Source: Phytophthora sp. 'mugwort' (lineage: Eukaryota > Oomycota > Peronosporomycetes > Peronosporales > Peronosporaceae). Taken from it: a DNA stretch of 64,000 bases. Shown one piece after another: positions 1-64,000 of this stretch. How positions within the stretch are numbered: the first letter of the stretch is position 1; each line of letters begins with the position of its first letter. The notes under the pieces were generated by a model. It saw only the letters and a program-made list of their open reading frames with translations. It had not been told where the DNA came from and did not search any database. The stretch is from NCBI GenBank assembly GCA_033558025.1, contig JAUCEF010000018.1:4340001-4404000 (forward strand), written 5' to 3'. Made by a program: the position numbers and the translations under genes.

Positions 1-1190
1 AGCACGACCTCGGCCTCTTGGAAAGAGCCAAATTTGGGGGCATTACGGATGGGTAGCCCCACACAGGGCGAAGTCCCGGCCGGAGCTCTGACTTCTTTCG
101 CCGGCTCATGAGCTCCTTCAATGGGATGTTGTGCGGTGCCAGGAGCACGCACCGAGCGATGCTCACGTTCTGGAATAGAGGCTGCTTGGCCACCAGGTGA
201 CGCTTGTAAGCGCCCCGAGAAGAGCGCCCGCCAAGAAGCACGCGAGGCGGCTGGACCCATCTAGGCGTCGACTCCGTGGGACTCTTCAGGAAGGAAGTAC
301 CCGGGAGCTAAGGCTGTTTCCCACGGCAAGGAGACGAATACGTCTTCGCAGGTGACTGGGTCGCCGGGACACGCACTCCCTTTTGACGAATAGCCTGGTG
401 TTCCGACTGCTGCCCGTTGAGATCGTTAGGGATATCTCACGCCACTTGGACCTCTTCCTCCTTGTCGAAAGAAGAGCTAAAGTGGCCGTCCCAGTGTAAC
501 TGATGGTCCCCAACTCTTCACGGAGTGGAGACCGGGAACCAGCCCGTCTCTTATGGCTACTTCCGAGGCTGCTGCTGCCTTCGCAGCCTTGACCTGAGAA
601 CGAGGTTTATCTTCGTCCCCGTTGGCGAGCTACCACTCCCTGATGTTCAAGCGTCTTATGCTCATCGTCATCGTCGCCATGGTGGCTAGACAGCGGGGAT
701 AGGAGGCCCAAGTGAATCGGATCGGCTAGGTCGCCATCAGACCCCTTGATGAACTGATCCCGGAGGTCTTTGTCGCCCAAGGACATGAGAGACTTGTCCG
801 AGCCCCCCCCCCCCCCCCCCAGAGGAGGAACTCAGGATCCTCCGCAGGCGGCTCAAGCGCCTTGGGAATCGCCTTGGATGCCACCTTGATGGATTCCTTA
901 GAAGCAGAGTCTTTGCCAGACGGCTTATAGTTCTTAGCGTGCTGCTTGGAACCAACAGGCGTAGTAGGCGCTTTCGCGACGCTGCCAGATCGAGTCTTGG
1001 TCATGCTTGAGGCTGACGTGGAAGCCTAAAAGTAGAGAGCACGTGAAAACGTTCGGGGCTAAGACGGAAACGGGCCAGCTGCGGAAACTAACCGCAGCGA
1101 AGTTGATGTATTTCGATTTGGAGAGTGAAAGGCGGTGACTTCCTTTCACTCGTCTTGGATAATCGGTAAACCGAACCTAAGTGGGGGAGA
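1..1190 (-). mobile_element. Ty3/Gypsy-type gag relic and leader, left copy (truncated by window edge)
   Basis: Minus-strand remains of a retroelement gag region. The reading frame opens at 1004 with MTKTRSG and is lysine/serine rich, then breaks at a G-homopolymer (C run 803-820 on the plus strand). The same order of sequence (leader, MxKTRS start, G-homopolymer, then a segment coding for RRPSH/TQSPSK-type residues) occurs in opposite orientation at 61.6-62.8 kb, so the two are diverged copies of one family. Frameshifts and stops show that it is dead. The gag assignment rests on position behind an LTR and on low-complexity basic composition; no pol motif lies in this piece. Confidence 0.6.
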
Positions 1191-1500
1191 TGTCGACGTC
1201 ACTGATGGGTACCCCAGGTACCACACATATGGTACAAGACCTCATAGCTAGCCAATAACATAACATCAGCGATAATTTATAGGTGACTTACAGTTAGTAT
1301 GTAGAAGCATTAAGGACATCATCTATAAATACATTGTCTTATATCTACCTATTTTGGTAACAGTTCCGTTAGACCAGGGACTTATGAACTGCCGTTCACT
1401 GAGAGTTTGTATAGTCTCCAGAACTCACACTTCCTGTGCGCAAGGTGTTGTGTACCCCGTCACAGAGCTGCCGCTCACTTAGCATTTGTATACTCTAGGA
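1191..1500 (-). repeat. LTR relic of the left gag element
   Basis: AT-rich sequence directly upstream (minus strand) of the gag relic. It matches a solo copy at 34.67-34.93 kb and the reverse complement of about 61.01-61.56 kb. Shared words include the segment around the GGTACC/TGGTAC site near 1215-1235, a 'gtgacttaca' block and 'gaccagggactt'. Positions 1477-1530 look like a diverged tandem repeat of 1391-1450. At 1234 this copy carries the uninterrupted TTGTACC site that is split by a MITE in the 61-kb copy. Confidence 0.65.
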
Positions 1501-2104
1501 AACTCGCACTTTGTGTTGTGCCCGTCCCAGCTCCTGCGATGGGCACGTTTCGAAACCGAATCACAGGTGCCTAAATGGAATCCTTGGACGTCGCTCGATA
1601 TCGGGACCAATAGTTCGCTTACAGCCTTACACAAAAACAGGCTCCTCGCTGAACAGCTATTACTTGACACTACATCTATGAAATATATCCTATGTATTGT
1701 GTATAGTTACTGGGCTCATAACCTAGCAGAATAAAAAATTCGTAGAGGTTATCTTAGGTTATTGGGCTCATAACCTAGTAGCAAATTAGGATATCGCGTT
1801 GACGCGTAGTGATTAACAATCAATATAGTCAGAAGACTTGTTTTGGATCAGGTAAATCGAGAAATTTCTTCTTCTTCAATATGCAATGTGCCCTTGTCAC
1901 GAGGAGAATAATTTCATGTCGCTCGGAAACCCCTTTCTCAAGTCATACTTATCAGTATCTTCAGAATGGGTGATCCAGTTGTAGTTTTACCAGTGTCCAA
2001 CTGCCACTAGTAAGCATTAACCTCACTCACAATGATTTTCACTCGAGTCGTATTGACAGGGGGGAAACGTCGTACACGCACTCCATAAGACCAGGATTGC
2101 CATC
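1501..2104. other. Unassigned AT-rich sequence
   Basis: No supported gene. A 16-bp direct repeat (tgggctcataacctag) occurs at 1711-1726 and 1763-1778. Short open frames here have no recognisable protein content. Confidence 0.4.
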
Positions 2105-2300
2105 GTCTCCTTGCTATGCAGTTTCCTCGTGATTGATGAACTTACTCTTGCTGCCACAGCGAAGCGCAACTATACAGCACCGGTGCATTTCGTGCAAGTC
2201 AAACAATTGCATTTCCATCTTGTCATAAATCAGACTGAGGTGCTCTGCCTTGGCGCTTGTGTACAAAGTCGATGCGCAAAGGGCCAATAACGGTGATCCC
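2105..2300 (-). pseudogene. SET-domain relic 1 (E(z)-type)
   Basis: Minus-strand translation contains IYDKMEMQLFDLH followed by ALRCGSKSKFINHEE. It corresponds to the stretch of E(z)/EZH2 SET domains running from the Y-D-K-Y block through F-N-L-N to the N-K-x-R-F-x-N-H-S motif, the cofactor-binding site. Sequence upstream (AreaI/NEFVYEY block) and downstream (FDYxY block) is not present, so this is a short internal fragment. An in-frame stop follows at 2114. Confidence 0.7.
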
Positions 2301-2884
2301 GTGGATAACACCATGTCCACAATTTCGCTTGTATCGGATCACACTCATTATACCACAAATCGTACACCTGTAGCTGTGAGCTTGAGAGTCTGGTACGGCA
2401 GCATACACGTTTCTGGCCGCCAGTAGACACTTTTCGGCACTGGCAAACACAAAGTGACCCGACAAACACACAAAGCCTCGAAATGGCCATGGACAAACCT
2501 TTTTCCGGTCACAGGCAAAATCAGCGCATCATGTACAGGGAGGAGGCCAAACTTCGTAAAGAATGAAAAACCCGCTGTGCATAATAAACTGACCAAAAAG
2601 GTCAGATAAACATGCACATTGGTCAGATTAATGTGAACAATGGTCATTATTCCCGATTTCAACACCTGTGACTGCTATCCCGCTCCGGTCCAGATCGACC
2701 ACCCTTCACGATGTCCACCAATATCAGCGGGTCAAAGAAGTCTGAGGTTCACGGACTTTATCAAATATCGATGGGAAAACTTCTGCTACTCTGTCGTCTT
2801 TTCTTATATGCTGCGCTGATTTATGTGAATTGAAATGCATATTAATACTTCTAGTTTGTTAGTGCTTTCATCTAGTGTCACATT
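2301..2884. other. Unassigned intergenic sequence
   Basis: Several short minus-strand frames overlap here, but none has recognisable domains or oomycete gene structure. AT-rich toward 2800-2884, before the foldback element. Confidence 0.35.
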
Positions 2885-3200
2885 ACGTTGCCTGGCTATC
2901 TAGATGGTGTTCGGTTCAGTGACGGCGCGGTTGGAAGCGACTAGGAGCTGGCGTCGAGTCGAAGATTGGTTAAAAGTTAGTGTTGTTTGTGCTGCCAATT
3001 GATTTACAGTTTAGAACTGTAAAATAATAACAGATTATATTAATAATCTGTGAACAGTTCTAAACTGTAAATCAATTGGCAGCACAAACAACACTAACCT
3101 CTAATCAATCTTCGACTCGACGCCAGTTCCTGGTTGCTTCCAACCGCGCCATGACTGAACCGAACACCATCTAGATAGTAAAAAAAACGCCAGGCAACGT
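2885..3200. repeat. Foldback (inverted-repeat) element, about 316 bp
   Basis: The outer sequence acgttgcctggc at 2885-2896 is the exact reverse complement of 3189-3200. The match continues inward for about 140 bp per arm (for example the 'ttgatttacagtttagaactg' region near 3000 and its complement near 3060-3080) with few mismatches and an 8-10 bp A-rich insertion in the right arm. The centre is an AT-rich core with its own small palindrome (cagattat..ataatctg). No coding capacity, so a non-autonomous foldback or MITE-like element is the best call. Confidence 0.75.
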
Positions 3201-3941
3201 AAAGGAGAGCATGAAGCGTATCAACGATGCCTGACTCGAGATAGCGGATCGGCGACTGTGGCGCCTGCTCAAGGCTTTCGTGCTGGCTTTCGATAACGAC
3301 TGTTCCATCAAGTTGACAATTACAGTAACGCCCATCTGACGCACTCCATCGGGACGCAGCTTCTCACCCGGTCCAGCCTGGCGCTCACCCACAGCCCTAG
3401 CTTCTTCAGCTCGCTGTACGCTGTGTACGCTTGGGAAAGTCGAGCTCGCTCTTCATCAAGACTACCACCCACCACCCACCAGCTACAGCTCGAACTTCAA
3501 CATCTCGTCGTCGGCCACGTTACCGATCCGTAGCCCGTTCTATTTCAGCACCTACTCATCGCCTTTTTGTTTCCGCCATCAGTTTCAGTTAGCCTTGCGC
3601 TGGACTTGTAGCGAAGGATCGGGTGCGGTCGTTGGAAATGCTCGTCGTATCGTCGTATACTTACGTTAAGCAGCGGCCGAATCTTGACGTAATTGATCTG
3701 GATCAGTGACAAATCTGGAACGAAACGCTTCCGATTTAGCTGCACGTGTGCTGCACAACCTTAAATTGCTTCGCGACGTCCTTCTCGTCAGTGGAGCGGT
3801 AGACACCACATGAAACGACCACACCAAGGAAATAAACAGATTAGTTCGATCTCAGCATGTCCGCAGATATAAATAATACTAAGTATTCACGATTTATTCA
3901 GCTTTCCGAGAAAAATGTCATATCCGCAGCTTTCTAATTCA
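3201..3941. other. Gene-free stretch downstream of the WD40 gene
   Basis: Contains the presumed 3' untranslated region of the minus-strand WD40 gene near 3880-3941. Short open frames at 3171-3392 and 3545-3745 show no recognisable domain. Confidence 0.35.
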
Positions 3942-6108
3942 TTATTTCCTTCTCGTCGTCCATTCCTTGCGTTGGCCCATTACCCCGATAACCTGGACTC
4001 TCATATTCTCACCGCCACATAGTACTGCGTGCTGATTCGGATGAGCAGCCACGGCAGTAATAATGTTGTTCATTGGGATTCGGAACCGATCAAGCCGCTC
4101 GACTGCTGCTAGTCCCGAATTACCAGTCTTTGCTCTGTCAAAGTCAGAAGCATCGGCCTTCTTGGCGGGAAGAGCACACGCCTCAGCACGCCGTAGCTGG
4201 TGCAAATCGATAACATTCAAACTGGTAGCATCATGGATCCCCGTGCACATAATGGACTTGTCAAACAAGAACGTGCCCGCGCAACGGTGGCAAGAAAGCC
4301 ACGAGTTGCGGAGGGACCGAGGTAAGAAATCTCGCTGGTACTCGCTTTCTGACTCCATCGAGAGCACAGATGGAGACGGATCTGACTTCGGTTTCTCTCT
4401 TGGCATCAACCCTGTTCGGATCGGAGCACCACCATACAAATTCGTAAGTATGACTCGGACAACCTCACCCGCTCGCCAGCTTCTCTCATTAATACGTACC
4501 TCGGGTGAACGTGTGTAGCTTCATAACAGAGCCACACAGATAATCGATGACCACTACCCAATCGTTACGCAACTGGCACAGCACTTGTGTTGCGGACTGC
4601 GGCACTAGGCGCATGGACATAATACCCGGGGATCCGTACCGGTTTGAGAGGACGACAGACTCTATCAAAGCCGGTGATAAGTATGCTGCTCGAGACATAT
4701 CAAAGGAGATGAATGTTAGCTGATAAGAGCCGTTGGTCACATTCATGGTAAGGCTTTCGCTCACGTTTGATCGCCTCCATAATGTTAAATGATGCCTTCC
4801 GCTGCGGTACAGGCTTGGAGCCAAACGCTGGAACAACTTTGTGCTGAATGTCGTACGTCTGTAAGGAAGAATCAAAGCAACAAAATTGTGATCAGATACA
4901 TATGTGGTGTAGGTATACGGGAAGAGAATGGGCACCATAAGCATTCCAGCCTCATTGCCACAGACGAGAAACTGTTTGTCCGGAGACAGCAACAATGCGT
5001 TAATCGGTAGAGATCCTGCAAGAAAGCCCCACACTGGACGCACGGGGAACCGTGGATCCCACATACGAATAGCTCCATCCATAGCGCCAGCAATGATGTT
5101 GATTACTTTCGGCTTCATCGCCTTCAGTTGTCGTGACTTCGGCAGCGTCGACGTCATCGCAGGTAGGTACACTAGATCATTGTACCCGCTAGAAGGCTGA
5201 TTGGAGCTCTTCAATACTTTGTGCGGCTTACTCGGAAACTTGCGCAAGTCGAAAACGTGAATTTCATTGCGGTTCGTGAACGAGCACGCGATCTCGTCCT
5301 ATGAAATAGACGAGCCGGTCAAAAACGCTTAACATAACACCCACTAGTCCATGCTAGAGCACCTCCTTACCTCATTCAATGGATTCCAGCGGATGCACTT
5401 GACCTCAAATGGAGTAAATATCGTGTGGATCTGCATTTTACTATCAGCAAAACAAACATCAATAAAACAGAGTTGGAAACGTACCGGATGCAGGATCTCG
5501 CCCTTCATTGTTTGCTCTTCTTCTTCCCCTTCCTTCACGGCGTTCTGACTGTTGTGCATCTTCTGTCCGAGGTTCAAACTGCGGTGGAACACGTCGTCGA
5601 AGTCGTAGAGCGCGACGATCCCATTGGACGCACCAGCCGCCAGCAGGACCCCTTGGGAATCGAACTCGAGACAACTGGCATAGAAGGCCCCAACGCTCAT
5701 GGCACCCGCCTGTCGTTCCCAATGCGGAGACAACTGCAGTTCTAACGGCAGTCGTTGGAAGTGCGTGAGCGCCCAGCGCACCAACTGCTGCTTTAGTTTG
5801 CGTCGCTGACCCTGTCCTCCTCCAATAAACTGGCAGGTTGAGGAGCTGCCCACGAGCTCGCGACGCTGCAGGATACCCGTCAGGTCCTCTCGGACCTCTC
5901 GCCGCGCCGTCGCATTGCGCTTTCCATTTAATGGCTCGGGCTCGTCTTGGTGTTCGATCGGTTCCTCGAGGTCGTTGAGCTGCTGGGTGTTAGCAGCGGA
6001 GACGGAGGCGCTGACGTCATCCTGGTCACTGTCGACGGACTCGATGCTGATACGGCGCGCCTGTTTCCGCTGGAAGAAGGCAGTGATCGGCGCCTGCCCG
6101 CGCTTCAT
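3942..6108 (-). CDS. WD40-repeat protein with N-terminal PCNA-interacting (PIP) box
   Basis: The start ATG is at 6108. Exons on the minus strand: 6108-5371, 5298-4500, 4411-3942; introns 5370-5299 and 4499-4412 have GT..AG ends and keep frame. This gives about 668 residues. Two further stop-free GT..AG segments of 54 bp (5484-5431) and 60 bp (4918-4859) could also be introns, leaving about 630. Residues 5-12 read QAPITAFF, a full PIP-box match (Q-x-x-I-x-x-F-F) in the usual extreme N-terminal position, followed by basic residues. A basic/acidic linker precedes WD40 blades, including AAGASNGIVALYDF, IRWNP, EIHVFDLRK and GAMDGAIRMWDPR. The last two carry the WDxR/xDxR signature typical of DDB1-binding CUL4 receptors. 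A role as a PCNA-linked replication or repair adaptor is inference. An initiator-like sequence (ttcccaaattt, minus strand) lies near 6150-6162. Orthology to a named human WDR protein is not clear. Confidence 0.8.
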
Positions 6109-7800
6109 GGATTTCGTAGTGAAGTTGGTTTTGGTTTTGTTGGCGCCAAATTTGGGAACATTTAACTGATGATAGATAGTTATCTAACATCATGTATACC
6201 TTTCCGGAGTGATTATCATGTTAGAGAGCGACACGTTTGCATCGAATGCAACACACCGTAAATGGAAGCCAGTTACATCTCCTACCTGGTTCGCCCTCCC
6301 ATCATGGTCGTTGCGAACGCTCGACCTTGTGGTGGAAGTCCCCAAGGTATTGTGTGGACACAGGATAAGGAAACTCATATCGGATTTCAAAAGACAAAGT
6401 GTACGTGCATTGACCGTTAGTGGTAAGCGCCCCGCCGTCGCGTATTTGCACATGCATTTAGCGCAGTGTGCTACATGTGTGTAGTTCAATCGTAACAAAT
6501 ATGAGGTCCTCGCAAAATTATTCTTCAGCACTCGCTTTTGACATATATGCATTGTAACCGGTTTTAATTGTTACACGCCGCCGCGCAACGTTGAAGATCT
6601 GCACCAAAGTACCAACACAGCGCCGTCGCCGCCGCCGCTGGTATTAATAGCAGGCACAATTCTGTTGTAGGTTGCTGCGCCTTCACGCACCGCCCAGCGC
6701 CTGATTGGCACCAGCGAGTTCCCTGTGGCCGCGGTATCGCATGGTAGAGCGTGTGACCTTTCGCTAGTGGCCGGGCGATCCGGCTACATGTTCCAAGCAA
6801 AACTGCCGCGCTGACTCGGGCGAGTTCAGCGCTGACTGCTACGGTTGTTGTCAATGCTGTTGCCAGTGCGAGCGCCGAGTCCTGCCGCGGCCAAGAACGT
6901 TGCCGTCGCCATCCTGGAGGCCTGAGTTAGGCTATCGCAATGCGATTCGCATTGACGCCCGGGATGGTCACTGACTGCCAGTCAAACGCATGAGGTCCTC
7001 GTGATGAGGGAAGCACGCCCTGAGTGTCAGCTGCGCCTAGGCGTCAAAGATGAGCGTTGAATCCATCTATGACAGCCACCCGTTTGGAGCTGCCGCCATT
7101 GAAGAACTGGTTTGTTATGTCATCGCCAAGAAGCGGCGGCGGTCGTCCTCGTGGAACGGCAACTGCATTTTAGCCCTGTTGCAAATTGCAACAGGGCTAA
7201 ATGCAGTTGGCAAGCCATTGACCGTCAATTTGACGTGGGAACGTGACGAGACGTGAGCCGCGCTTTAATAGCATGGCATTTCCGTCAACCTTCGACTCGC
7301 GCGGCCTGAGTTTTTCCGGCATTTTCCTGATTTGGGGAATTTTTTACGCAGCCGCCACGGTTCCACTTTCAAGATCATAGTGAAATCCAGTCATGCACCC
7401 GTCCTTTTTGACGGGAGGCGTATCGAACAGGCACAGTAGCACCTCGCGCCTAAAAGTGCGGGTATCCATCTCCAAAATGGAGTTTAAAACAAATGTATAA
7501 TATTCTCACATGCTGTTTGTAAGTCGGCGTCAAAATCCCCGCACTTTACTCCGCCTCTACATGCCAGCTAATCTTTCACCTGTCGTACGTCATGCCATAT
7601 TCCAGACTACAGGCTGTCAGACGCCCCTCCAGCACCCTTCCTTCGCTTGCACGCACAAGCGAAAACGCTGCGCCGAAGCCGCGACGAAAGCAAGTGAACG
7701 CCGCCAGAAACCGGGTGAATAAGATCCGCCCTTCAGTCCGCCCGTGCTACGCTATCGCCTCGCCGGTGTCCACTCTGCAGCTGTCATCGATTATCGCTCC
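6109..7800. other. Divergent intergenic region between WD40 gene and 7801 gene
   Basis: About 1.7 kb with no gene I can support. It should carry the promoters of the two flanking divergent genes. Short open frames (for example 6209-6484 and 6564-6854) lack recognisable content. A near-perfect hairpin lies at 7159-7210. Confidence 0.4.
7159..7210. repeat. Hairpin with 25-bp arms
   Basis: The arm caactgcatttt-agccctgttgcaa is followed after a single A by its reverse complement; one extra T in the left arm is the only flaw. It lies about 590 bp upstream of the 7801 start codon. It may be a short MITE scar or a structural element. Confidence 0.7.
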
Positions 7801-9963
7801 ATGCTCATGACCGAGACGTATACTCCGGCGGGCACCTCCGCCTCCTCCAACGCTACCGTGGACCCGGACGCCGAGGCCTTCAATGAGCGTCTACGGCTCA
7901 AGATCCAGCCCAGTCCGCCCAAGTTTCCGTACCGAGACGACCCGTTCGAGCTCACCGTATACCTTGTGGACCCGGCTGATCACCTCAAGTCGGGTGTGAC
8001 CGTGCCGCTCAATGTGGAGCTCTACGCGGCCGAGAAGATGATGCCCGTGGAGAAGAACATCTTACACATCGACCCTAGCACCAAGCCCGTCATGAACGGC
8101 GATGGTATCTGCAAGCTGCGCATGAGCATCAGCGAGTGTTCTATGGCGCTGGGCAATCGCAAGTTTGTCATCCACATCTCGGCCGCCACCACCAAGGAGA
8201 ACCTCAACCTGAATGTCACGCCCGCAGTCACCTCTGAAATGACGGTCATTCAGCACCGCCTGCTTATTCAGGAAAAGCTGCCCGAGCTCTGGTACAAGGA
8301 CGAGGGTGGCCGCGACAAATGCATGACGCTACCGATCTTCCTCGTCAACGCCAAGAACGAGCGCGTGGGCAACCGTCCCGTGCCGTTACGCGTCACGCTG
8401 CTTTATGAAAATGAGCATCCGGTACTCAAGCAGGACATCCTCAAGATGTCCCCGGACTGCCAGCGAACCATCGACTCGACGGGTAAGGCCGTGCTCAAGC
8501 TGCGTATTGAGGATGTGTCCAAGAACCACCAGGGTCAGGCCTTTCGTCTCAAGGTGGAGGCCGATACAGCACAGTCTCCACTCAACTTCGATGTGGCCTA
8601 TGACTTGAGTTCGTCCATCTCAGTGCGCTCAAAGCGCAACAAGCGTCGTCCGGGCAAGAACGCGCCGGCCCAGATTACACACCATATTATCGCTGGAACA
8701 TCGACGCCAATGTCTACGACGTCTTCCCCTGCTTCCAACGCCGAGCAAGAAATGATGCTGGCTGGTGCTTTCGGCACCGCCGCATTTACAGCAGATGATC
8801 GTCGCAAGAGGATGCGCACTGGAGGCAGCGCTTCGCCTGGAACTCCGCGTGTCGGTGGTAGTCCGCAGTCGGCCAATTCGCTGACTGGTGCCATGGAAAG
8901 CATTCTTACTTGGACTGGTGGTGTCGTGAATGGACTTCACCAACTGGAGTGGCAGACGGTGGGCTATGAAAGCAAGAGTGACGGCACGGCCGACCCGGAG
9001 CGACCCATTTATCGGTGCCCGGCATGCTGGCGCTACAAGGATGTCATGACGTACGAAACGGCCCAGCATGACACGAAATGTCTGATTGCCAACCTTCTGC
9101 TCACATATGCGACAGATACAATGGGCCACCTCGACTTCGTACTCAAAGGAATTGAGAGGTTTCCAGCGATGATCGCTAGCGCTCAGGCTGCCGCACAGAA
9201 AGCAGCCGTGAAACCCATGGGACAAATGCAGAACCAGAACGCTGGCGCGCCATCACTCGTGAGCCCACAGAATGCCGGTATGATGGGCGTAAATCCACTG
9301 GCAGACGATCCTTCCTCTAACCAGCAAATGATGAGCTCGGCCATGATGATGAACTCCAGCATGGGGACTACGGCCACCGCAAATCAGTTCTCCATGAGCC
9401 ACAGTTCGTCTGCAATGGCAACAGCGACGTCAGGCGCGATGAGTGGCCTCACTGGAATGGAGGGTCCTCCTGGACTGTTTCGTAACAACTCAGGTGGTCT
9501 GACAGAGTTCATGCGTTCTCTAGATGACCAAGACTCGAACGATCCGATGTTTTACCAGAACCTTTCGGGCAGTGGGAACAACAGCAACAGCGGCGGTGGC
9601 AACAACCAGATCGCTGATGCGATTGAATTGCAAGTGTTCTACGTGGTGGCACGAATGGTCACGCTAAATGCCAGCAACGCTATTGGCTTTCCGGCATTTG
9701 ACGTCGGTATGAACCTGTTGGGCTTCTACCAAGAAGCACGTGATAATGCAACAACCGAGGTGGTGTTTGTACCTGTGAGCGACATTCCTGCCATCTCTCA
9801 AGGCGAAATCCTGGAGACGCAGCGGTTGCTACAGGCTGAAATGAAGGGCAACAGCTCTGCAGTGCACACGCTGGCGCGCTGTAACAATGATTTGGTAAAG
9901 CTGAAGGAAGACGTCATCCTCTTCCACTGGAACGCAAAGGACCGGATCACTCCGAAGTGGTAA
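7801..9963 (+). CDS. Unknown nuclear-type protein with duplicated beta-rich domain
   Basis: A single open frame of 720 residues with no intron. ATG codons at 7801 and 7807 are the first in frame; upstream codons give no better start. I do not recognise the family. Residues about 42-128 and 163-255 are diverged copies of one another: both have an aromatic-charged entry (PYRDD / WYKDE), a P-L-x-V-x-L strand, a D-G or D-S-T-G turn followed by K-L-R, and F-x-x-x-x-x-A at the end. The composition suggests an Ig-like beta fold. A basic cluster RSKRNKRRPGK near 276-286 looks like a nuclear signal. A Cys pair in RCPACWRYKD with later H/C residues (HDTKC) could form a small metal site. A Met/Ser/Asn-rich linker follows, then a folded C-terminal part ending WNAKDRITPKW. 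A transcription or chromatin role is only a guess. It converges with the PDZ gene downstream. Confidence 0.85.
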   Translation: MLMTETYTPAGTSASSNATVDPDAEAFNERLRLKIQPSPPKFPYRDDPFELTVYLVDPADHLKSGVTVPLNVELYAAEKMMPVEKNILHIDPSTKPVMNGDGICKLRMSISECSMALGNRKFVIHISAATTKENLNLNVTPAVTSEMTVIQHRLLIQEKLPELWYKDEGGRDKCMTLPIFLVNAKNERVGNRPVPLRVTLLYENEHPVLKQDILKMSPDCQRTIDSTGKAVLKLRIEDVSKNHQGQAFRLKVEADTAQSPLNFDVAYDLSSSISVRSKRNKRRPGKNAPAQITHHIIAGTSTPMSTTSSPASNAEQEMMLAGAFGTAAFTADDRRKRMRTGGSASPGTPRVGGSPQSANSLTGAMESILTWTGGVVNGLHQLEWQTVGYESKSDGTADPERPIYRCPACWRYKDVMTYETAQHDTKCLIANLLLTYATDTMGHLDFVLKGIERFPAMIASAQAAAQKAAVKPMGQMQNQNAGAPSLVSPQNAGMMGVNPLADDPSSNQQMMSSAMMMNSSMGTTATANQFSMSHSSSAMATATSGAMSGLTGMEGPPGLFRNNSGGLTEFMRSLDDQDSNDPMFYQNLSGSGNNSNSGGGNNQIADAIELQVFYVVARMVTLNASNAIGFPAFDVGMNLLGFYQEARDNATTEVVFVPVSDIPAISQGEILETQRLLQAEMKGNSSAVHTLARCNNDLVKLKEDVILFHWNAKDRITPKW

Positions 9964-10293
9964 AAGGTGCGCTGTCTAATGGTTTTAAATGAGCACCAAG
10001 TGACCATGGATGGACGCAATTACAACATGTCGGGAGATGTTGACTGACACTCGGCAAATTATATGAATCTTCCCCAGAGAAGCAAGAGACACAGCACGGT
10101 TCTTGGAAACGACAACGTGTGCATGGTTACACATAAACGTCATGTTTGTATAAAAGCAATCTCGTGCGCAAGGATGAACGTCAAAATGAAACGCAGGTGG
10201 GGAAGGAGAGAAGAGAGCGTCCGAAGGAATAGTATAAAGACAAGCAATATAAATGCTATGGAATAACACGCGGAGCCATCCCTGTTTCGTCAG
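9964..10293. other. Convergent 3' region
   Basis: 330 bp between two genes whose 3' ends face each other. It presumably holds both 3' untranslated regions. No gene seen. Confidence 0.5.
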
Positions 10294-12402
10294 CTACCCG
10301 CAAGCATTCCAGTCCGAACAGCGCTCGACCAAAAGCCGACGAAATCCTAGTGTGGCGGGTTGCCTAGTTTTGATCAGCGAGCGCATGGTCTTCTTGAACT
10401 TTTGCTTTGGAGGGAGATGTTGCCCGTTGACGCTGCAGAGAATATCGCCGACGGCCACAAGGTTCGAGTTCTGAGCCTCTCCTGGCCCAATGTGCTTCAC
10501 ATAGACCACCAGAGTGTTTTGATGATCAGCATCTTCATAGCAGCCGAAAATGATGCCGAGCTTCCCTTTATCCCAGAGAATGTTGTAGGCTGAACCAAAC
10601 GTTGCTTCCCTGTTGGGAAAAGCGTTTTGATCCGTATCATACGAGAAACTCGACAAGAATGTCCGCTGGAAACCTGGCAAACCATCTCGTCTACGGAAGC
10701 GTAACACGGATGGTTTGGTTGCAACTTGGAGCAATGTACGGAGTTCTGTTGTACTCAGACCGGAAGTACTCCAGTTGTTGACGGATATAAATAAATGCCC
10801 AACCGCATCATCTGCCAGACCAAGCTTGGATTCCTCCAGGATTTTATGGATGATCGGGTACGGACGTCCAGTGGTTGTCTTGCCTCCCTTGCTGGAGTGC
10901 GGTATCTCGAGTTGTAGTCCGAGTTGGGACGTGGTCCATACCACTTCGTATTCGTATTGTCCGCGGATTGAAGCTGTTTGTTGGGGGGAACGATGCTGCA
11001 CTGCTGATGTCTTAGCCAATGAGCGGTGGTTGTCTTCGTTCAACCTGGCCTCAGTGTTGGATGAGATTTCTGAGATAAATGACGAAGACATGACTACGGA
11101 ACTGTGCTCGGAGCTGTTGTCTTCCTCACTGGAACTGTCAGATCCAGGTGGACGGAAGACGAGATGTATAGGCTTTGGAAGCGTCGACAGATCTCGGTAC
11201 ACATCTCCTAGTGTGCGACCTTCAACTCGTACACCGTTTATCGAGTGCAACTGGAAGCCGTGTTGGAGGCGATCCATATTGACCGATGCCCCTTTCCCAG
11301 TCAAACGATTCACTACTGCTGCGCCTGAAATGGGATCTTCCAGCAGTGTCAACCCTAGAGGCCCATTCTTCCACTCGATCAGGACATCGCTGTACTTCAC
11401 TTCGTGGTTACCTGAAAGATGTTCATCTTGTAGCCGTCGGTGAGCCGACTCATGAATAGGCATCAAACCTCGCAAAAAATCTCTGCAGCGAAGACTTGCA
11501 GCTTCTCGAGTTATACCAGGCATTGCCATAGTGGGGAGAGCGCTGCGTAGAGAAAATGAGCGTCTTCGATCCTCTCTGGAGTCTTCACTTGCGGTTTGAC
11601 TACCAAACCAGCCGTTAGCGTTATTATCGTTTGCGGCGCGCTCGAAAGTTAATGTCACTGGTCGTGGGCACGTTTCGAGATATTTCGTCGTCATACTGAG
11701 TCCGGTTGCAACTGCATCCTTGCCGTTGACTGCCACAAGGACGTCGCCAAGACGGATTCCCGAAGGAGAGGGAGAATCACCACCAAAGCTCTGCAATGTA
11801 CTGCCCACCCGAGTTACAACAGGGATATCGTGGGTTCCATCTCCCGTAAAGAAAACTCCCAGTTTCTGTCGACCAAGAAGAACATCAAAACACACGCGTT
11901 TATCCCTTGCAGGTGATCGGAATCGAATAATCGACGGAGTCTTGGACATTTGTACCAGCACAATGGCAGCCTCGGTGTCCATGGTATGCACTCGCTTACC
12001 CGAGACGGTCTCCAGAACATCTCCTGGACGAATTCCAGCCTCCCAGACCTTCAACGCCGTGACGCGGCCAACTCTCAGCTCGGCGTCTTCATCCAACTCA
12101 AATGCGACGGCGCTCTCCTGCCGTGCTGTTGTCAATGTAAACCCGGGGTCACCTCCAGTCCAGACGAGAAACCGGAGACATCTGAAATCTTCGTGGGTGG
12201 AGCACCATGACCCATGGCTGCTTGCCTTCACGTGGGTCGTCATTGTCGTCGCCATAGCAGCAGAACGTCTATGCTGGACGCTCTTGTGGCCAGAAAAAAA
12301 AGCGCTTCGTAAGCGGTCGAGTGGCATTAGTGAGGCTTTGCACGTGAGGTTGTCGCTACGAGGAAAATGCAAGAGTGCGCTGTCAGAGCGCAAGTCCTTC
12401 AT
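10294..12402 (-). CDS. Five-PDZ-domain scaffold protein
   Basis: An intronless frame of 702 residues from the ATG at 12402. Five PDZ-like units are visible at roughly residues 80-165, 168-258, 345-425, 505-590 and 605-695. Landmarks: DPGFTL followed by GIRPGDVLETVSG; KLGVFF followed by GIRLGDVLVAVNG; GPLGLTL followed by LHSINGVRVEG; LGLQLEIP; and KLGIIFG followed by VAVGDILCSVNG. The G-L-G-hydrophobic carboxylate loop and the 'GD-x-L-x-x-V-N-G' turn are the diagnostic parts. A serine/glutamate-rich linker (SDSSSEEDNSSEHSS) separates PDZ3 from PDZ4. There are no transmembrane or catalytic segments, so it is likely a cytoplasmic scaffold binding C-terminal peptides; partners cannot be read from sequence. 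Confidence 0.85.
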   Translation of the reverse strand: MKDLRSDSALLHFPRSDNLTCKASLMPLDRLRSAFFSGHKSVQHRRSAAMATTMTTHVKASSHGSWCSTHEDFRCLRFLVWTGGDPGFTLTTARQESAVAFELDEDAELRVGRVTALKVWEAGIRPGDVLETVSGKRVHTMDTEAAIVLVQMSKTPSIIRFRSPARDKRVCFDVLLGRQKLGVFFTGDGTHDIPVVTRVGSTLQSFGGDSPSPSGIRLGDVLVAVNGKDAVATGLSMTTKYLETCPRPVTLTFERAANDNNANGWFGSQTASEDSREDRRRSFSLRSALPTMAMPGITREAASLRCRDFLRGLMPIHESAHRRLQDEHLSGNHEVKYSDVLIEWKNGPLGLTLLEDPISGAAVVNRLTGKGASVNMDRLQHGFQLHSINGVRVEGRTLGDVYRDLSTLPKPIHLVFRPPGSDSSSEEDNSSEHSSVVMSSSFISEISSNTEARLNEDNHRSLAKTSAVQHRSPQQTASIRGQYEYEVVWTTSQLGLQLEIPHSSKGGKTTTGRPYPIIHKILEESKLGLADDAVGHLFISVNNWSTSGLSTTELRTLLQVATKPSVLRFRRRDGLPGFQRTFLSSFSYDTDQNAFPNREATFGSAYNILWDKGKLGIIFGCYEDADHQNTLVVYVKHIGPGEAQNSNLVAVGDILCSVNGQHLPPKQKFKKTMRSLIKTRQPATLGFRRLLVERCSDWNACG

Positions 12403-12829
12403 CCTGTCCACAATCACTTGAGTGATGCAGACATCGCAAGAGAAACCTCATCATCGTAGCCATCAGCATAGCAAACCATCACTCGTTATCAGGTAGAATC
12501 ACATCATATTAGTGCACAGTACGAAATACACAATTGCGTAATTCATGCAGGCAAAAGGTTACTATTATTTGAGCTAAATAACAAGTATATGACCTGTGGA
12601 CGCCTATGCTTACGTCGAGTAGGACGATGCCCCAGCGATACGAGTTATGCGTAGCATAGTACGCGCTGTAGGCGACAGTAGATACGGCATACCGTAAAGG
12701 CACATGAGCTAATCCGTGAGACAGGGGCAACGTCAACATCAAGATGCACCTATCCAGTTGCATGCAATTTGTATGCTATAGCTTAGGTCTGAATTGTTCC
12801 CGCTAAAACCTCCTCATTATTTGATTGTC
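12403..12829. promoter_or_regulatory. Shared divergent promoter region
   Basis: 427 bp between the PDZ gene (minus) and the HhH gene (plus). A partial initiator-like match (cctcattatttgatt) lies at about 12811-12825, only a few bases before the ATG at 12830, which would give a very short leader. Confidence 0.4.
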
Positions 12830-13655
12830 ATGTCGAGTCGCGAGGCGAGCAAGAAGGCGGCCAAGGAGCTGCTGGCACTGTGCGCCAAGGAGGGCGTCAA
12901 GGTCCCAACGGTACGTGCGCTAATCCAGCCGTCTGTCCGTATATTTTTTCTAATGACGCAGCTTACATCTTCTCCTTCTGTCACTCGCTCAGAACCCCGT
13001 TAACGCTGCTGTGGAAGCTGGCACGATGCTCAATGCCACACGCGAAGACGTACGAGACTGCAGCAGGGATACACCATTCTAGTTAACCCTTATTCTAACA
13101 CGTTGCGATAACCATTAGGGCGAGTTCCAACTGGATGCAGCGCTAAAGGTGCGTCATGACATGTCCATGGCTATTGATACCGTGCCATTGAGACTGACTC
13201 GCAATGGTCTGTAGGAGATGAGCAAGAAGTTTGGCGTCAAGGAGGCAGTGTCTCCTAAGAAAAAGGGCAAGGCAGATGTTAAGACAGAGAAGAAGACCGG
13301 CCGCAAGCGCAAGAGCGCCGACATCAAGGACGAGCACGACGAGGACGTCGACGAAGACGACAAGAAGAACAAGAAGCCCCGCAAGAAGGCCGAGGCCGCA
13401 TGCGAAGCCAACCAGGCGCTCGCTGACGCTTTCGCCGAACTCTCGGGTTTCGAGTTCAAGCGCGGCGAGAAGTTTAGGGGCGGCACATGGTCCAAGGTGG
13501 CCAAGGCCATCCGCGAGTGCGAGACCGAGCTCACGTGCGGCAAGGACGCGCTCAAGCTCAAAGGCGTGGGTAAGTCATCGGCCGCCAAGATCGACGAGTT
13601 TATCGAGACCGGTACACTCGAAAAGCTCGAGGAATACCGTGCAGGCAACATGTAA
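12830..13655 (+). CDS. Stand-alone DNA polymerase beta-type helix-hairpin-helix (lyase-like) domain protein
   Basis: Four exons: 12830-12910, 12993-13049, 13119-13148 and 13215-13655; all introns are GT..AG and 66-82 bp. The product is 202 residues. The N-terminal part is Lys/Ala-rich and starts MSSREASKKAAKELL. The middle is highly basic/acidic (KKKGKADVKTEKK, RKRKSADIKDEHDED), consistent with nuclear location. The C-terminal about 80 residues match the 8-kDa N-terminal domain of family X polymerases: ANQALADAFAELSGFE, then TWSKVAKAIRE, then LKLKGVGKSSAAKIDEFIETG and TLEKLEEYR, with the G-V-G-K-S hairpin that contacts DNA. The polymerase palm is absent and the gene ends cleanly. It probably binds DNA in repair. 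Whether the dRP-lyase lysine is present needs an alignment. Confidence 0.85.
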
Positions 13656-14112
13656 CCTCGTCAATCTACAACCTCGATGGTCGAACCATAGTTGAAGTCA
13701 AAAGAACCCCAGGAGTGTACCCTGTCGTAACGGTTACACTCGAAAGGTTACTCCGAAACATCAACATCCCGCATAATATCTTGCCTAGTCTCCGAGGTCA
13801 ACGGCCACCACCGCTGCGTCCCTTCCCGTCCGCAGTCTCCGTCTGTGACGTCTGGCCCACGAGACTCGACACGCTCCAGCTGCAGAGCGTGAGGCATTTT
13901 TGAGCTGCCTTTTCTCTCGACTTGTACACCAACTGCGCGCGCGCCTACCGACGCCTTCGAGTGGGTTTGTACCGCTTGTCTCCGTTTGGATTTTTGAACG
14001 AGAAGGAGCAGCCAGCGCTCGAGCAAATAAAGCCACAGAGGCACACACAAACACTCTGCATTTTGCCAACTGAGTAAAACGGGGTTCATTGCTTCTGATT
14101 CAGAAAAGACCC
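13656..14112. other. Intergenic region with promoter of the TENT-like gene
   Basis: 457 bp holding the 3' end of the HhH gene and, at its right end, an initiator match. No further gene seen. Confidence 0.45.
14052..14064 (+). promoter_or_regulatory. Oomycete initiator-like element
   Basis: The sequence cactctgcatttt matches CATTYYNCAWTTT with one mismatch. It lies about 50-60 bp before the ATG at 14113, the usual spacing for oomycete transcription starts. Confidence 0.5.
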
Positions 14113-16840
14113 ATGCAACGCGGGCAAGTGGCCGTAGTAAGTGCCTACGCGACACCCAAGAACCAGTTTGACGACACGGCGATGACCGAGCGTCGTTGGC
14201 CTCCACCTCCGCCACCGCGAGCCAGCATCCGAACGCCGAGTCCCCCACTTAACGACGACCAAAACAGGCAGCACCAGTATCGCCACTCTCTGAGTGGCCA
14301 TCGACACAGCAATAACGCCAACTACAAGCACAAGAAGACCAGACAACCCTGTCTAAAGTTCGCGTCTGGATACGGCTGTCACTTTGGAGATAAGTGCCGC
14401 TATTCACACGATCTCCGAGCTATCTACCCCGCCTTCTACGAGTAAAGATGACAGTCTTTTTCTTCTTATTGACACGAGTATTGAGCTGATGTTTGGTTTT
14501 GTGATTTTGTTATTAGATCCACAGTCTACGACGACCCTGTCTGGTCTGGCACGTACGCTATGCCTCGACAGACGCATCAAAACTATCCGCACCGACAAAT
14601 GCTACTTGCCGCCGTGAATTCTCCTCCGTAAGTGGTGCTTTTCGCTCGTGTTTTTCGTTCCTGCTACGTGTTATCACAGCAGGTAGGTGGCTCGGTCGCT
14701 ACCTGCTGGATGTGACGGCCATCATGTGTCATGTGCGGGACACTGTTTAATTGTTGTCGCTTTTGTTTATTGTACAGGATGCCTAAAAGTGATTCATCTC
14801 GACCTTCCTCGTCATTTTACAAGCCTCCACAACGCGAACGAGCATCTTCGTTCGCGAACCATTTCAAGTCTCATGATAACCAATTCGACGTCGCTGCCTC
14901 GTCAAGTGGGAAGCTGCTGTTTAAGGACGCTGTCCTCAAGCAGAGCAAGGTGACGCAACCCGAACGAAAGCAGCACGAACCTTCTACAGCTAAAGTCACT
15001 GAGGGCGATGGATTTGGCGACGAGAACAGGCGTTCCAATCAAGAAATAATGGCTCCAGAAATTGAGGACGCTGACACGAAGTTACAGGCGCCACTTCCGC
15101 GGCAGCATCAGCGGCGCAAGAAGAGCATGCGTCCGCGTAAGTGTGCAGCAAGTGATGAAATGACGAACCCAGCCAATGGCGACACTGCGGAGTCTTACCT
15201 CGATCCGAACTATTTATTAAGTCAAGTCGGCAGTGACGCAGAGCTGGCGCGTGCAGAACGTGCTCAACAGCAGCAGCAGGGTCAAGAACACCAGTATTAC
15301 CCGCGGCCTCTAAGTACAGCACAGCAGATGCATTCAATGAGCCCGTGGTACTCGCGATACCTGGTCGAGGAACAATTTTACAGGTATGTGAACTTTCTGA
15401 ATTGTTTTATCTGGTGCAGTAACCCACAGTGGATATCTTTGATGGGTTTTATGCTGCTTACACAGTAGCCTCAGTAGACAAGTGGAAGCCTTTGTCGATT
15501 ATATCGACACTAAACTGGCCTCGATGGAGACGCATCAACAACAGGCCATTGATTCGTTGCAGGAGCTAGTGCGCTCCTTGTGGCCTGATGCGCTGATCGA
15601 CATTTACGGGTCAAGCTATACGCGGCTAGCGTTGCCGGTGAGTGACATCGATTGTGTACTGGTTGCGCGGTCGTTGGTTGGAGAGCGGCCTTTGACGATT
15701 CTAGAGTCATTGGCGGCTGAAGTGGAGCGTCAGCCGTGGACGAAAAAACTCGAGCTTCTTGGAAGTGCTAAAATTCCTGTTCTCAAGATGACGTATTCCT
15801 TCGACCCGACAGAAGAAGATGTGCTGCTCGATCTTACATGCGGTCATTCTGTTGGCCACACTGGACTCGGAGCACGAGACCTTATTTATTCGCTGCAGAC
15901 GGAGATGCCAGCGTTGCGTCCTCTGGTGTTGGTTTTAAAAAGCCATCTCGTCAGCAACAGTAGGAGCCACACCTTGCTGGCTGTTTGTCTGTTTGTGGTT
16001 GGTTGCATTGATTAACTGGTTTTTCAATTATTGCTGGCGGCAGATTTGAACTGCGCGTTTACGGGTGGCATCTCATCATACGTTCTGGTGATCATGGTGA
16101 TTCGGTTTTTGCAGGTATGGGGGTTGTATGTGTGTTCTGTATTGAAACAATTCCGTTGATTGGTGCGTCTCTTGCTGGTAGGCGTGTGGCGACACCCATG
16201 CGAAGTCATTCGCGAGCAGCGCTGGCCACAAAGTTCGGGGTGGAAATCGCAGAAGGAGCTACTCGGAGAACGCATCAGTGTGTGATTTCCCTGAGGAGCT
16301 TGCGTATGTGTCGCGTCTCAGCGATGCAGTCGTGCAACCAAAGTGGTGCTACACGTTTTCGCGTGGTGGACGCGCTACATGGCGCACTGGTATTGGCAGT
16401 CTTTTTATGCTTTTCTTGGAAACGTACATTACGTTTGACTATCGCCGGTTCGGCATCTCTATCGCCAACAAAGGGTTCGTAAACTGCCATGTAAACTATG
16501 ACCACGAGTGTAGTATCACGATAATAACTTACGTGTTGTGACTGATGGCTGCATGTAGAGATTTCTTTCTGCTTCCGCCGGATAAAGTAGTCCCGATGCA
16601 ATGCTCTGCTGTCATCCCATACGTCGCAGATCCGATTAAACCTGGGCGAAGCATTTGTAACTGCTTTCGCATGCCCGAGGTGAGCAAACAAGTCGATATA
16701 TATGTACTGTATACCTCTTTTGAAGTCGGAACTAATGTTTGTGTTCGCGCTAGGTGATTCAATCGTGGCTTGCGCTGTATCAAAATCTGGCAGCTGGAGT
16801 CCCAGTGGCAACGTGTATTGGAGGAGGCTCGACCCCATGA
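14113..16840 (+). CDS. CCCH zinc-finger, TRF4/TENT4-like non-canonical poly(A) polymerase
   Basis: Eight exons inferred: 14113-14441, 14517-14627, 14778-15383, 15466-15959, 16044-16114, 16182-16474, 16559-16679 and 16754-16840, coding 703 residues in one frame. Near the N-terminus a CCCH finger is complete (C80-x8-C89-x5-C95-x3-H99: CLKFASGYGCHFGDKCRYSH). After a long disordered, basic linker comes a beta-type nucleotidyltransferase core: DIYGSSYTRLALPVSDIDCVLV near 394-415, with the G-S motif and catalytic Asp409/Asp411, and VLLDLT with the third acidic residue. Next is the PAP-associated domain, NLNCAFTGGISSYVLVIMVIRFLQ at 514-537, ending with GSLFMLFLETY, YRRFGISI and VADPIKPGRS. This is the TRF4/PAPD5 architecture, which adds short A tails to nuclear RNAs for exosome decay. 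The fused CCCH finger suggests direct RNA contact. The exon 6 donor is GTTCGT, non-consensus but needed for frame. Confidence 0.85.
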
Positions 16841-17280
16841 GCTGTTGAGATCATGCAACGTTTGAGAAGCCAGTAGCTGAATTTGCTAACTCCTTTCGAT
16901 GAAGTAAAGGCCGTGCCGGGGCAGGAGACGCAACGTATTTGTCTCTGTCCAGGTGCTTTTCATTTTTCGTGCAGCAAGGCCGTCTCCTCCAAGATCACCG
17001 CTGCTAACGCTTAGTTTGGTTTGGATGTTCTTCCAATTTTCTTCCCAGTCATCGAAGTAAAATCTCCATAACGTTTTGGCGTCTAAGTGGTGTCGACAGT
17101 GTAGTGGTGATTCAGGTCCACGCTTTTGAGCCCTAGCTGGCGCTCTGTATGGCGATGAATACTGAACAGTAACTCATAAAGATACAGATTGCAGGCGCAC
17201 AAACGTGACACGTGTGTTTCCATAGCAATAGTCCGCAAGAGTGCACCATTTGGCCTCAAACAACATCGAGCTAACGGTGC
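16841..17280. other. Convergent 3' region
   Basis: 440 bp between converging gene ends. No coding or repeat content recognised; presumably both 3' untranslated regions. Confidence 0.45.
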
Positions 17281-18955
17281 CTAAAACTCTAGGGGGCGTA
17301 CGCTCATGTACTCGGACACCAAGTCGTTCGTGATGGTGGCACGGCGCTTCTGGAACTCCTGCGTGTACTCGGCCATGGCATCGATGAGCTTCTGCTTCAC
17401 TTCGCCTGACATCATGCGGCCTGCGCCGTACTCGCGGCCAATGCGTGCAAGCTCCTCGTCATCCTCCAGCATGAACGACAGATATTGGAACGGAATATCA
17501 GCCTCCAAATTGGCGCCGTACTTCTCGTGGTCAGCCTTGGTCTCACCTCCGCCGCTGTGAATAAAGCAAACAAGACAAGTTAGAATGACAACAGAAAGAG
17601 CAATGACGAGGCCGAGATGCTTACCTGAAGGCGTACTTCTTGATCTTGTTGGCGATATCTTCCGGTGAGTCCGAGATGTAGATGGTAGTGCTGGCCTTGC
17701 TGGCGCTCATCTTGGTCGTGCTACCCTGCAACGCCGGAAAAAACTTGGAATGCATGGACGCAGGCTTGAGGTAGCCAATACGTGGGGCCACATCACGCGT
17801 CATGCGGAAGTACGGGTCCTGATCAATGGCGTGAGGAATGAGACAACGCAGTCCTTTACGTCCACCAAGCACCACTGGGAATGTCTCTGAGAAAGAAGGT
17901 ACGGCCTGAATGGCCGGGAAGGCCGACTTGCCGATGTTGTCGGATCCCGTGAAGCCGAAGATGCCGCGCACTTGGTTGTACGTGACGCATTTCTGCACCT
18001 TGAGAATCTGCGGATACATCTCCTTAATGTAGTCCGTATTGGCGAAGATAAAGGTCTTTTTGACGTCGAAGCCACAGGCGATAATATCCTTGGCGTTCTC
18101 CCAGGCCATCACCTCGCTCTCCTCGAGCGTCTGGTCTTTAAACAGGAACTTTTCGTCGTTGGTGAGTTGAATCACGAGAGGCACATCGAACACCTTTTGT
18201 AGCCAAGCCGTGAAGGTGAATGGGATCAAATGGCCCATGTGTAGACTGCCAGAAGACGGGCCACGGCCCGTATAGAGGAAAAACTTCTCGCCCTTCTCAT
18301 AGGCGTCCAGGATCACGTCCAGATCCCGATGCGAAAAGAAGTAACCACGACGTAGATAACGGTGGGCCTTGTGGCCTGTGAGTCTCTCCATCCTCTCTAC
18401 CATCTCAGGCGGGATCTTGGTGCTGCCAAACTGCTCCACGAGCTTGTCATAGTCGACGCCATCCTCCGCCTCGACGTCCCAGGGAGTCACGACCTGGGCG
18501 CCGGCGGCCGTACCCGAGCTCAGCACTTGGTGCTGGAACTCGGTCTGACGCAGCAGCAAGTCGGCGTCTGAGGGCACGGCTGCGCTCTCGGCGGGCTTGG
18601 CGCTCTCACTGGGCTTGACTTTCTTTTGCTTCTGCTTGCCGACCTGCTTGCCACCCTGCGTGTTGCCCGCGGCCTTCTTGGCCGCCTGCTCGGCCAACTT
18701 TTTCTCCTTCTTGAGCTGGCTCTTGGACTTCTGGCCGCCGTCGGCCACAGGAGCAGCGGCCTCCTTCTGCTTCTTAGGCTGCTGCGGCGGCGCGAAGTCG
18801 GCTCCCGTCAACGTCTTGAACTCGGCCTTGAGCGCCAGCAGCTCCTGCACTTTGGCCGTGATCTGCTCGGCCTTGGCCGCGTCCTTGGCCGCCTTGAGCT
18901 CGCGGATGGCGTTGCCCATGGCCACGATCTTGTCCGTCAGCGCCTGCGCCTCCAT
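17281..18955 (-). CDS. WARS: Cytoplasmic tryptophanyl-tRNA synthetase with WHEP domain
   Basis: Two exons, 18955-17625 and 17554-17281, with an intron of 70 bp (GTAAGC..CAG), code 534 residues. It charges tRNA-Trp with tryptophan using ATP in the cytosol. The first about 55 residues ([15 protein letters not shown], then [16 protein letters not shown]) form a WHEP helix-turn-helix, followed by a Lys/Ala/Gln-rich linker. The class I catalytic core has the HIGH equivalent in [11 protein letters not shown], the eukaryotic TrpRS segments [17 protein letters not shown]-like NDEKFLFKD and [19 protein letters not shown], and the KMSKS loop as [10 protein letters not shown]-terminal residues [15 protein letters not shown] are typical of the family. 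Length and motifs are intact. An out-of-frame upstream ATG lies at 18989. Confidence 0.97.
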
Positions 18956-19113
18956 GGTACTTGGTCGAGGGAGCTTTGCGGTCTGCCATAGAATCGGAAA
19001 TCATTTCGATGGCGAGTGGGGATTGGTGGAAAATAAAACATACTGAAATGAAGGCTACACACGTCACAGACAGTATTTGTAAGGAGGAGAGTGAATTATT
19101 ACAACGCAGAGGT

Positions 19114-20097
19114 CTACCACTTCGCGCAGCGTTCGAGGATGTACGGGGTGAAGTACGTGATGAGCACGCAGGCGCCAGCGCGCAGCAAGCCGAGGTGGGC
19201 TTCGCGCACGACAGCCTCGAGCGAATTGGTGGAGTCTCCGTAGTCCTTGACCATCTTATACTCACCTGACACGATGTAGCACACGACGGGCACCGTCTTC
19301 TTAGCGGCGAAGCTGGCCACGATGTCCGAGTAGAAGAGCGATGGCTTAACGATCACACTATCGGCGCCCTGCTGTACGTCGCGTTCAAAGGCCAGTGCGG
19401 CATGGCTCGTGCTACCCACAGGGTGCTGATAACGCTTACGGTCCCCCTGGAACGTGGATTCGACAGCATCACGAAACGGCGCGTACATGACAGATGCCTT
19501 CTTGGACGTGTAGGCCATAATGGACACGTGCTCAAAGCCGTTGTCGTTGTAGATCTTGCGGATGGCACCGATGTGGTTGTCCATCATGTCGGACGGACAC
19601 ACCATGTGCGCACCGGCCTTGGCGTAAGCCAGCGCGATACTAGCAAGACGCTCGAGCGTGCGCTCGTTGTTTAGTACTTGCTCGCCGTCCACGTCACGCA
19701 AGATGCCGCAGTGGCCGTGGTCTGTGTACTCACACATGCAGACGTCGCAGGCCACCATGAGATCGGGTAGCGCCTTGCGCAGCGCCCTCGTGCACTTAAT
19801 GACGGGCGTGGACTCGTCATCGGCCATGAAGCCGCGCGCGTCCTTGTCTTCTACGACGCCGAAGAGCATAACATTAGTCAGGCCCTTGGCCATAAGCGCG
19901 CGCAGGTGCGTCACGAGCGAAGCGTAGTCGCCCTGGGGGCCCTGACCCCATTGCAGCTCCGGCTCGAGGCCGCGGATCGGCTTGTCCACGTTGCGCAGCG
20001 TCACAAACAGTGGGTACATGAGCTGCGACGGGTGAATGTGCGGCTCGCTCCAGGCGCGTTGTGCCGGGTGGTGTAGGCTCGAATGCAGGAAGTTCAT
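19114..20097 (-). CDS. ALAD: Delta-aminolevulinic acid dehydratase (porphobilinogen synthase)
   Basis: A single exon of 327 residues from the ATG at 20097. It condenses two 5-aminolevulinate molecules to porphobilinogen, the second common step of haem synthesis. Visible signatures: the cysteine-rich metal site in VACDVCMCEYTDHGHCG (C-x-C ... H-x-x-C-G, the zinc type), the Schiff-base lysine regions in SIMAYTSKKASVMYAPFRDA and GADSVIVKPSLFYSD, and the C-terminal VSGEYKM. Only the ATG at 20097 gives a normal N-terminus; the frame upstream has no ATG. No plastid or mitochondrial presequence is evident, which suggests the cytosolic enzyme expected in a non-photosynthetic stramenopile. The gene is transcribed away from the ACBP-PRELI gene. 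Confidence 0.97.
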   Translation of the reverse strand: MNFLHSSLHHPAQRAWSEPHIHPSQLMYPLFVTLRNVDKPIRGLEPELQWGQGPQGDYASLVTHLRALMAKGLTNVMLFGVVEDKDARGFMADDESTPVIKCTRALRKALPDLMVACDVCMCEYTDHGHCGILRDVDGEQVLNNERTLERLASIALAYAKAGAHMVCPSDMMDNHIGAIRKIYNDNGFEHVSIMAYTSKKASVMYAPFRDAVESTFQGDRKRYQHPVGSTSHAALAFERDVQQGADSVIVKPSLFYSDIVASFAAKKTVPVVCYIVSGEYKMVKDYGDSTNSLEAVVREAHLGLLRAGACVLITYFTPYILERCAKW

Positions 20098-20138
20098 GAC
20101 GGAGGTCTTGAGGCTTGGAGGGTTGTGCGCTATCGGGG

Positions 20139-20154
20139 AATTTGGCGAATGAGC
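20139..20154 (-). promoter_or_regulatory. Oomycete initiator for the ALAD gene
   Basis: On the minus strand, GCTCATTCGCCAAATT matches the 16-base oomycete initiator GCTCATTYYNCAWTTT at 14 positions. It lies about 45-55 bases before the ALAD ATG at 20097. This is the best initiator match in the window. Confidence 0.65.
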
Positions 20155-20359
20155 CGTTAGCGAGTTTCCTTCAGGGCAGACCTGGAGTGACGTACTACCG
20201 GTAGTAAACAAAGCTGCGCGTGGCTTGAGCGGCTACGAAGTGAGGTAGGACGGGCGCACCGGAAGAAAAAAATATAGAAATTAGCTCCGAAACTAGGGGC
20301 CAAGAAAATACGAAGGACTATTGTTATTTTCGGATTTTGTGCGAGTTGAAGCTGATTGA
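20155..20359. promoter_or_regulatory. Divergent promoter region
   Basis: About 205 bp between the ALAD initiator and the ATG at 20360 of the ACBP-PRELI gene; it must serve both divergent genes. It is AT-rich near 20260-20280. No second strong initiator match was found for the plus-strand gene. Confidence 0.4.
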
Positions 20360-22168
20360 ATGGCGGCGACATTCAAGCGTGCGGCGGCGGAGGTCAAGGC
20401 GGCGGAGCACGTGGACGTAAGCGACGCGCTCAAGCTGCAACTGTACGGGCTTTTTAAGCAGGCGACAGTGGGAGACTGCGAGATGGCGGAGCCCAGCGCG
20501 TTCCGCCCCGTGGAGCGGGCGAAATGGTCAGAGCGAGTTAGTCGGTCTTTTATCACTAATTACCTACACCTAAGCATGTATGTCACGGATTTTAGGTCAA
20601 GCTGGCACAAGCTGAGCGGCACAACGCAGCAAGACGCCAAGCGCCAATACGTGCAGCTCGTGCAGCGTCTGCTGCCAAGTTTCCAAGCAGACGGTGAAGA
20701 GCAGACAGTGGCGAAGCCTCCGAGGCTCAAGATGCAGGCTGCAGTTCCCCGACAAGAGACTGCAGGCCGCGGCTGGAGGCTCTGTGGACTGCTGCTGTCG
20801 GGGCTGGCGGTGGCGCTCTTGCTCGCCTTCATGGTGTCACAGACCTGGACACGGCGCATTGTGACGCACCAGGTGCCCGTCGAGTACGAGGAGTTGGGCC
20901 AGAAGCTCTCGCCGCTGTTATGGTTCGCATTCGGCTACTCAATCGTCGTTTTACTGCGCTCCAAGGTGGGGATGGAGATGTCAAGGGGCCTTAGAATATG
21001 TCATGCACTGCTGACGGATGTGATACCCTCTTACTGTGTGTATGACAGAGCTTTCCATGGCCAGAAGGTCTGAGGTTCTCGTCGGTTGCGTTGTCTCGCG
21101 GCAGAAGACGCCGTCGACAAGCGCCACTCGAGTCGGAGGTCAATGCTTTCCTTCGTAAGCACAGGATCCAGATCGTGCAGCTAGAGGAGAACGACGTTAT
21201 GCCTCGTGCGATGTTGACGTTACCTCAAGACCCGGACGCGTTTCAGTTTGGCGATTGTAACGCCACGATTAAGTTTACAGTCGAACAGGTTTGGATTGAA
21301 CAAGAGTACAGTAACCCTGTACCGTACTACGACTGAAACGTATGCTGACAAGAACTAACGTTATGCGTTTGCTGAGTTTACAGATTGCAGATGTGTACTA
21401 CCGCAAGTTCAAGGAACCTTTGCCGGATCCAGCGAGTCGACTACTGGACTCTATTGAGGTGCTTGAAGAACGCCATTTGGAGGAGTACAGTGCTGTCTTT
21501 AAACGTCGACTTCTACGATTTCGGTACCAATGATAATGACCCAATGGCTTGAAGAGTTGTATCTAGACTGACTATTATGAACTTTTGCTGTAGGAACGAG
21601 GCTCCTTCGCTGATTAAACGGTTTGCGAGCTCTGACTACGTCGAATACATCGAAGACTCACTACTCGACACGAAGAATCGCGTACGTTTATGTTATATCG
21701 TGGTTTCAAACTTTCTGCGGGTTTTAACAAGGATATCGCCAGCTATTCTACGTGTACGTCAAGAACGAGTCCTTCCAGTCGTTGGGTGTGCTTGAAGACT
21801 TCTCTGTGTACAGAGCTGACCCAGACAAATCACACTGGTGAGTACAGTATTTGTTTGTTTTGTATCTGTTGATATATTGCCCCTCACAGTGTGCATACGG
21901 CTTCTTTTTATCGCTATAGGACGCATCTGCACCAGTTCTGTCGCGTGCATATTACAAGCTCGTCTCTGTCGTTTTTCCGATCGAAGGTCTGGTCGTGCTA
22001 TAAACTTCCGTTCAGATATTGACGAGCTGTCACTAACCTTTACTTTAATACTCTTTCTGTGGATAGATTGAGTCGTTCATCTCGAACTTTTATTGCAAAA
22101 ATGCCCCGGAAGCCAGAAGCTATCACCTCCAACGCATGACAGAAGAGTTTGGCCAGTCTGTCGAGTAA
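20360..22168 (+). CDS. Predicted fusion: acyl-CoA-binding domain + two membrane segments + PRELI/MSF1 lipid-transfer domain
   Basis: Eight exons inferred: 20360-20526, 20596-20965, 21049-21288, 21384-21523, 21594-21681, 21743-21837, 21920-21986 and 22067-22168, coding 422 residues. The N-terminus is an acyl-CoA-binding domain: LKLQLYGLFKQATVGD, then, after removing a 69-bp intron, VERAKWSSWHKLSGTTQQDAK and YVQLVQRLLP (the K-W-x-x-W-x-x-L-x-G signature). Two hydrophobic helices follow (CGLLLSGLAVALLLAFMV and LLWFAFGYSIVVLL). The second half matches PRELI/MSF1: QIADVYYRKFKEPL, LDSIEVLEERHLEE, RRLLRFRNEAPSLIKRF, VEYIEDSLLDTKNR and DFSVYRADPDKSHWTHL. PRELI proteins carry phospholipids across the mitochondrial intermembrane space. 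If exon 2 is not joined to exon 3 (donor GTGGGG is weak), there are two genes, the first ending at 21073; the 18-bp gap and open frame through 21049-21090 favour fusion. Confidence 0.65.
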
Positions 22169-22242
22169 ATGAAGGTAGCAGCCACGAGTGATTCGCTAAC
22201 ATTCGTCATTTTATGATCTCAAAACTGTTGTTATACCATTGA

Positions 22243-22257
22243 CGGTTTCCCAATTTT
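22243..22257 (+). promoter_or_regulatory. Initiator-like element of the armadillo gene
   Basis: The sequence cggtttcccaatttt contains an 11/12 match to ATTYYNCAWTTT. It lies about 95 bases before the ATG at 22346, within the 177-bp gap after the previous gene. Confidence 0.45.
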
Positions 22258-22345
22258 GCTCGAGGGGGCACCATCCATGTTTTCACGCTGTAGAGGCCGC
22301 AAAAGGTAGCACAAGTGTCTTAAGTTTACGTGCAGGTCAATTGAG

Positions 22346-25300
22346 ATGTCCAAGGTACTGGAACAGTTGATTGCACGCGGCCGTCGTGAGCGTAAACCGA
22401 CAGAACAGCGCGATGTCGCCTTCAGTTTGGCTGAAATCTCGACGAATGCCGAACTGCATGAAAAAATGGTGTCTAAGGGCGTGGTTAAGGCCTTGTTGAC
22501 GCTCATTCTCCAGTCCAGTGACGCTGAAGCGCTGCGTCTCGCGTGTTTGTGTCTGGCTAACGTGGCGTCCTGTCCTGCGAGTCGCGTTCGGATCGTGGAA
22601 GAAGGTGCTTTGCCACCACTTGTCAAGTTCTTGAAGGATGACGAGAGCGAGAATGACGTCGTCGCGAAGCAATATGTGGCTATGATGATTGGAAATCTGG
22701 CTGCGGAGCCCGAAAACCACGAAGAGATCGTCCAATTGGGCGCAATTGAGCCGCTCGTCAAGTTACTAGACCCGGAGATGGTCCATTCGGGCGTTTATTG
22801 TGCCTTTGCACTCGCGAATTTATCGGTCAACAACGAGTATCGTCCCTTGATTGTGGACGAAGGTGCGATACCCCGTTTAATCGCGCTTGCCTGCTGTAAA
22901 GAGTTGAGTGCGCAGCGACAGTCTCTCGCCTGTCTTCGTGGCGTGTGTATCTCGCCAGCGAACCGGATTCTTGTAGTGAAAGAAGGCGTGCTGGACCCTT
23001 TAGTGCTCATGGCACGCTCGGACGAACCCGATATTCAACGGGAAGTGGCAGCAGCGTTTTGTGCGCTTTCAGCTACTGTGGAGAATAAAGTCGAGATCTC
23101 AGACCGAGCGCTACTGACGATTATCTCCATGTCTCTCTCGGGAGATCCTAGTGTAGAGGAATACGCGTGTAGCACAATCGCCAACTTGACGGAATTGCAT
23201 GAACTGCATGACAAGTTACTGCGTGAGAACGGTCTGGCGTCGATTATGGCGTTGGCTGTGGCCAGAGATCTCAATACGCGCTCGGAAGCGTGTCGATGTC
23301 TTGCAAATTTGACAGCAAATGAAGACGTACAGCCAGCGTTGATGAAAGAAGGCGTGCTTCAGCCTCTCGCTGGAGCGCTTGTGTTGGACCATCACGTCTG
23401 TCAACGGTACGCTGCGTTGGCGCTGGCTAATCTGAGCACAACTGCGAGTTACCAGGTTCAAATCGTCGGCTTGGGGACGATCACGCCACTCATCGCACTC
23501 GCTCAAGCTTTTGACCGTGAGCTTGAAGCTCGACGATACGCTGTGCTTGCTATCGCGAACTTGGCAGCGATGAAAGCTAACCACCCGGCGCTGGTGGAAG
23601 CTGGCTGTCTGCTGTCGCTCTTCTCGCTGGCCAGTACAGCTGATGCCTTGAGTCAGTATTATGTGGCCTTTGCCTTGGCCAATTTCGCTTCGAACCAGTC
23701 CAATCACACGCGGATGGTGGAGGAAGGAGGACTGCAGCCTATTATCACGCTGGCCTCGTCCGAAGACACGGACGTGCATCATCAAGCTGTTGCTGCGCTA
23801 CGTGGCCTTGGCGTGAATGAGGCCAACAAGGTTAAAATTCTACAGGAAGGTGGTCTCGAACCGCTCGTGCTGTTGCTACAGTCCGACGACCTGGAAATCT
23901 TACGTGAAGCATGTGCAGCTCTGTGTAATTTGTCAGTGAGTGAAGAAACCAAGTACGAGATGGCCAAAAGCGGCGCTGTAGCTCCTTTAGTCGCTCACGC
24001 ACAGTCGGAAGACATGGAACTTGCTCGACAAAGTTGCGCGACGTTGGCGAATCTTGCGGAAGTCGAAGAGAATCAAGAGAAAATCTGCGTTGATGGAGGA
24101 GTTCCTCCTCTAATTGCAATGATGCGCTCTCAATTTGTCGAGGTACAGCGTGAAGCTGGTCGCGCGCTGGGCAATTTGTCGGCTTTCCGTCTGAATCATG
24201 ACGATATCATTGAGCACGGCGGCCACCAGCTACTGATCTCGTACCTCTTGTCACCCGATATGGCGTCGCAACGTGTTGGAGCTCTAGGCATTTGCAATCT
24301 TGCTACAAACTCGGCCATACGTGAGTTGTTGATGGAGAGTGGGGCGATGGAGCCGCTGATGTCACTCGCACGCTCGGAAGACGTCGAGCTGGAGATCCAA
24401 CGGTTCGCCATCTTGGCCATTGCCAACTTGGCGACGTGTGTCGAGAACCACCGCGCGATCGTCGAGGAAGGTTCGTTGCCACTGCTGATTTCACTGTCCA
24501 GTGCACCGGATCAAGAAGTGCGTCAATATGCAGCCTTTGCGCTTGTGAAAGTCGCATTGAACGCCGATCTACGCAAGCAAATTACCGAGGAAGGAGGGCT
24601 CGAACCGGTGCTTTTCCTGGCACGTACACAGAGCTCGGACCTGCAAGCTGACGTGCTGCCAGCTATCTGCACCTTGTCGTTCGCAGATGCCAACAAGTCG
24701 GACATTTGCAAGTGTGGCGGCTTGCCACCGATCCTTTCAGCTCTTAAGAGTGACGACGTGGGGGTTCAGCGTCAAGCGCTTTGTGCGGTGGCCAACTTGG
24801 CCGAAAATGTCGAGAATCAAAGCCATCTCGTGGCCGATGGGGCCGTTCCTCCCGTCGTGGATGCGCTTCAACACGGCGGGATCATCGCACAGCGTGAAGC
24901 TGCTCGTGCGTTGGGGAACCTTTCGGCTAACTGTGACTTTGCGGACGTGATACTACGTCAAGGTGCGGCGCCGCCGCTCATCCAGCTCTTGGGCAGTGAA
25001 GTGGTCGACTGTCAACGCATGGCCGCGATGGCACTGTGCAATCTCGGTACAAACGTCAACAACCAGCCCAAGTTGTTGGCTCAAGGCGTTCTACCTCCCA
25101 TCCTGGCACGTATCGAGGAAGCGTTGGATCCACGCTCACTAGCAGATAATGATGTAATCCGATACTGTCTCCTGGTGCTGGCCAACTTGGCTGTCTCGCC
25201 GTCTACGCACGAGGAATTGCTGGCCAAAGCCTTGACGTTTCTGGCAGCTTACGCGAAGCATCGTGATGTCAAGTGCCGTCAATTCGCCATCTTTGCTCTT

Positions 25301-28300
25301 GGGAATCTCTGCAGTAACCCGAACAACATTGAACGGATCGTAGCTGCCAATTGTCTCCAGCCGATCATCGCGTTCGCGTTCCCAGGAGATGCCAACGTCC
25401 AGTTCCAAGCCATTGCTGGGTTACGAGGACTGTCTGTAAACCAAGTCGTCCGTCTACAAATTGTACGTCTTGGAGTGCTAGAGCCGCTTATCTTAGCGGC
25501 TTCTAGTGAGAGCATCGAAGTACAACGAGAAGTAGCGGCGACGCTATCCAACTTGTCGTTGAGTGAGGAGAACAAGATCACGATGGCCCGTGGCGGGTGT
25601 TTGCCGGCGCTGCTTGCACTGGCCAGCAGTCGAGACGCGTACCGTGAACGTCAAGCCGTGTGTGCGCTCGCAAACTTGGCAGAAATGATCGAAGGCCACA
25701 CACACAAGAAAATGCTGGAAGAAGGCGTGCTAACACCGTTGTATGCACTCGCCACGTGTGCAGATTTGGAGGTCAAGCGCCAGGTTTCTCGCTGTCTGGC
25801 CTTGTTTGCAGCTAAACCATCGAGTCAAGCGACTCTATTGCGCAGCAATGCCCTGCGTTACATCGGAGCCTTTGCACAGGAGACGGAAGACGTCGCCTGT
25901 CGACGGTTCGGCACGTTGGCGATTGGAAATCTCGCTGTGGAGCCGAAGAATCATCGCGATTTGTTCGATCAAGGCGCCGTGACAGCGCTCATGACGGTGG
26001 ACAAGGCCACAGACCTCGAGACTCGACGTGCACTTGCGTTTGCACTGAATAACTTGGCAGGGAACGAAAGCAACAACGCGCAAATCTCCAAATTGGGTGT
26101 GCTACGCACTGTGATCGCGCTGCTACATGACGCAGATCAAGACACGCACTTGCAAGCGTGTTTTGCGCTGCGACGGATGGTTGTGGAAGCCAAAAATCGA
26201 ACTCAAGCCGTGTCATTTGGTGCCCTGTCTCCTTTGTTCAAGCTGGCGTTGTCGGAGAGTGTCGAGGTACAGCGAGAAGTGTGTGCAGCGCTGCGGAATT
26301 TATCATTAAGCGAAGACAACAAGGTCGTGATCGTGCTCAATGGCGGCTTGGCACCTCTGCTGACGTTAGTGCACTCAGCGGATGGAGAAGCTGCTCATCA
26401 GGCATGTGGAGTACTCGCCAACTTAGCTGAAGTCGTGGAGAATCAAGGACGAATGGTGAAGGATGGCGTGTTACAGCACATTAAGTTTGTATTGCGGACT
26501 AAGAGTGTGGACGTGCAGCGTGAAGCACTTCGAACTATTGCCAATATGTCTGCTGAGTATGCGTACACGGCCGAACTCGTCTCAAGTGGTGGTCTCACGC
26601 CACTGATGACTGCATTGAATGCTCCAGACTTTCTTAGTCAGCGCTATGCAGCTATGGGCATTGCGAATCTCTCTACGAACGAGGAGAACGTCACGAAGAT
26701 GGTGCAGGATGCTCTGGTGCCGACGCTCGTGGCGCTAGCCAATGGCTCGCTCAACGGCGACGTCGAGACACAGAGATATGCTGTCTTCACGCTCACCAAT
26801 GTCGCCAGTGTACGTGCTACTCAGTCTGCACTCGTCGATGCTGGAGTTCTCTCTCTCTTTGCAGAATTATTGCAGCATCCCGACATGACGCTGAGGAATG
26901 GAGCAGCGTTCGGCATTGCCAACTTCACTGCGTTTTCAGAGAATCATTCAACGCTTCTCGAGCTTGGCGACGTCTTGTTCGAAGCTTTACTGCGTCTATT
27001 AGAGTCTCACGACACCAAGTGTCAGTACCGTGCTGTGTGTGCGTTGCGTGGCCTGTGTGTGAATGAGCTGGCGCGACGGGAACTCGTTCGTCGTGGCGTC
27101 TTGCGTCCACTTCTCGCGCTGACAAAGTCCGAGGATATGGATGTCCAGCAAGAAGTACTGGCGTGTCTGTGCAATTTGTCGCTCAGTGGCTGTGTCGGTG
27201 CGTATCCCGACGTGTTCATTGCTGCGTGTGAGATGCAGTCACTGGTAGCGTTCCTGTGCTCGGCTGACGCGACGTATCGACTGTTTGGTGCCGTCACATT
27301 GGGAAACCTTGCTGCCAAGACGGAATATCAAGACGAACTGATAGCAGCAGGTGCCGTGTCTCCGCTTGTCGAAGTGGCGAACAGTGTGGACTTGGAGACG
27401 CATCGATGCATTGCTTTCGCGCTTTGTAACCTCGCAGCTAATCCAACTCGCAGACAAATGGTCGAAACTATGGGTGGCTTGCCTCCGATCATCCAGTTAG
27501 CTTGCTCGGACGATGTGAGCGACCAGAAGACGGCAATTGCTGCTCTACGAGGACTGTCTAATCGACCAGAGACGCGCGTACATATCGTTGTTGAAGGCGG
27601 GTTGGAACCATTGGTGCTTGGCGCGCGTTCACGTGACGTCCAGCTACACCGGGAGGTCGCTATGACTACGTACAATTTGTCCCTCGCCGAGAAGAACAAG
27701 CTGGCCATTGCCGTGTCGCCGTTGATGAGTGCGTTGATCACATTGATGCTGTCAAACGACGAGGATACTGCAGCGTTTGCCTGTGCTAGCGTTGCCAACA
27801 TGGCCGAGAACTCGGACACGCATTCGGCTATTGCAGAGCAGCGCGGGTTACGCTTCTTTCTGGAGCTTGAAGCTCAGGGTGCGTCTGCACGGGTAGCGCG
27901 TGAGGCGGTCAAGTGTGTGGCCAACCTCTCGTCGAATTATGCGCTCCACGACTTGTTGCTAGCTGATGGTTGTCACGAATTCCTCGTCCAGGCTTTGCAG
28001 CACAACGACTCCAAGACTCGGCTTTTTGCCGTCATAGGCCTTGGGAACCTCGTGTCCAACCCGCAGAATCATTCCAGAGTGCTTCGTGAGAAGGTGGTGC
28101 TGCCATTGATTGAGCTGGCTGTCGACGTAGCTCACTCGGAGCCTCGTCAATTTGCACTACTCGCACTGGGCTGCATCTTCACCACACAGACGAACCACGA
28201 CGCGTTCGTGGAGAACGGCGTTCTACCAGCACTGATCGCAGCACTTGACACGGCAAACGACATGGAAACGCGCTTTTACGCCGCCTTTGCGCTGGCCAAA

Positions 28301-31300
28301 TTGTCCATGAACGAGTCATTATACGAGTTAATCGGCCAGCTCAGCGACAGTGGTGGCCCACTGATCCAGCTCGCTCTTGATGCTGAGATAGCCAGCCATT
28401 CAAGTGCTCAATGCCACGCGGTGTCGGTGCTGCGCCGTATCACGGGCCTGGATGTGAATCGAGTGGCGATGGTGGAACTACATCGTGAAGCTCTCACGGC
28501 TGCTTTGTTGGTGTGTGCACGACACACGGAGCTGTTGGAGAACCAGCGTGAATCAGCAGCGTGTCTGTGCAATTTGAGTCTGTCTCAAAGCAACAAGATC
28601 GTCTTCGCGAGTTCACCGGCGCTCTTCCAGCAGCTCTTTTTACTCTGTTCCTCTCCTGACATTGAAGTCGCACGCCAGGCGTGTGGAGCGGCGGCCAACG
28701 TCGCGGAAAATATACGTACACACGACTATATGATTGATGTCGAGGCGGTGCATGTAGGCGTCAAGGCCATGCGAAGTCGACATTTGCCAGTCTATCGTGA
28801 AGCCTCGAGACTAGTTGCTAACCTCATGAGCACGCCCGAGTTCCATGCAGTCTTTCTTAACGAGGAAGGACTTGGTGCGGTAGCTCGAGTCGCCAAGATT
28901 GAAGACCACGAGTGTCAGTACAATGCGGCGCTAGCGCTGCACAAGCTTTCAAGCAATTTTGAGACGCATGGAGCGATGCTTGGGAGCGGAGCTGTCCAGA
29001 CGCTGCATTTATTACTGGGAGCTCCTGGACTGGACGTGCAGCGTCAAGCTGCGGCGGCACTCAAGACTTTGACAACTAAGAAGGAGAATAAACCGACACT
29101 TGCTGAAGACGGCGGCACGATGCTGGCTTTCATTTCGCTGCTACGAAGTGCTGACGCGACACTCCAAGCCATGGGAGCTGCTGGCGTGCGGCACCTGTCA
29201 CTGTATGCCCCGACCAAGACTCAATTCGTACAGGAAGGAGGTCTCCCACCTCTGTTTAGCTGCTGTACAGTCGACGACGACGATGTAAGACTCCAATGTG
29301 CTGGAGCATTGGCCACATTGAGTGAGAACGCACTGAACCAAGTGCAAATGGTGCGTGAAGGAGTCTTCCCAGCGCTTCTGGAGCTCACGAAAGCCAGCAA
29401 TCACTGCGAGATCGCGCGTCATACCAGTCGCACGTTTGCCAATTTATCCAGCAATCCAGAAAACCACCTCGGAGTGTTTTCACGCCATGAATACCACGCC
29501 GTCTTCACGCTCGCACAGAGCACTGAAGAGCTGTGCGGCCGTGACGCAGCCATGTGTCTGGGCAATCTGGCCGTCACGTCACACAACCAGTTTGAAATCT
29601 CTGAGCTTGGCGGCCTCGCGCCGCTCTCGACGCTTTTAACGAGCGACTTTGCGTCGACGCGGCAGTTTGCAGCTCGAGCTTTCTATCGTCTCAGCGCCCA
29701 CGTCGACAACCAGCATCGGATCGTGGATGCTGGCGCGTTACCGGCGCTTGTAGCTCGACTGAACGAGGTCGAACACGAAGAAATCCAACGCTGTGCAGCC
29801 ATGGCCGTCTGTAACTTGTCCAGCAATTCCAGCAACGAACAGAAGATCATGAAGACCGGCGGCATGCGGGCGCTGGTAGCGCTATTACGGTCTCCAAGCC
29901 TCGAGTGTGCAAAGTACGCAGCGATGGCATTATGCAACCTGACAGCCAACCCGGCCAATCAACTTCACGTCGTGGTGCAAGACAATGGTCTTGATCCGTT
30001 AGTGGACCTGGCAGCGTCTTCCGAGCCAGAATGCGCGCGATATGCCAGCATGACACTGGCCAATGTCTCGGCACATCGACAGAATCGTCTCGTAGTAGTG
30101 GAACGTCAGGCGCTTCGTCCATTGCGGACGTTGTGCTTGTCACCGAATCGAGAGTGTCAACGCAGTGCCGCCTTAGCGCTCTACAATGTGTCGTGTGCTC
30201 AAGTGAACCAGCTTCAGCTCGTCGAAGCAGGGATTGAGACGGCACTGGTAAGACTCGCGGGAGCTAAGGACGGCGACTGTAAGCGCTACGCCACAATGAC
30301 ATTGTGTAACTTGGCAGCAAACAGCGAGACCCGTTCGGCTGCGGCCCGTGGTGGCGGGCTGCAAGCTCTGTTGCTTGCTGCGAAAGACCCGGCTGACTCG
30401 AGTGTACGTCGATACGCGTGCATTGCGCTGTGTAACTTGGCGTGTGACCCGCTTCTTCAGATTCAAGTGCTTGTTCATGGCGGGCTCGCGCCAATTCTTG
30501 CACTCACAGACGAAGACGTCGAGAGTCAACGTTTTGCTATGATGGCGCTGTCGAATCTGGCGGCAAATGAGACCAACCATGACCACATGATTGGCCGTGG
30601 CGTGTTGAAAGTTGCGCTGCGACTGGGCCAGTCACAGGACGAAGACGTGCGACTGTATGCGGCCTTTGCATTGGCAAACTTTGCAGGGAATACAGCTCAA
30701 TGTGCTGCGATAGGAGACGAAGGCGGTATTGCGGCGCTCATCATGTTGGCGCATACAGAAGACGCGAACTCCCACACACTGGCGGTCTCAGCTCTTCGAC
30801 GTCTGTGTCAATTCTCTTCGCAGAATCGTGGCCGGATTGTACGTGGTGGAGGTTTATCTCCACTTGCGGTTGCTGGCATGTCGGAAGAGCTGGAGACACA
30901 GCGCGAAGTCGCTGCTACGTATTGCAACCTCTCATTAAGCGACGAGTACAAGGTGGAGATCGTCCAGCAAGGAGCGCTTCGACCGCTTATTAAATTGGCT
31001 CAGTCATCTGATCTTGAAGTGGCTCGACAAGCTTGTGGCGCGCTCGCGAACCTCGCTGAACACGTCGAGACTCACGCTCAGTTCGTAGCGGAACGTGGTG
31101 GCAACTTCCTTATCGCTCTTATGAAGCACCGACACGAAGAAATCCACCGAGAAGCGTCCCGTACGATCGCTAATTTGCTCTCAAGCTTCGAGCATCACAC
31201 GGAGATGATCGCTGAAGGGCTCCCAGGTCTCGTTCATCTGGGCTTATCACTGGATCCCGAGTGTCAGTACAATGCGGCACTAGCACTGCGTAAACTCGCC

Positions 31301-33493
31301 CCGAACTTTGCGAGCCATCGCGGTCTCGTGTATGAAGGTGGACTGAAGACTTTGTTCTTCTTACTGCAAGCTAAAGAGTTGAATACGCGTCGTCAGAGCG
31401 TACTCGCGCTACGGGATTTAGCAGCAAACAGCGAATTCCGACGCAAATATGTGGAAGAAGGTGGTCTCCACTCGCTCTTGACGTTTCTACGGGATGTGGA
31501 CGCGTCGCTGCAAGCTCCAGCGGTTGCAGCCTTGCGCCATTTGACATCGTCGGCTTCGCATCCAGAGATTAAGCCACAAGTCGTCGAGGAAGGTGCGCTG
31601 CGTCCAATACTGCGCTGTCTGAGCACGAACCCGGGGGCTAAAGGTCTGCGAGATCTGCAATGCCAGTGTGCGGGACTGGTAGCGAATTTATCTGAGCACA
31701 CGATCAATCAGCAGAAGATTGTGGCTGAAGGGTTGACGAGTGCGTTGGTGGCACTGACAAAGGCTGCTCCAGAGTGTGCCGAGATTCTACAAGATGTCAG
31801 TCGCGCGTTGGCGAATCTATGCTCGAACGAGGCCAACCACCAAGCCGTATACAAGCAAGGCGCTCTATTGTGTCTCATCCAGCTCACCGAGTCGACAGAC
31901 GACGTCACGCAGCGGTATGCAGCAATGGGCTTGCGTTTCTTGTCAGCCAACCCCACGATTCGAGTCCATATTGTTCAAGAATCGCTGCTACAGCCATTCA
32001 TCAAGCTCGCACAAAGTTCTCTGCTCGACTATCAACGCACGGCAGCCGCAGCTTTCTCGAGTTTCTCTCTGAACGAAGAAAACAAGCTCAAACTGGTACG
32101 AGACGGTGGCTTGGCTCAGATTCTGCGTTGCTGCGCCTTCGACGACTTGGAAGTTAAACGAGATTGTGTCTTTGCGCTCGCGAACATAGCCGACTCGCTG
32201 GAGCATCAGCTCGATGTGGTGCGTCAAGATGCCATCTCCGTCATGATCAATGTCGGTGTTCACGATGACGCTCGTGTCCAACGTGATTGTGCGCGAGTGT
32301 TCGCTTCATTGTCGATAACAAACTCAATCAAGCCTCAACTCGTCCATCAAGGAGCTCTCCCCTCTCTCTTCCGTCTCACGCGATCTCTGGACGTAGCGAC
32401 GCAGCAGTTTGCGACACTGGCGATCTGTAACGTGGCATCTTCCAGTGAGGACAAGGTTTTTATCGTTGAACAAGGCGCGATTCGTCCTCTGACGCACCTC
32501 ATTCGGTTCCCAGATGCACAGATCCAGCGTTATGCGGCACTGGCACTCGCAGCGTTGGCACTTGGTGGCATGGGCAATAACAAGCTGCGGTTGGTCGAAC
32601 AAGGCGCTGTCCCGCCGCTAATTGACCTGCTGCGATACCCTAGTGCAGACGTCCAACTCTGTGGCTGTTTGGCGTTAAACGCGTTGGTTCTTGGGAGACA
32701 GAACGTGCCGAAAGTTTCAGTCATGCAGAGTGAAGGACTTCTACCACTACTCGCTTTATTAGCCTCGACAGATGAAGAATGTGTGCGTTGTGCGCTTTAC
32801 TGTCTCGGCTCATTGGGTGAAAGCAAAGAGGTTTTACACAAACTGGTGGAGCTGGGCACACTTGTCCACGTCGTAGCGTTGACCAAATGTATCGACACGG
32901 AGACGTTGAGGAATTGCGGCTACATTTTCGCACTGGTAAGCGAGCAACAGACGGATTTCCACGACGAGTTGTACCGTGAAGGAGGTTTGGATGCTGCCAT
33001 TGCGTTGGCTTGCGTTGAAGACATGGAGTGTCAAGAGTACGCGACGTTTACACTGGCTCATCTCGCGTCCAATAGAGAATACCAAGTCCGTCTGGTTGAA
33101 CGTGGCGCGTTGCGGCCACTTATCGCTATGATGTCGGTACATGCAGAACCGCGACATTATGCAGGACTTGCACTGCTGAAACTGGCCGATAACTATGAAA
33201 ACCACTTGCGGATCGCAGAAGAAGGAGGGATCCAGGCTTTGTTACGTATTGCACGTGCTCGATCCACGGACGAGGAGCTTCAGTACAAGGCTTCACTCAG
33301 TCTGGGACAACTTGCTAGTAATGCGACTCGTTCATTGCCCAATCATAGTACTTTGAAAACTGGTGATGGAGTCATTGGCACGAGCGTTAACAAGATGGCT
33401 CAGATCACGCAGAATGTGGCGGCCAAGAAAGCTGCCAAGGACAAGACTACACAGTATCTTGACGACAAAATCGTCCGCGAGTCGAGCAGATAG
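22346..33493 (+). CDS. Giant armadillo-repeat protein (3,715 residues, intronless)
   Basis: One uninterrupted 11.1-kb frame. Nearly the whole protein is tandem armadillo repeats of about 41-42 residues, some 85-90 units by length. Each follows the pattern 'G-x-L-x-P-L-x-x-L-a-x-s-x-d-x-e-x-Q-R-x-A-a-x-A-L-x-N-L-s-x-n-x-x-N-x-x-x-i-v-e', for example GALPPLVKFL, EGGLEPLVLLLQS, YAALALANLS and NKVKILQEGG. Only the first about 15 and last about 55 residues (VNKMAQITQNVAAKKAAKDKTT) fall outside the array. Repeat style is closest to Vac8/ARMC-type proteins, but there is no N-terminal Met-Gly acylation signal as in Vac8 and no other domain. Such superhelices bind extended peptides; possible roles are a vacuolar, cytoskeletal or flagellar scaffold, none provable here. 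Absence of introns and stops over 11 kb shows strong constraint. Third-position GC is high, like neighbouring genes. Confidence 0.93.
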   Translation: MSKVLEQLIARGRRERKPTEQRDVAFSLAEISTNAELHEKMVSKGVVKALLTLILQSSDAEALRLACLCLANVASCPASRVRIVEEGALPPLVKFLKDDESENDVVAKQYVAMMIGNLAAEPENHEEIVQLGAIEPLVKLLDPEMVHSGVYCAFALANLSVNNEYRPLIVDEGAIPRLIALACCKELSAQRQSLACLRGVCISPANRILVVKEGVLDPLVLMARSDEPDIQREVAAAFCALSATVENKVEISDRALLTIISMSLSGDPSVEEYACSTIANLTELHELHDKLLRENGLASIMALAVARDLNTRSEACRCLANLTANEDVQPALMKEGVLQPLAGALVLDHHVCQRYAALALANLSTTASYQVQIVGLGTITPLIALAQAFDRELEARRYAVLAIANLAAMKANHPALVEAGCLLSLFSLASTADALSQYYVAFALANFASNQSNHTRMVEEGGLQPIITLASSEDTDVHHQAVAALRGLGVNEANKVKILQEGGLEPLVLLLQSDDLEILREACAALCNLSVSEETKYEMAKSGAVAPLVAHAQSEDMELARQSCATLANLAEVEENQEKICVDGGVPPLIAMMRSQFVEVQREAGRALGNLSAFRLNHDDIIEHGGHQLLISYLLSPDMASQRVGALGICNLATNSAIRELLMESGAMEPLMSLARSEDVELEIQRFAILAIANLATCVENHRAIVEEGSLPLLISLSSAPDQEVRQYAAFALVKVALNADLRKQITEEGGLEPVLFLARTQSSDLQADVLPAICTLSFADANKSDICKCGGLPPILSALKSDDVGVQRQALCAVANLAENVENQSHLVADGAVPPVVDALQHGGIIAQREAARALGNLSANCDFADVILRQGAAPPLIQLLGSEVVDCQRMAAMALCNLGTNVNNQPKLLAQGVLPPILARIEEALDPRSLADNDVIRYCLLVLANLAVSPSTHEELLAKALTFLAAYAKHRDVKCRQFAIFALGNLCSNPNNIERIVAANCLQPIIAFAFPGDANVQFQAIAGLRGLSVNQVVRLQIVRLGVLEPLILAASSESIEVQREVAATLSNLSLSEENKITMARGGCLPALLALASSRDAYRERQAVCALANLAEMIEGHTHKKMLEEGVLTPLYALATCADLEVKRQVSRCLALFAAKPSSQATLLRSNALRYIGAFAQETEDVACRRFGTLAIGNLAVEPKNHRDLFDQGAVTALMTVDKATDLETRRALAFALNNLAGNESNNAQISKLGVLRTVIALLHDADQDTHLQACFALRRMVVEAKNRTQAVSFGALSPLFKLALSESVEVQREVCAALRNLSLSEDNKVVIVLNGGLAPLLTLVHSADGEAAHQACGVLANLAEVVENQGRMVKDGVLQHIKFVLRTKSVDVQREALRTIANMSAEYAYTAELVSSGGLTPLMTALNAPDFLSQRYAAMGIANLSTNEENVTKMVQDALVPTLVALANGSLNGDVETQRYAVFTLTNVASVRATQSALVDAGVLSLFAELLQHPDMTLRNGAAFGIANFTAFSENHSTLLELGDVLFEALLRLLESHDTKCQYRAVCALRGLCVNELARRELVRRGVLRPLLALTKSEDMDVQQEVLACLCNLSLSGCVGAYPDVFIAACEMQSLVAFLCSADATYRLFGAVTLGNLAAKTEYQDELIAAGAVSPLVEVANSVDLETHRCIAFALCNLAANPTRRQMVETMGGLPPIIQLACSDDVSDQKTAIAALRGLSNRPETRVHIVVEGGLEPLVLGARSRDVQLHREVAMTTYNLSLAEKNKLAIAVSPLMSALITLMLSNDEDTAAFACASVANMAENSDTHSAIAEQRGLRFFLELEAQGASARVAREAVKCVANLSSNYALHDLLLADGCHEFLVQALQHNDSKTRLFAVIGLGNLVSNPQNHSRVLREKVVLPLIELAVDVAHSEPRQFALLALGCIFTTQTNHDAFVENGVLPALIAALDTANDMETRFYAAFALAKLSMNESLYELIGQLSDSGGPLIQLALDAEIASHSSAQCHAVSVLRRITGLDVNRVAMVELHREALTAALLVCARHTELLENQRESAACLCNLSLSQSNKIVFASSPALFQQLFLLCSSPDIEVARQACGAAANVAENIRTHDYMIDVEAVHVGVKAMRSRHLPVYREASRLVANLMSTPEFHAVFLNEEGLGAVARVAKIEDHECQYNAALALHKLSSNFETHGAMLGSGAVQTLHLLLGAPGLDVQRQAAAALKTLTTKKENKPTLAEDGGTMLAFISLLRSADATLQAMGAAGVRHLSLYAPTKTQFVQEGGLPPLFSCCTVDDDDVRLQCAGALATLSENALNQVQMVREGVFPALLELTKASNHCEIARHTSRTFANLSSNPENHLGVFSRHEYHAVFTLAQSTEELCGRDAAMCLGNLAVTSHNQFEISELGGLAPLSTLLTSDFASTRQFAARAFYRLSAHVDNQHRIVDAGALPALVARLNEVEHEEIQRCAAMAVCNLSSNSSNEQKIMKTGGMRALVALLRSPSLECAKYAAMALCNLTANPANQLHVVVQDNGLDPLVDLAASSEPECARYASMTLANVSAHRQNRLVVVERQALRPLRTLCLSPNRECQRSAALALYNVSCAQVNQLQLVEAGIETALVRLAGAKDGDCKRYATMTLCNLAANSETRSAAARGGGLQALLLAAKDPADSSVRRYACIALCNLACDPLLQIQVLVHGGLAPILALTDEDVESQRFAMMALSNLAANETNHDHMIGRGVLKVALRLGQSQDEDVRLYAAFALANFAGNTAQCAAIGDEGGIAALIMLAHTEDANSHTLAVSALRRLCQFSSQNRGRIVRGGGLSPLAVAGMSEELETQREVAATYCNLSLSDEYKVEIVQQGALRPLIKLAQSSDLEVARQACGALANLAEHVETHAQFVAERGGNFLIALMKHRHEEIHREASRTIANLLSSFEHHTEMIAEGLPGLVHLGLSLDPECQYNAALALRKLAPNFASHRGLVYEGGLKTLFFLLQAKELNTRRQSVLALRDLAANSEFRRKYVEEGGLHSLLTFLRDVDASLQAPAVAALRHLTSSASHPEIKPQVVEEGALRPILRCLSTNPGAKGLRDLQCQCAGLVANLSEHTINQQKIVAEGLTSALVALTKAAPECAEILQDVSRALANLCSNEANHQAVYKQGALLCLIQLTESTDDVTQRYAAMGLRFLSANPTIRVHIVQESLLQPFIKLAQSSLLDYQRTAAAAFSSFSLNEENKLKLVRDGGLAQILRCCAFDDLEVKRDCVFALANIADSLEHQLDVVRQDAISVMINVGVHDDARVQRDCARVFASLSITNSIKPQLVHQGALPSLFRLTRSLDVATQQFATLAICNVASSSEDKVFIVEQGAIRPLTHLIRFPDAQIQRYAALALAALALGGMGNNKLRLVEQGAVPPLIDLLRYPSADVQLCGCLALNALVLGRQNVPKVSVMQSEGLLPLLALLASTDEECVRCALYCLGSLGESKEVLHKLVELGTLVHVVALTKCIDTETLRNCGYIFALVSEQQTDFHDELYREGGLDAAIALACVEDMECQEYATFTLAHLASNREYQVRLVERGALRPLIAMMSVHAEPRHYAGLALLKLADNYENHLRIAEEGGIQALLRIARARSTDEELQYKASLSLGQLASNATRSLPNHSTLKTGDGVIGTSVNKMAQITQNVAAKKAAKDKTTQYLDDKIVRESSR

Positions 33494-33954
33494 AACAAGA
33501 GGCAAGAGGTCAAACTAATACTTTAAATAGTATCTTGACTAAAAGATGCATTGCCATGGAGATGTCCTCTAAATCTGCCATCACAGTAAGTCGAAGGTCG
33601 AGCTTCGAGTAGGACGTGGTGGAATGCATCTTCAAGTTCAAGACCTGGCCCAGCATACGAGCTTGGGAGAAGAGCTGAGACGCTGAGTTAATGAGATCGT
33701 AGTGGGAACGGGCATGGACCCGTGAGTGGTAGAAGCTCAAGAGAGCTAAACTAGCGCTCTAACTAATTCAGTCTTCATTTTATCTACTCAAGAGCAAATG
33801 GCGCGGATAGGATCCGTAACATCTGCCTAGATATAGTTTCAACTATTAATATAATAGACGCCCTGCAAAACTCCAATTAGGATTTAAGCCCTTTTTGTGA
33901 CATCTGAGCTGACAAAACTAGGATGTGTCGCTTGCACTCGATACCGTCGCGAGC
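33494..33954. other. Intergenic region after the armadillo gene
   Basis: No supported gene. A 76-codon minus-strand frame at 33510-33740 has plausible protein composition but no recognised motif. The boundary with repeat-rich DNA lies here. Confidence 0.4.
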
Positions 33955-34335
33955 GTGATACCATGGCTACATGTACGGGATGTTTGCGAGGGAGGCTATC
34001 TTGGCGAATGAGTTCGTGTACGAGTACATTGGGGACATGTTATTCTCAAGACGAAGCGGAGCGTCGCGGTCCGATTTATGACAAGATGGAAATGAGCTAC
34101 TTGTTCGATCTGAATGAAGATGCGGTGCTGGATGCACTTCGCTATGACAACAAGAGCAGGTTCAGCAACCACGAGGGCGAGACGTCGAATTGCACGGCGA
34201 AGGCGGTGAGATGAGTGTGGTGTGCACCACATCATAGTCTGGGCGTTGCGCAATATCGCGGTCGACGAGTTGGTTTTCGACTACGGCTACAAGCAAAGTG
34301 TCAGTCCAGACTGGAGTCAGCGTCGAGGTGCCTTG
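33955..34335 (+). pseudogene. SET-domain relic 2 (best preserved E(z)-type copy)
   Basis: Translation shows an E(z)/EZH2-like SET domain almost end to end. It begins YGMFAREAILANEFVYEYIGD, then SQDEAERRGPIYDKMEMS, FDLNEDAVLDALR, NKSRFSNHEGE and NCTAKA. After a frame change come HHIIVWALRNIAVDEL and FDYGYKQSV. Landmarks conserved with E(z): S-Q-D-E-A-x-R-R-G, Y-D-K, N-K-x-R-F-x-N-H, N-C-x-A-K and F-D-Y-x-Y. The stop at 34212 plus the frameshift break it. There is no CXC (pre-SET) cysteine region upstream and no start codon context, so this is a fragment and not a gene. Confidence 0.85.
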
Positions 34336-34489
34336 AAGGATTCAATTTTAGGAACGTGCAGATCGGTCCGTATCCGTTTGACGCAAGGTCTGTTTTCTTG
34401 ATCGTGCATATGTATGTCCTCACCGTTCCGAGAGTACTGTATAGGTGCTCTGATTGGACCGATTTGAGGACGGATATCATGCCACGCTA

Positions 34490-34990
34490 GCGAGAGCAGG
34501 CGACCCTGGCTTGCTTTGCATGCCGTATGCATAGCCTAGGACCCAGTTGCCATCCTTGCAAGTAGAGGCTTCGCGTGCATAACCGGGTGCCAAGTCACCA
34601 TTCAGAACGGTGCACCAGAGTACCCCTAATGTTGGCCACATCATTATGACGTCACGGTAATGACGTCGCCAATGGGTACCACAGATATGGTACAAATACC
34701 TCAGCACCACCAAATAGGATAATATCTAGGGTGACTTACATTTAGTATGTAGACGCATTGAAAATGATTATCTATATATATAGTCTTATTTCTATTTAAT
34801 TTGGTAACAGCCCACTCAGACAGACCAGGGACTTGTGAACTGCCGTTCATTGAGTGTTTGGATACTCTCCGGAAGTTACACTTCCTGTGCGCAAGGTGTT
34901 GTGTGCTCCGTCACAAACTGGCACCATGCCGCAACTGGTGTTTTACCTTGTCATGATTGACGTTACCAAAATGATCCCAGGTTCAACTTT
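34490..34990 (-). repeat. Solo LTR-like repeat
   Basis: Matches the LTR relic at 1.2-1.5 kb (for example the 'tatggtacaa' site, the 'gtgacttacattta' block, 'gaccagggacttgtgaactgccgttca' and 'cacttcctgtgcgcaaggtgttgtgt'). No gag or pol adjoins it, so it is probably a solo LTR or truncated remnant. Confidence 0.6.
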
Positions 34991-35269
34991 ATATCACTTG
35001 CTCTTAATGATATATTTCCCTGAGACGTCGCGTTAGCGATGAAAAACACAAGTGTATTATTGTAAAACACCTGCACACTACCAATCATATCACATTCGTG
35101 CATACCTTAGGTTGTATACGCTAGTAGTGCCGTGCTATACATTGGATCTATGAGCGACACACACACCAGACCCTTCCCGCTAAATACCTGAAGTACAAAA
35201 ATTGCATCTTTGACTGTATTGTTGGGAGCTTCGGCATACCTGGAATAAAAGAGTCTAACACCGTTAATC
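34991..35269. other. Unassigned AT-rich sequence
   Basis: No gene or repeat recognised between the solo LTR and the Mutator-like element. Confidence 0.35.
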
Positions 35270-36605
35270 AGAGTTCCTCATCCGTTCGTCCATCCGTCAG
35301 TCCGTCACACTTCCGTACCGCACTTCAGCTTCGCTCGGCGGCCTCCCATTGGCTTAAATTGCATTTTTGCTGCCGGGCGAAGACAGCCCCGCCGTTAATC
35401 CTTTTCGTGTCTTGCGGGACCAGAGGGCACGACTTTCTACCGAAGCCGAAGGCGTAGGTTGCTCACGTAGTATCCTAAACGGCGAGTAGTGAAGCGAGAC
35501 TCAGCGAGCGGAGCGGAGGCATTCACTACCGTAGCGAAGCGTAGGTAGCTTTCTCAGTAGTGGAGCGAGCTCTTGAGTGAGTGAAAGGGATTGGGAGTGT
35601 TGACAACACAATTTCCCTCCGTCCGTCCATCAGTCACGCCATAACGTGATTTCTAGCCGCAATCTCATTGGCTGTCGAGCGCAGCGAAGGCGACCCTCAT
35701 TCGCTAAAACCACCCACCGAAGGCGGCCACTGGTGGAAATATAAATAAAATGATTGGTTGAAATTTGAAATATATTTTTAGCCCCCATCCTTTCATTCGG
35801 CCTCTGTAGTCGAATAGATAACCCGCAGGAAAGTATCGCAAAAGTTTCTGTCTCGTTCAGAATGCTTCCATTTCACTGCATTTGCTGTTGATGCTCTATC
35901 ATCTCGTATCTGCCTGAACGTGTTCGTCCGTGCGGGAGTTTCAACGTTCTTGATGACATGCCATAGACACCACAGGTGCGGGACCGACGGGAGGGCACTC
36001 TCAAGAGCATTGATGAGAGCTAGGTCAGCATCGCTGAATATCACTTGTGGGTTCGGAATGCAGTTCTCGGACATCATCAGCACGAGTTGTTGTATGGCCC
36101 AATCATAGTCTGCTTGCTGCTCCGTTTTGATGAAAGCTTGCGCGATGTGTATAATGGCGTTGGTGCTTGTCACCTCGACGATGTTGAAAAGAGGAAGCCC
36201 GAATCGATTCGTCTTGTAAGTGCAATCAAGCGTAATTATGTCGTAATTCGCTTTGAACACAGCGATTCCTGGCCCGAAAGCAAAGAATAAGTGGCTGATT
36301 TGTTGTTGCTCGTCCGTCCGGAATTGCACGAAGTAATCCCCTTCTTGGAGCTGGCGCAGCAAATACTCCATTCTCGTAAGGCTGCCAGCTCGCTCGTTCA
36401 TTTTGCGCTGTCATTCATTGTAAACTTCTTGGCTGATGAGCGCGATCCCAGGTTGCAATAATGTCAACCGTGCCATGGTCTGAACGACCCGCGTACCGAT
36501 CTTGGCGTCCTTAGTAATTGCGTCCCGGACAAGCTGTGAGTGCGCAGCTCTGCGATGAACTGAATGAGCGGTAGGATGGGTTGATGGCATATGTGTGTGG
36601 ATCAA
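35270..36605 (-). mobile_element. Mutator-like (MULE) transposon remnant
   Basis: The minus-strand frame at 36401-35793 (202 residues) carries the MULE transposase core: IITLDCTYKTNRFGLPLFNIV with the first catalytic Asp, QVIFSDADLALINALESALP with the second, and HLWCLWHVIKN, the C/H region of the family. Frame-shifted N-terminal sequence continues to 36605 (QLVRDAITKDAKIG). The third acidic residue and C-terminal end are missing or degenerate. The GC-rich flank 35280-35720 contains many short 'gcgaagcg/gagcgag' repeats and two 'cgtccatc(c)gtcagt' blocks, typical of the non-coding ends of such elements. It is non-functional. Confidence 0.8.
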
Positions 36606-36974
36606 AGCCCTGTCGCGGCGTTGACTGTTTCAGCGCTCTGAGTCAGTACCGCCCGCACCCGAGCCCACGATATTTAACTCCATTTGACATCCACAGCGGC
36701 GTGAAGCTGCATTTACGCGCCGGTTGACACTGGTCGACACATACGGACGGCGATGTCCGTGGCGATCGCATGCCAACACTACCCGCCGGCGAAATCCACT
36801 TCTGTCACGCGATACAGACTTCACAACTGGCCCATATCCGTGATCCGGACAAAAACGTTGACGGCATCTTTCGCACTCTTCTCATCTGCAAAGCAGCTTT
36901 CGGGGTGGCACGCCATACTCTATGTTCGAGAATCAGTCATCGCGCCAAGCTGCCGAACATGTGGACCAACACTC
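36606..36974. other. Unassigned sequence beside the MULE
   Basis: A plus-strand frame at 36770-37060 has plausible amino-acid composition (FCHAIQTSQLAHI, DGIFRTLLICKAAFG) but no family I can name with confidence. Confidence 0.3.
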
Positions 36975-37235
36975 TGCCAGACTTAGTCGCGGCTGAGCTG
37001 GAGACCGAGTTGCTGGACGTGAACGACGAGATGCTGGGGACCGAGCTGCGTGAACAATGAGCTACTGGGGACCGATTAGCTGGAGGACGAGCTGCTGGAG
37101 GCCGAGCTGCTGGACCTGTCCGAGAACAACGAGCTCCTGGACGATGAGATGCTAGAGACCGAGCTGCTGAACGACGAGCTGCTGAACGACGAGCTGCTAG
37201 AGACCGAGCTGCTGGTGCTGAAGCTACTGCTGCTT
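36975..37235. repeat. Degenerate 'gagctgctg' minisatellite
   Basis: Short units built on gag-ctg-ctg-gac/aac-gac repeat with slight variation across about 260 bp, giving Leu/Glu-rich or Ser-rich frames. Low-complexity repeat; open frames over it have no evidence of being genes. Confidence 0.7.
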
Positions 37236-37619
37236 GTTTGCGGGGTAGTGGAGGGCTTCTGAGGAGAGCCGGTTAAATGGCTTGTGCTTTCCATTTTCTC
37301 TTCGCTGTTTTGGTTTATGTGCATTACACAAATACAAGGTTGCGAAGGGCATCACGTCTTCATGAGCGTTTAGGTGCCTCCTGCGAATAACAACTCCCCT
37401 GAAAAAGGGGGCTGTCATGTGTCCGTCTTTGACGAGCTGGGACTGCAGCGCGCATGGGCTCACCTACTTGGACCGAAACTAAACCCACCGCTGCGTAGAC
37501 GGTGGCGCTCGACTAGTAGTAGCAGTACCACTAACAACGATTGTAACATTCGATGCAGATTGATCGTAAACTCGTAATCGCGAACCATACGCACGACCAA
37601 GACGGGTACGGACGTAAAA

Positions 37620-37965
37620 AAAAAAAGCGATCCTTCAAGACCATTCGATGCTGACTCCAATAAGGACCGGCACTTCGCTTGTAGCCGTAGTCGAAAACCT
37701 CCACGCCAACCACAACGCCGAGAGTGCGATTTGATGCATATCTCATACGCTCACCACGCATCGCATCTTCGTTCAAACGGAACAAGTAGCTCATTTCCAT
37801 CTTGCCAAAAATCAGATCGCAGCGCTCCGCTTCGTCTTGAGAAAACATGGCGCCAGTGTACTCGTACCCACGAAATCACTCTCCGAGATGACCCTGCGCG
37901 CAAACATCCCGTAGCATGGACCGAAGTAACGCCGATGCCCAACTGTTTGTGATTGCTTCACCGAA
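37620..37965 (-). pseudogene. SET-domain relic 3, spanning the outer edge of the left palindrome arm
   Basis: Minus-strand translation gives CYGMFARRVISESDFV, FSQDEAERCDLIFGKMEMSYLFRLNEDA, then a deletion joining directly to VEVFDYGYKRSAGPYWSQHR. It therefore lacks the N-K-x-R-F-x-N-H-S cofactor site. It crosses the palindrome boundary at 37848: only its first part is copied into the right arm. Confidence 0.8.
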
Positions 37966-40514
37966 CTACAACGGCTATCAAACCCAGGTCGTATCACGTA
38001 AGTAGAACATGACAACATTGGAGAACGCATGAAGGGTCTTCTCGGCTGCTGGTATTAACTTCAGTCCATGTTCTCTACAACTGAAATGTTTGTAGCTTCA
38101 TTCTGGACACGTTCAAACTCATTTCCTTGCCTGTGTTACCCCTGCATTGAATCCCGGCCGGCTCGCGGATCGTTGGAAGCCGCCCTCTCGAATCAATACA
38201 CGTGACCTGGGATTTCAGTTGTCGACGCACAAAACCTACCGCCGATTGCTCGCGCTTAACCCCGATATAATGCATGGGCGGCAGTATTCTCAACAAGAAA
38301 TGACGGCACTTTTAGAGAATCAGACTGTCTATTTGAAGATGATTGCTTATCACCTCTTAGAATATCTGTAAGTGGAAATTGTTCCCCCTGTTTTCTACCA
38401 TGACTGGATCGTTCTCCTCCTTGCTTTCTCGGTCTGCTGGCTGGATATTTCAGGCTTGACGGGGGAACTTCACGAAGGACACGGGGGTCCATTGACCAAG
38501 CCCGGGTTTGGATTCTGAGACTGCTCATCATTCGAAGCAATCCGCTAGCAGGGGACATTTAACGCACGACCGGGTCCACGTCGGGCAGTCCTGACGTCTG
38601 ATTCTCGGGCCACATCCGACGGCACTTGACAATCCCGTTAGTTTCACGTTAAAGCAACCTTGTACAAAGCTTACCGCAACTTATCAGATCTGTGCCTTTA
38701 CATTCGACTTTCTCGCGTAATTAAACAGAAGCGAATGGACGCGGCGAGTGAGGTGATCATGCTAGCCTATAGCAGCGACGTGTCGCCCGAGAGCGAAATG
38801 GCGACGGCGTGCACAGTCCGTCGGCCGTGTGGACACGATGGAGGCGGCGCCGGCGATGGCTGCGGCTCTCGAGACGAAAGAGTCCGGCGCGAGTCGCAGC
38901 ACGACGAAGTAGAATGAGAAAAGGACGCTTCTAGCGCCGAGTCTGCTGCCTAGGAAGGCTAAGAAACTACAGACAAAACAGCACAGTGCCAAGAAGCTGC
39001 GAAAGGCCGAAGGATCAGTCAGAATACCGCACCTACACACCGAGATCGAAAGAAACAGCACGTAGCTGCCTCTTCGCGGTCTCGAACAAGGTTATGCAGC
39101 CTCAGTTCCAGCTCTGATTCCAGACCGATCTCAAGTTCTGGATATATCCGCCGCCCTCGCTTCGGTAATTCTGGCGATTCAACAGGCGATCGACACGGCA
39201 ACCATGTAGTGCGTCTTCAGGGAAAGCTGGATCAAGTGGACGATGACGCGGGCCCGCCACTTCAAGTGCTCGGCATCGGGTGGACCCTGATGCAACCTGG
39301 GGAAGTCGTAGGAATGTTGTCTTCGTCCTCATTAAGCTTTTCCGAGTCACTGTTAGTGGTCGGTCGCGCTCATCGGCACTGGCGTTCCTGTCTTCGCTGG
39401 ATCGAAGACTGGAAAGAAGCGCCTGATATTGAATGATTGTGTGCTTGGGAGAAGCGAGCCTCGCTCAGGCGTCTCTTCGTGGCGGCATCCAATGAGCGCT
39501 GAGGCAATAGGACGTCCACAATTCTCAGCGCATTCCAATAAGCAATTGACAAATAAAACGTTGGCGGCAGTCGGGGCAGGCAAACGCATGCGAGTGCTGC
39601 CTCAGATGCGACGCGAGTCTACCAGTGGCACCAGAAAGCGTGATCAGAGCCCCTGGGGAGCCGTTAACGTAGAAGGAAAAAAAAAAGAAACTGGTGAAGA
39701 ACGCTGTACGACGTCGAGATACCATGTCGAAGTCCTCGCCAGCGACGCAACACGAAACCGTGTCTCTATTGACGTCGTCATCGCCATCATCGCCAATCTC
39801 GTCCTCTTCGGCCTCATCACCGAGAGCAGTACCGGCGCAGAAAAAACATCGGTGACGACGCCTCTACGGCGTTGCAATCGATGATTCAACGTGGTGAAGG
39901 AGAGACCGAAGTGTTTGGTCGATAGCATTGCGCGCAATCTGTTTCTATCAACGCCGAAACGCCTTCGGCAAAGTAAGCTCCGTCGTGCCGTCCTCAGTGT
40001 CTTCGATATCTGCGAACGCGCTGTCTTTGTCATCACCAGCACCGTCGGTGTGTTCTCTTAATTTGACACAGATCATATGGCGCTCGATGACCTGCAGGCC
40101 CAGACACAAGTGGTTTACAGGGGTCTTTCTTCGGTCCAAGGCTACTCCGTTTGTGCGCGAGGCGATCTTGGCGAGTGATTTCGTGTTCGAGTCCACTGGC
40201 GCCGTGTTCTCGCAAGCAACAGAGCGCCACGGTCCGATTTGCGACAAGCTGGAAAGTAGCTACATGCTCGATTTAGTTTGAAGTTGCGGTGCTGGACACG
40301 CTCCGCTGTCGCAACAAGAACAAGTTTATCAGTTAGATAGCGAGACGCCGAATGAAGGTCGCGAGCGTATGTGGTGAGCACCACATCGCATTTTTGCGTT
40401 GCGCGGACGATGAGGCGTTTTTTTTTACTACGGTTACAACCGAAGTTTCGGCTCAGATCGGAGTGAACGTCGATTGGTCTGAAAGGATTCCATTTCTTGG
40501 AACCAGCATATCCA
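37848..40514. repeat. Left arm of a large inverted duplication (2,667 bp)
   Basis: Positions in this arm pair with 41149-43814 so that paired coordinates sum to 81663 across the arm. Every open frame seen here (for example 38075-38296, 39429-39884, 39928-40281) reappears with identical translation on the other strand. Differences noted only near the ends: one substitution at 40505, one at the outer edge and one 1-base indel near 37855-37860. Inner divergence starts at 40515. Confidence 0.97.
38650..40512 (+). pseudogene. SET-domain relic 4: longer decayed E(z)-like copy inside the left arm
   Basis: Plus-strand remains. The C-terminal part reads FVREAILASDFVFESTGAVFSQATERHGP, ICDKLESSYMLDL, then, in shifted frames, NEGRERMW, APHRIFALRG, YYGYNRSFGSDRSERRL. 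The sequence before it (39.4-40.1 kb; for example KRDQSPWGAVNVEGK and serine-rich tracts) and low-complexity basic segments from 38.66 kb may be the degraded N-terminal half of the same gene, but only the SET part is recognisable. Many stops and frameshifts. Confidence 0.6.
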
Positions 40515-41148
40515 GTGCGTAGCGGTTGGAAACCGAAGCCTGTCTTCTGGACATGCACGTTATTAAATGGAATCCTTCAAAGACGCTCGACAGCAGATAC
40601 ACCCCAGTCTGAACCTACGCTTCGCCGTAGTAAAAATACCCCTAGTATAACTTCTCGTCGCGCAAGTACAAGATGTTGATGTAATTACATACCACGTACT
40701 TCATCGTCTCACCATTGTTCGCCGATGGACTAACTCTAGCGATATTGCGCAATAAACCGACTGTGATGTGGTGCACAACACATACGCTTACCAACTTCGC
40801 CCGTGGCGTCTGACCCTCGTGATTGATGAACTTGCCCTTCTTTACACAGCAAACGTCGAGTGCCCTGAAAAATTCCCTATACGGAGCTGGGATATCTAGT
40901 CCTCCCCCGCCGAAACGGCGGCTTATTTTCTTGGCTTTTCATATGGTACGTGACTACATATCTAATAGCAATTACAATTATTGTTAGTAGCGCTGATGAC
41001 TGTTTTTTTGTGGCCAGATATTCCCAACCGCACAAATACACGCGAATATGTTTTTTGTTCAGTTGATCTATTCAACGGGTGGACCCGGGATGTGTCGTTC
41101 GTAATCCAACGCACGCCACGGCCATAACAGCGCAATCAAGCACCAATT
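40515..41148. other. Spacer of the inverted duplication (634 bp)
   Basis: Unpaired sequence between the two arms. Its left half carries SET relic 5; the right half (about 40900-41148) is AT-rich with nothing recognised. Confidence 0.8.
40555..40870 (-). pseudogene. SET-domain relic 5 in the palindrome spacer
   Basis: Minus-strand translation contains GKFINHEGQTPRAKLVSVCC and HHSRFIAQYR, then, further on, RRSVGSDWGVSAVERL, corresponding to the N-H motif, the strand after it and the post-FDY segment of the other relics. It lacks the N-terminal half and is interrupted by stops. Confidence 0.6.
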
Positions 41149-41150
41149 TG

Positions 41151-43013
41151 GATATGCGGGTTCCAAGAAATGGAATCCTTTCAGACCAATCGACGTTCAC
41201 TCCGATCTGAGCCGAAACTTCGGTTGTAACCGTAGTAAAAAAAAACGCCTCATCGTCCGCGCAACGCAAAAATGCGATGTGGTGCTCACCACATACGCTC
41301 GCGACCTTCATTCGGCGTCTCGCTATCTAACTGATAAACTTGTTCTTGTTGCGACAGCGGAGCGTGTCCAGCACCGCAACTTCAAACTAAATCGAGCATG
41401 TAGCTACTTTCCAGCTTGTCGCAAATCGGACCGTGGCGCTCTGTTGCTTGCGAGAACACGGCGCCAGTGGACTCGAACACGAAATCACTCGCCAAGATCG
41501 CCTCGCGCACAAACGGAGTAGCCTTGGACCGAAGAAAGACCCCTGTAAACCACTTGTGTCTGGGCCTGCAGGTCATCGAGCGCCATATGATCTGTGTCAA
41601 ATTAAGAGAACACACCGACGGTGCTGGTGATGACAAAGACAGCGCGTTCGCAGATATCGAAGACACTGAGGACGGCACGACGGAGCTTACTTTGCCGAAG
41701 GCGTTTCGGCGTTGATAGAAACAGATTGCGCGCAATGCTATCGACCAAACACTTCGGTCTCTCCTTCACCACGTTGAATCATCGATTGCAACGCCGTAGA
41801 GGCGTCGTCACCGATGTTTTTTCTGCGCCGGTACTGCTCTCGGTGATGAGGCCGAAGAGGACGAGATTGGCGATGATGGCGATGACGACGTCAATAGAGA
41901 CACGGTTTCGTGTTGCGTCGCTGGCGAGGACTTCGACATGGTATCTCGACGTCGTACAGCGTTCTTCACCAGTTTCTTTTTTTTTTCCTTCTACGTTAAC
42001 GGCTCCCCAGGGGCTCTGATCACGCTTTCTGGTGCCACTGGTAGACTCGCGTCGCATCTGAGGCAGCACTCGCATGCGTTTGCCTGCCCCGACTGCCGCC
42101 AACGTTTTATTTGTCAATTGCTTATTGGAATGCGCTGAGAATTGTGGACGTCCTATTGCCTCAGCGCTCATTGGATGCCGCCACGAAGAGACGCCTGAGC
42201 GAGGCTCGCTTCTCCCAAGCACACAATCATTCAATATCAGGCGCTTCTTTCCAGTCTTCGATCCAGCGAAGACAGGAACGCCAGTGCCGATGAGCGCGAC
42301 CGACCACTAACAGTGACTCGGAAAAGCTTAATGAGGACGAAGACAACATTCCTACGACTTCCCCAGGTTGCATCAGGGTCCACCCGATGCCGAGCACTTG
42401 AAGTGGCGGGCCCGCGTCATCGTCCACTTGATCCAGCTTTCCCTGAAGACGCACTACATGGTTGCCGTGTCGATCGCCTGTTGAATCGCCAGAATTACCG
42501 AAGCGAGGGCGGCGGATATATCCAGAACTTGAGATCGGTCTGGAATCAGAGCTGGAACTGAGGCTGCATAACCTTGTTCGAGACCGCGAAGAGGCAGCTA
42601 CGTGCTGTTTCTTTCGATCTCGGTGTGTAGGTGCGGTATTCTGACTGATCCTTCGGCCTTTCGCAGCTTCTTGGCACTGTGCTGTTTTGTCTGTAGTTTC
42701 TTAGCCTTCCTAGGCAGCAGACTCGGCGCTAGAAGCGTCCTTTTCTCATTCTACTTCGTCGTGCTGCGACTCGCGCCGGACTCTTTCGTCTCGAGAGCCG
42801 CAGCCATCGCCGGCGCCGCCTCCATCGTGTCCACACGGCCGACGGACTGTGCACGCCGTCGCCATTTCGCTCTCGGGCGACACGTCGCTGCTATAGGCTA
42901 GCATGATCACCTCACTCGCCGCGTCCATTCGCTTCTGTTTAATTACGCGAGAAAGTCGAATGTAAAGGCACAGATCTGATAAGTTGCGGTAAGCTTTGTA
43001 CAAGGTTGCTTTA
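41151..43013 (-). pseudogene. SET-domain relic 6: mirror copy of relic 4
   Basis: Identical translation to relic 4, on the minus strand, including the same stops and frameshifts (for example the frame at 41735-41382). The gene was therefore already dead when the duplication formed, or the arms have been homogenised since. Confidence 0.6.
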
Positions 43014-43734
43014 ACGTGAAACTAACGGGATTGTCAAGTGCCGTCGGATGTGGCCCGAGAATCAGACGTCAGGACTGCCCGACGTGGACCCGGTCGTGCG
43101 TTAAATGTCCCCTGCTAGCGGATTGCTTCGAATGATGAGCAGTCTCAGAATCCAAACCCGGGCTTGGTCAATGGACCCCCGTGTCCTTCGTGAAGTTCCC
43201 CCGTCAAGCCTGAAATATCCAGCCAGCAGACCGAGAAAGCAAGGAGGAGAACGATCCAGTCATGGTAGAAAACAGGGGGAACAATTTCCACTTACAGATA
43301 TTCTAAGAGGTGATAAGCAATCATCTTCAAATAGACAGTCTGATTCTCTAAAAGTGCCGTCATTTCTTGTTGAGAATACTGCCGCCCATGCATTATATCG
43401 GGGTTAAGCGCGAGCAATCGGCGGTAGGTTTTGTGCGTCGACAACTGAAATCCCAGGTCACGTGTATTGATTCGAGAGGGCGGCTTCCAACGATCCGCGA
43501 GCCGGCCGGGATTCAATGCAGGGGTAACACAGGCAAGGAAATGAGTTTGAACGTGTCCAGAATGAAGCTACAAACATTTCAGTTGTAGAGAACATGGACT
43601 GAAGTTAATACCAGCAGCCGAGAAGACCCTTCATGCGTTCTCCAATGTTGTCATGTTCTACTTACGTGATACGACCTGGGTTTGATAGCCGTTGTAGTTC
43701 GGTGAAGCAATCACAAACAGTTGGGCATCGGCGT

Positions 43735-43814
43735 TACTTCGGTCCATGCTACGGGATGTTTGCGCGCAGGGTCATCTCGGAGAGTGATTTCGTGGATACG
43801 AGTACATGGCGCCA
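43735..43814 (+). pseudogene. SET-domain relic 7: truncated mirror of relic 3
   Basis: Translation CYGMFARRVISESDFV matches the start of relic 3, then ends at the breakpoint 43814. Confidence 0.75.
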
Positions 43815-44220
43815 CGACCCACGGGACGTCGTACGTGGGCCGTCTGAAGCGGTTTCATGATTCATTGGGCTCGGTAGCCCCGCAGACCCTAGCTCTTTAA
43901 GCGAGGCTGCGACTTTTCCCTCTCCGAGTGTCCAGGTCCAGAAGCCTAGGTCCCTTGCGAGACCGCAGAATGGGTTCCATACGAAGGAACCCCGGCTGTA
44001 TACGCCGAAGAACCCGGCTGTATACGCCGAGTATGAGCCATACTGATACGGCTGGGAGTACGCAGGAGTCGCTCTCGCCTGAGGAACTGGCCACATGAGG
44101 TCCCCAAGGAGGTACATATCCCGCTGGACTCGGTCCGTGGACACCCAAAGAGCATCCAGACGTCGGAAAGCCTCGTCCACGTCATTCGTCCGATGGTCGA
44201 CCCGACCCTCAAGAGCCGAC
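43815..44220 (-). mobile_element. Gypsy gag-like segment, inverted relative to the 63-kb copy
   Basis: The minus-strand frame carries LEGRVDHRTNDVDEAFRRLDALWVS and QRDMYLLGDLMWPVPQ, about 95% identical to 63440-63832. It contains two copies of a cggctgtatacgccga unit near 43987-44030. It is followed without a gap by the pol relic at 44221. Confidence 0.8.
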
Positions 44221-46240
44221 CATCGACTTTGGCAGGTTAATGGTATATGCCGCAAAAATGCCTGGCCAGGACCGCTGATGGTCCAATGAAGCTGTGCCTC
44301 AGCTTGTTGCTCCCAACGGAACCTACCGTGGCGAGGGATAAGTTCCTAGTGTCTAGTAGGACGAATTGGCCCACTTTAAACACGTTTAAGTTTCCTCTTC
44401 CTTGTTTGTCTGAGTACTCTTTTTGTTTGTCCTGTGCCGCTGCCATGTATCACGGACACGGCTGGTTACATTCAGCCTGGTGTCTATAAAACACTCCACT
44501 TGTTTCCGCAAGGAAACCGGTCTCATGTCCGAGACCCGGGAGGAAAGCGCTTTCCGAGCCCCCCCTCTTAGAATCGAGGACGGGTGCTCTATCTCAAATT
44601 GAGCGGAAGGTAGAACACGCTATATCCGGTCGATAGTGAACCGCAATGCTGAGTGCAAACTCAACTACTGACATGCGTTCTGACCACGTGCGAGGAGACT
44701 CCGCATATATAATGTGCAGAGTACTTCAAGCAGTCGGTTAACACGCTCCGTCTGCCCATCCGTTTGAGGATGAGCAGTGGACATGTGTAGCCTCGTTCCA
44801 AGTAGCTGGAACAGCGTTCGCCAGAATGCAACGGTAAACCACGCGTCACGATCCGAGACAATTGTCTCCGGCAAAACATGACGGCAGAAAACGCCATCCA
44901 AGAACAGCTTCGCAGCCTGTTTCCCGGTCACGGCGTCTTTGACCCGAGCAAGACGCACCACCTCGCTCAGACTGCACACAAACATCAAGATGCCGGTGTT
45001 TCCGTGGCCATCGGCTAAGAGTCCAGAGATGAAGTCAAGACTCATTGAATTCCAGCAGTCCGCTGGAACGGGCAGGCTCTACAAGGGAGCTGAAGCGTGC
45101 CCGGCGGGTTTCACATGTCTTCACGTACTGTGCGACCCACTTGCAAATGTGGCCCCCCAAAGGTACTGAGAGACCGATCGGAAGGTATTCTCGCTGCCCA
45201 AGTGACCGCTGGACGGCGCGTTGTGCGCCTATAGGATGTCAAACTTGAGATCCTCCTCGCTTGAAACGACTACCCGAGGGGTTTCGTGGGGCTCCACTCG
45301 ATAGTAGAGCAGGCCATCAGCCCACTCGTATGATGGAGCCGGGTCTCTGACGTGGCGTGCCACTCGGTCTTGGCTTCCTTGCCAGCAGCCAGGAAACGCA
45401 TCAGAGGTGCCAGGTTTCGTCGCCCCGATACGCCATACGTATCTGATCGTACAGATCGGTCGTGGCACGGCTTATGTGCGCCGGCTCATAGTCCGGCCTG
45501 CGTGACAACGCATCGGCAAGCACGTTGAGCTTGCCAGGCTTGTACTTGACGCCGTAGTTACATTCCGCGAAGAAGACAGCCACCTCGCCATCCTTGGGAC
45601 AATGGGGCGAATTCGTTGCCGTCCGCAAGGATGCCGTGATCAGTGTAGATCATAAAGGGCTGGGGTCCAGGGAGGCGCACCCTGAACTTGACAAGGGCAT
45701 AGTGCATGGCAAGCAGCTCATTGTCATGAACGGGGTAATTCCGTTTGGCAGCCTTGAGCTGCCTGGACTGAATCGAGATCACTCGTTCACGTCTTGCTGC
45801 ATCGTTCTGCAGCAATGCACACCCGATTGCATAATCGGATGCATCACAGACGACGCTGAAGGGCTTTGTCTCGTCCGGCAGTGCCAGGACAAGCGCCTTC
45901 TGAAGGCTTGCCTGACATTGTCAAGGGCTTCCTGGTGCTCACGCCCCCAATGCCAGTCGTTATCCGTCTTTAGAAGATCCGACAAGGGTTTCCAGACCCG
46001 CATACCCCTCGCTGCACTTACGGAGGTAATTGGCTAAGCCCAGCCAATTGCTTAGGTCCTTCTGGGACCTTGGCGTTGAACAAGCCGAAATGGCCTTGAC
46101 CTTCTCCGGGTCGGCTGGAAAGCCGACGTTGCTTGCCGGGTTGCCTTGTGGTGTTAATGCTTTCCTTTCTTTTAGTGGCTTGCCTCTTCCTTAGCGGGAT
46201 CTTACGCGAAGAGAGTCGAAGCGATCGTCGTCCAAGCACT
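44221..46240 (-). mobile_element. Ty3/Gypsy pol relic (RT end, RNase H, integrase)
   Basis: On the minus strand, from 46240 downward: a reverse-transcriptase connection segment (near 46.0-46.13 kb), then AAKRNYPVHDNELLAMHYAL and FMIYTDH of RNase H, then YKPGKLNVLADALSRRPDYE. The integrase core at 45045-44661 has MSLDFISGL, ETIVSDRDAWF and STAHPQTDGQTERVNR (the D,D-x35-E core), and the C-terminal part at 44446-44237 has KVGQFVLLDTRNL. Several frame breaks; no protease, full RT or LTRs attached. 44221-44370 is identical to 63852-64000. Confidence 0.88.
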
Positions 46241-46559
46241 ACATACCGGTCGATGGAGCTGAGCGCTTAAGCGGTAGTTTGCTAGCGTAGGGGGGGGGGG
46301 GTAGGCCAATGTACGATCCGATCCTCTCACTACAACAACAGATCGGCTACCCTTCAATTGCCGACACCTCGATGGACCGATGTAGTTCCCAGTCCGCGGT
46401 GCCCCAAAGCCGCTTAAGTCGTACAATGCAAATTCGAATCTGATTGTTGTTTATCCTTTTCTTGCCATATGTCCCCATCCTGAACCCTATCTCGTTCCAC
46501 TTGATTACCCTGATTTATGTCCTTCTTCAACAACTAAAAACACTGGCTTCACACTTGCT

Positions 46560-47240
46560 CACCCGAAGGATAACTTCGATCGGCTCCCGATCTGCGAGAT
46601 CCAGCATGTAGGGATGGTTTTGCCATCTGCCGGAACATGTATGTCCGAACCTGTATGCCGATCTGCCAGAAGGTGTGTACCGATCCGATCAAGGGCCCAT
46701 GTTGGTCGGTCGCGATCCGTCGGTCGCCGGTAAGGCTCGAATTTCTGGTTTCTCTCAATCCTCAAAGCAGGGTGCTTATCCGACCGAACGTTAACTGGAT
46801 CGCGACTAGATTATGATCGGCCGCACTCCGGGTATCGATCCAGATCGATCGTGATCTGCCGATCACCTACAGGTCCCGATCTCAGTCCCATGCCACGATC
46901 TCGAAGTCGGGCGCCGATCTGGCCCAGGATCGGCAGTGATCAAGGATCGAGCTGGGTCGGCGGTAGTCCGATCGGGGGTCAATCCAGCTCGCCCAGAAAA
47001 CAGGTACTGTTCCGATCGACTTCTATCCTCGCTTCTTGTGCCGATATCAAATCGCATTACCGATGGATCTAGGATCACAACGTTCGAGGGTCGACCGGCT
47101 CCAGCAGGTGTCAGATTGAGCTAAATCGGCCCCGATCTGCTTGTCGTCGACCAGTCTCGATCACCAATGTTCGTGCTTTGCCCTGGGTGTCTAGACGATC
47201 CAAGATCGGTCGTACTGGTCGGACAACAATAACAGATCCG
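46560..47240. other. GATC-dense non-coding tract
   Basis: About 30 GATC sites in about 680 bp, where about 3 are expected by chance. Many occur in the contexts ccgatctg(c/g)c and ggatcg, suggesting a decayed short-unit repeat. No coding frame is credible. Confidence 0.65.
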
Positions 47241-48416
47241 GTCCGGATGATTGCCTTCGTCTTGGTTTCATTTACCATCATCGGAGCACCCACTTATGAC
47301 TCCCGATTAAGTCGGACGCCGTCCCGCTTTTACATCGTATCTTGATCGCCCCCTTTACTCATGGCTGGAATCGCCTTTCTCGCAGTTCTGGAAATTTCTT
47401 TGGGATCTGATATTCTTGGTTGACGCATCTCCACACTAGCACTACCGCACGCAACAAAGCACATCCTTATGTCATACCTTTGTTGAGCCCTTGACGGAAA
47501 CCACCAACCCGCGTGTCGCCTTGGTCGCGGTTTTGGCGTCACTGAAGACGCGGGAAAGTTCTAATAGCACTCAATCATGACTTTTGCGAGTGAAGAAGAA
47601 AACCGCGGACATCTCCAAGAAGCGGCGTAGCTACCCATCCACGACTGTTAACCACACACTAGCTGCGCAAGCTGCTGCGCATTGTACACAACATCGTGGC
47701 GGCTCACAAACAGGAGCAAACGTCTGTCGCCCAAGAACCCGATCATGGATGCTGTCCTCCGCATCCTGGTACAGCGGCGGTGGCGGGTCGCGTCGTTTTA
47801 GCTCGGACGGGATGCCCTTGCGTGCAGCAGCTAGATGCTTTTATAGCGTACTCAATGGAACCTTGATTTTCTTGCTGGTTGCCTTCATTGGGGCCCGCGC
47901 GACGACAGCTTAGACAGCTGCATCGCGCTCTGCGTCGTTTAGCTGACCCGCCGCTTCCCCGCGCGACGGCTGGAATTGATGGACGGGGAGTGTGTGTGCA
48001 GGGGGGGGGGGGCAATTGTGGCTCGCTATCGAGTCCTTGAGGTTTTGACCTTTTGTTTTCGTCGAGTCAAAACGGTTATAGGATGGGTTCATCGTTCGCA
48101 TTAGGTCAAAACCGATGGGCTACAAAACTACGAAACTGACCATTTACTTACACGTCCGATTTCCCACCTGCTGCATTACATGCACTATATTTTCCTGCTC
48201 AATTTTGACACGAAAAAAAGATGTGTTCGTTTTGTTTGAACTTGCCATCTGTTGCACGTCGTACCTGCACGCTCGGTGCTATCTCTACCAAACTTTATTA
48301 TTATTATTATTAAATTAAAATAAGAAGCTGGCTCGAGAACCTGAGGTTGCCCTAATGGATTCGGCTCATTCACGTACCGGTAGGATCAAGAGCGTACGGG
48401 ATAATCATCTTTTTAA
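47241..48416. other. Unassigned sequence with G-homopolymer and TTA repeat
   Basis: No gene recognised. It contains a G run of 11-13 near 48001-48012 and a short TTA microsatellite near 48296-48312. Confidence 0.4.
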
Positions 48417-48452
48417 AGTCGAAAGCACTTCTTAAAAGAAGTGCTTTCGACT
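48417..48452. repeat. Perfect 17-bp-arm hairpin
   Basis: agtcgaaagcacttctt, two As, then the exact reverse complement. It lies about 270 bp beyond the stop codon of the minus-strand HROB-like gene, so an RNA-end or processing role is possible, but a MITE scar is equally likely. Confidence 0.7.
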
Positions 48453-48719
48453 TCAAAGCGTCTACTTGGATAAGTGTGCTCTGCGCGCTAACATTGCAAG
48501 CGACTAGTATTTATCGATACTGTGCGTGCCGTCTTCTGCGTACGGGGTGCGCGAAGCTCAGAACACTGAAAGAGTGGCAATGGAAATTTCTGGAGTTTCA
48601 TCATGTTTTTCGTAAGAGAGAGAAAAGCGTTTAAAAAAAAAAAAACGAAGGCAAGTGCGTATACGTACGTAACTGTTGATCTACTAAGATATGCTATTTT
48701 TTTGGCACCAAATCTACAT

Positions 48720-50550
48720 TTACCAGTCATCGTCCTCGTCATCTTCATCCGAGTTATTGATTTTGCTATTCTCGTCTAATGGCTGACTAGTTGAATGTAG
48801 TTGAGCGTCCGAGGGCAATGACAAAGGGCGTCTTTGTGTTAGCTCTGCCACGTCAAAATTATCGTCGTTGCGAGGTGTCAATGGTAGGTCGAAAACCGTG
48901 CCTGGCGCGAATCTGACATTGACTAACTTCTTCTGCATCGGTGGTGCTGGTGTTGCATCTTGGCTATCAGACTTCGCTTCTGTTGCCGATATTGCGGACG
49001 TCCTGTGGGAAAGCGATACAATGCACGTTACGTATACGTAGAGCAAACAAGTTAATTGAAGGCAATTTACCTGTTCCGCGCATTCTGCTTCGTAATCAGG
49101 CTGATAAGGCGCGAGCTAGCATCAAGAAAGCCCCGACGATCTTGCGAACGATTTGAATCCGCGGCAGCCTCATCTTCTGTCGACTTCTTGAGCAATTTAC
49201 TCCACTGCCATTTGCCCAGTCCACTCTGTTGAGCTTGGTTGCTAATTGCCGCAGCACTTTTCCCAGACTTGCTTTTCTTTCTTGTAGTAGTCGTCGCTTG
49301 ACCAGGATCAACTCGCACGGGAGGATTGCGATGAATCACTTGACGCTGCGAAAGAAAAGTCAGTTCCGCTGAAGTATCACGAACCGTGCTGTGCTGCAGC
49401 AACTGGCGTGCTGCTTGCTCACTCCTGGATGCTTGGTTGTCGTCGTAGTCATCGTTATCGCTTTCCTGCTGAGACTTGAGCTCCTTCTCTTTGTTAAATA
49501 CCCAAACGGGATCCTCGATGGTCGAACTATTTGAATGCTCTTTCGTGACGAACACTCGTCGGACATTTCGCGGTGTAATGTTCAGGTAACTCTTCCGTCG
49601 GCCCGTCACTGGTGCGTCCGTGGGCGTAAATACTGAGACTTTGTACAGCAGAACACCAATCCCAGCAGCGAGAGCTGGCCCCAGCTGCTCGACGAGTTCG
49701 CGGTGGAAATAGCCCTCCACTTCACCAGTCGGATCCTGCGGCATTGCAAACCAAAATGGTCAGTTGTTTGTCTTGCAATTGCACCAAGACAAGAATTCTC
49801 ATTCTTACATGGAGAACAGCCACAATCTCCTCATCCACGTAACGCATAGACTTGATAAGCACTAAAAGCTGCCACCACCGCAGAAACTTATTAGCAATTG
49901 AAATACAATGTATCAGGTATGTATGCCTTTTTTACCTGAGGGATTTTTGCAAGTGCTTCATCGCTGTCGATGATTCTCCCAACCGTACACTTTAAACTGC
50001 CAATTTTGATGTTACCTACGCAAACAAACACAATCGCGTCACATAAAAACGCCTCAGCTACCATGACTGCCCTAAAAGTACCCAAACTCACCGTAAAGTG
50101 TCCCTGATACAGCTGGCATGCCCAAATACAGGCACATGTCCACCCACGGGCCTTGGTCGAACACCGTCGCGATCGCCACCGAGTACCGATCCGAGTTAGC
50201 GCTGGCGATGCGACCGTGATCTCCCTGCGAGTTGTCAAGCCTGGTCATCCACCATCAATAACTCGCTCCAAATTATTGCAATAATTGCAGCACGCACTGG
50301 TCCGCGCGCTTCTTCATGACATCCTGCAACGGCCCTGGTACGTGACGCATCCACTTGAGAATGCTCTGCTGCGACCCCAGGTCTGTCAACCAGATAGTCG
50401 CTAGAAGTTAGCCACGCAATATTCAATGTCATTCAATGTAGGCGCTGCACTCAACCAACCCTCCTCCTCTCCAGTGCGCCGCCGTTTGCCGCCTACATTG
50501 ACGTTTGCGGCGTCGTCCAACCCCATCTCTTCGCCTTCGCTCCCACCCAT
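48720..50550 (-). CDS. HROB-like homologous-recombination OB-fold protein
   Basis: Seven exons inferred: 50550-50460, 50400-50294, 50224-50092, 50015-49936, 49868-49809, 49735-49071 and 49002-48720, coding 472 residues in one frame; introns are 59-79 bp. Family landmarks of HROB (C17orf53/MCM8IP): LKWMRHVPGPLQD near residue 45-57 (the 'R-x-P-G-P' element), then the OB-fold LLVLIKSMRYVDEEIVAVLHDPTGEVEGYFHRELVE from about 138, and GIGVLLYKVSVFTP with YLNITPRNVRRVF. In animals HROB loads the MCM8-MCM9 helicase for DNA synthesis in recombination and crosslink repair. The C-terminal half is disordered and ends in an acidic tail (SDEDDEDDDW). The exon 1 donor GTTGGT and exon 2 donor GTGCTG are non-consensus, so N-terminal joins are less certain. 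The C-terminal part is less conserved in this family. Confidence 0.75.
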
Positions 50551-50564
50551 GACGAAATGAGCAA
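50549..50564 (-). promoter_or_regulatory. Initiator-like element at the HROB-like start
   Basis: Minus-strand ttGCTCATTTCGTCAT overlaps the region immediately before the ATG at 50550 and matches the first half of the oomycete initiator. It would imply a leader of about 10 bases and excludes the in-frame upstream ATGs. Confidence 0.4.
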
Positions 50565-51636
50565 TAAATTTTGGTACAGAATATCGAATAGAAGACCGCA
50601 TACAACAGGCAAGTGTAATTGACAACTGTTACATGTACCGGTGCGAAATGGGCACGATGAAGTAGTGTCGGTTGGCTGAGGCGTTACACCGTGCTTGTTA
50701 TTGAATGCCTGGTGTCCTATTAGCTAATAACATTAACAGCAGGAACCAGAACCATGCCACGAGCGCTATTGTAGGAAGCAAAAGCCGTGAAGAAGGTAAG
50801 AGAAAATGAATTGTGTGTACATGTACGTGCAAGCTGCCGACACGTTAATGCGCTTACATACTTTGTCATGTTGCCGACAAATAAGTGGCGCATACAGTAT
50901 CAACGGGGCCTGAAAGCATCGATGTCGATGTTCCACCCGCACTTATCAGGAATATTAAGATTCGCATCATCACGCGAGTTGCATCGGAGCATTCGCTAAA
51001 GCCAAATGACCCTAAAACCTTTGTCTTATTCCGTTCGCCACAGACCCGACCAGAGAGGGCAAGGCGATACGTTTTCCGAAATACGCATCAGTGTATTGTG
51101 ACTGCAGGCCCAGCAGACTGGATGCGAGAGGCGCTGGGTGGTAGCACCAATATTAGGAGCACCATGATCATCAAGGGCGACCTCTTCAAAATTTGAGAAG
51201 TGTTTGCACCATTAGATGAGCAAAGAAACACCTGCCGAACTGAACCAGGAAGTTGCGCGTGCCTAATCTCCCCCTTTTCAGTCTCACACCATCGTTGTCT
51301 AGCCATCTCGTCCGACAGTAAGACCCTAAAGCTTGCTGAAGTAAATGTGTGCAGTATGATGCTTTCCTGTAGACAGCGCATTTCGAGAAATGCATCGATG
51401 TGGACAAATAAAGATTTGAAAGCGTCAACCGTCGTAGTCGTATTCAAGCACCAACAAATCCGTAAGCTAGGTAGAGCTATTGCATTCTCACATTATTTTC
51501 ACTGGGGAGGGGGAAACAGTATGCAAACAACTTAAGCGAACAACGTAAAGAGGTCATCTATATAATTGATGCTTTGGAACTGCTTATTCTGCGCTCTCCT
51601 AGTCTGCTTCTCCTCCTTCTTTTCCTGCGCTACTAA
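50565..51636. other. Unassigned intergenic region
   Basis: About 1.1 kb without a supported gene. A plus-strand frame at 50885-51196 (103 codons) has reasonable composition but no recognised motif. Confidence 0.35.
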
Positions 51637-51996
51637 TTAAAACAGCGGCATAACGTTGCGGTGGAAGAAGACGGCGAGGCCAAGCAGCATGATGGACACC
51701 TGGAACCACAGGAAAGGCGACATCTTGATCTCCCTCCGCATCTCCATCTTGGCCACTCGCAACTCCTCGGCCTCCTTGGCCCGGCACGGGGCGCAAGTGG
51801 GCATGACACCGACGGGCATCGACAGGCGGTCCACGGGAGCGTCGCACTTCTTGCAGCTGGCCGTCTTGGGCACCTTGCCGCTCGCGATGTCAGCCTCCAG
51901 CTGCACGCGCTTCTCCATCTCCTCCTTCTCGCGGCGAGCGGCCACAATCTGTGGCCCACGGACGAGGTTCAGATACAGGAATAACAGCGAGTTCAT
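51637..51996 (-). CDS. Small C-terminally anchored membrane protein with CxxC pairs
   Basis: A single frame of 119 residues from the ATG at 51996. I do not recognise the family. It has a hydrophobic start (MNSLLFLYLNLV), a charged helical stretch (RREKEEMEKRVQLEADIA), two Cys pairs (CKKC and CAPC, about 20 residues apart) that could hold zinc, a second charged helix, and a C-terminal hydrophobic segment (FQVSIMLLGLAVFF). Codon use is GC-rich like the housekeeping genes and unlike the repeats around it. It is probably an endomembrane protein. Confidence 0.75.
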   Translation of the reverse strand: MNSLLFLYLNLVRGPQIVAARREKEEMEKRVQLEADIASGKVPKTASCKKCDAPVDRLSMPVGVMPTCAPCRAKEAEELRVAKMEMRREIKMSPFLWFQVSIMLLGLAVFFHRNVMPLF

Positions 51997-52890
51997 AGCG
52001 GCGCGACTTGACTCGAGGTATGCGCTTGCTGGTCTATTGACAACTGAGGCAATAGAGCGCAGTCGCTGAATCGTACGTAAACGAGTGTCATATATTAATC
52101 AAGAGTTGGAGGTGATGGGAACAACTACAGTAGTGAAGTGAGACCGTATCTCCTCTTTGCATGTGTGTACCGGTACAGTAATCGAGGGAAGCTTGTTCTT
52201 CTTGTTGCGATGTTCGAGCGAATGGTACCATAACAGTTGGAACCTCCGGGCGCAGATCCCCAACACACGCGAAAGATTGCCTACTCTGCACTGCCAGCCT
52301 GTAGTGTGACGTTGTCTAAACGGATCCACGCGCTGCCAGTCTGCATCCCCAGTTGCAGTGCTCCACTGTACTCAAGGGTACATGTAATACACAAATCCTG
52401 GGTTTACAATTCAATCATCAAAAGATGGTAAAAGTACTGCAAAGTAGCTCTGCCCGCGAATAGGACTCGGGTTTGTGCTTTCTTCCTATTGCTGAAATGT
52501 AGGTAGAAACTTTAGACTGGGAGAAGGCTCGCAATAATGCCCACTCGAATCACAAACACCTCCTGAAATGAATTCACTCCATATCGAGCATGCTGAAATT
52601 GTGGAGTCGACGAACAGGATCAGGCGTTGGAAGCCATCCACTCGAAACAATGCACGTAATCTTTTATACTTTTAAGCTTACGTGTATTGTTTCGAGCGGC
52701 CATAAAACTGTCTGTTGACGCCGAGCAAAACCTACGGTCAACGCCATGATGACAATAACCATCGATGTTTTAAGTACCATCCATTGCCAAAGAATTCTAG
52801 GTATTAATTCTTGCACACTGGAAACGGTACTTATTGTGTATATAGGCTATTGTGGCGTATATGGTGGTGCTTGTAGGTTGGATGGTTCGT
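51997..52890. other. Unassigned intergenic region
   Basis: About 0.9 kb, AT-rich. It contains the promoter of the 51996 gene. No gene or repeat recognised before the LTR at 52891. Confidence 0.4.
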
Positions 52891-53382
52891 TGTAACACAG
52901 CGTGGAGGAAGGGGTTGGTGGTAAAGGGCCTTCCGGCGAGGCTTGGTTGGCGAGCTGGGTGAGGTCGGATGAGGAGAGGTAGCTGTTGCTTTAAAAGCAA
53001 ATTGAGAAGTGATTGAGATTGAGCTTAGAGCTTATGGATTGCCCTACGGCTAACTAGTGGCTCGGTGGCTGTTCCTGAAGTATCTAGTGCCTATCCTAAA
53101 CTCTCATTCTCTAATCCCAGTTAGTAGCTATTCGACCAATCGCCCTAATTAAACTTCCGCGTATTTGTGGTTCAATCTAGTAATCCAGATACCTGTCTGG
53201 CTTCTTGCCTATCTCATATGATTTTAGACCATTCACATAAATCATTATGGCATGGTTTCTATCCCAGATTGATATCATGACATTTAGACCCACAAAAGGC
53301 TGCAGCTGTCTCTTCAGCTGCAACCTGGCGTAGATGCTGTTGGCGGCAAGATCTTGCCGCCAACAGCATCTACGCCACATGA
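52891..53382 (-). repeat. 3' LTR of the chromovirus
   Basis: Matches 58793-59272 over its length (for example the 'gcgtggaggaaggggttggt' start and the 'aaaggctgcagctgtctctt' end). The upper end contains a perfect 52-bp palindrome. Confidence 0.88.
53326..53377. repeat. Perfect 52-bp palindrome at LTR end
   Basis: Two 26-bp arms with no spacer, centred on the agatct site at about 53351. The matching end of the other LTR (59225-59270) is a decayed version of the same palindrome. Confidence 0.9.
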
Positions 53383-53399
53383 CCTCCCTTCGAGGAGAC

Positions 53400-53782
53400 G
53401 CCTATGTGGAAAACAGTTTTGGTCGTTTCTTGGAGTTCCAATAGAGGTCGATGAGTCTGGGAATCTGCGTTAGATTCTCCACGGGCTCCCAGGTGGCATC
53501 TTCCTTGAGTTCACTAAGCCACTAAATCTTGTACTGCGGTTGACCTTTATACTTGCGATGTCCAATGACAGCTTCAACAGGTTGTCCTTCCGTTCCGTCG
53601 GCTAATACGACCTTGTTTACTTGCTGCCTGCGCAGTGGGTCTTTGGCTTCAGTAGTGACGTGTGGAATACGGGATGTAACTGCAATCCTTTCGATAATCC
53701 AAACTCGTAGGAATCCTTCGAAATCTTCTGTAACACTGGATATGGTCCAATGTAACGTGAGCAAGCTTTTTCGACTGGGCAT
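53400..53782 (-). pseudogene. Integrase C-terminus and chromodomain relic
   Basis: Minus-strand translation has PVEAVIGHRKYKGQPQYKI, a stop, then WLSELKEDATWEPVENL and PRLIDLYW, the chromodomain pattern (Y-x-V-K-W-x-x ... T-W-E-P). Confidence 0.8.
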
Positions 53783-53970
53783 AACCCTTGTGACGGATGT
53801 CCAAGTTCTTACCGTCTAACAGCACCATGGCGTTAACTTTGAAGTTCTGGGCAAGTCTGTTCTTGTCGTAGTATACTGCATGCGGTCCTGCGCTTCACCC
53901 ATGCGGTCTTCTGCGACCTTGAACAGAGGTTCTTGACGTAGTGAAATTTCTTGCGCTGCCTTTTCCAATT

Positions 53971-54709
53971 TCATGAGCATAGGGTCAGATGCCCCATCGA
54001 TTGGTATGTAAGGAATATATCCGAGATCCGCTTCAAACGGTTACATTCCAATTGTGGGGTGTTCACGTCGATTGTAGGCAATTTTTGCCAAATGGAGATA
54101 GTCATCCCATTCACACTGAGCTGGATTAACGACACCTCGGAGATAGTCTCCGATGAAACGATTCGTTCGTTCAGTTCTCCGTCCGTTTGTGGTCGAAAGG
54201 CGGATGACAAGTTGTGCTGCGTTCCTAGCGCGCCCACAATGCGCTGCCAAAGCTTGGACGTATACTTGGTGTCTCGATCGGATACAATGGTCTTGGGTAA
54301 GCCATGATCCTTCACATAGTTCTTCATGAACACATTGGCGATCTCCGTAGTTGCATTGGTTGTCTTTGTAGCAATGAACTTTGTTCTCTTCGTCAGCCGA
54401 TCCACGATCACCATAATAGCATCGTTGGCTTTGGTAGTGACCGGCTATGACACTACGAAATCCGTTGATATGTCGATCCATCTACCTTTAGGTATATCCG
54501 TTGAAGTAGTCCTGGCAGTTTGGTTTGTCTCGCCTTGTTGCGCTGGCACATCTCGCAGGTGCTGACATAACGCTGTGTACACTGGGCCAGTAGTATCGCT
54601 CATGTACTCCTAAGAAGGTATTGTAGAAACCAGGATGGCCCGCGGCTACTGAATCATGATTCTCACAATTGGCACGATTCTTCAGATCTTCGTCAACGGG
54701 AATATACAA
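53971..54709 (-). pseudogene. Chromovirus integrase relic
   Basis: GHPGFYNTFLGVHERYYWP of the zinc-binding region, then MVIVDRLTKRTKFIATK, KTIVSDRDTKYTSKLW and SSAFRPQTDGELNER of the catalytic core (D, D-x35-E). Frame breaks near 54490 and 54480. Confidence 0.88.
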
Positions 54710-55017
54710 TCATGGCGTCTCATCTTCGCCTGTTTCGTAGTACAAACCACCATCCAGCAATGAGTACTTGGGAACTTCCTCTCCTTATGTGAGCTTCTTG
54801 ATGATCCACTGTAGATCTCTGTTCCACGAGTACATCGTCTTCGCGGTCTGAACCACTGTCACGTGTTGGTTCTGATCGTCGCAACGATTTCCTGATTCTT
54901 CGCTATTTCCAGTAGCTCTTGCAAGCTTACTTCGGCAGCTTTCCGCTCGAATTCCGGGTTGCGCGGCAATGCATCAGCCACAGTGGTGGTGTCGCCGGGA
55001 ATTCACATGAACAAAGG

Positions 55018-56031
55018 CTAAAACTCAGCAAGCTCATTGAACCATCGCACCACTTTGCGGTTTGTAGTCTTCTGAGTTAGGATCATTTCAATGCTCTTGT
55101 GATCCGTTTCGACCATGAACGGTCGATGAAGAAGATACATGCGCCATACTCTCAGAGTATGCATGATCGCAAGTAGCTCTTGCTCACGGTCAGGATAGTT
55201 CAGCTGAGTTGGCTTCATTTTTCGACCGGTAAAAGCAATTTGATGCTCTAGCTCTCTCTCTCCTTTTAAAACAAGACTCCCCCGATCGCGAAGTTCGAGG
55301 CGTCCATCCGGATACCGAATGGTTCGAAAGTTCGGAAGGCTGGGAACCGGAGGTGACGTCAAGCGACATTTGAGTTCGTGGAAACAGCGCAGCTGGTCGT
55401 CCGAGAGCTCGATAGCTTCTCGAGGACGTTTTCCTTTAATACTATCGTGGAGTGGTCCCGCAAATTGTGTAACGTTCTTATAGAACCTCGACACATTCAC
55501 CATAGTGCTTAAGAATCTTTCCATTTGCTTCTTTGTCTTGGGCACAGGCCATTCCGCAATGATCTTCACCTTATCAGGATCCACCCGGACGCTGTTTCGT
55601 CCGACAAAGACTCCTAGGCATGGAATTCCATCCACGCAGAACTGGCACTTGGCCAGCTTGACATATAGTTGTTGTTCTTCACAACGCTTGAGCACACGGT
55701 CTAATGCCGCAACGTGCTCTGCAACATCTTCACTTTGCGTGAACACGTAGATGTCGTCGAAGTAGATCCTCATCACGTCTTTTAAGTCTCCAAAGACTTT
55801 CTGCAATAGCCGGTTAAACGTACCGGGGCTTCCGCTAAGTCCCATGGGACTGACCAGATACTCGAATAGACCATCAGGAGCCGAAAAAGCAGTAAAGGGA
55901 ATATCAGATTCGCGTAGGTTAACCTGGTAGTAACCCCAAAGAAGGCCCATACACGAAAACCAATGACTGCCGGACATGGCGTCAAACGTGTCTTCCTTTC
56001 GCGGCGTTGGTATTGCCGGCAAGATCGTCAC
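55018..56031 (-). pseudogene. Chromovirus reverse transcriptase-RNase H fragment
   Basis: An open frame of 337 residues: GYYQVNLRESDIPFTAF, SPMGLSGSPGTFNRL, the polymerase active site IYFDDIYVFT (Y-F-D-D), RVDPDKVKIIAEWPVPKT, and RNase H pieces LNYPDREQELLAI and FMVETDHKSIEMIL. The N-terminal part of RT continues in another frame above 56031 (stop near 56041). Confidence 0.9.
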
Positions 56032-56699
56032 TGGATTTAGCTGACGATAATCGTGTATAATGCGTCAACCAACAGGCTTCTTGACACAGAACGTCGGCGC
56101 CGAAACGGCTGACATACTGGTTCGTATAATGCCTGCTTGAACCATCTCTTTGGTCCATTCTTGGATTGACGAACGCTGTTCAGGACTCTGGCGCCATTGC
56201 TTGACTGATATAAGCTTGGTACCAGGCTTGAGCAGAATTTAGTGCTCAATTCCCTCCCGTGCCGGAGGTGTCTCGTTCGGAAGCTCCGCGCGAAAGATAG
56301 TATCCGCATACTTGCGTAGAGTTGCATACGCCGGATTGTCCTTGAGAGCCTCCCATCCTTGATTCTTAAAGCGTTCGCCTTCTCCGAATCATGCGGATTG
56401 ATGACAAAGACGGATTCAATGTTCTTGTCGTTACGGAACATTCTCAGGAACTGCTGAGAAGAAACAAGATGCGTTATACCATAGCGGCCATGGTGGCCTT
56501 GCTGCCGATACTAATTGAAAATCTCCCGGCTCTGATCAATGCAAGCTCTGCGTTGTCCAGCAGCCCATCTGGCTGGACGTTGCTTCGGCAGTTTTAGTTG
56601 AACCGCTTCGCGGTGTTCCGTTTTGATACGAGGTGTCAGGCTCCTGTACTTCAATCGACATCCAGGTTTTGCTCACGAAGCCACATCATATCTAGGTTA

Positions 56700-57942
56700 A
56701 CATCCTTGTTCTCCAGAACAGGTAAATAACCTGGAATGTTCCCTTTGTCGATGGCAAGCCAGGTATCAGTAGATTCATTTGCACGGTTCGATGCGAACGG
56801 TGAACAACCTGATCTTAACCAAGGTCAATTTGCATCATCTCACCCTCGGTGACATCAAGCTCAAGTTTCTGCACCAATTCCTCGGATACACCGTTTAGGC
56901 TGCATCCATTATCGGTGAAGACGGTGACGGGTTCTCTTGACCAGCGCCTTTGAAAGCTTGAGCTTCCGCTTCGCGGATAGTATACAGCGCGCCACTAATG
57001 TATCGATTCGCTTCCTTACGTTTTGGAGCAGTACGTTGTGGAGAAATGTGACCAATGACGCGACAATTGTTGCATGTCGCTGTTTTAGTCCAGTCGTCAT
57101 TATTGTCCATCTTATTTCGAAGCGCTTAGGTTTCTGGCGTCGTGACGTGCACGAACGAAAGCCCGATTCCACTGGCGTTGACTTAGACGACTTGGTCGGA
57201 ACACGAGGTGGTTTATCCAATAGCCTCCTGGAGAGTACTCGGACTCTCTTCCTTGATCTTGTTCGCAGTTTCTTCCCGTAATCCATTCTGGAAATAGATC
57301 CGCTTCTCTAGTTCACTGATCTCTAATTCAGTTTGGGACAACAAGTCCTGGAGCTTAGAGACGTACTCGTGGATAGTTTCCCTTTGTTTTAGGTAAAACA
57401 TCCGTTCTCGAAGATCATACTCAAGTCTTAGGGTCTGAAGCGTTCGCAATTGAGTTTTGAACAGTGCCCATATTTTGTGCACGTCCATGCGCGCACAGTC
57501 CGCTATAAAGGCACTTTACCAATTCAACACGGACTTGCCCAAATCGCTCGAGATTAGCGTCACAAAGTCTGACGACTCTGCTGCTATCAGGTGACGCTTG
57601 TGAGCATATATTGTTCCGTTGCGAAGATCCATAGTTCAATGTCTTCACCGAACTTCCCTTATAAACAGGAGGATCCTTCTTCTTCTGCCCCCCTCTTGAT
57701 GCGACGAGACACTCGAAACACTCGTTAGCCTGTTGCATTTGGGCTTGCGTTTGAGCTTGCACCTGGGTTTGATACTGCTGTTGCTGCTGCGTAAGCTACA
57801 GCAGCAGTTGCTGCATGGATATTGTGTCATGTCCTGCAGTCGCAGAAGGAGTTGCGGTAGCCTGGGCGGCCGTATCCGCTTAGTCATTGGTACTTGCTGC
57901 ATTTTGCGGCGTCTGCGCTCGTGTACTTGGGCACGACGTTGA
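56700..57942 (-). pseudogene. Chromovirus gag/protease relic
   Basis: The minus-strand frame near 57110 holds a degenerate zinc knuckle (CNNCRVIGHIS). Upstream, 57488-57213 carries a retrotransposon gag helical segment (LRERMFYLKQRETIHEYVSKLQDLL) and 57900-57640 a Gln-rich start. Protease motifs are not convincing. Confidence 0.65.
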
Positions 57943-58792
57943 CTGTGAGCTTCAGTGTCGTCAGGAGCATTCGTTCTGTGCTGTTAATGAGGGCTAGGGT
58001 TCGGAAACGGGCGCTCAGCCGTGCGACCTCTTCTTTGGGCCATACTTGCTAGACTTCTCAGCGCCTTTTTTAGAAATCTACCGAAACCCTATCTAAAGCT
58101 AAAAATTGAAACGGAACTGATTAAATTCTTCTTTTTTTTTTACAGTTTACGCTTCTTGTTACGTTGGATAGAGTGTTCAAATGAACCTTCCAAAATTCCT
58201 TGTGTTTGCTGAATCCGGTGCTTCAGCTGCTCTGTGGTGTCGTGAACAACGTTCCTGGCACTTGCGTCCTTACAATCCGGGATTTCGTTCCGGATCAGTT
58301 GGACGAACTTCAGCTGCTTTACCGTTGTTAACCACAAGTCCTTTGAAGCTTGTCTAGCTCCTTGTTACGGTCGGTAAGGGACTCAGTGGTATTGTAAAAC
58401 GGAGGTTCGGGTTCACGAGTCTTTCGTTTAGCCATATAAGGAAGCACAACGAAACAGCTCAGTAGCAATGGATGTAGATCAAGCTAAACCAAGTCGACAG
58501 CTACCTAGAAGGTATTCTCCGTGTTTTCAGTAGCGGGACAGGTATTCACCAAGGGTGAAAGCACTGAACCACAGGCCTACCGAAGGAGCTCCAGATGTAT
58601 GTACCAAACTGGCGTGCAACCACACCAACTAGCCACTGAACGTTTAGTTCGTGCTTTTAACAACTACCCTCTGTAACCTAGTGCTCCCCACGATATGGCT
58701 CGCACCAATAACTACAGGATACTCGCTTCCCACTATGTAGCCACGAGCACCCTTTCCTTGAACGCTTAAACTTGACACGACAAGTACTACTA

Positions 58793-59272
58793 TGTAGCAC
58801 AAGCGTGGAGGAAGGGGTTGGTGGTAAAGGGCCCTCCGGCGAGGCTTGGTTGGCGAGCTGGGTGAGGTCGGATGAGGAGAGGTAGCTGTTGCTTTAAAAG
58901 CAAATTGAGAAGTGATTGAGATTGAGCTTAGAGCTTATGGATTGCCCTATGGCTAGTGGCTCGGTGGCTGTTCCTGAAGTATCTAGTGCCTATCCTAAAC
59001 TCTCATTCTCTAATCCCATTTAGTAGCTATCCGACCAATCGCCCTAATTAAACTTCCGCGTATTTGTGGTTCAATCTAGTAATCCTGATACTTGTCTGGA
59101 TTCTTGCCTATCTCATATGATTTTAGACCAATCACATAAATCATTATGGCATGGTCTATCCCAGATTGATATCATGACATTTAGACCCACAAAAGGCTGC
59201 AGCTGTCTCTTCAGCTGCAACCTGACGTAGATACTGTTGGCGGCAAGATCTGCCGCTAACGCAATACGTCAC
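58793..59272 (-). repeat. 5' LTR of the chromovirus
   Basis: Direct-repeat partner of 52891-53382. Its palindromic end is degraded (agatct-gccgctaacgca). Confidence 0.88.
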
Positions 59273-59445
59273 TTTGTTCGTGGTTCGAATGGGGAATGCC
59301 GAATCAGTAGGTGTTCATGCTTTACGGCCTGCGTGAGTACAACGACGTTTGCGAGTTATGTGGAGCGAGCGTGTTGGATCCGTCGAATTTCGCTGAGGCC
59401 GTCGCCACCACCAATCGCAGGCGGTCGTCTTGCGGCAACGCGAGC

Positions 59446-60397
59446 GGGAACCGTTAATCCCACTAGACAAAAACGTTCGACAGTACCATGGGACTGGTTC
59501 ATCAGGTGGGTGCAGCAGCCAAGCGATTCCTGAGCTTGGCACCACCAACTCCGTCAAAGAGCTGGCGTTAGTGCACGTGCTTCAACTCGTCCGTTGCGTC
59601 TGGTGCAAATATCTAGCCAGTCTCATACCAGTGGAGGGTTACTACATGATCATGCCTATCTGACAGAAACTACTATACTGTTTGTAAATATTTAGGACGT
59701 CTCGTAGTGCTTCCGCAAATATTTCGCGCCGTGTGGAAGCTAATATTTCCCCCTTCACGAGATTGAACGAGCGAATGCTACGAAGCTGCCGCATGGGAGG
59801 AGAGTCTTGCTCCGAGATCATTTTCTAAGTGTCATGAAGCGGTTCTTCAGTGTCCAGAGTCAACGGATACCTCTCAGCTTCGGGATCGATGGTGAGGACA
59901 ACCACGTGTTCCCTTAAACTCCCATTAAAGAAGGATAATAATATGACATCAAGTCACGAGCTTTCAGTGTCTTCCCACCCAGATCTCTGATGCACGCCGC
60001 GACGGAAGGGAGAAGGTGGGCTTTCATCTCTATACAACGAGAAATTATCAGAGCGTGGGCGAAGTGTCAAGGCTGGAGGTGGGCACGTCGAAGTGCACCG
60101 GAAAACAAAAACTGTAATGCGCCTTGTTTGCGGGATGCTTGCCGCCTCCATTTTTAGAGATTGTCTACCTACCTCTAAATATATGTCGAAGTGTTGATAG
60201 TACATATAATGGCCGACTCGAATGGGGGCCGGTTGGAAGCAACGGACGAGTTGAAGCGCGTGCGCTGACGCCATCTTTGACGGAGTTGGTGGCGCGAAGT
60301 AGCTCAGGAATCCCTGGGCTGCACCTAACTGATGTACCAGTCCCATGGTACTGTCTAGTGGGAATAACGTTTTTGTCTAGTGGGATTAGAGGTTCCC
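59446..60397. repeat. Inverted-repeat element with about 160-bp arms
   Basis: 59446-59607 is the reverse complement of 60238-60397 at roughly 80% identity (shared blocks: 'taatcccactagacaaaaacgtt', 'agtaccatgggactgg', 'ccaccaactccgtcaaaga', 'cttcaactcgtccgttgc'). The 630-bp interior has no recognised coding content. A non-autonomous transposon is likely. Confidence 0.75.
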
Positions 60398-60454
60398 AAT
60401 GTGAGCGTGATACGTAACAAACACAAAGGACTTGGCAAGGGCTTTCCTTCTGCC

Positions 60455-60895
60455 CATGCTACGGGACGTTCGTGCACGAGGCTGTCTCAGCGAGTGAGTT
60501 CGTGTACGAGTACACTGGCGCCAGGTAATTTTATATACCCCACAGCACGCGCTTGGCAAGGCTTAATAGTGGAGTTTCAATTGTTCAAGACGAATCAGAG
60601 CGCAGCGATATTATTTACGACAAGATGGACATGGGCTACTTGTTTGATTTGAAAGAAGATGCGGCGCTGGCTGCGCTTCGCTGTGCCAACAAGAGCAAAT
60701 TCATTTACCATGAGGTGAGAAGCCGAATTGCGCGGCGAAGGTGATGAGCCTATGTGGTATGCACCATGTCACAATCGGGGCATTACGCGATATCGCGGTT
60801 GACGACGAATTGGGTTTCGACTACGGATACAAACGAAGTGTCGGCCTAGACTGGAGTCAGCGTCGAGCTGCCTTGAAAGATCCTTTTTAAGGAAT
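60455..60895 (+). pseudogene. SET-domain relic 8 (E(z)-type)
   Basis: Translation: CYGTFVHEAVSASEFVYEYTGA, an about 60-bp insertion, then FQDESERSDIIYDKMDMGYLFDLKEDAALAALRCANKSKF, a small frame change, PNCAAKV, MHHVTIGALRDIAVDDELGFDYGYKRSVGLDWSQRRAAL and a stop. It is the second most complete copy; the H of the N-H motif region is altered and the frame is broken near 60714. Confidence 0.85.
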
Positions 60896-61009
60896 GTGCA
60901 TATCCGGTTTATGACGCGGACACAACACATTGCGCACTGGAAGTATAAATTCCTGGGAGTATACAAACATTCAATGGAGCTCACAAATACTGGCCTGAGG
61001 GACTATTAC
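60896..61009. other. Junction between SET relic 8 and LTR
   Basis: Sequence shared in part with the downstream flank of other SET relics (gtgca(t)atcc block near 60896), then AT-rich LTR-like DNA. Confidence 0.35.
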
Positions 61010-61560
61010 AAAATAAGATATAAATAAGGCTGAATAAATGTATAGGTAATCTTCTTAATATTTGTACATACTAACTGTAAGTCATCTATAAAGTATCCTT
61101 GATGTTATCCTATTAGGTGGCTATGAGGTCTTTGTACAGTGCTGGCCAAAAGGATAGAATGTGAGCTAATTATGTACAAAATGTGTACACTTGGTGGGTC
61201 TGGCGCCAAATCCGGTGAAAACGATTAGGGGGATAATCAGTACTAAAATCAAGTTATTAATAGTGTGCTAGCCTTTTGGGCAGTCTCAAATACAAACCCG
61301 TGTATAGAACGTCTCTCAATAATACCCTAATTGTACTCAAATTGGGTTGGCTTTTTCAGCGTAAAAACGCTACAGCTGAGTCAAAGTTAAGGGTAAAAAA
61401 CACTGAGGATTGGCTATGTTAGATTGAAATTAAAGGGCGTTCTATGCTTTGGCCATCACTCTACCATATATTTGTAACCATCCGTGACGTCACTGAATGA
61501 CGTCTTAGTGATGTTGGCTACATCGCTAGTGGTATTGGGTACGCCAGTAAGAAGAGTAAC
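61010..61560 (+). repeat. LTR relic of the right gag element (split by a MITE)
   Basis: Reverse complement of the LTR at 1.19-1.42 kb, interrupted at a TTGTACC site by the MITE at 61137-61461. It lies upstream of the gag relic on the plus strand. Confidence 0.7.
61137..61461. mobile_element. Tc1/mariner-like MITE with TA target duplication
   Basis: A 325-bp insert flanked by TA at 61135-61136 and 61462-61463. The left end cagtgctggccaaaaggata and the right end (as complement) gagtgatggccaaagcata are imperfect terminal inverted repeats of the 'CAGTGxTGGCCAAAA' Tc1 type. The empty site is seen at 1234 in the related LTR. An internal block near 61268-61285 resembles another inverted end. Confidence 0.85.
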
Positions 61561-61587
61561 ATGGCACTCTCCATCTAACCCCGTTAG

Positions 61588-61609
61588 CCCCCCCCCCCCC
61601 CCCCCCCCC
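61588..61609. repeat. C22 homopolymer
   Basis: Twenty-two consecutive C at the LTR/leader junction of the right gag element. Confidence 0.9.
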
Positions 61610-61799
61610 GCCGCTCCCCCCAGTTAGGTTTGGTTTACCGACCATCCAGGACGAGTGAAAGGAAGTCGCCGACTTTCACTTTTTAAGTTGAAAGACATCG
61701 ACTTCGCTGCGGTCGGTTTCCCCAGCTGGCTCATTTTGGTTTGAGACGAGAGCACTTCCACGTGCTCTCAGCTTCTCGGCCTCCGCGTCGACCTCAAGC

Positions 61800-63836
61800 A
61801 TGGCCAAGACTCGGTCTAGCCGCAGTGCTCGAGCGCCTGCTAAGCCTGTTGCTCCCAACAGCAGGTTAAGAGCTCTATGCCGTCTGGCAAAGAATCTGCT
61901 TCGAAAGGATCCACAAGGATGGCATCCAAGGTGATGTCGAAGGCGTCCGAGCGACCCTGATATCCTGGTGGACTATGAGGAGGACTCGGAGAGGTCGCAA
62001 ATTTCCTGGGGCGACAATGACCTCCGGGCCCAGATTATCAAGTGGTCCGACGGTCACCCTAGCCAGTCCGATTCGCTTGGGTCACATACACCGCTACCCA
62101 GTCGGCGTGGAGACGATGGTTACGCGACTAAGACGCCTGAATGTCGGGGGGGGGGGGGTCTTGGCGCACCCAACGAGGACGAAGAGAAGCCTCGTCCTCC
62201 TGTAAGAACTTGACGCTCACTGAAGCATCAACCCGCGTCAAGGCTACAAAGGCAGCAGCAGCCTCGAAAGTCAGTCATACGAGACGGACTGCCTCCTGGT
62301 CTCCATTCCATGAAGAGTTGGGGCCATCCGTTACAAGACTGAGAGGGGCCTCTTTAGCTCTTCTTCCGACGAGGAGGAGGAGGACCAAGTGGACCTAGAG
62401 ATCTCGAACGATCTCAGCAGTTAAGACACCAAGCTACCCGGAGTGCGCGTCCCGGCGACCCAGTCACCTTCGAAGAAGTATCCGTCTCCTCGCCATGGGG
62501 GACCGCCTTACGCCCCCGGGTACTTCCCTCCGGTAGAGTCCCACGGAGCTTACACCTACTTCGATCAGCTCCCGTCACCTCGGGGGATCCTCGGTGGATC
62601 TTTTCCAGAGCGCCACCGGGCGGCCAAGCAGCCCCTGTTCAACATGACTGTACGCTGCTAGGTGCGTGCTCGTGGCACTGCACCCCATCCCGCTCAAAGA
62701 GTTCACAAGCGGACGAAAAAGTCAGAGCTCCGGTCGGAACTTCGACCTGTGTGGTTCTGTAATGCCCTCACACTGTGCTCCTTCCAGAAGGCTGAAACCA
62801 TGTTCTGGTAGTGGGCAGCTAGGCGATGCTCACATGGACAACTCAACGTTTTCCGGCGGGATCTCACGTTGGAGGCCATCCTTGACCTCTGAAACCTCCG
62901 CATTAAGTTTACCCATATGGTTGGCAAACGGGAGCTCATGATTAGCGCGGGTATGGCTTGGCTCTACGAACACACCCCGTACGGGCAAGAAAGCCCGAAC
63001 TACTAACGAAGACATCGCCAATTTTTGTATTCCCAGATCGCGACAGCCTTCGGGCAGTCAGTTTGGAGCCGTCCAACCGGCTCCCAGAAGCTCTCAGACT
63101 CTGAGTACCCCCTTCACTTCACGCGAAACTAGCGCTCCCCGTGAACGCGCCGATCCTTGAGCACAAGCTCCACGCGGTTGTGGGTCTCGCCGTTACGGCG
63201 GAGGAGAGGTGGTTGTGCCCTTGTACCCCCGTTTTCGAGTACGGGTATGAGGCACCGCCCCAACGGTCCGGCTCAGGACCTCTTGTACCACCTACGGCTC
63301 CACCTCGAGCCGTTGAGAACTCCGCTCTCCGTCGTCGAGTTCTTTCGATTGGCGTCGGTGAGGGCGGGCGTACCGTCTCCCAGGAGGGGAACACTGGGAT
63401 CCTTTGGCCAGTCCGTGACAATGTGAATCGTCTGGCCGACGACTTGTCGGTCCTTAAGGGTCGGGTCGACCATCGGACGAATGACGTGGACGAGGCTTTC
63501 CGACGTCTGGATGCCCTTTGGGTGTCCATGGACCGAGTCCAGCGGGAGATGTACCTCCTTGGGGACCTCATGTGGCCAGTTCCTCAGGCGGGAGCGACTC
63601 CTGCGTACCCCCAGCCGTATCAGTATGGCTCATACTCGGCGTATACAGCCGGGTTCCTCGGCGTATACAGCCGGGGTTCCTTCGTATGGAACCATTCGGC
63701 GGTCTCGCAAGGGACCTAGGCTTCTGGACCTGGACACTTTGAGAGGGAAAAGTCGCAGCCTCGCTTAAAGATCTAGGGCCTGCGGGGCTACCGAGCCCAA
63801 TGAATCATGATACCGCTTCAGACGGCCCACGTACGA
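61800..63836 (+). mobile_element. Gypsy-type gag relic, right copy
   Basis: Starts MAKTRSSRSARAPAKPV, parallel to MTKTRSG in the left copy; includes a G-homopolymer at about 62146-62158 and a Ser/Pro-rich stretch (TQSPSKKYPSPRHGG). After a gap an open frame at 63141-63719 encodes LKGRVDHRTNDVDEAFRRLDAL and YLLGDLMWPVPQ, a probable coiled coil. Stops separate the pieces, so it is dead. Confidence 0.7.
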
Positions 63837-63851
63837 CGTTCGGTAGGTCGT

Positions 63852-64000
63852 CATCGACTTTGGCAGGTTAATGGTATATGCCGCAAAAATGCCTGGCCAG
63901 GACCGCTGATGGTCCAATGAAGCTGTGCCTCAGCTTGTTGCTCCCAACGGAACCTACCGTGGCGAGGGATAAGTTCCTAGTGTCTAGTAGGACGAATTGG
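63852..64000 (-). mobile_element. Gypsy pol C-terminal relic (continues past window)
   Basis: Identical to 44221-44370, the end of the integrase region, and in the same orientation, but here the adjoining gag-like segment is reversed. Confidence 0.85.

What the first reader, a model, noticed from the sequence alone, without database searches (positions are those of the whole stretch)
37848..43814. Near-perfect 2.67-kb inverted duplication that could form a long hairpin RNA
Two arms of about 2,667 bp around a 634-bp spacer are almost identical (three differences noted, all close to arm ends), although the contained sequence is full of stops. The arms are therefore either very young or kept alike by gene conversion. 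The right arm breaks inside a SET relic that continues intact on the left, which shows the direction of copying. Any transcript crossing the spacer would fold into a very long double-stranded RNA carrying E(z)-type SET sequence. Inverted-repeat loci are known sources of small RNAs in eukaryotes, and Phytophthora makes 21- and 25-nt classes; silencing of SET genes in trans is inference.
Basis: partly seen in the sequence, partly recalled or inferred. Interest (0 to 1): 0.88.

Follow-up and report, generated by a model that had tools for sequence, protein, structure and literature searches.

The report
Long inverted duplication of Polycomb-gene debris
A 2.7-kb piece of dead Polycomb-type (E(z)) gene has been copied back-to-front next to itself in a Phytophthora-like genome; it is one of at least seven such near-perfect mirror pairs there, several of which bear the mark of gene conversion, and whether this one makes silencing RNA is untested.

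Summary
Arms 37857-40514 and 41149-43806 (alignable from 37848 to 43814) enclose a 634-bp spacer. They differ by two substitutions and one 1-bp gap, all within 20 bp of an arm end. The arm holds decayed E(z)/EZH2-type sequence, lacking about 2.8 kb that the longer gene on contig C4 has. Homology to that gene runs past both borders of the left arm (strongly outside, weakly inside) and past neither border of the right arm, so the right arm is the copy.

The locus is not alone. The same genome holds at least six more inverted pairs, 97.0-99.99% identical. One is 10.6 kb long with a single difference and carries two E(z)-type genes. In the seven pairs together, substitutions are 58 times denser in the last 120 bp of arm ends than inside, as expected if gene conversion keeps arm interiors alike.

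Best reading: an inverted duplication of Polycomb-gene debris, probably made by templated repair, in a genome where such pairs recur. Hairpin small RNAs are plausible (Argonaute genes are present; Phytophthora inverted repeats are published small-RNA sources) but untested. Silencing of E(z) in trans has a weak basis: 18 of 2,647 21-mers match exactly.

The parts
37857..40514 (+). Left arm, the parental copy (alignable from 37848)
   Evidence: homology to the C4 E(z) copies runs across 37848 and, more weakly, across 40514
41149..43806 (-). Right arm, inverted copy of the left arm (alignable to 43814)
   Evidence: homology to the C4 E(z) copies passes neither of its borders
40515..41148 (.). Spacer of 634 bp; apart from E(z)/SET-like stretches and one weak place on C18 it has no match elsewhere in the genome
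38793..40557 (+). E(z)-type gene relic: N-terminal part joined at 40103/40104 to the SET part, about 2.8 kb of the C4 gene missing between them; stops inside
37624..37957 (-). SET (E(z)-type) relic crossing the outer border of the left arm
40546..40850 (-). SET (E(z)-type) relic in the spacer, tail to tail with the relic of the left arm
41169..42870 (-). Mirror copy of the E(z) relic in the right arm
43694..43794 (+). Mirror copy of the outer SET relic, cut off at the arm end
43814..44220 (.). 407-bp retroelement segment next to the right arm, flipped relative to the same element elsewhere
   Evidence: 38 of 38 other scored copies that have both pieces carry it the other way round; 1 of 39 other scored copies has no match to it; 40 of 276 candidates were scored
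44221..45784 (-). Fragment of an LTR retrotransposon, Ty3-like by eye (pol remains), 97.9% identical to the copy at 63852-65434
   Evidence: no family scan was run on it

Best explanation
This is a local inverted segmental duplication of dead E(z)-type gene sequence. Shown: the left arm is the source; the right arm is an inverted copy that ends abruptly at 41149 and 43806-43814; and it abuts a 407-bp retroelement piece that is itself flipped. Inferred: one repair event with template switching laid down the flipped 407-bp piece and 2,658 bp of the left arm. Shown for the genome: several comparable inverted pairs are nearly identical inside and diverged at the arm ends, as expected from gene conversion between arms. 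Inferred for this locus: it is young, or held alike by the same process, or both. No function is shown. If it is transcribed across the spacer, the RNA would fold into a hairpin of about 2.66 kb that the organism's RNA-silencing proteins could cut.
For: Direction of copying. Identity and end-located differences. Flipped segment. Other inverted pairs: C4 716708-727348/741138-751778 (10,641 bp, 1 difference); C6 2740041-2743495/2744622-2748086 (99.3%, spacer about 1.1 kb); C11 (at least 3,207 bp, 99.84%); C16 (2.6 kb, 97.0%); C2 (at least 3.45 kb, 99.28%) and C9 (at least 4.79 kb, 99.54%). Substitutions in the terminal 120 columns of known arm ends: 57 in 1,320; interior: 22 in 29,557. The relic is old, 73-79% identical to the C4 genes, while the arm interiors do not differ. 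Three Piwi-domain genes in the genome.
Against: The window pair has only two substitutions, so its own conversion signal is thin (P 0.008), and it lacks the roughly 100-bp diverged margin of C6, C16, C2 and C9. C4 has one substitution (P 0.023) and C11 is not significant (P 0.14). Arm ends were set by local alignment, and for C11, C2 and C9 one end was not fetched. No reads were available to prove the assembly. The template-switch step rests on anatomy only. Inner-border homology of the left arm is weak (63-67% over 43 columns).
Confidence: 0.75

Rival explanations
1. Hairpin small-RNA locus: the inverted pair is transcribed and cut into 21- or 25-nt RNAs, acting mainly on itself and neighbouring relics.
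For: Phytophthora inverted repeats are reported as strong small-RNA sources, and 6 SET genes in P. infestans yield mainly 24-30-nt RNAs (PMC3804510). Three Piwi-domain genes are in this genome. Identical arms would give a near-perfect duplex.
Against: No RNA data. No Rfam family at gathering score in 37000-45000. No promoter or transcript was shown or sought. Identity of the arms is explained by recent copying or conversion without any function.
Confidence: 0.35
2. E(z) regulator in trans: small RNAs from the arm target the E(z)-type genes of contig C4.
For: 18 of 2,647 arm 21-mers match the C4 717/751-kb genes exactly, longest match 31 bp; 495 match with up to 3 mismatches against 1 for one shuffled target. 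The C4 copies look constrained (dN/dS 0.21 in the SET frame).
Against: Only 0.7% of 21-mers match exactly, and 5 of 2,647 for the third copy. Such leftover matches are expected from any decayed paralogue.
Confidence: 0.05
3. Assembly artefact: the right arm was never there or is a misplaced copy.
For: Not excluded by reads. Many inverted pairs in one assembly could point to a systematic fault.
Against: The arms have a 634-bp spacer and different outer flanks, unlike fold-back reads, which as I recall join the arms directly. Other pairs have real differences (15 to 25 substitutions in C6, C16, C2 and C9), and identities range from 97.0 to 99.99%.
Confidence: 0.1
4. A transposon with very long terminal inverted repeats (fold-back type).
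For: Mirror arms around a short spacer; MULE transposase remains lie at 35793-36410.
Against: The left arm has no outer border of its own: E(z) homology continues across it. No other place in the genome matched the arm above 80% identity over more than 150 bp.
Confidence: 0.04

Closest known systems
Long palindromes or inverted repeats homogenised by gene conversion (for example the primate Y palindromes; recalled, not looked up)
   Same: Near-identical arms; differences concentrated at arm ends in the pooled set of seven pairs
   Different: Here the arms are dead gene sequence in an oomycete-like genome, and the window pair lacks a broad diverged margin
Phytophthora small-RNA-producing inverted repeats such as the 714-nt pin-IR2758 of P. 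infestans (PMC3804510, passages and one section read)
   Same: Inverted repeat able to form a hairpin RNA, same or close genus
   Different: Each arm is almost four times as long as that repeat; no small RNAs have been shown here
Inverted duplication by fork-stalling or microhomology template switching (recalled, not looked up)
   Same: Abrupt ends, short shared sequence at the outer junction, a flipped neighbour segment
   Different: No parental strain to compare, so the event is inferred

Membership tests
Gene-converted inverted repeat | Arms nearly identical | tested here: met
   2 substitutions and 1 gap in 2,667 columns
Gene-converted inverted repeat | Differences concentrated at arm ends | tested here: inconclusive
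   2 of 2 substitutions terminal at this locus (P 0.008), too few alone; clear in C6, C16, C2 and C9
Gene-converted inverted repeat | Pair older than its arm divergence suggests | not testable with these tools
   Needs other strains or species; the tool states that this genome has no relatives held
Small-RNA-producing inverted repeat | Inverted arms able to form a duplex | tested here: met
Small-RNA-producing inverted repeat | Silencing machinery in the genome | tested here: met
   3 Piwi-domain genes, E 4e-90 or better; Dicer and RdRP were not searched
Small-RNA-producing inverted repeat | Dense 21- or 25-nt reads from the arms | not testable with these tools
E(z)/EZH2 gene relic | Similarity to an E(z)-type gene with CXC and SET parts, frame broken | tested here: met
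   Homology to C4 frames, the last of which carries PF00856 and PF18264; the middle frame has Ezh2_MCSS only below its cut-off and the first frame no Pfam match; stops in the relic
Fold-back or long-TIR transposon | Discrete element borders on both sides | tested here: not met
   Homology crosses the outer border of the left arm (65 of 76 columns) and, more weakly, the inner one

The most novel reading that the evidence does not exclude
Conversion-maintained inverted duplications act in this genome as standing double-stranded RNA sources. E(z)-derived hairpins such as this one, together with the 10.6-kb inverted E(z) gene pair, would form a self-regulating loop in which debris of the Polycomb methyltransferase tunes its own intact genes.
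Probability: 0.05. Interest if true: 0.85.

Novelty: new member of a known kind. Interest (0 to 1): 0.45.

Why it matters
The locus points to near-perfect inverted duplications as a recurrent feature of this genome. They cover retroelements, SET sequences and two E(z)-type genes within a 10.6-kb pair that has one difference. If gene conversion holds such pairs alike, their age cannot be read from arm identity, and mutations in one copy can be erased or spread. Such pairs are also natural candidates for hairpin small RNAs in a genus where inverted repeats are known small-RNA sources. Both points can be tested with long reads, small-RNA libraries and several strains.

Tried and rejected
The arm as a dispersed transposon: rejected. 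A SET-specific cause of inverted duplication: rejected, because MULE and Ty3-like sequences show such pairs too.

Orientation bias, read off the tables by eye. Strict rule: same contig, within 50 kb, same bit score and same query range. It gave 7 inverted pairs (SET: C4 and C6; MULE: C16 1668/1672; Ty3-like: C11, C9, C2 1905/1920, C2 2359/2398) and 0 direct. Six of the 7 were confirmed by sequence; C2 2359/2398 was not fetched. Looser rule (within 2 bits, ranges may differ): it adds 2 inverted (C16 2546/2547, Ty3-like; C8 1691/1701, C48) and 3 direct pairs (kinase C11 3538/3541 and C1 4602/4630; hAT C11 1997/2016), none of these five checked by sequence. The lists were capped: SET 129 of 129 candidates scored, kinase 126 of 501, MFS 8 of 169, Ty3-like 40 of 276, MULE 150 of 591, C48 150 of 194, hAT 150 of 279, and two window stretches 9 of 9 and 36 of 36. 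The Ty3-like list was chosen from this window. Direct near-identical repeats also exist in stretches that I read: a 746-bp tandem array at C4 705-712 kb and 44221-45784 / 63852-65434 at 97.9%. So the bias is a lead, not a result.

Literature: no listed title concerned long gene-converted inverted repeats in Phytophthora or oomycetes (listings; papers not read), SET expansion (1 paper listed) or oomycete EZH2 copies. One search listed papers on mitotic gene conversion in Phytophthora; of these only passages of PMC4773254 were read. Rfam scan of 37000-45000: 0 matches at gathering score. Species not identified.

Full report
What is there. The window lies on contig C18 (4340001-4404000) of an 86.26-Mb assembly of 154 contigs. 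A window protein (delta-aminolevulinic acid dehydratase) is most like Phytophthora relatives: 90% to P. megakarya and P. pseudosyringae over 88% of its length, 91% to P. fragariaefolia over 70%, 94% to a P. cinnamomi fragment over 53% (the 8,000 candidates sharing most words were scored). The SET frame of the C4 gene is 88% identical to a P. nicotianae protein over 57%, and two of its 25 hits bear the name EZH2, both Phytophthora. I call the genome Phytophthora-like; the species is unknown.

The inverted duplication is real. Arms 37848-40514 and 43814-41149 align over 2,667 columns with two substitutions and one 1-bp gap, at 37867, 40505 and 37856. The inner 2,637 bp are identical. The gap sits in TGGCGCCA, an 8-bp palindrome at the junction, so 37857 and 43806 are the better borders, as the repeat finder gave.

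Content. tblastn with the frames of the C4 E(z)-type gene finds in each arm an N-terminal part and a SET part with stops. By DNA, 39317-40103 lies next to 40104-40495 where the C4 gene has about 2.8 kb more. A second SET relic on the other strand crosses the outer border of the left arm and is about 85% identical to C4; a third lies in the spacer. Another is at 33962-34347. The area is a pile of E(z) relics in both orientations.

Direction. Beyond the outer border of the left arm, 65 of 76 columns match one C4 copy and 66 of 76 the other; beyond its inner border 27 of 43 and 29 of 43. The inner extension is weak but its score was reached by 1 of 500 and 0 of 500 shuffled flanks. Beyond both borders of the right arm nothing aligns.

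The flank of the right arm. From 43814 lies a 407-bp retroelement piece, followed at 44221 by another part of the same element. In 38 of 38 other scored copies that have both pieces, the 407-bp piece has the opposite orientation; 1 of 39 other scored copies has no match to it, and 40 of 276 candidates were scored. So the right arm and a flipped 407-bp segment share a border. I infer one complex repair event with template switches; this is not proved.

Relatives in the genome. Contig C4 has a 10,641-bp inverted pair (716708-727348 / 741138-751778) with one difference, 52 bp from the outer end and outside the SET frame, carrying two E(z)-type genes; a third copy at 1050102-1054779 is about 90% identical. 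The last of the three overlapping frames carries SET and pre-SET CXC domains; the middle one has Ezh2_MCSS below its cut-off and the first has no Pfam match. Whether the frames are joined by introns or broken by frameshifts was not tested. Between the first and third copies dN/dS (Nei-Gojobori, own script) is 0.21 for the SET frame, 0.31 for the middle and 0.48 for the first frame, which suggests constraint. Further inverted pairs were met while following matches: C6 (SET and MULE), C11, C16 (MULE), C2 and C9.

Gene conversion. In the seven pairs I counted substitutions within 120 alignment columns of arm ends that lay inside the fetched DNA (both ends for the window, C4, C6 and C16; inner only for C11; outer only for C2 and C9). 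Terminal: 57 in 1,320; interior: 22 in 29,557, a 58-fold excess. Terminal/all by pair: window 2/2, C4 1/1, C6 10/16, C16 20/25, C11 1/4, C2 14/15, C9 9/16. C6, C16, C2 and C9 are each clear (P 1.4e-8 or less). The window (P 0.008) and C4 (P 0.023) have too few changes to stand alone and lack a broad diverged margin; C11 is not significant (P 0.14). Identical interiors with diverged ends are what conversion between arms leaves. One recent conversion of older, diverged inverted copies would look the same. For the window pair, youth alone remains possible. Gene conversion is discussed as known in P. sojae and other oomycetes in PMC4773254 (passages read).

Are such pairs mostly inverted? Under a strict rule (same contig, within 50 kb, same score and query range), the lists show 7 inverted and 0 direct pairs, read by eye; six of the seven were checked by sequence. 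A two-sided sign test would give about 0.016 (my arithmetic). Under a looser rule (scores within 2 bits) it is 9 inverted and 3 direct, the extra five unchecked. Most lists were capped, the richest list was chosen from this window, and direct near-identical repeats exist at C4 705-712 kb and between 44221-45784 and 63852-65434. I treat this as a lead.

Small RNA. Fahlgren et al. (PMC3804510; abstract, passages and the section on small-RNA populations read) report that inverted and tandem repeats have the highest small-RNA output per Mbp in P. infestans, that inverted repeats favour 18-23 nt, and that 6 SET-domain genes give mainly 24-30-nt RNAs. In P. sojae, small RNA of Avr3a is suggested to be necessary but not sufficient for silencing (PMC4773254, passages read). 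The present genome has 3 Piwi-domain genes. This makes a hairpin source plausible; nothing here shows transcription. For action in trans on E(z), 18 of 2,647 arm 21-mers match the C4 pair exactly and 5 the third copy; with up to 3 mismatches 495 and 434, against 1 and 0 for one shuffled target each. That is the residue of common descent and a weak basis for regulation.

Verdict. A sound observation with a partly right interpretation: an inverted segmental duplication of dead E(z) sequence, a member of a set of such pairs in this genome, several of them marked by gene conversion. The small-RNA role is open and the E(z)-target idea is unlikely.

Noticed in passing
contig C4 716708-727348 / 741138-751778 (L013, L014, L015, L016): A 10.6-kb inverted pair with one difference carries two E(z)-type genes; a third copy about 90% identical lies at 1050102-1054779.
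   Followed up: partly
window 43814-44220: A 407-bp retroelement segment is flipped relative to 38 of 38 other scored copies of the element that have both pieces.
   Followed up: partly
contig C4 705001-712015 (L012): Tandem array of a 746-bp unit, copies 99.3-99.7% identical, ending at 712015 beside a SET relic at 712008-712235; its start was not fetched.
   Followed up: no
whole genome: 101 SET-domain matches at E 0.001 or better, a good part of them with stops inside; other genomes of the group were not compared.
   Followed up: no
window 2125-2248 and 60418-60908: Further E(z)/SET-like relics in the window, far from the inverted repeat.
   Followed up: no
window 22310-33493: One stop-free frame of 3,727 residues on the + strand, armadillo-like by eye; no family scan was run.
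   Followed up: no
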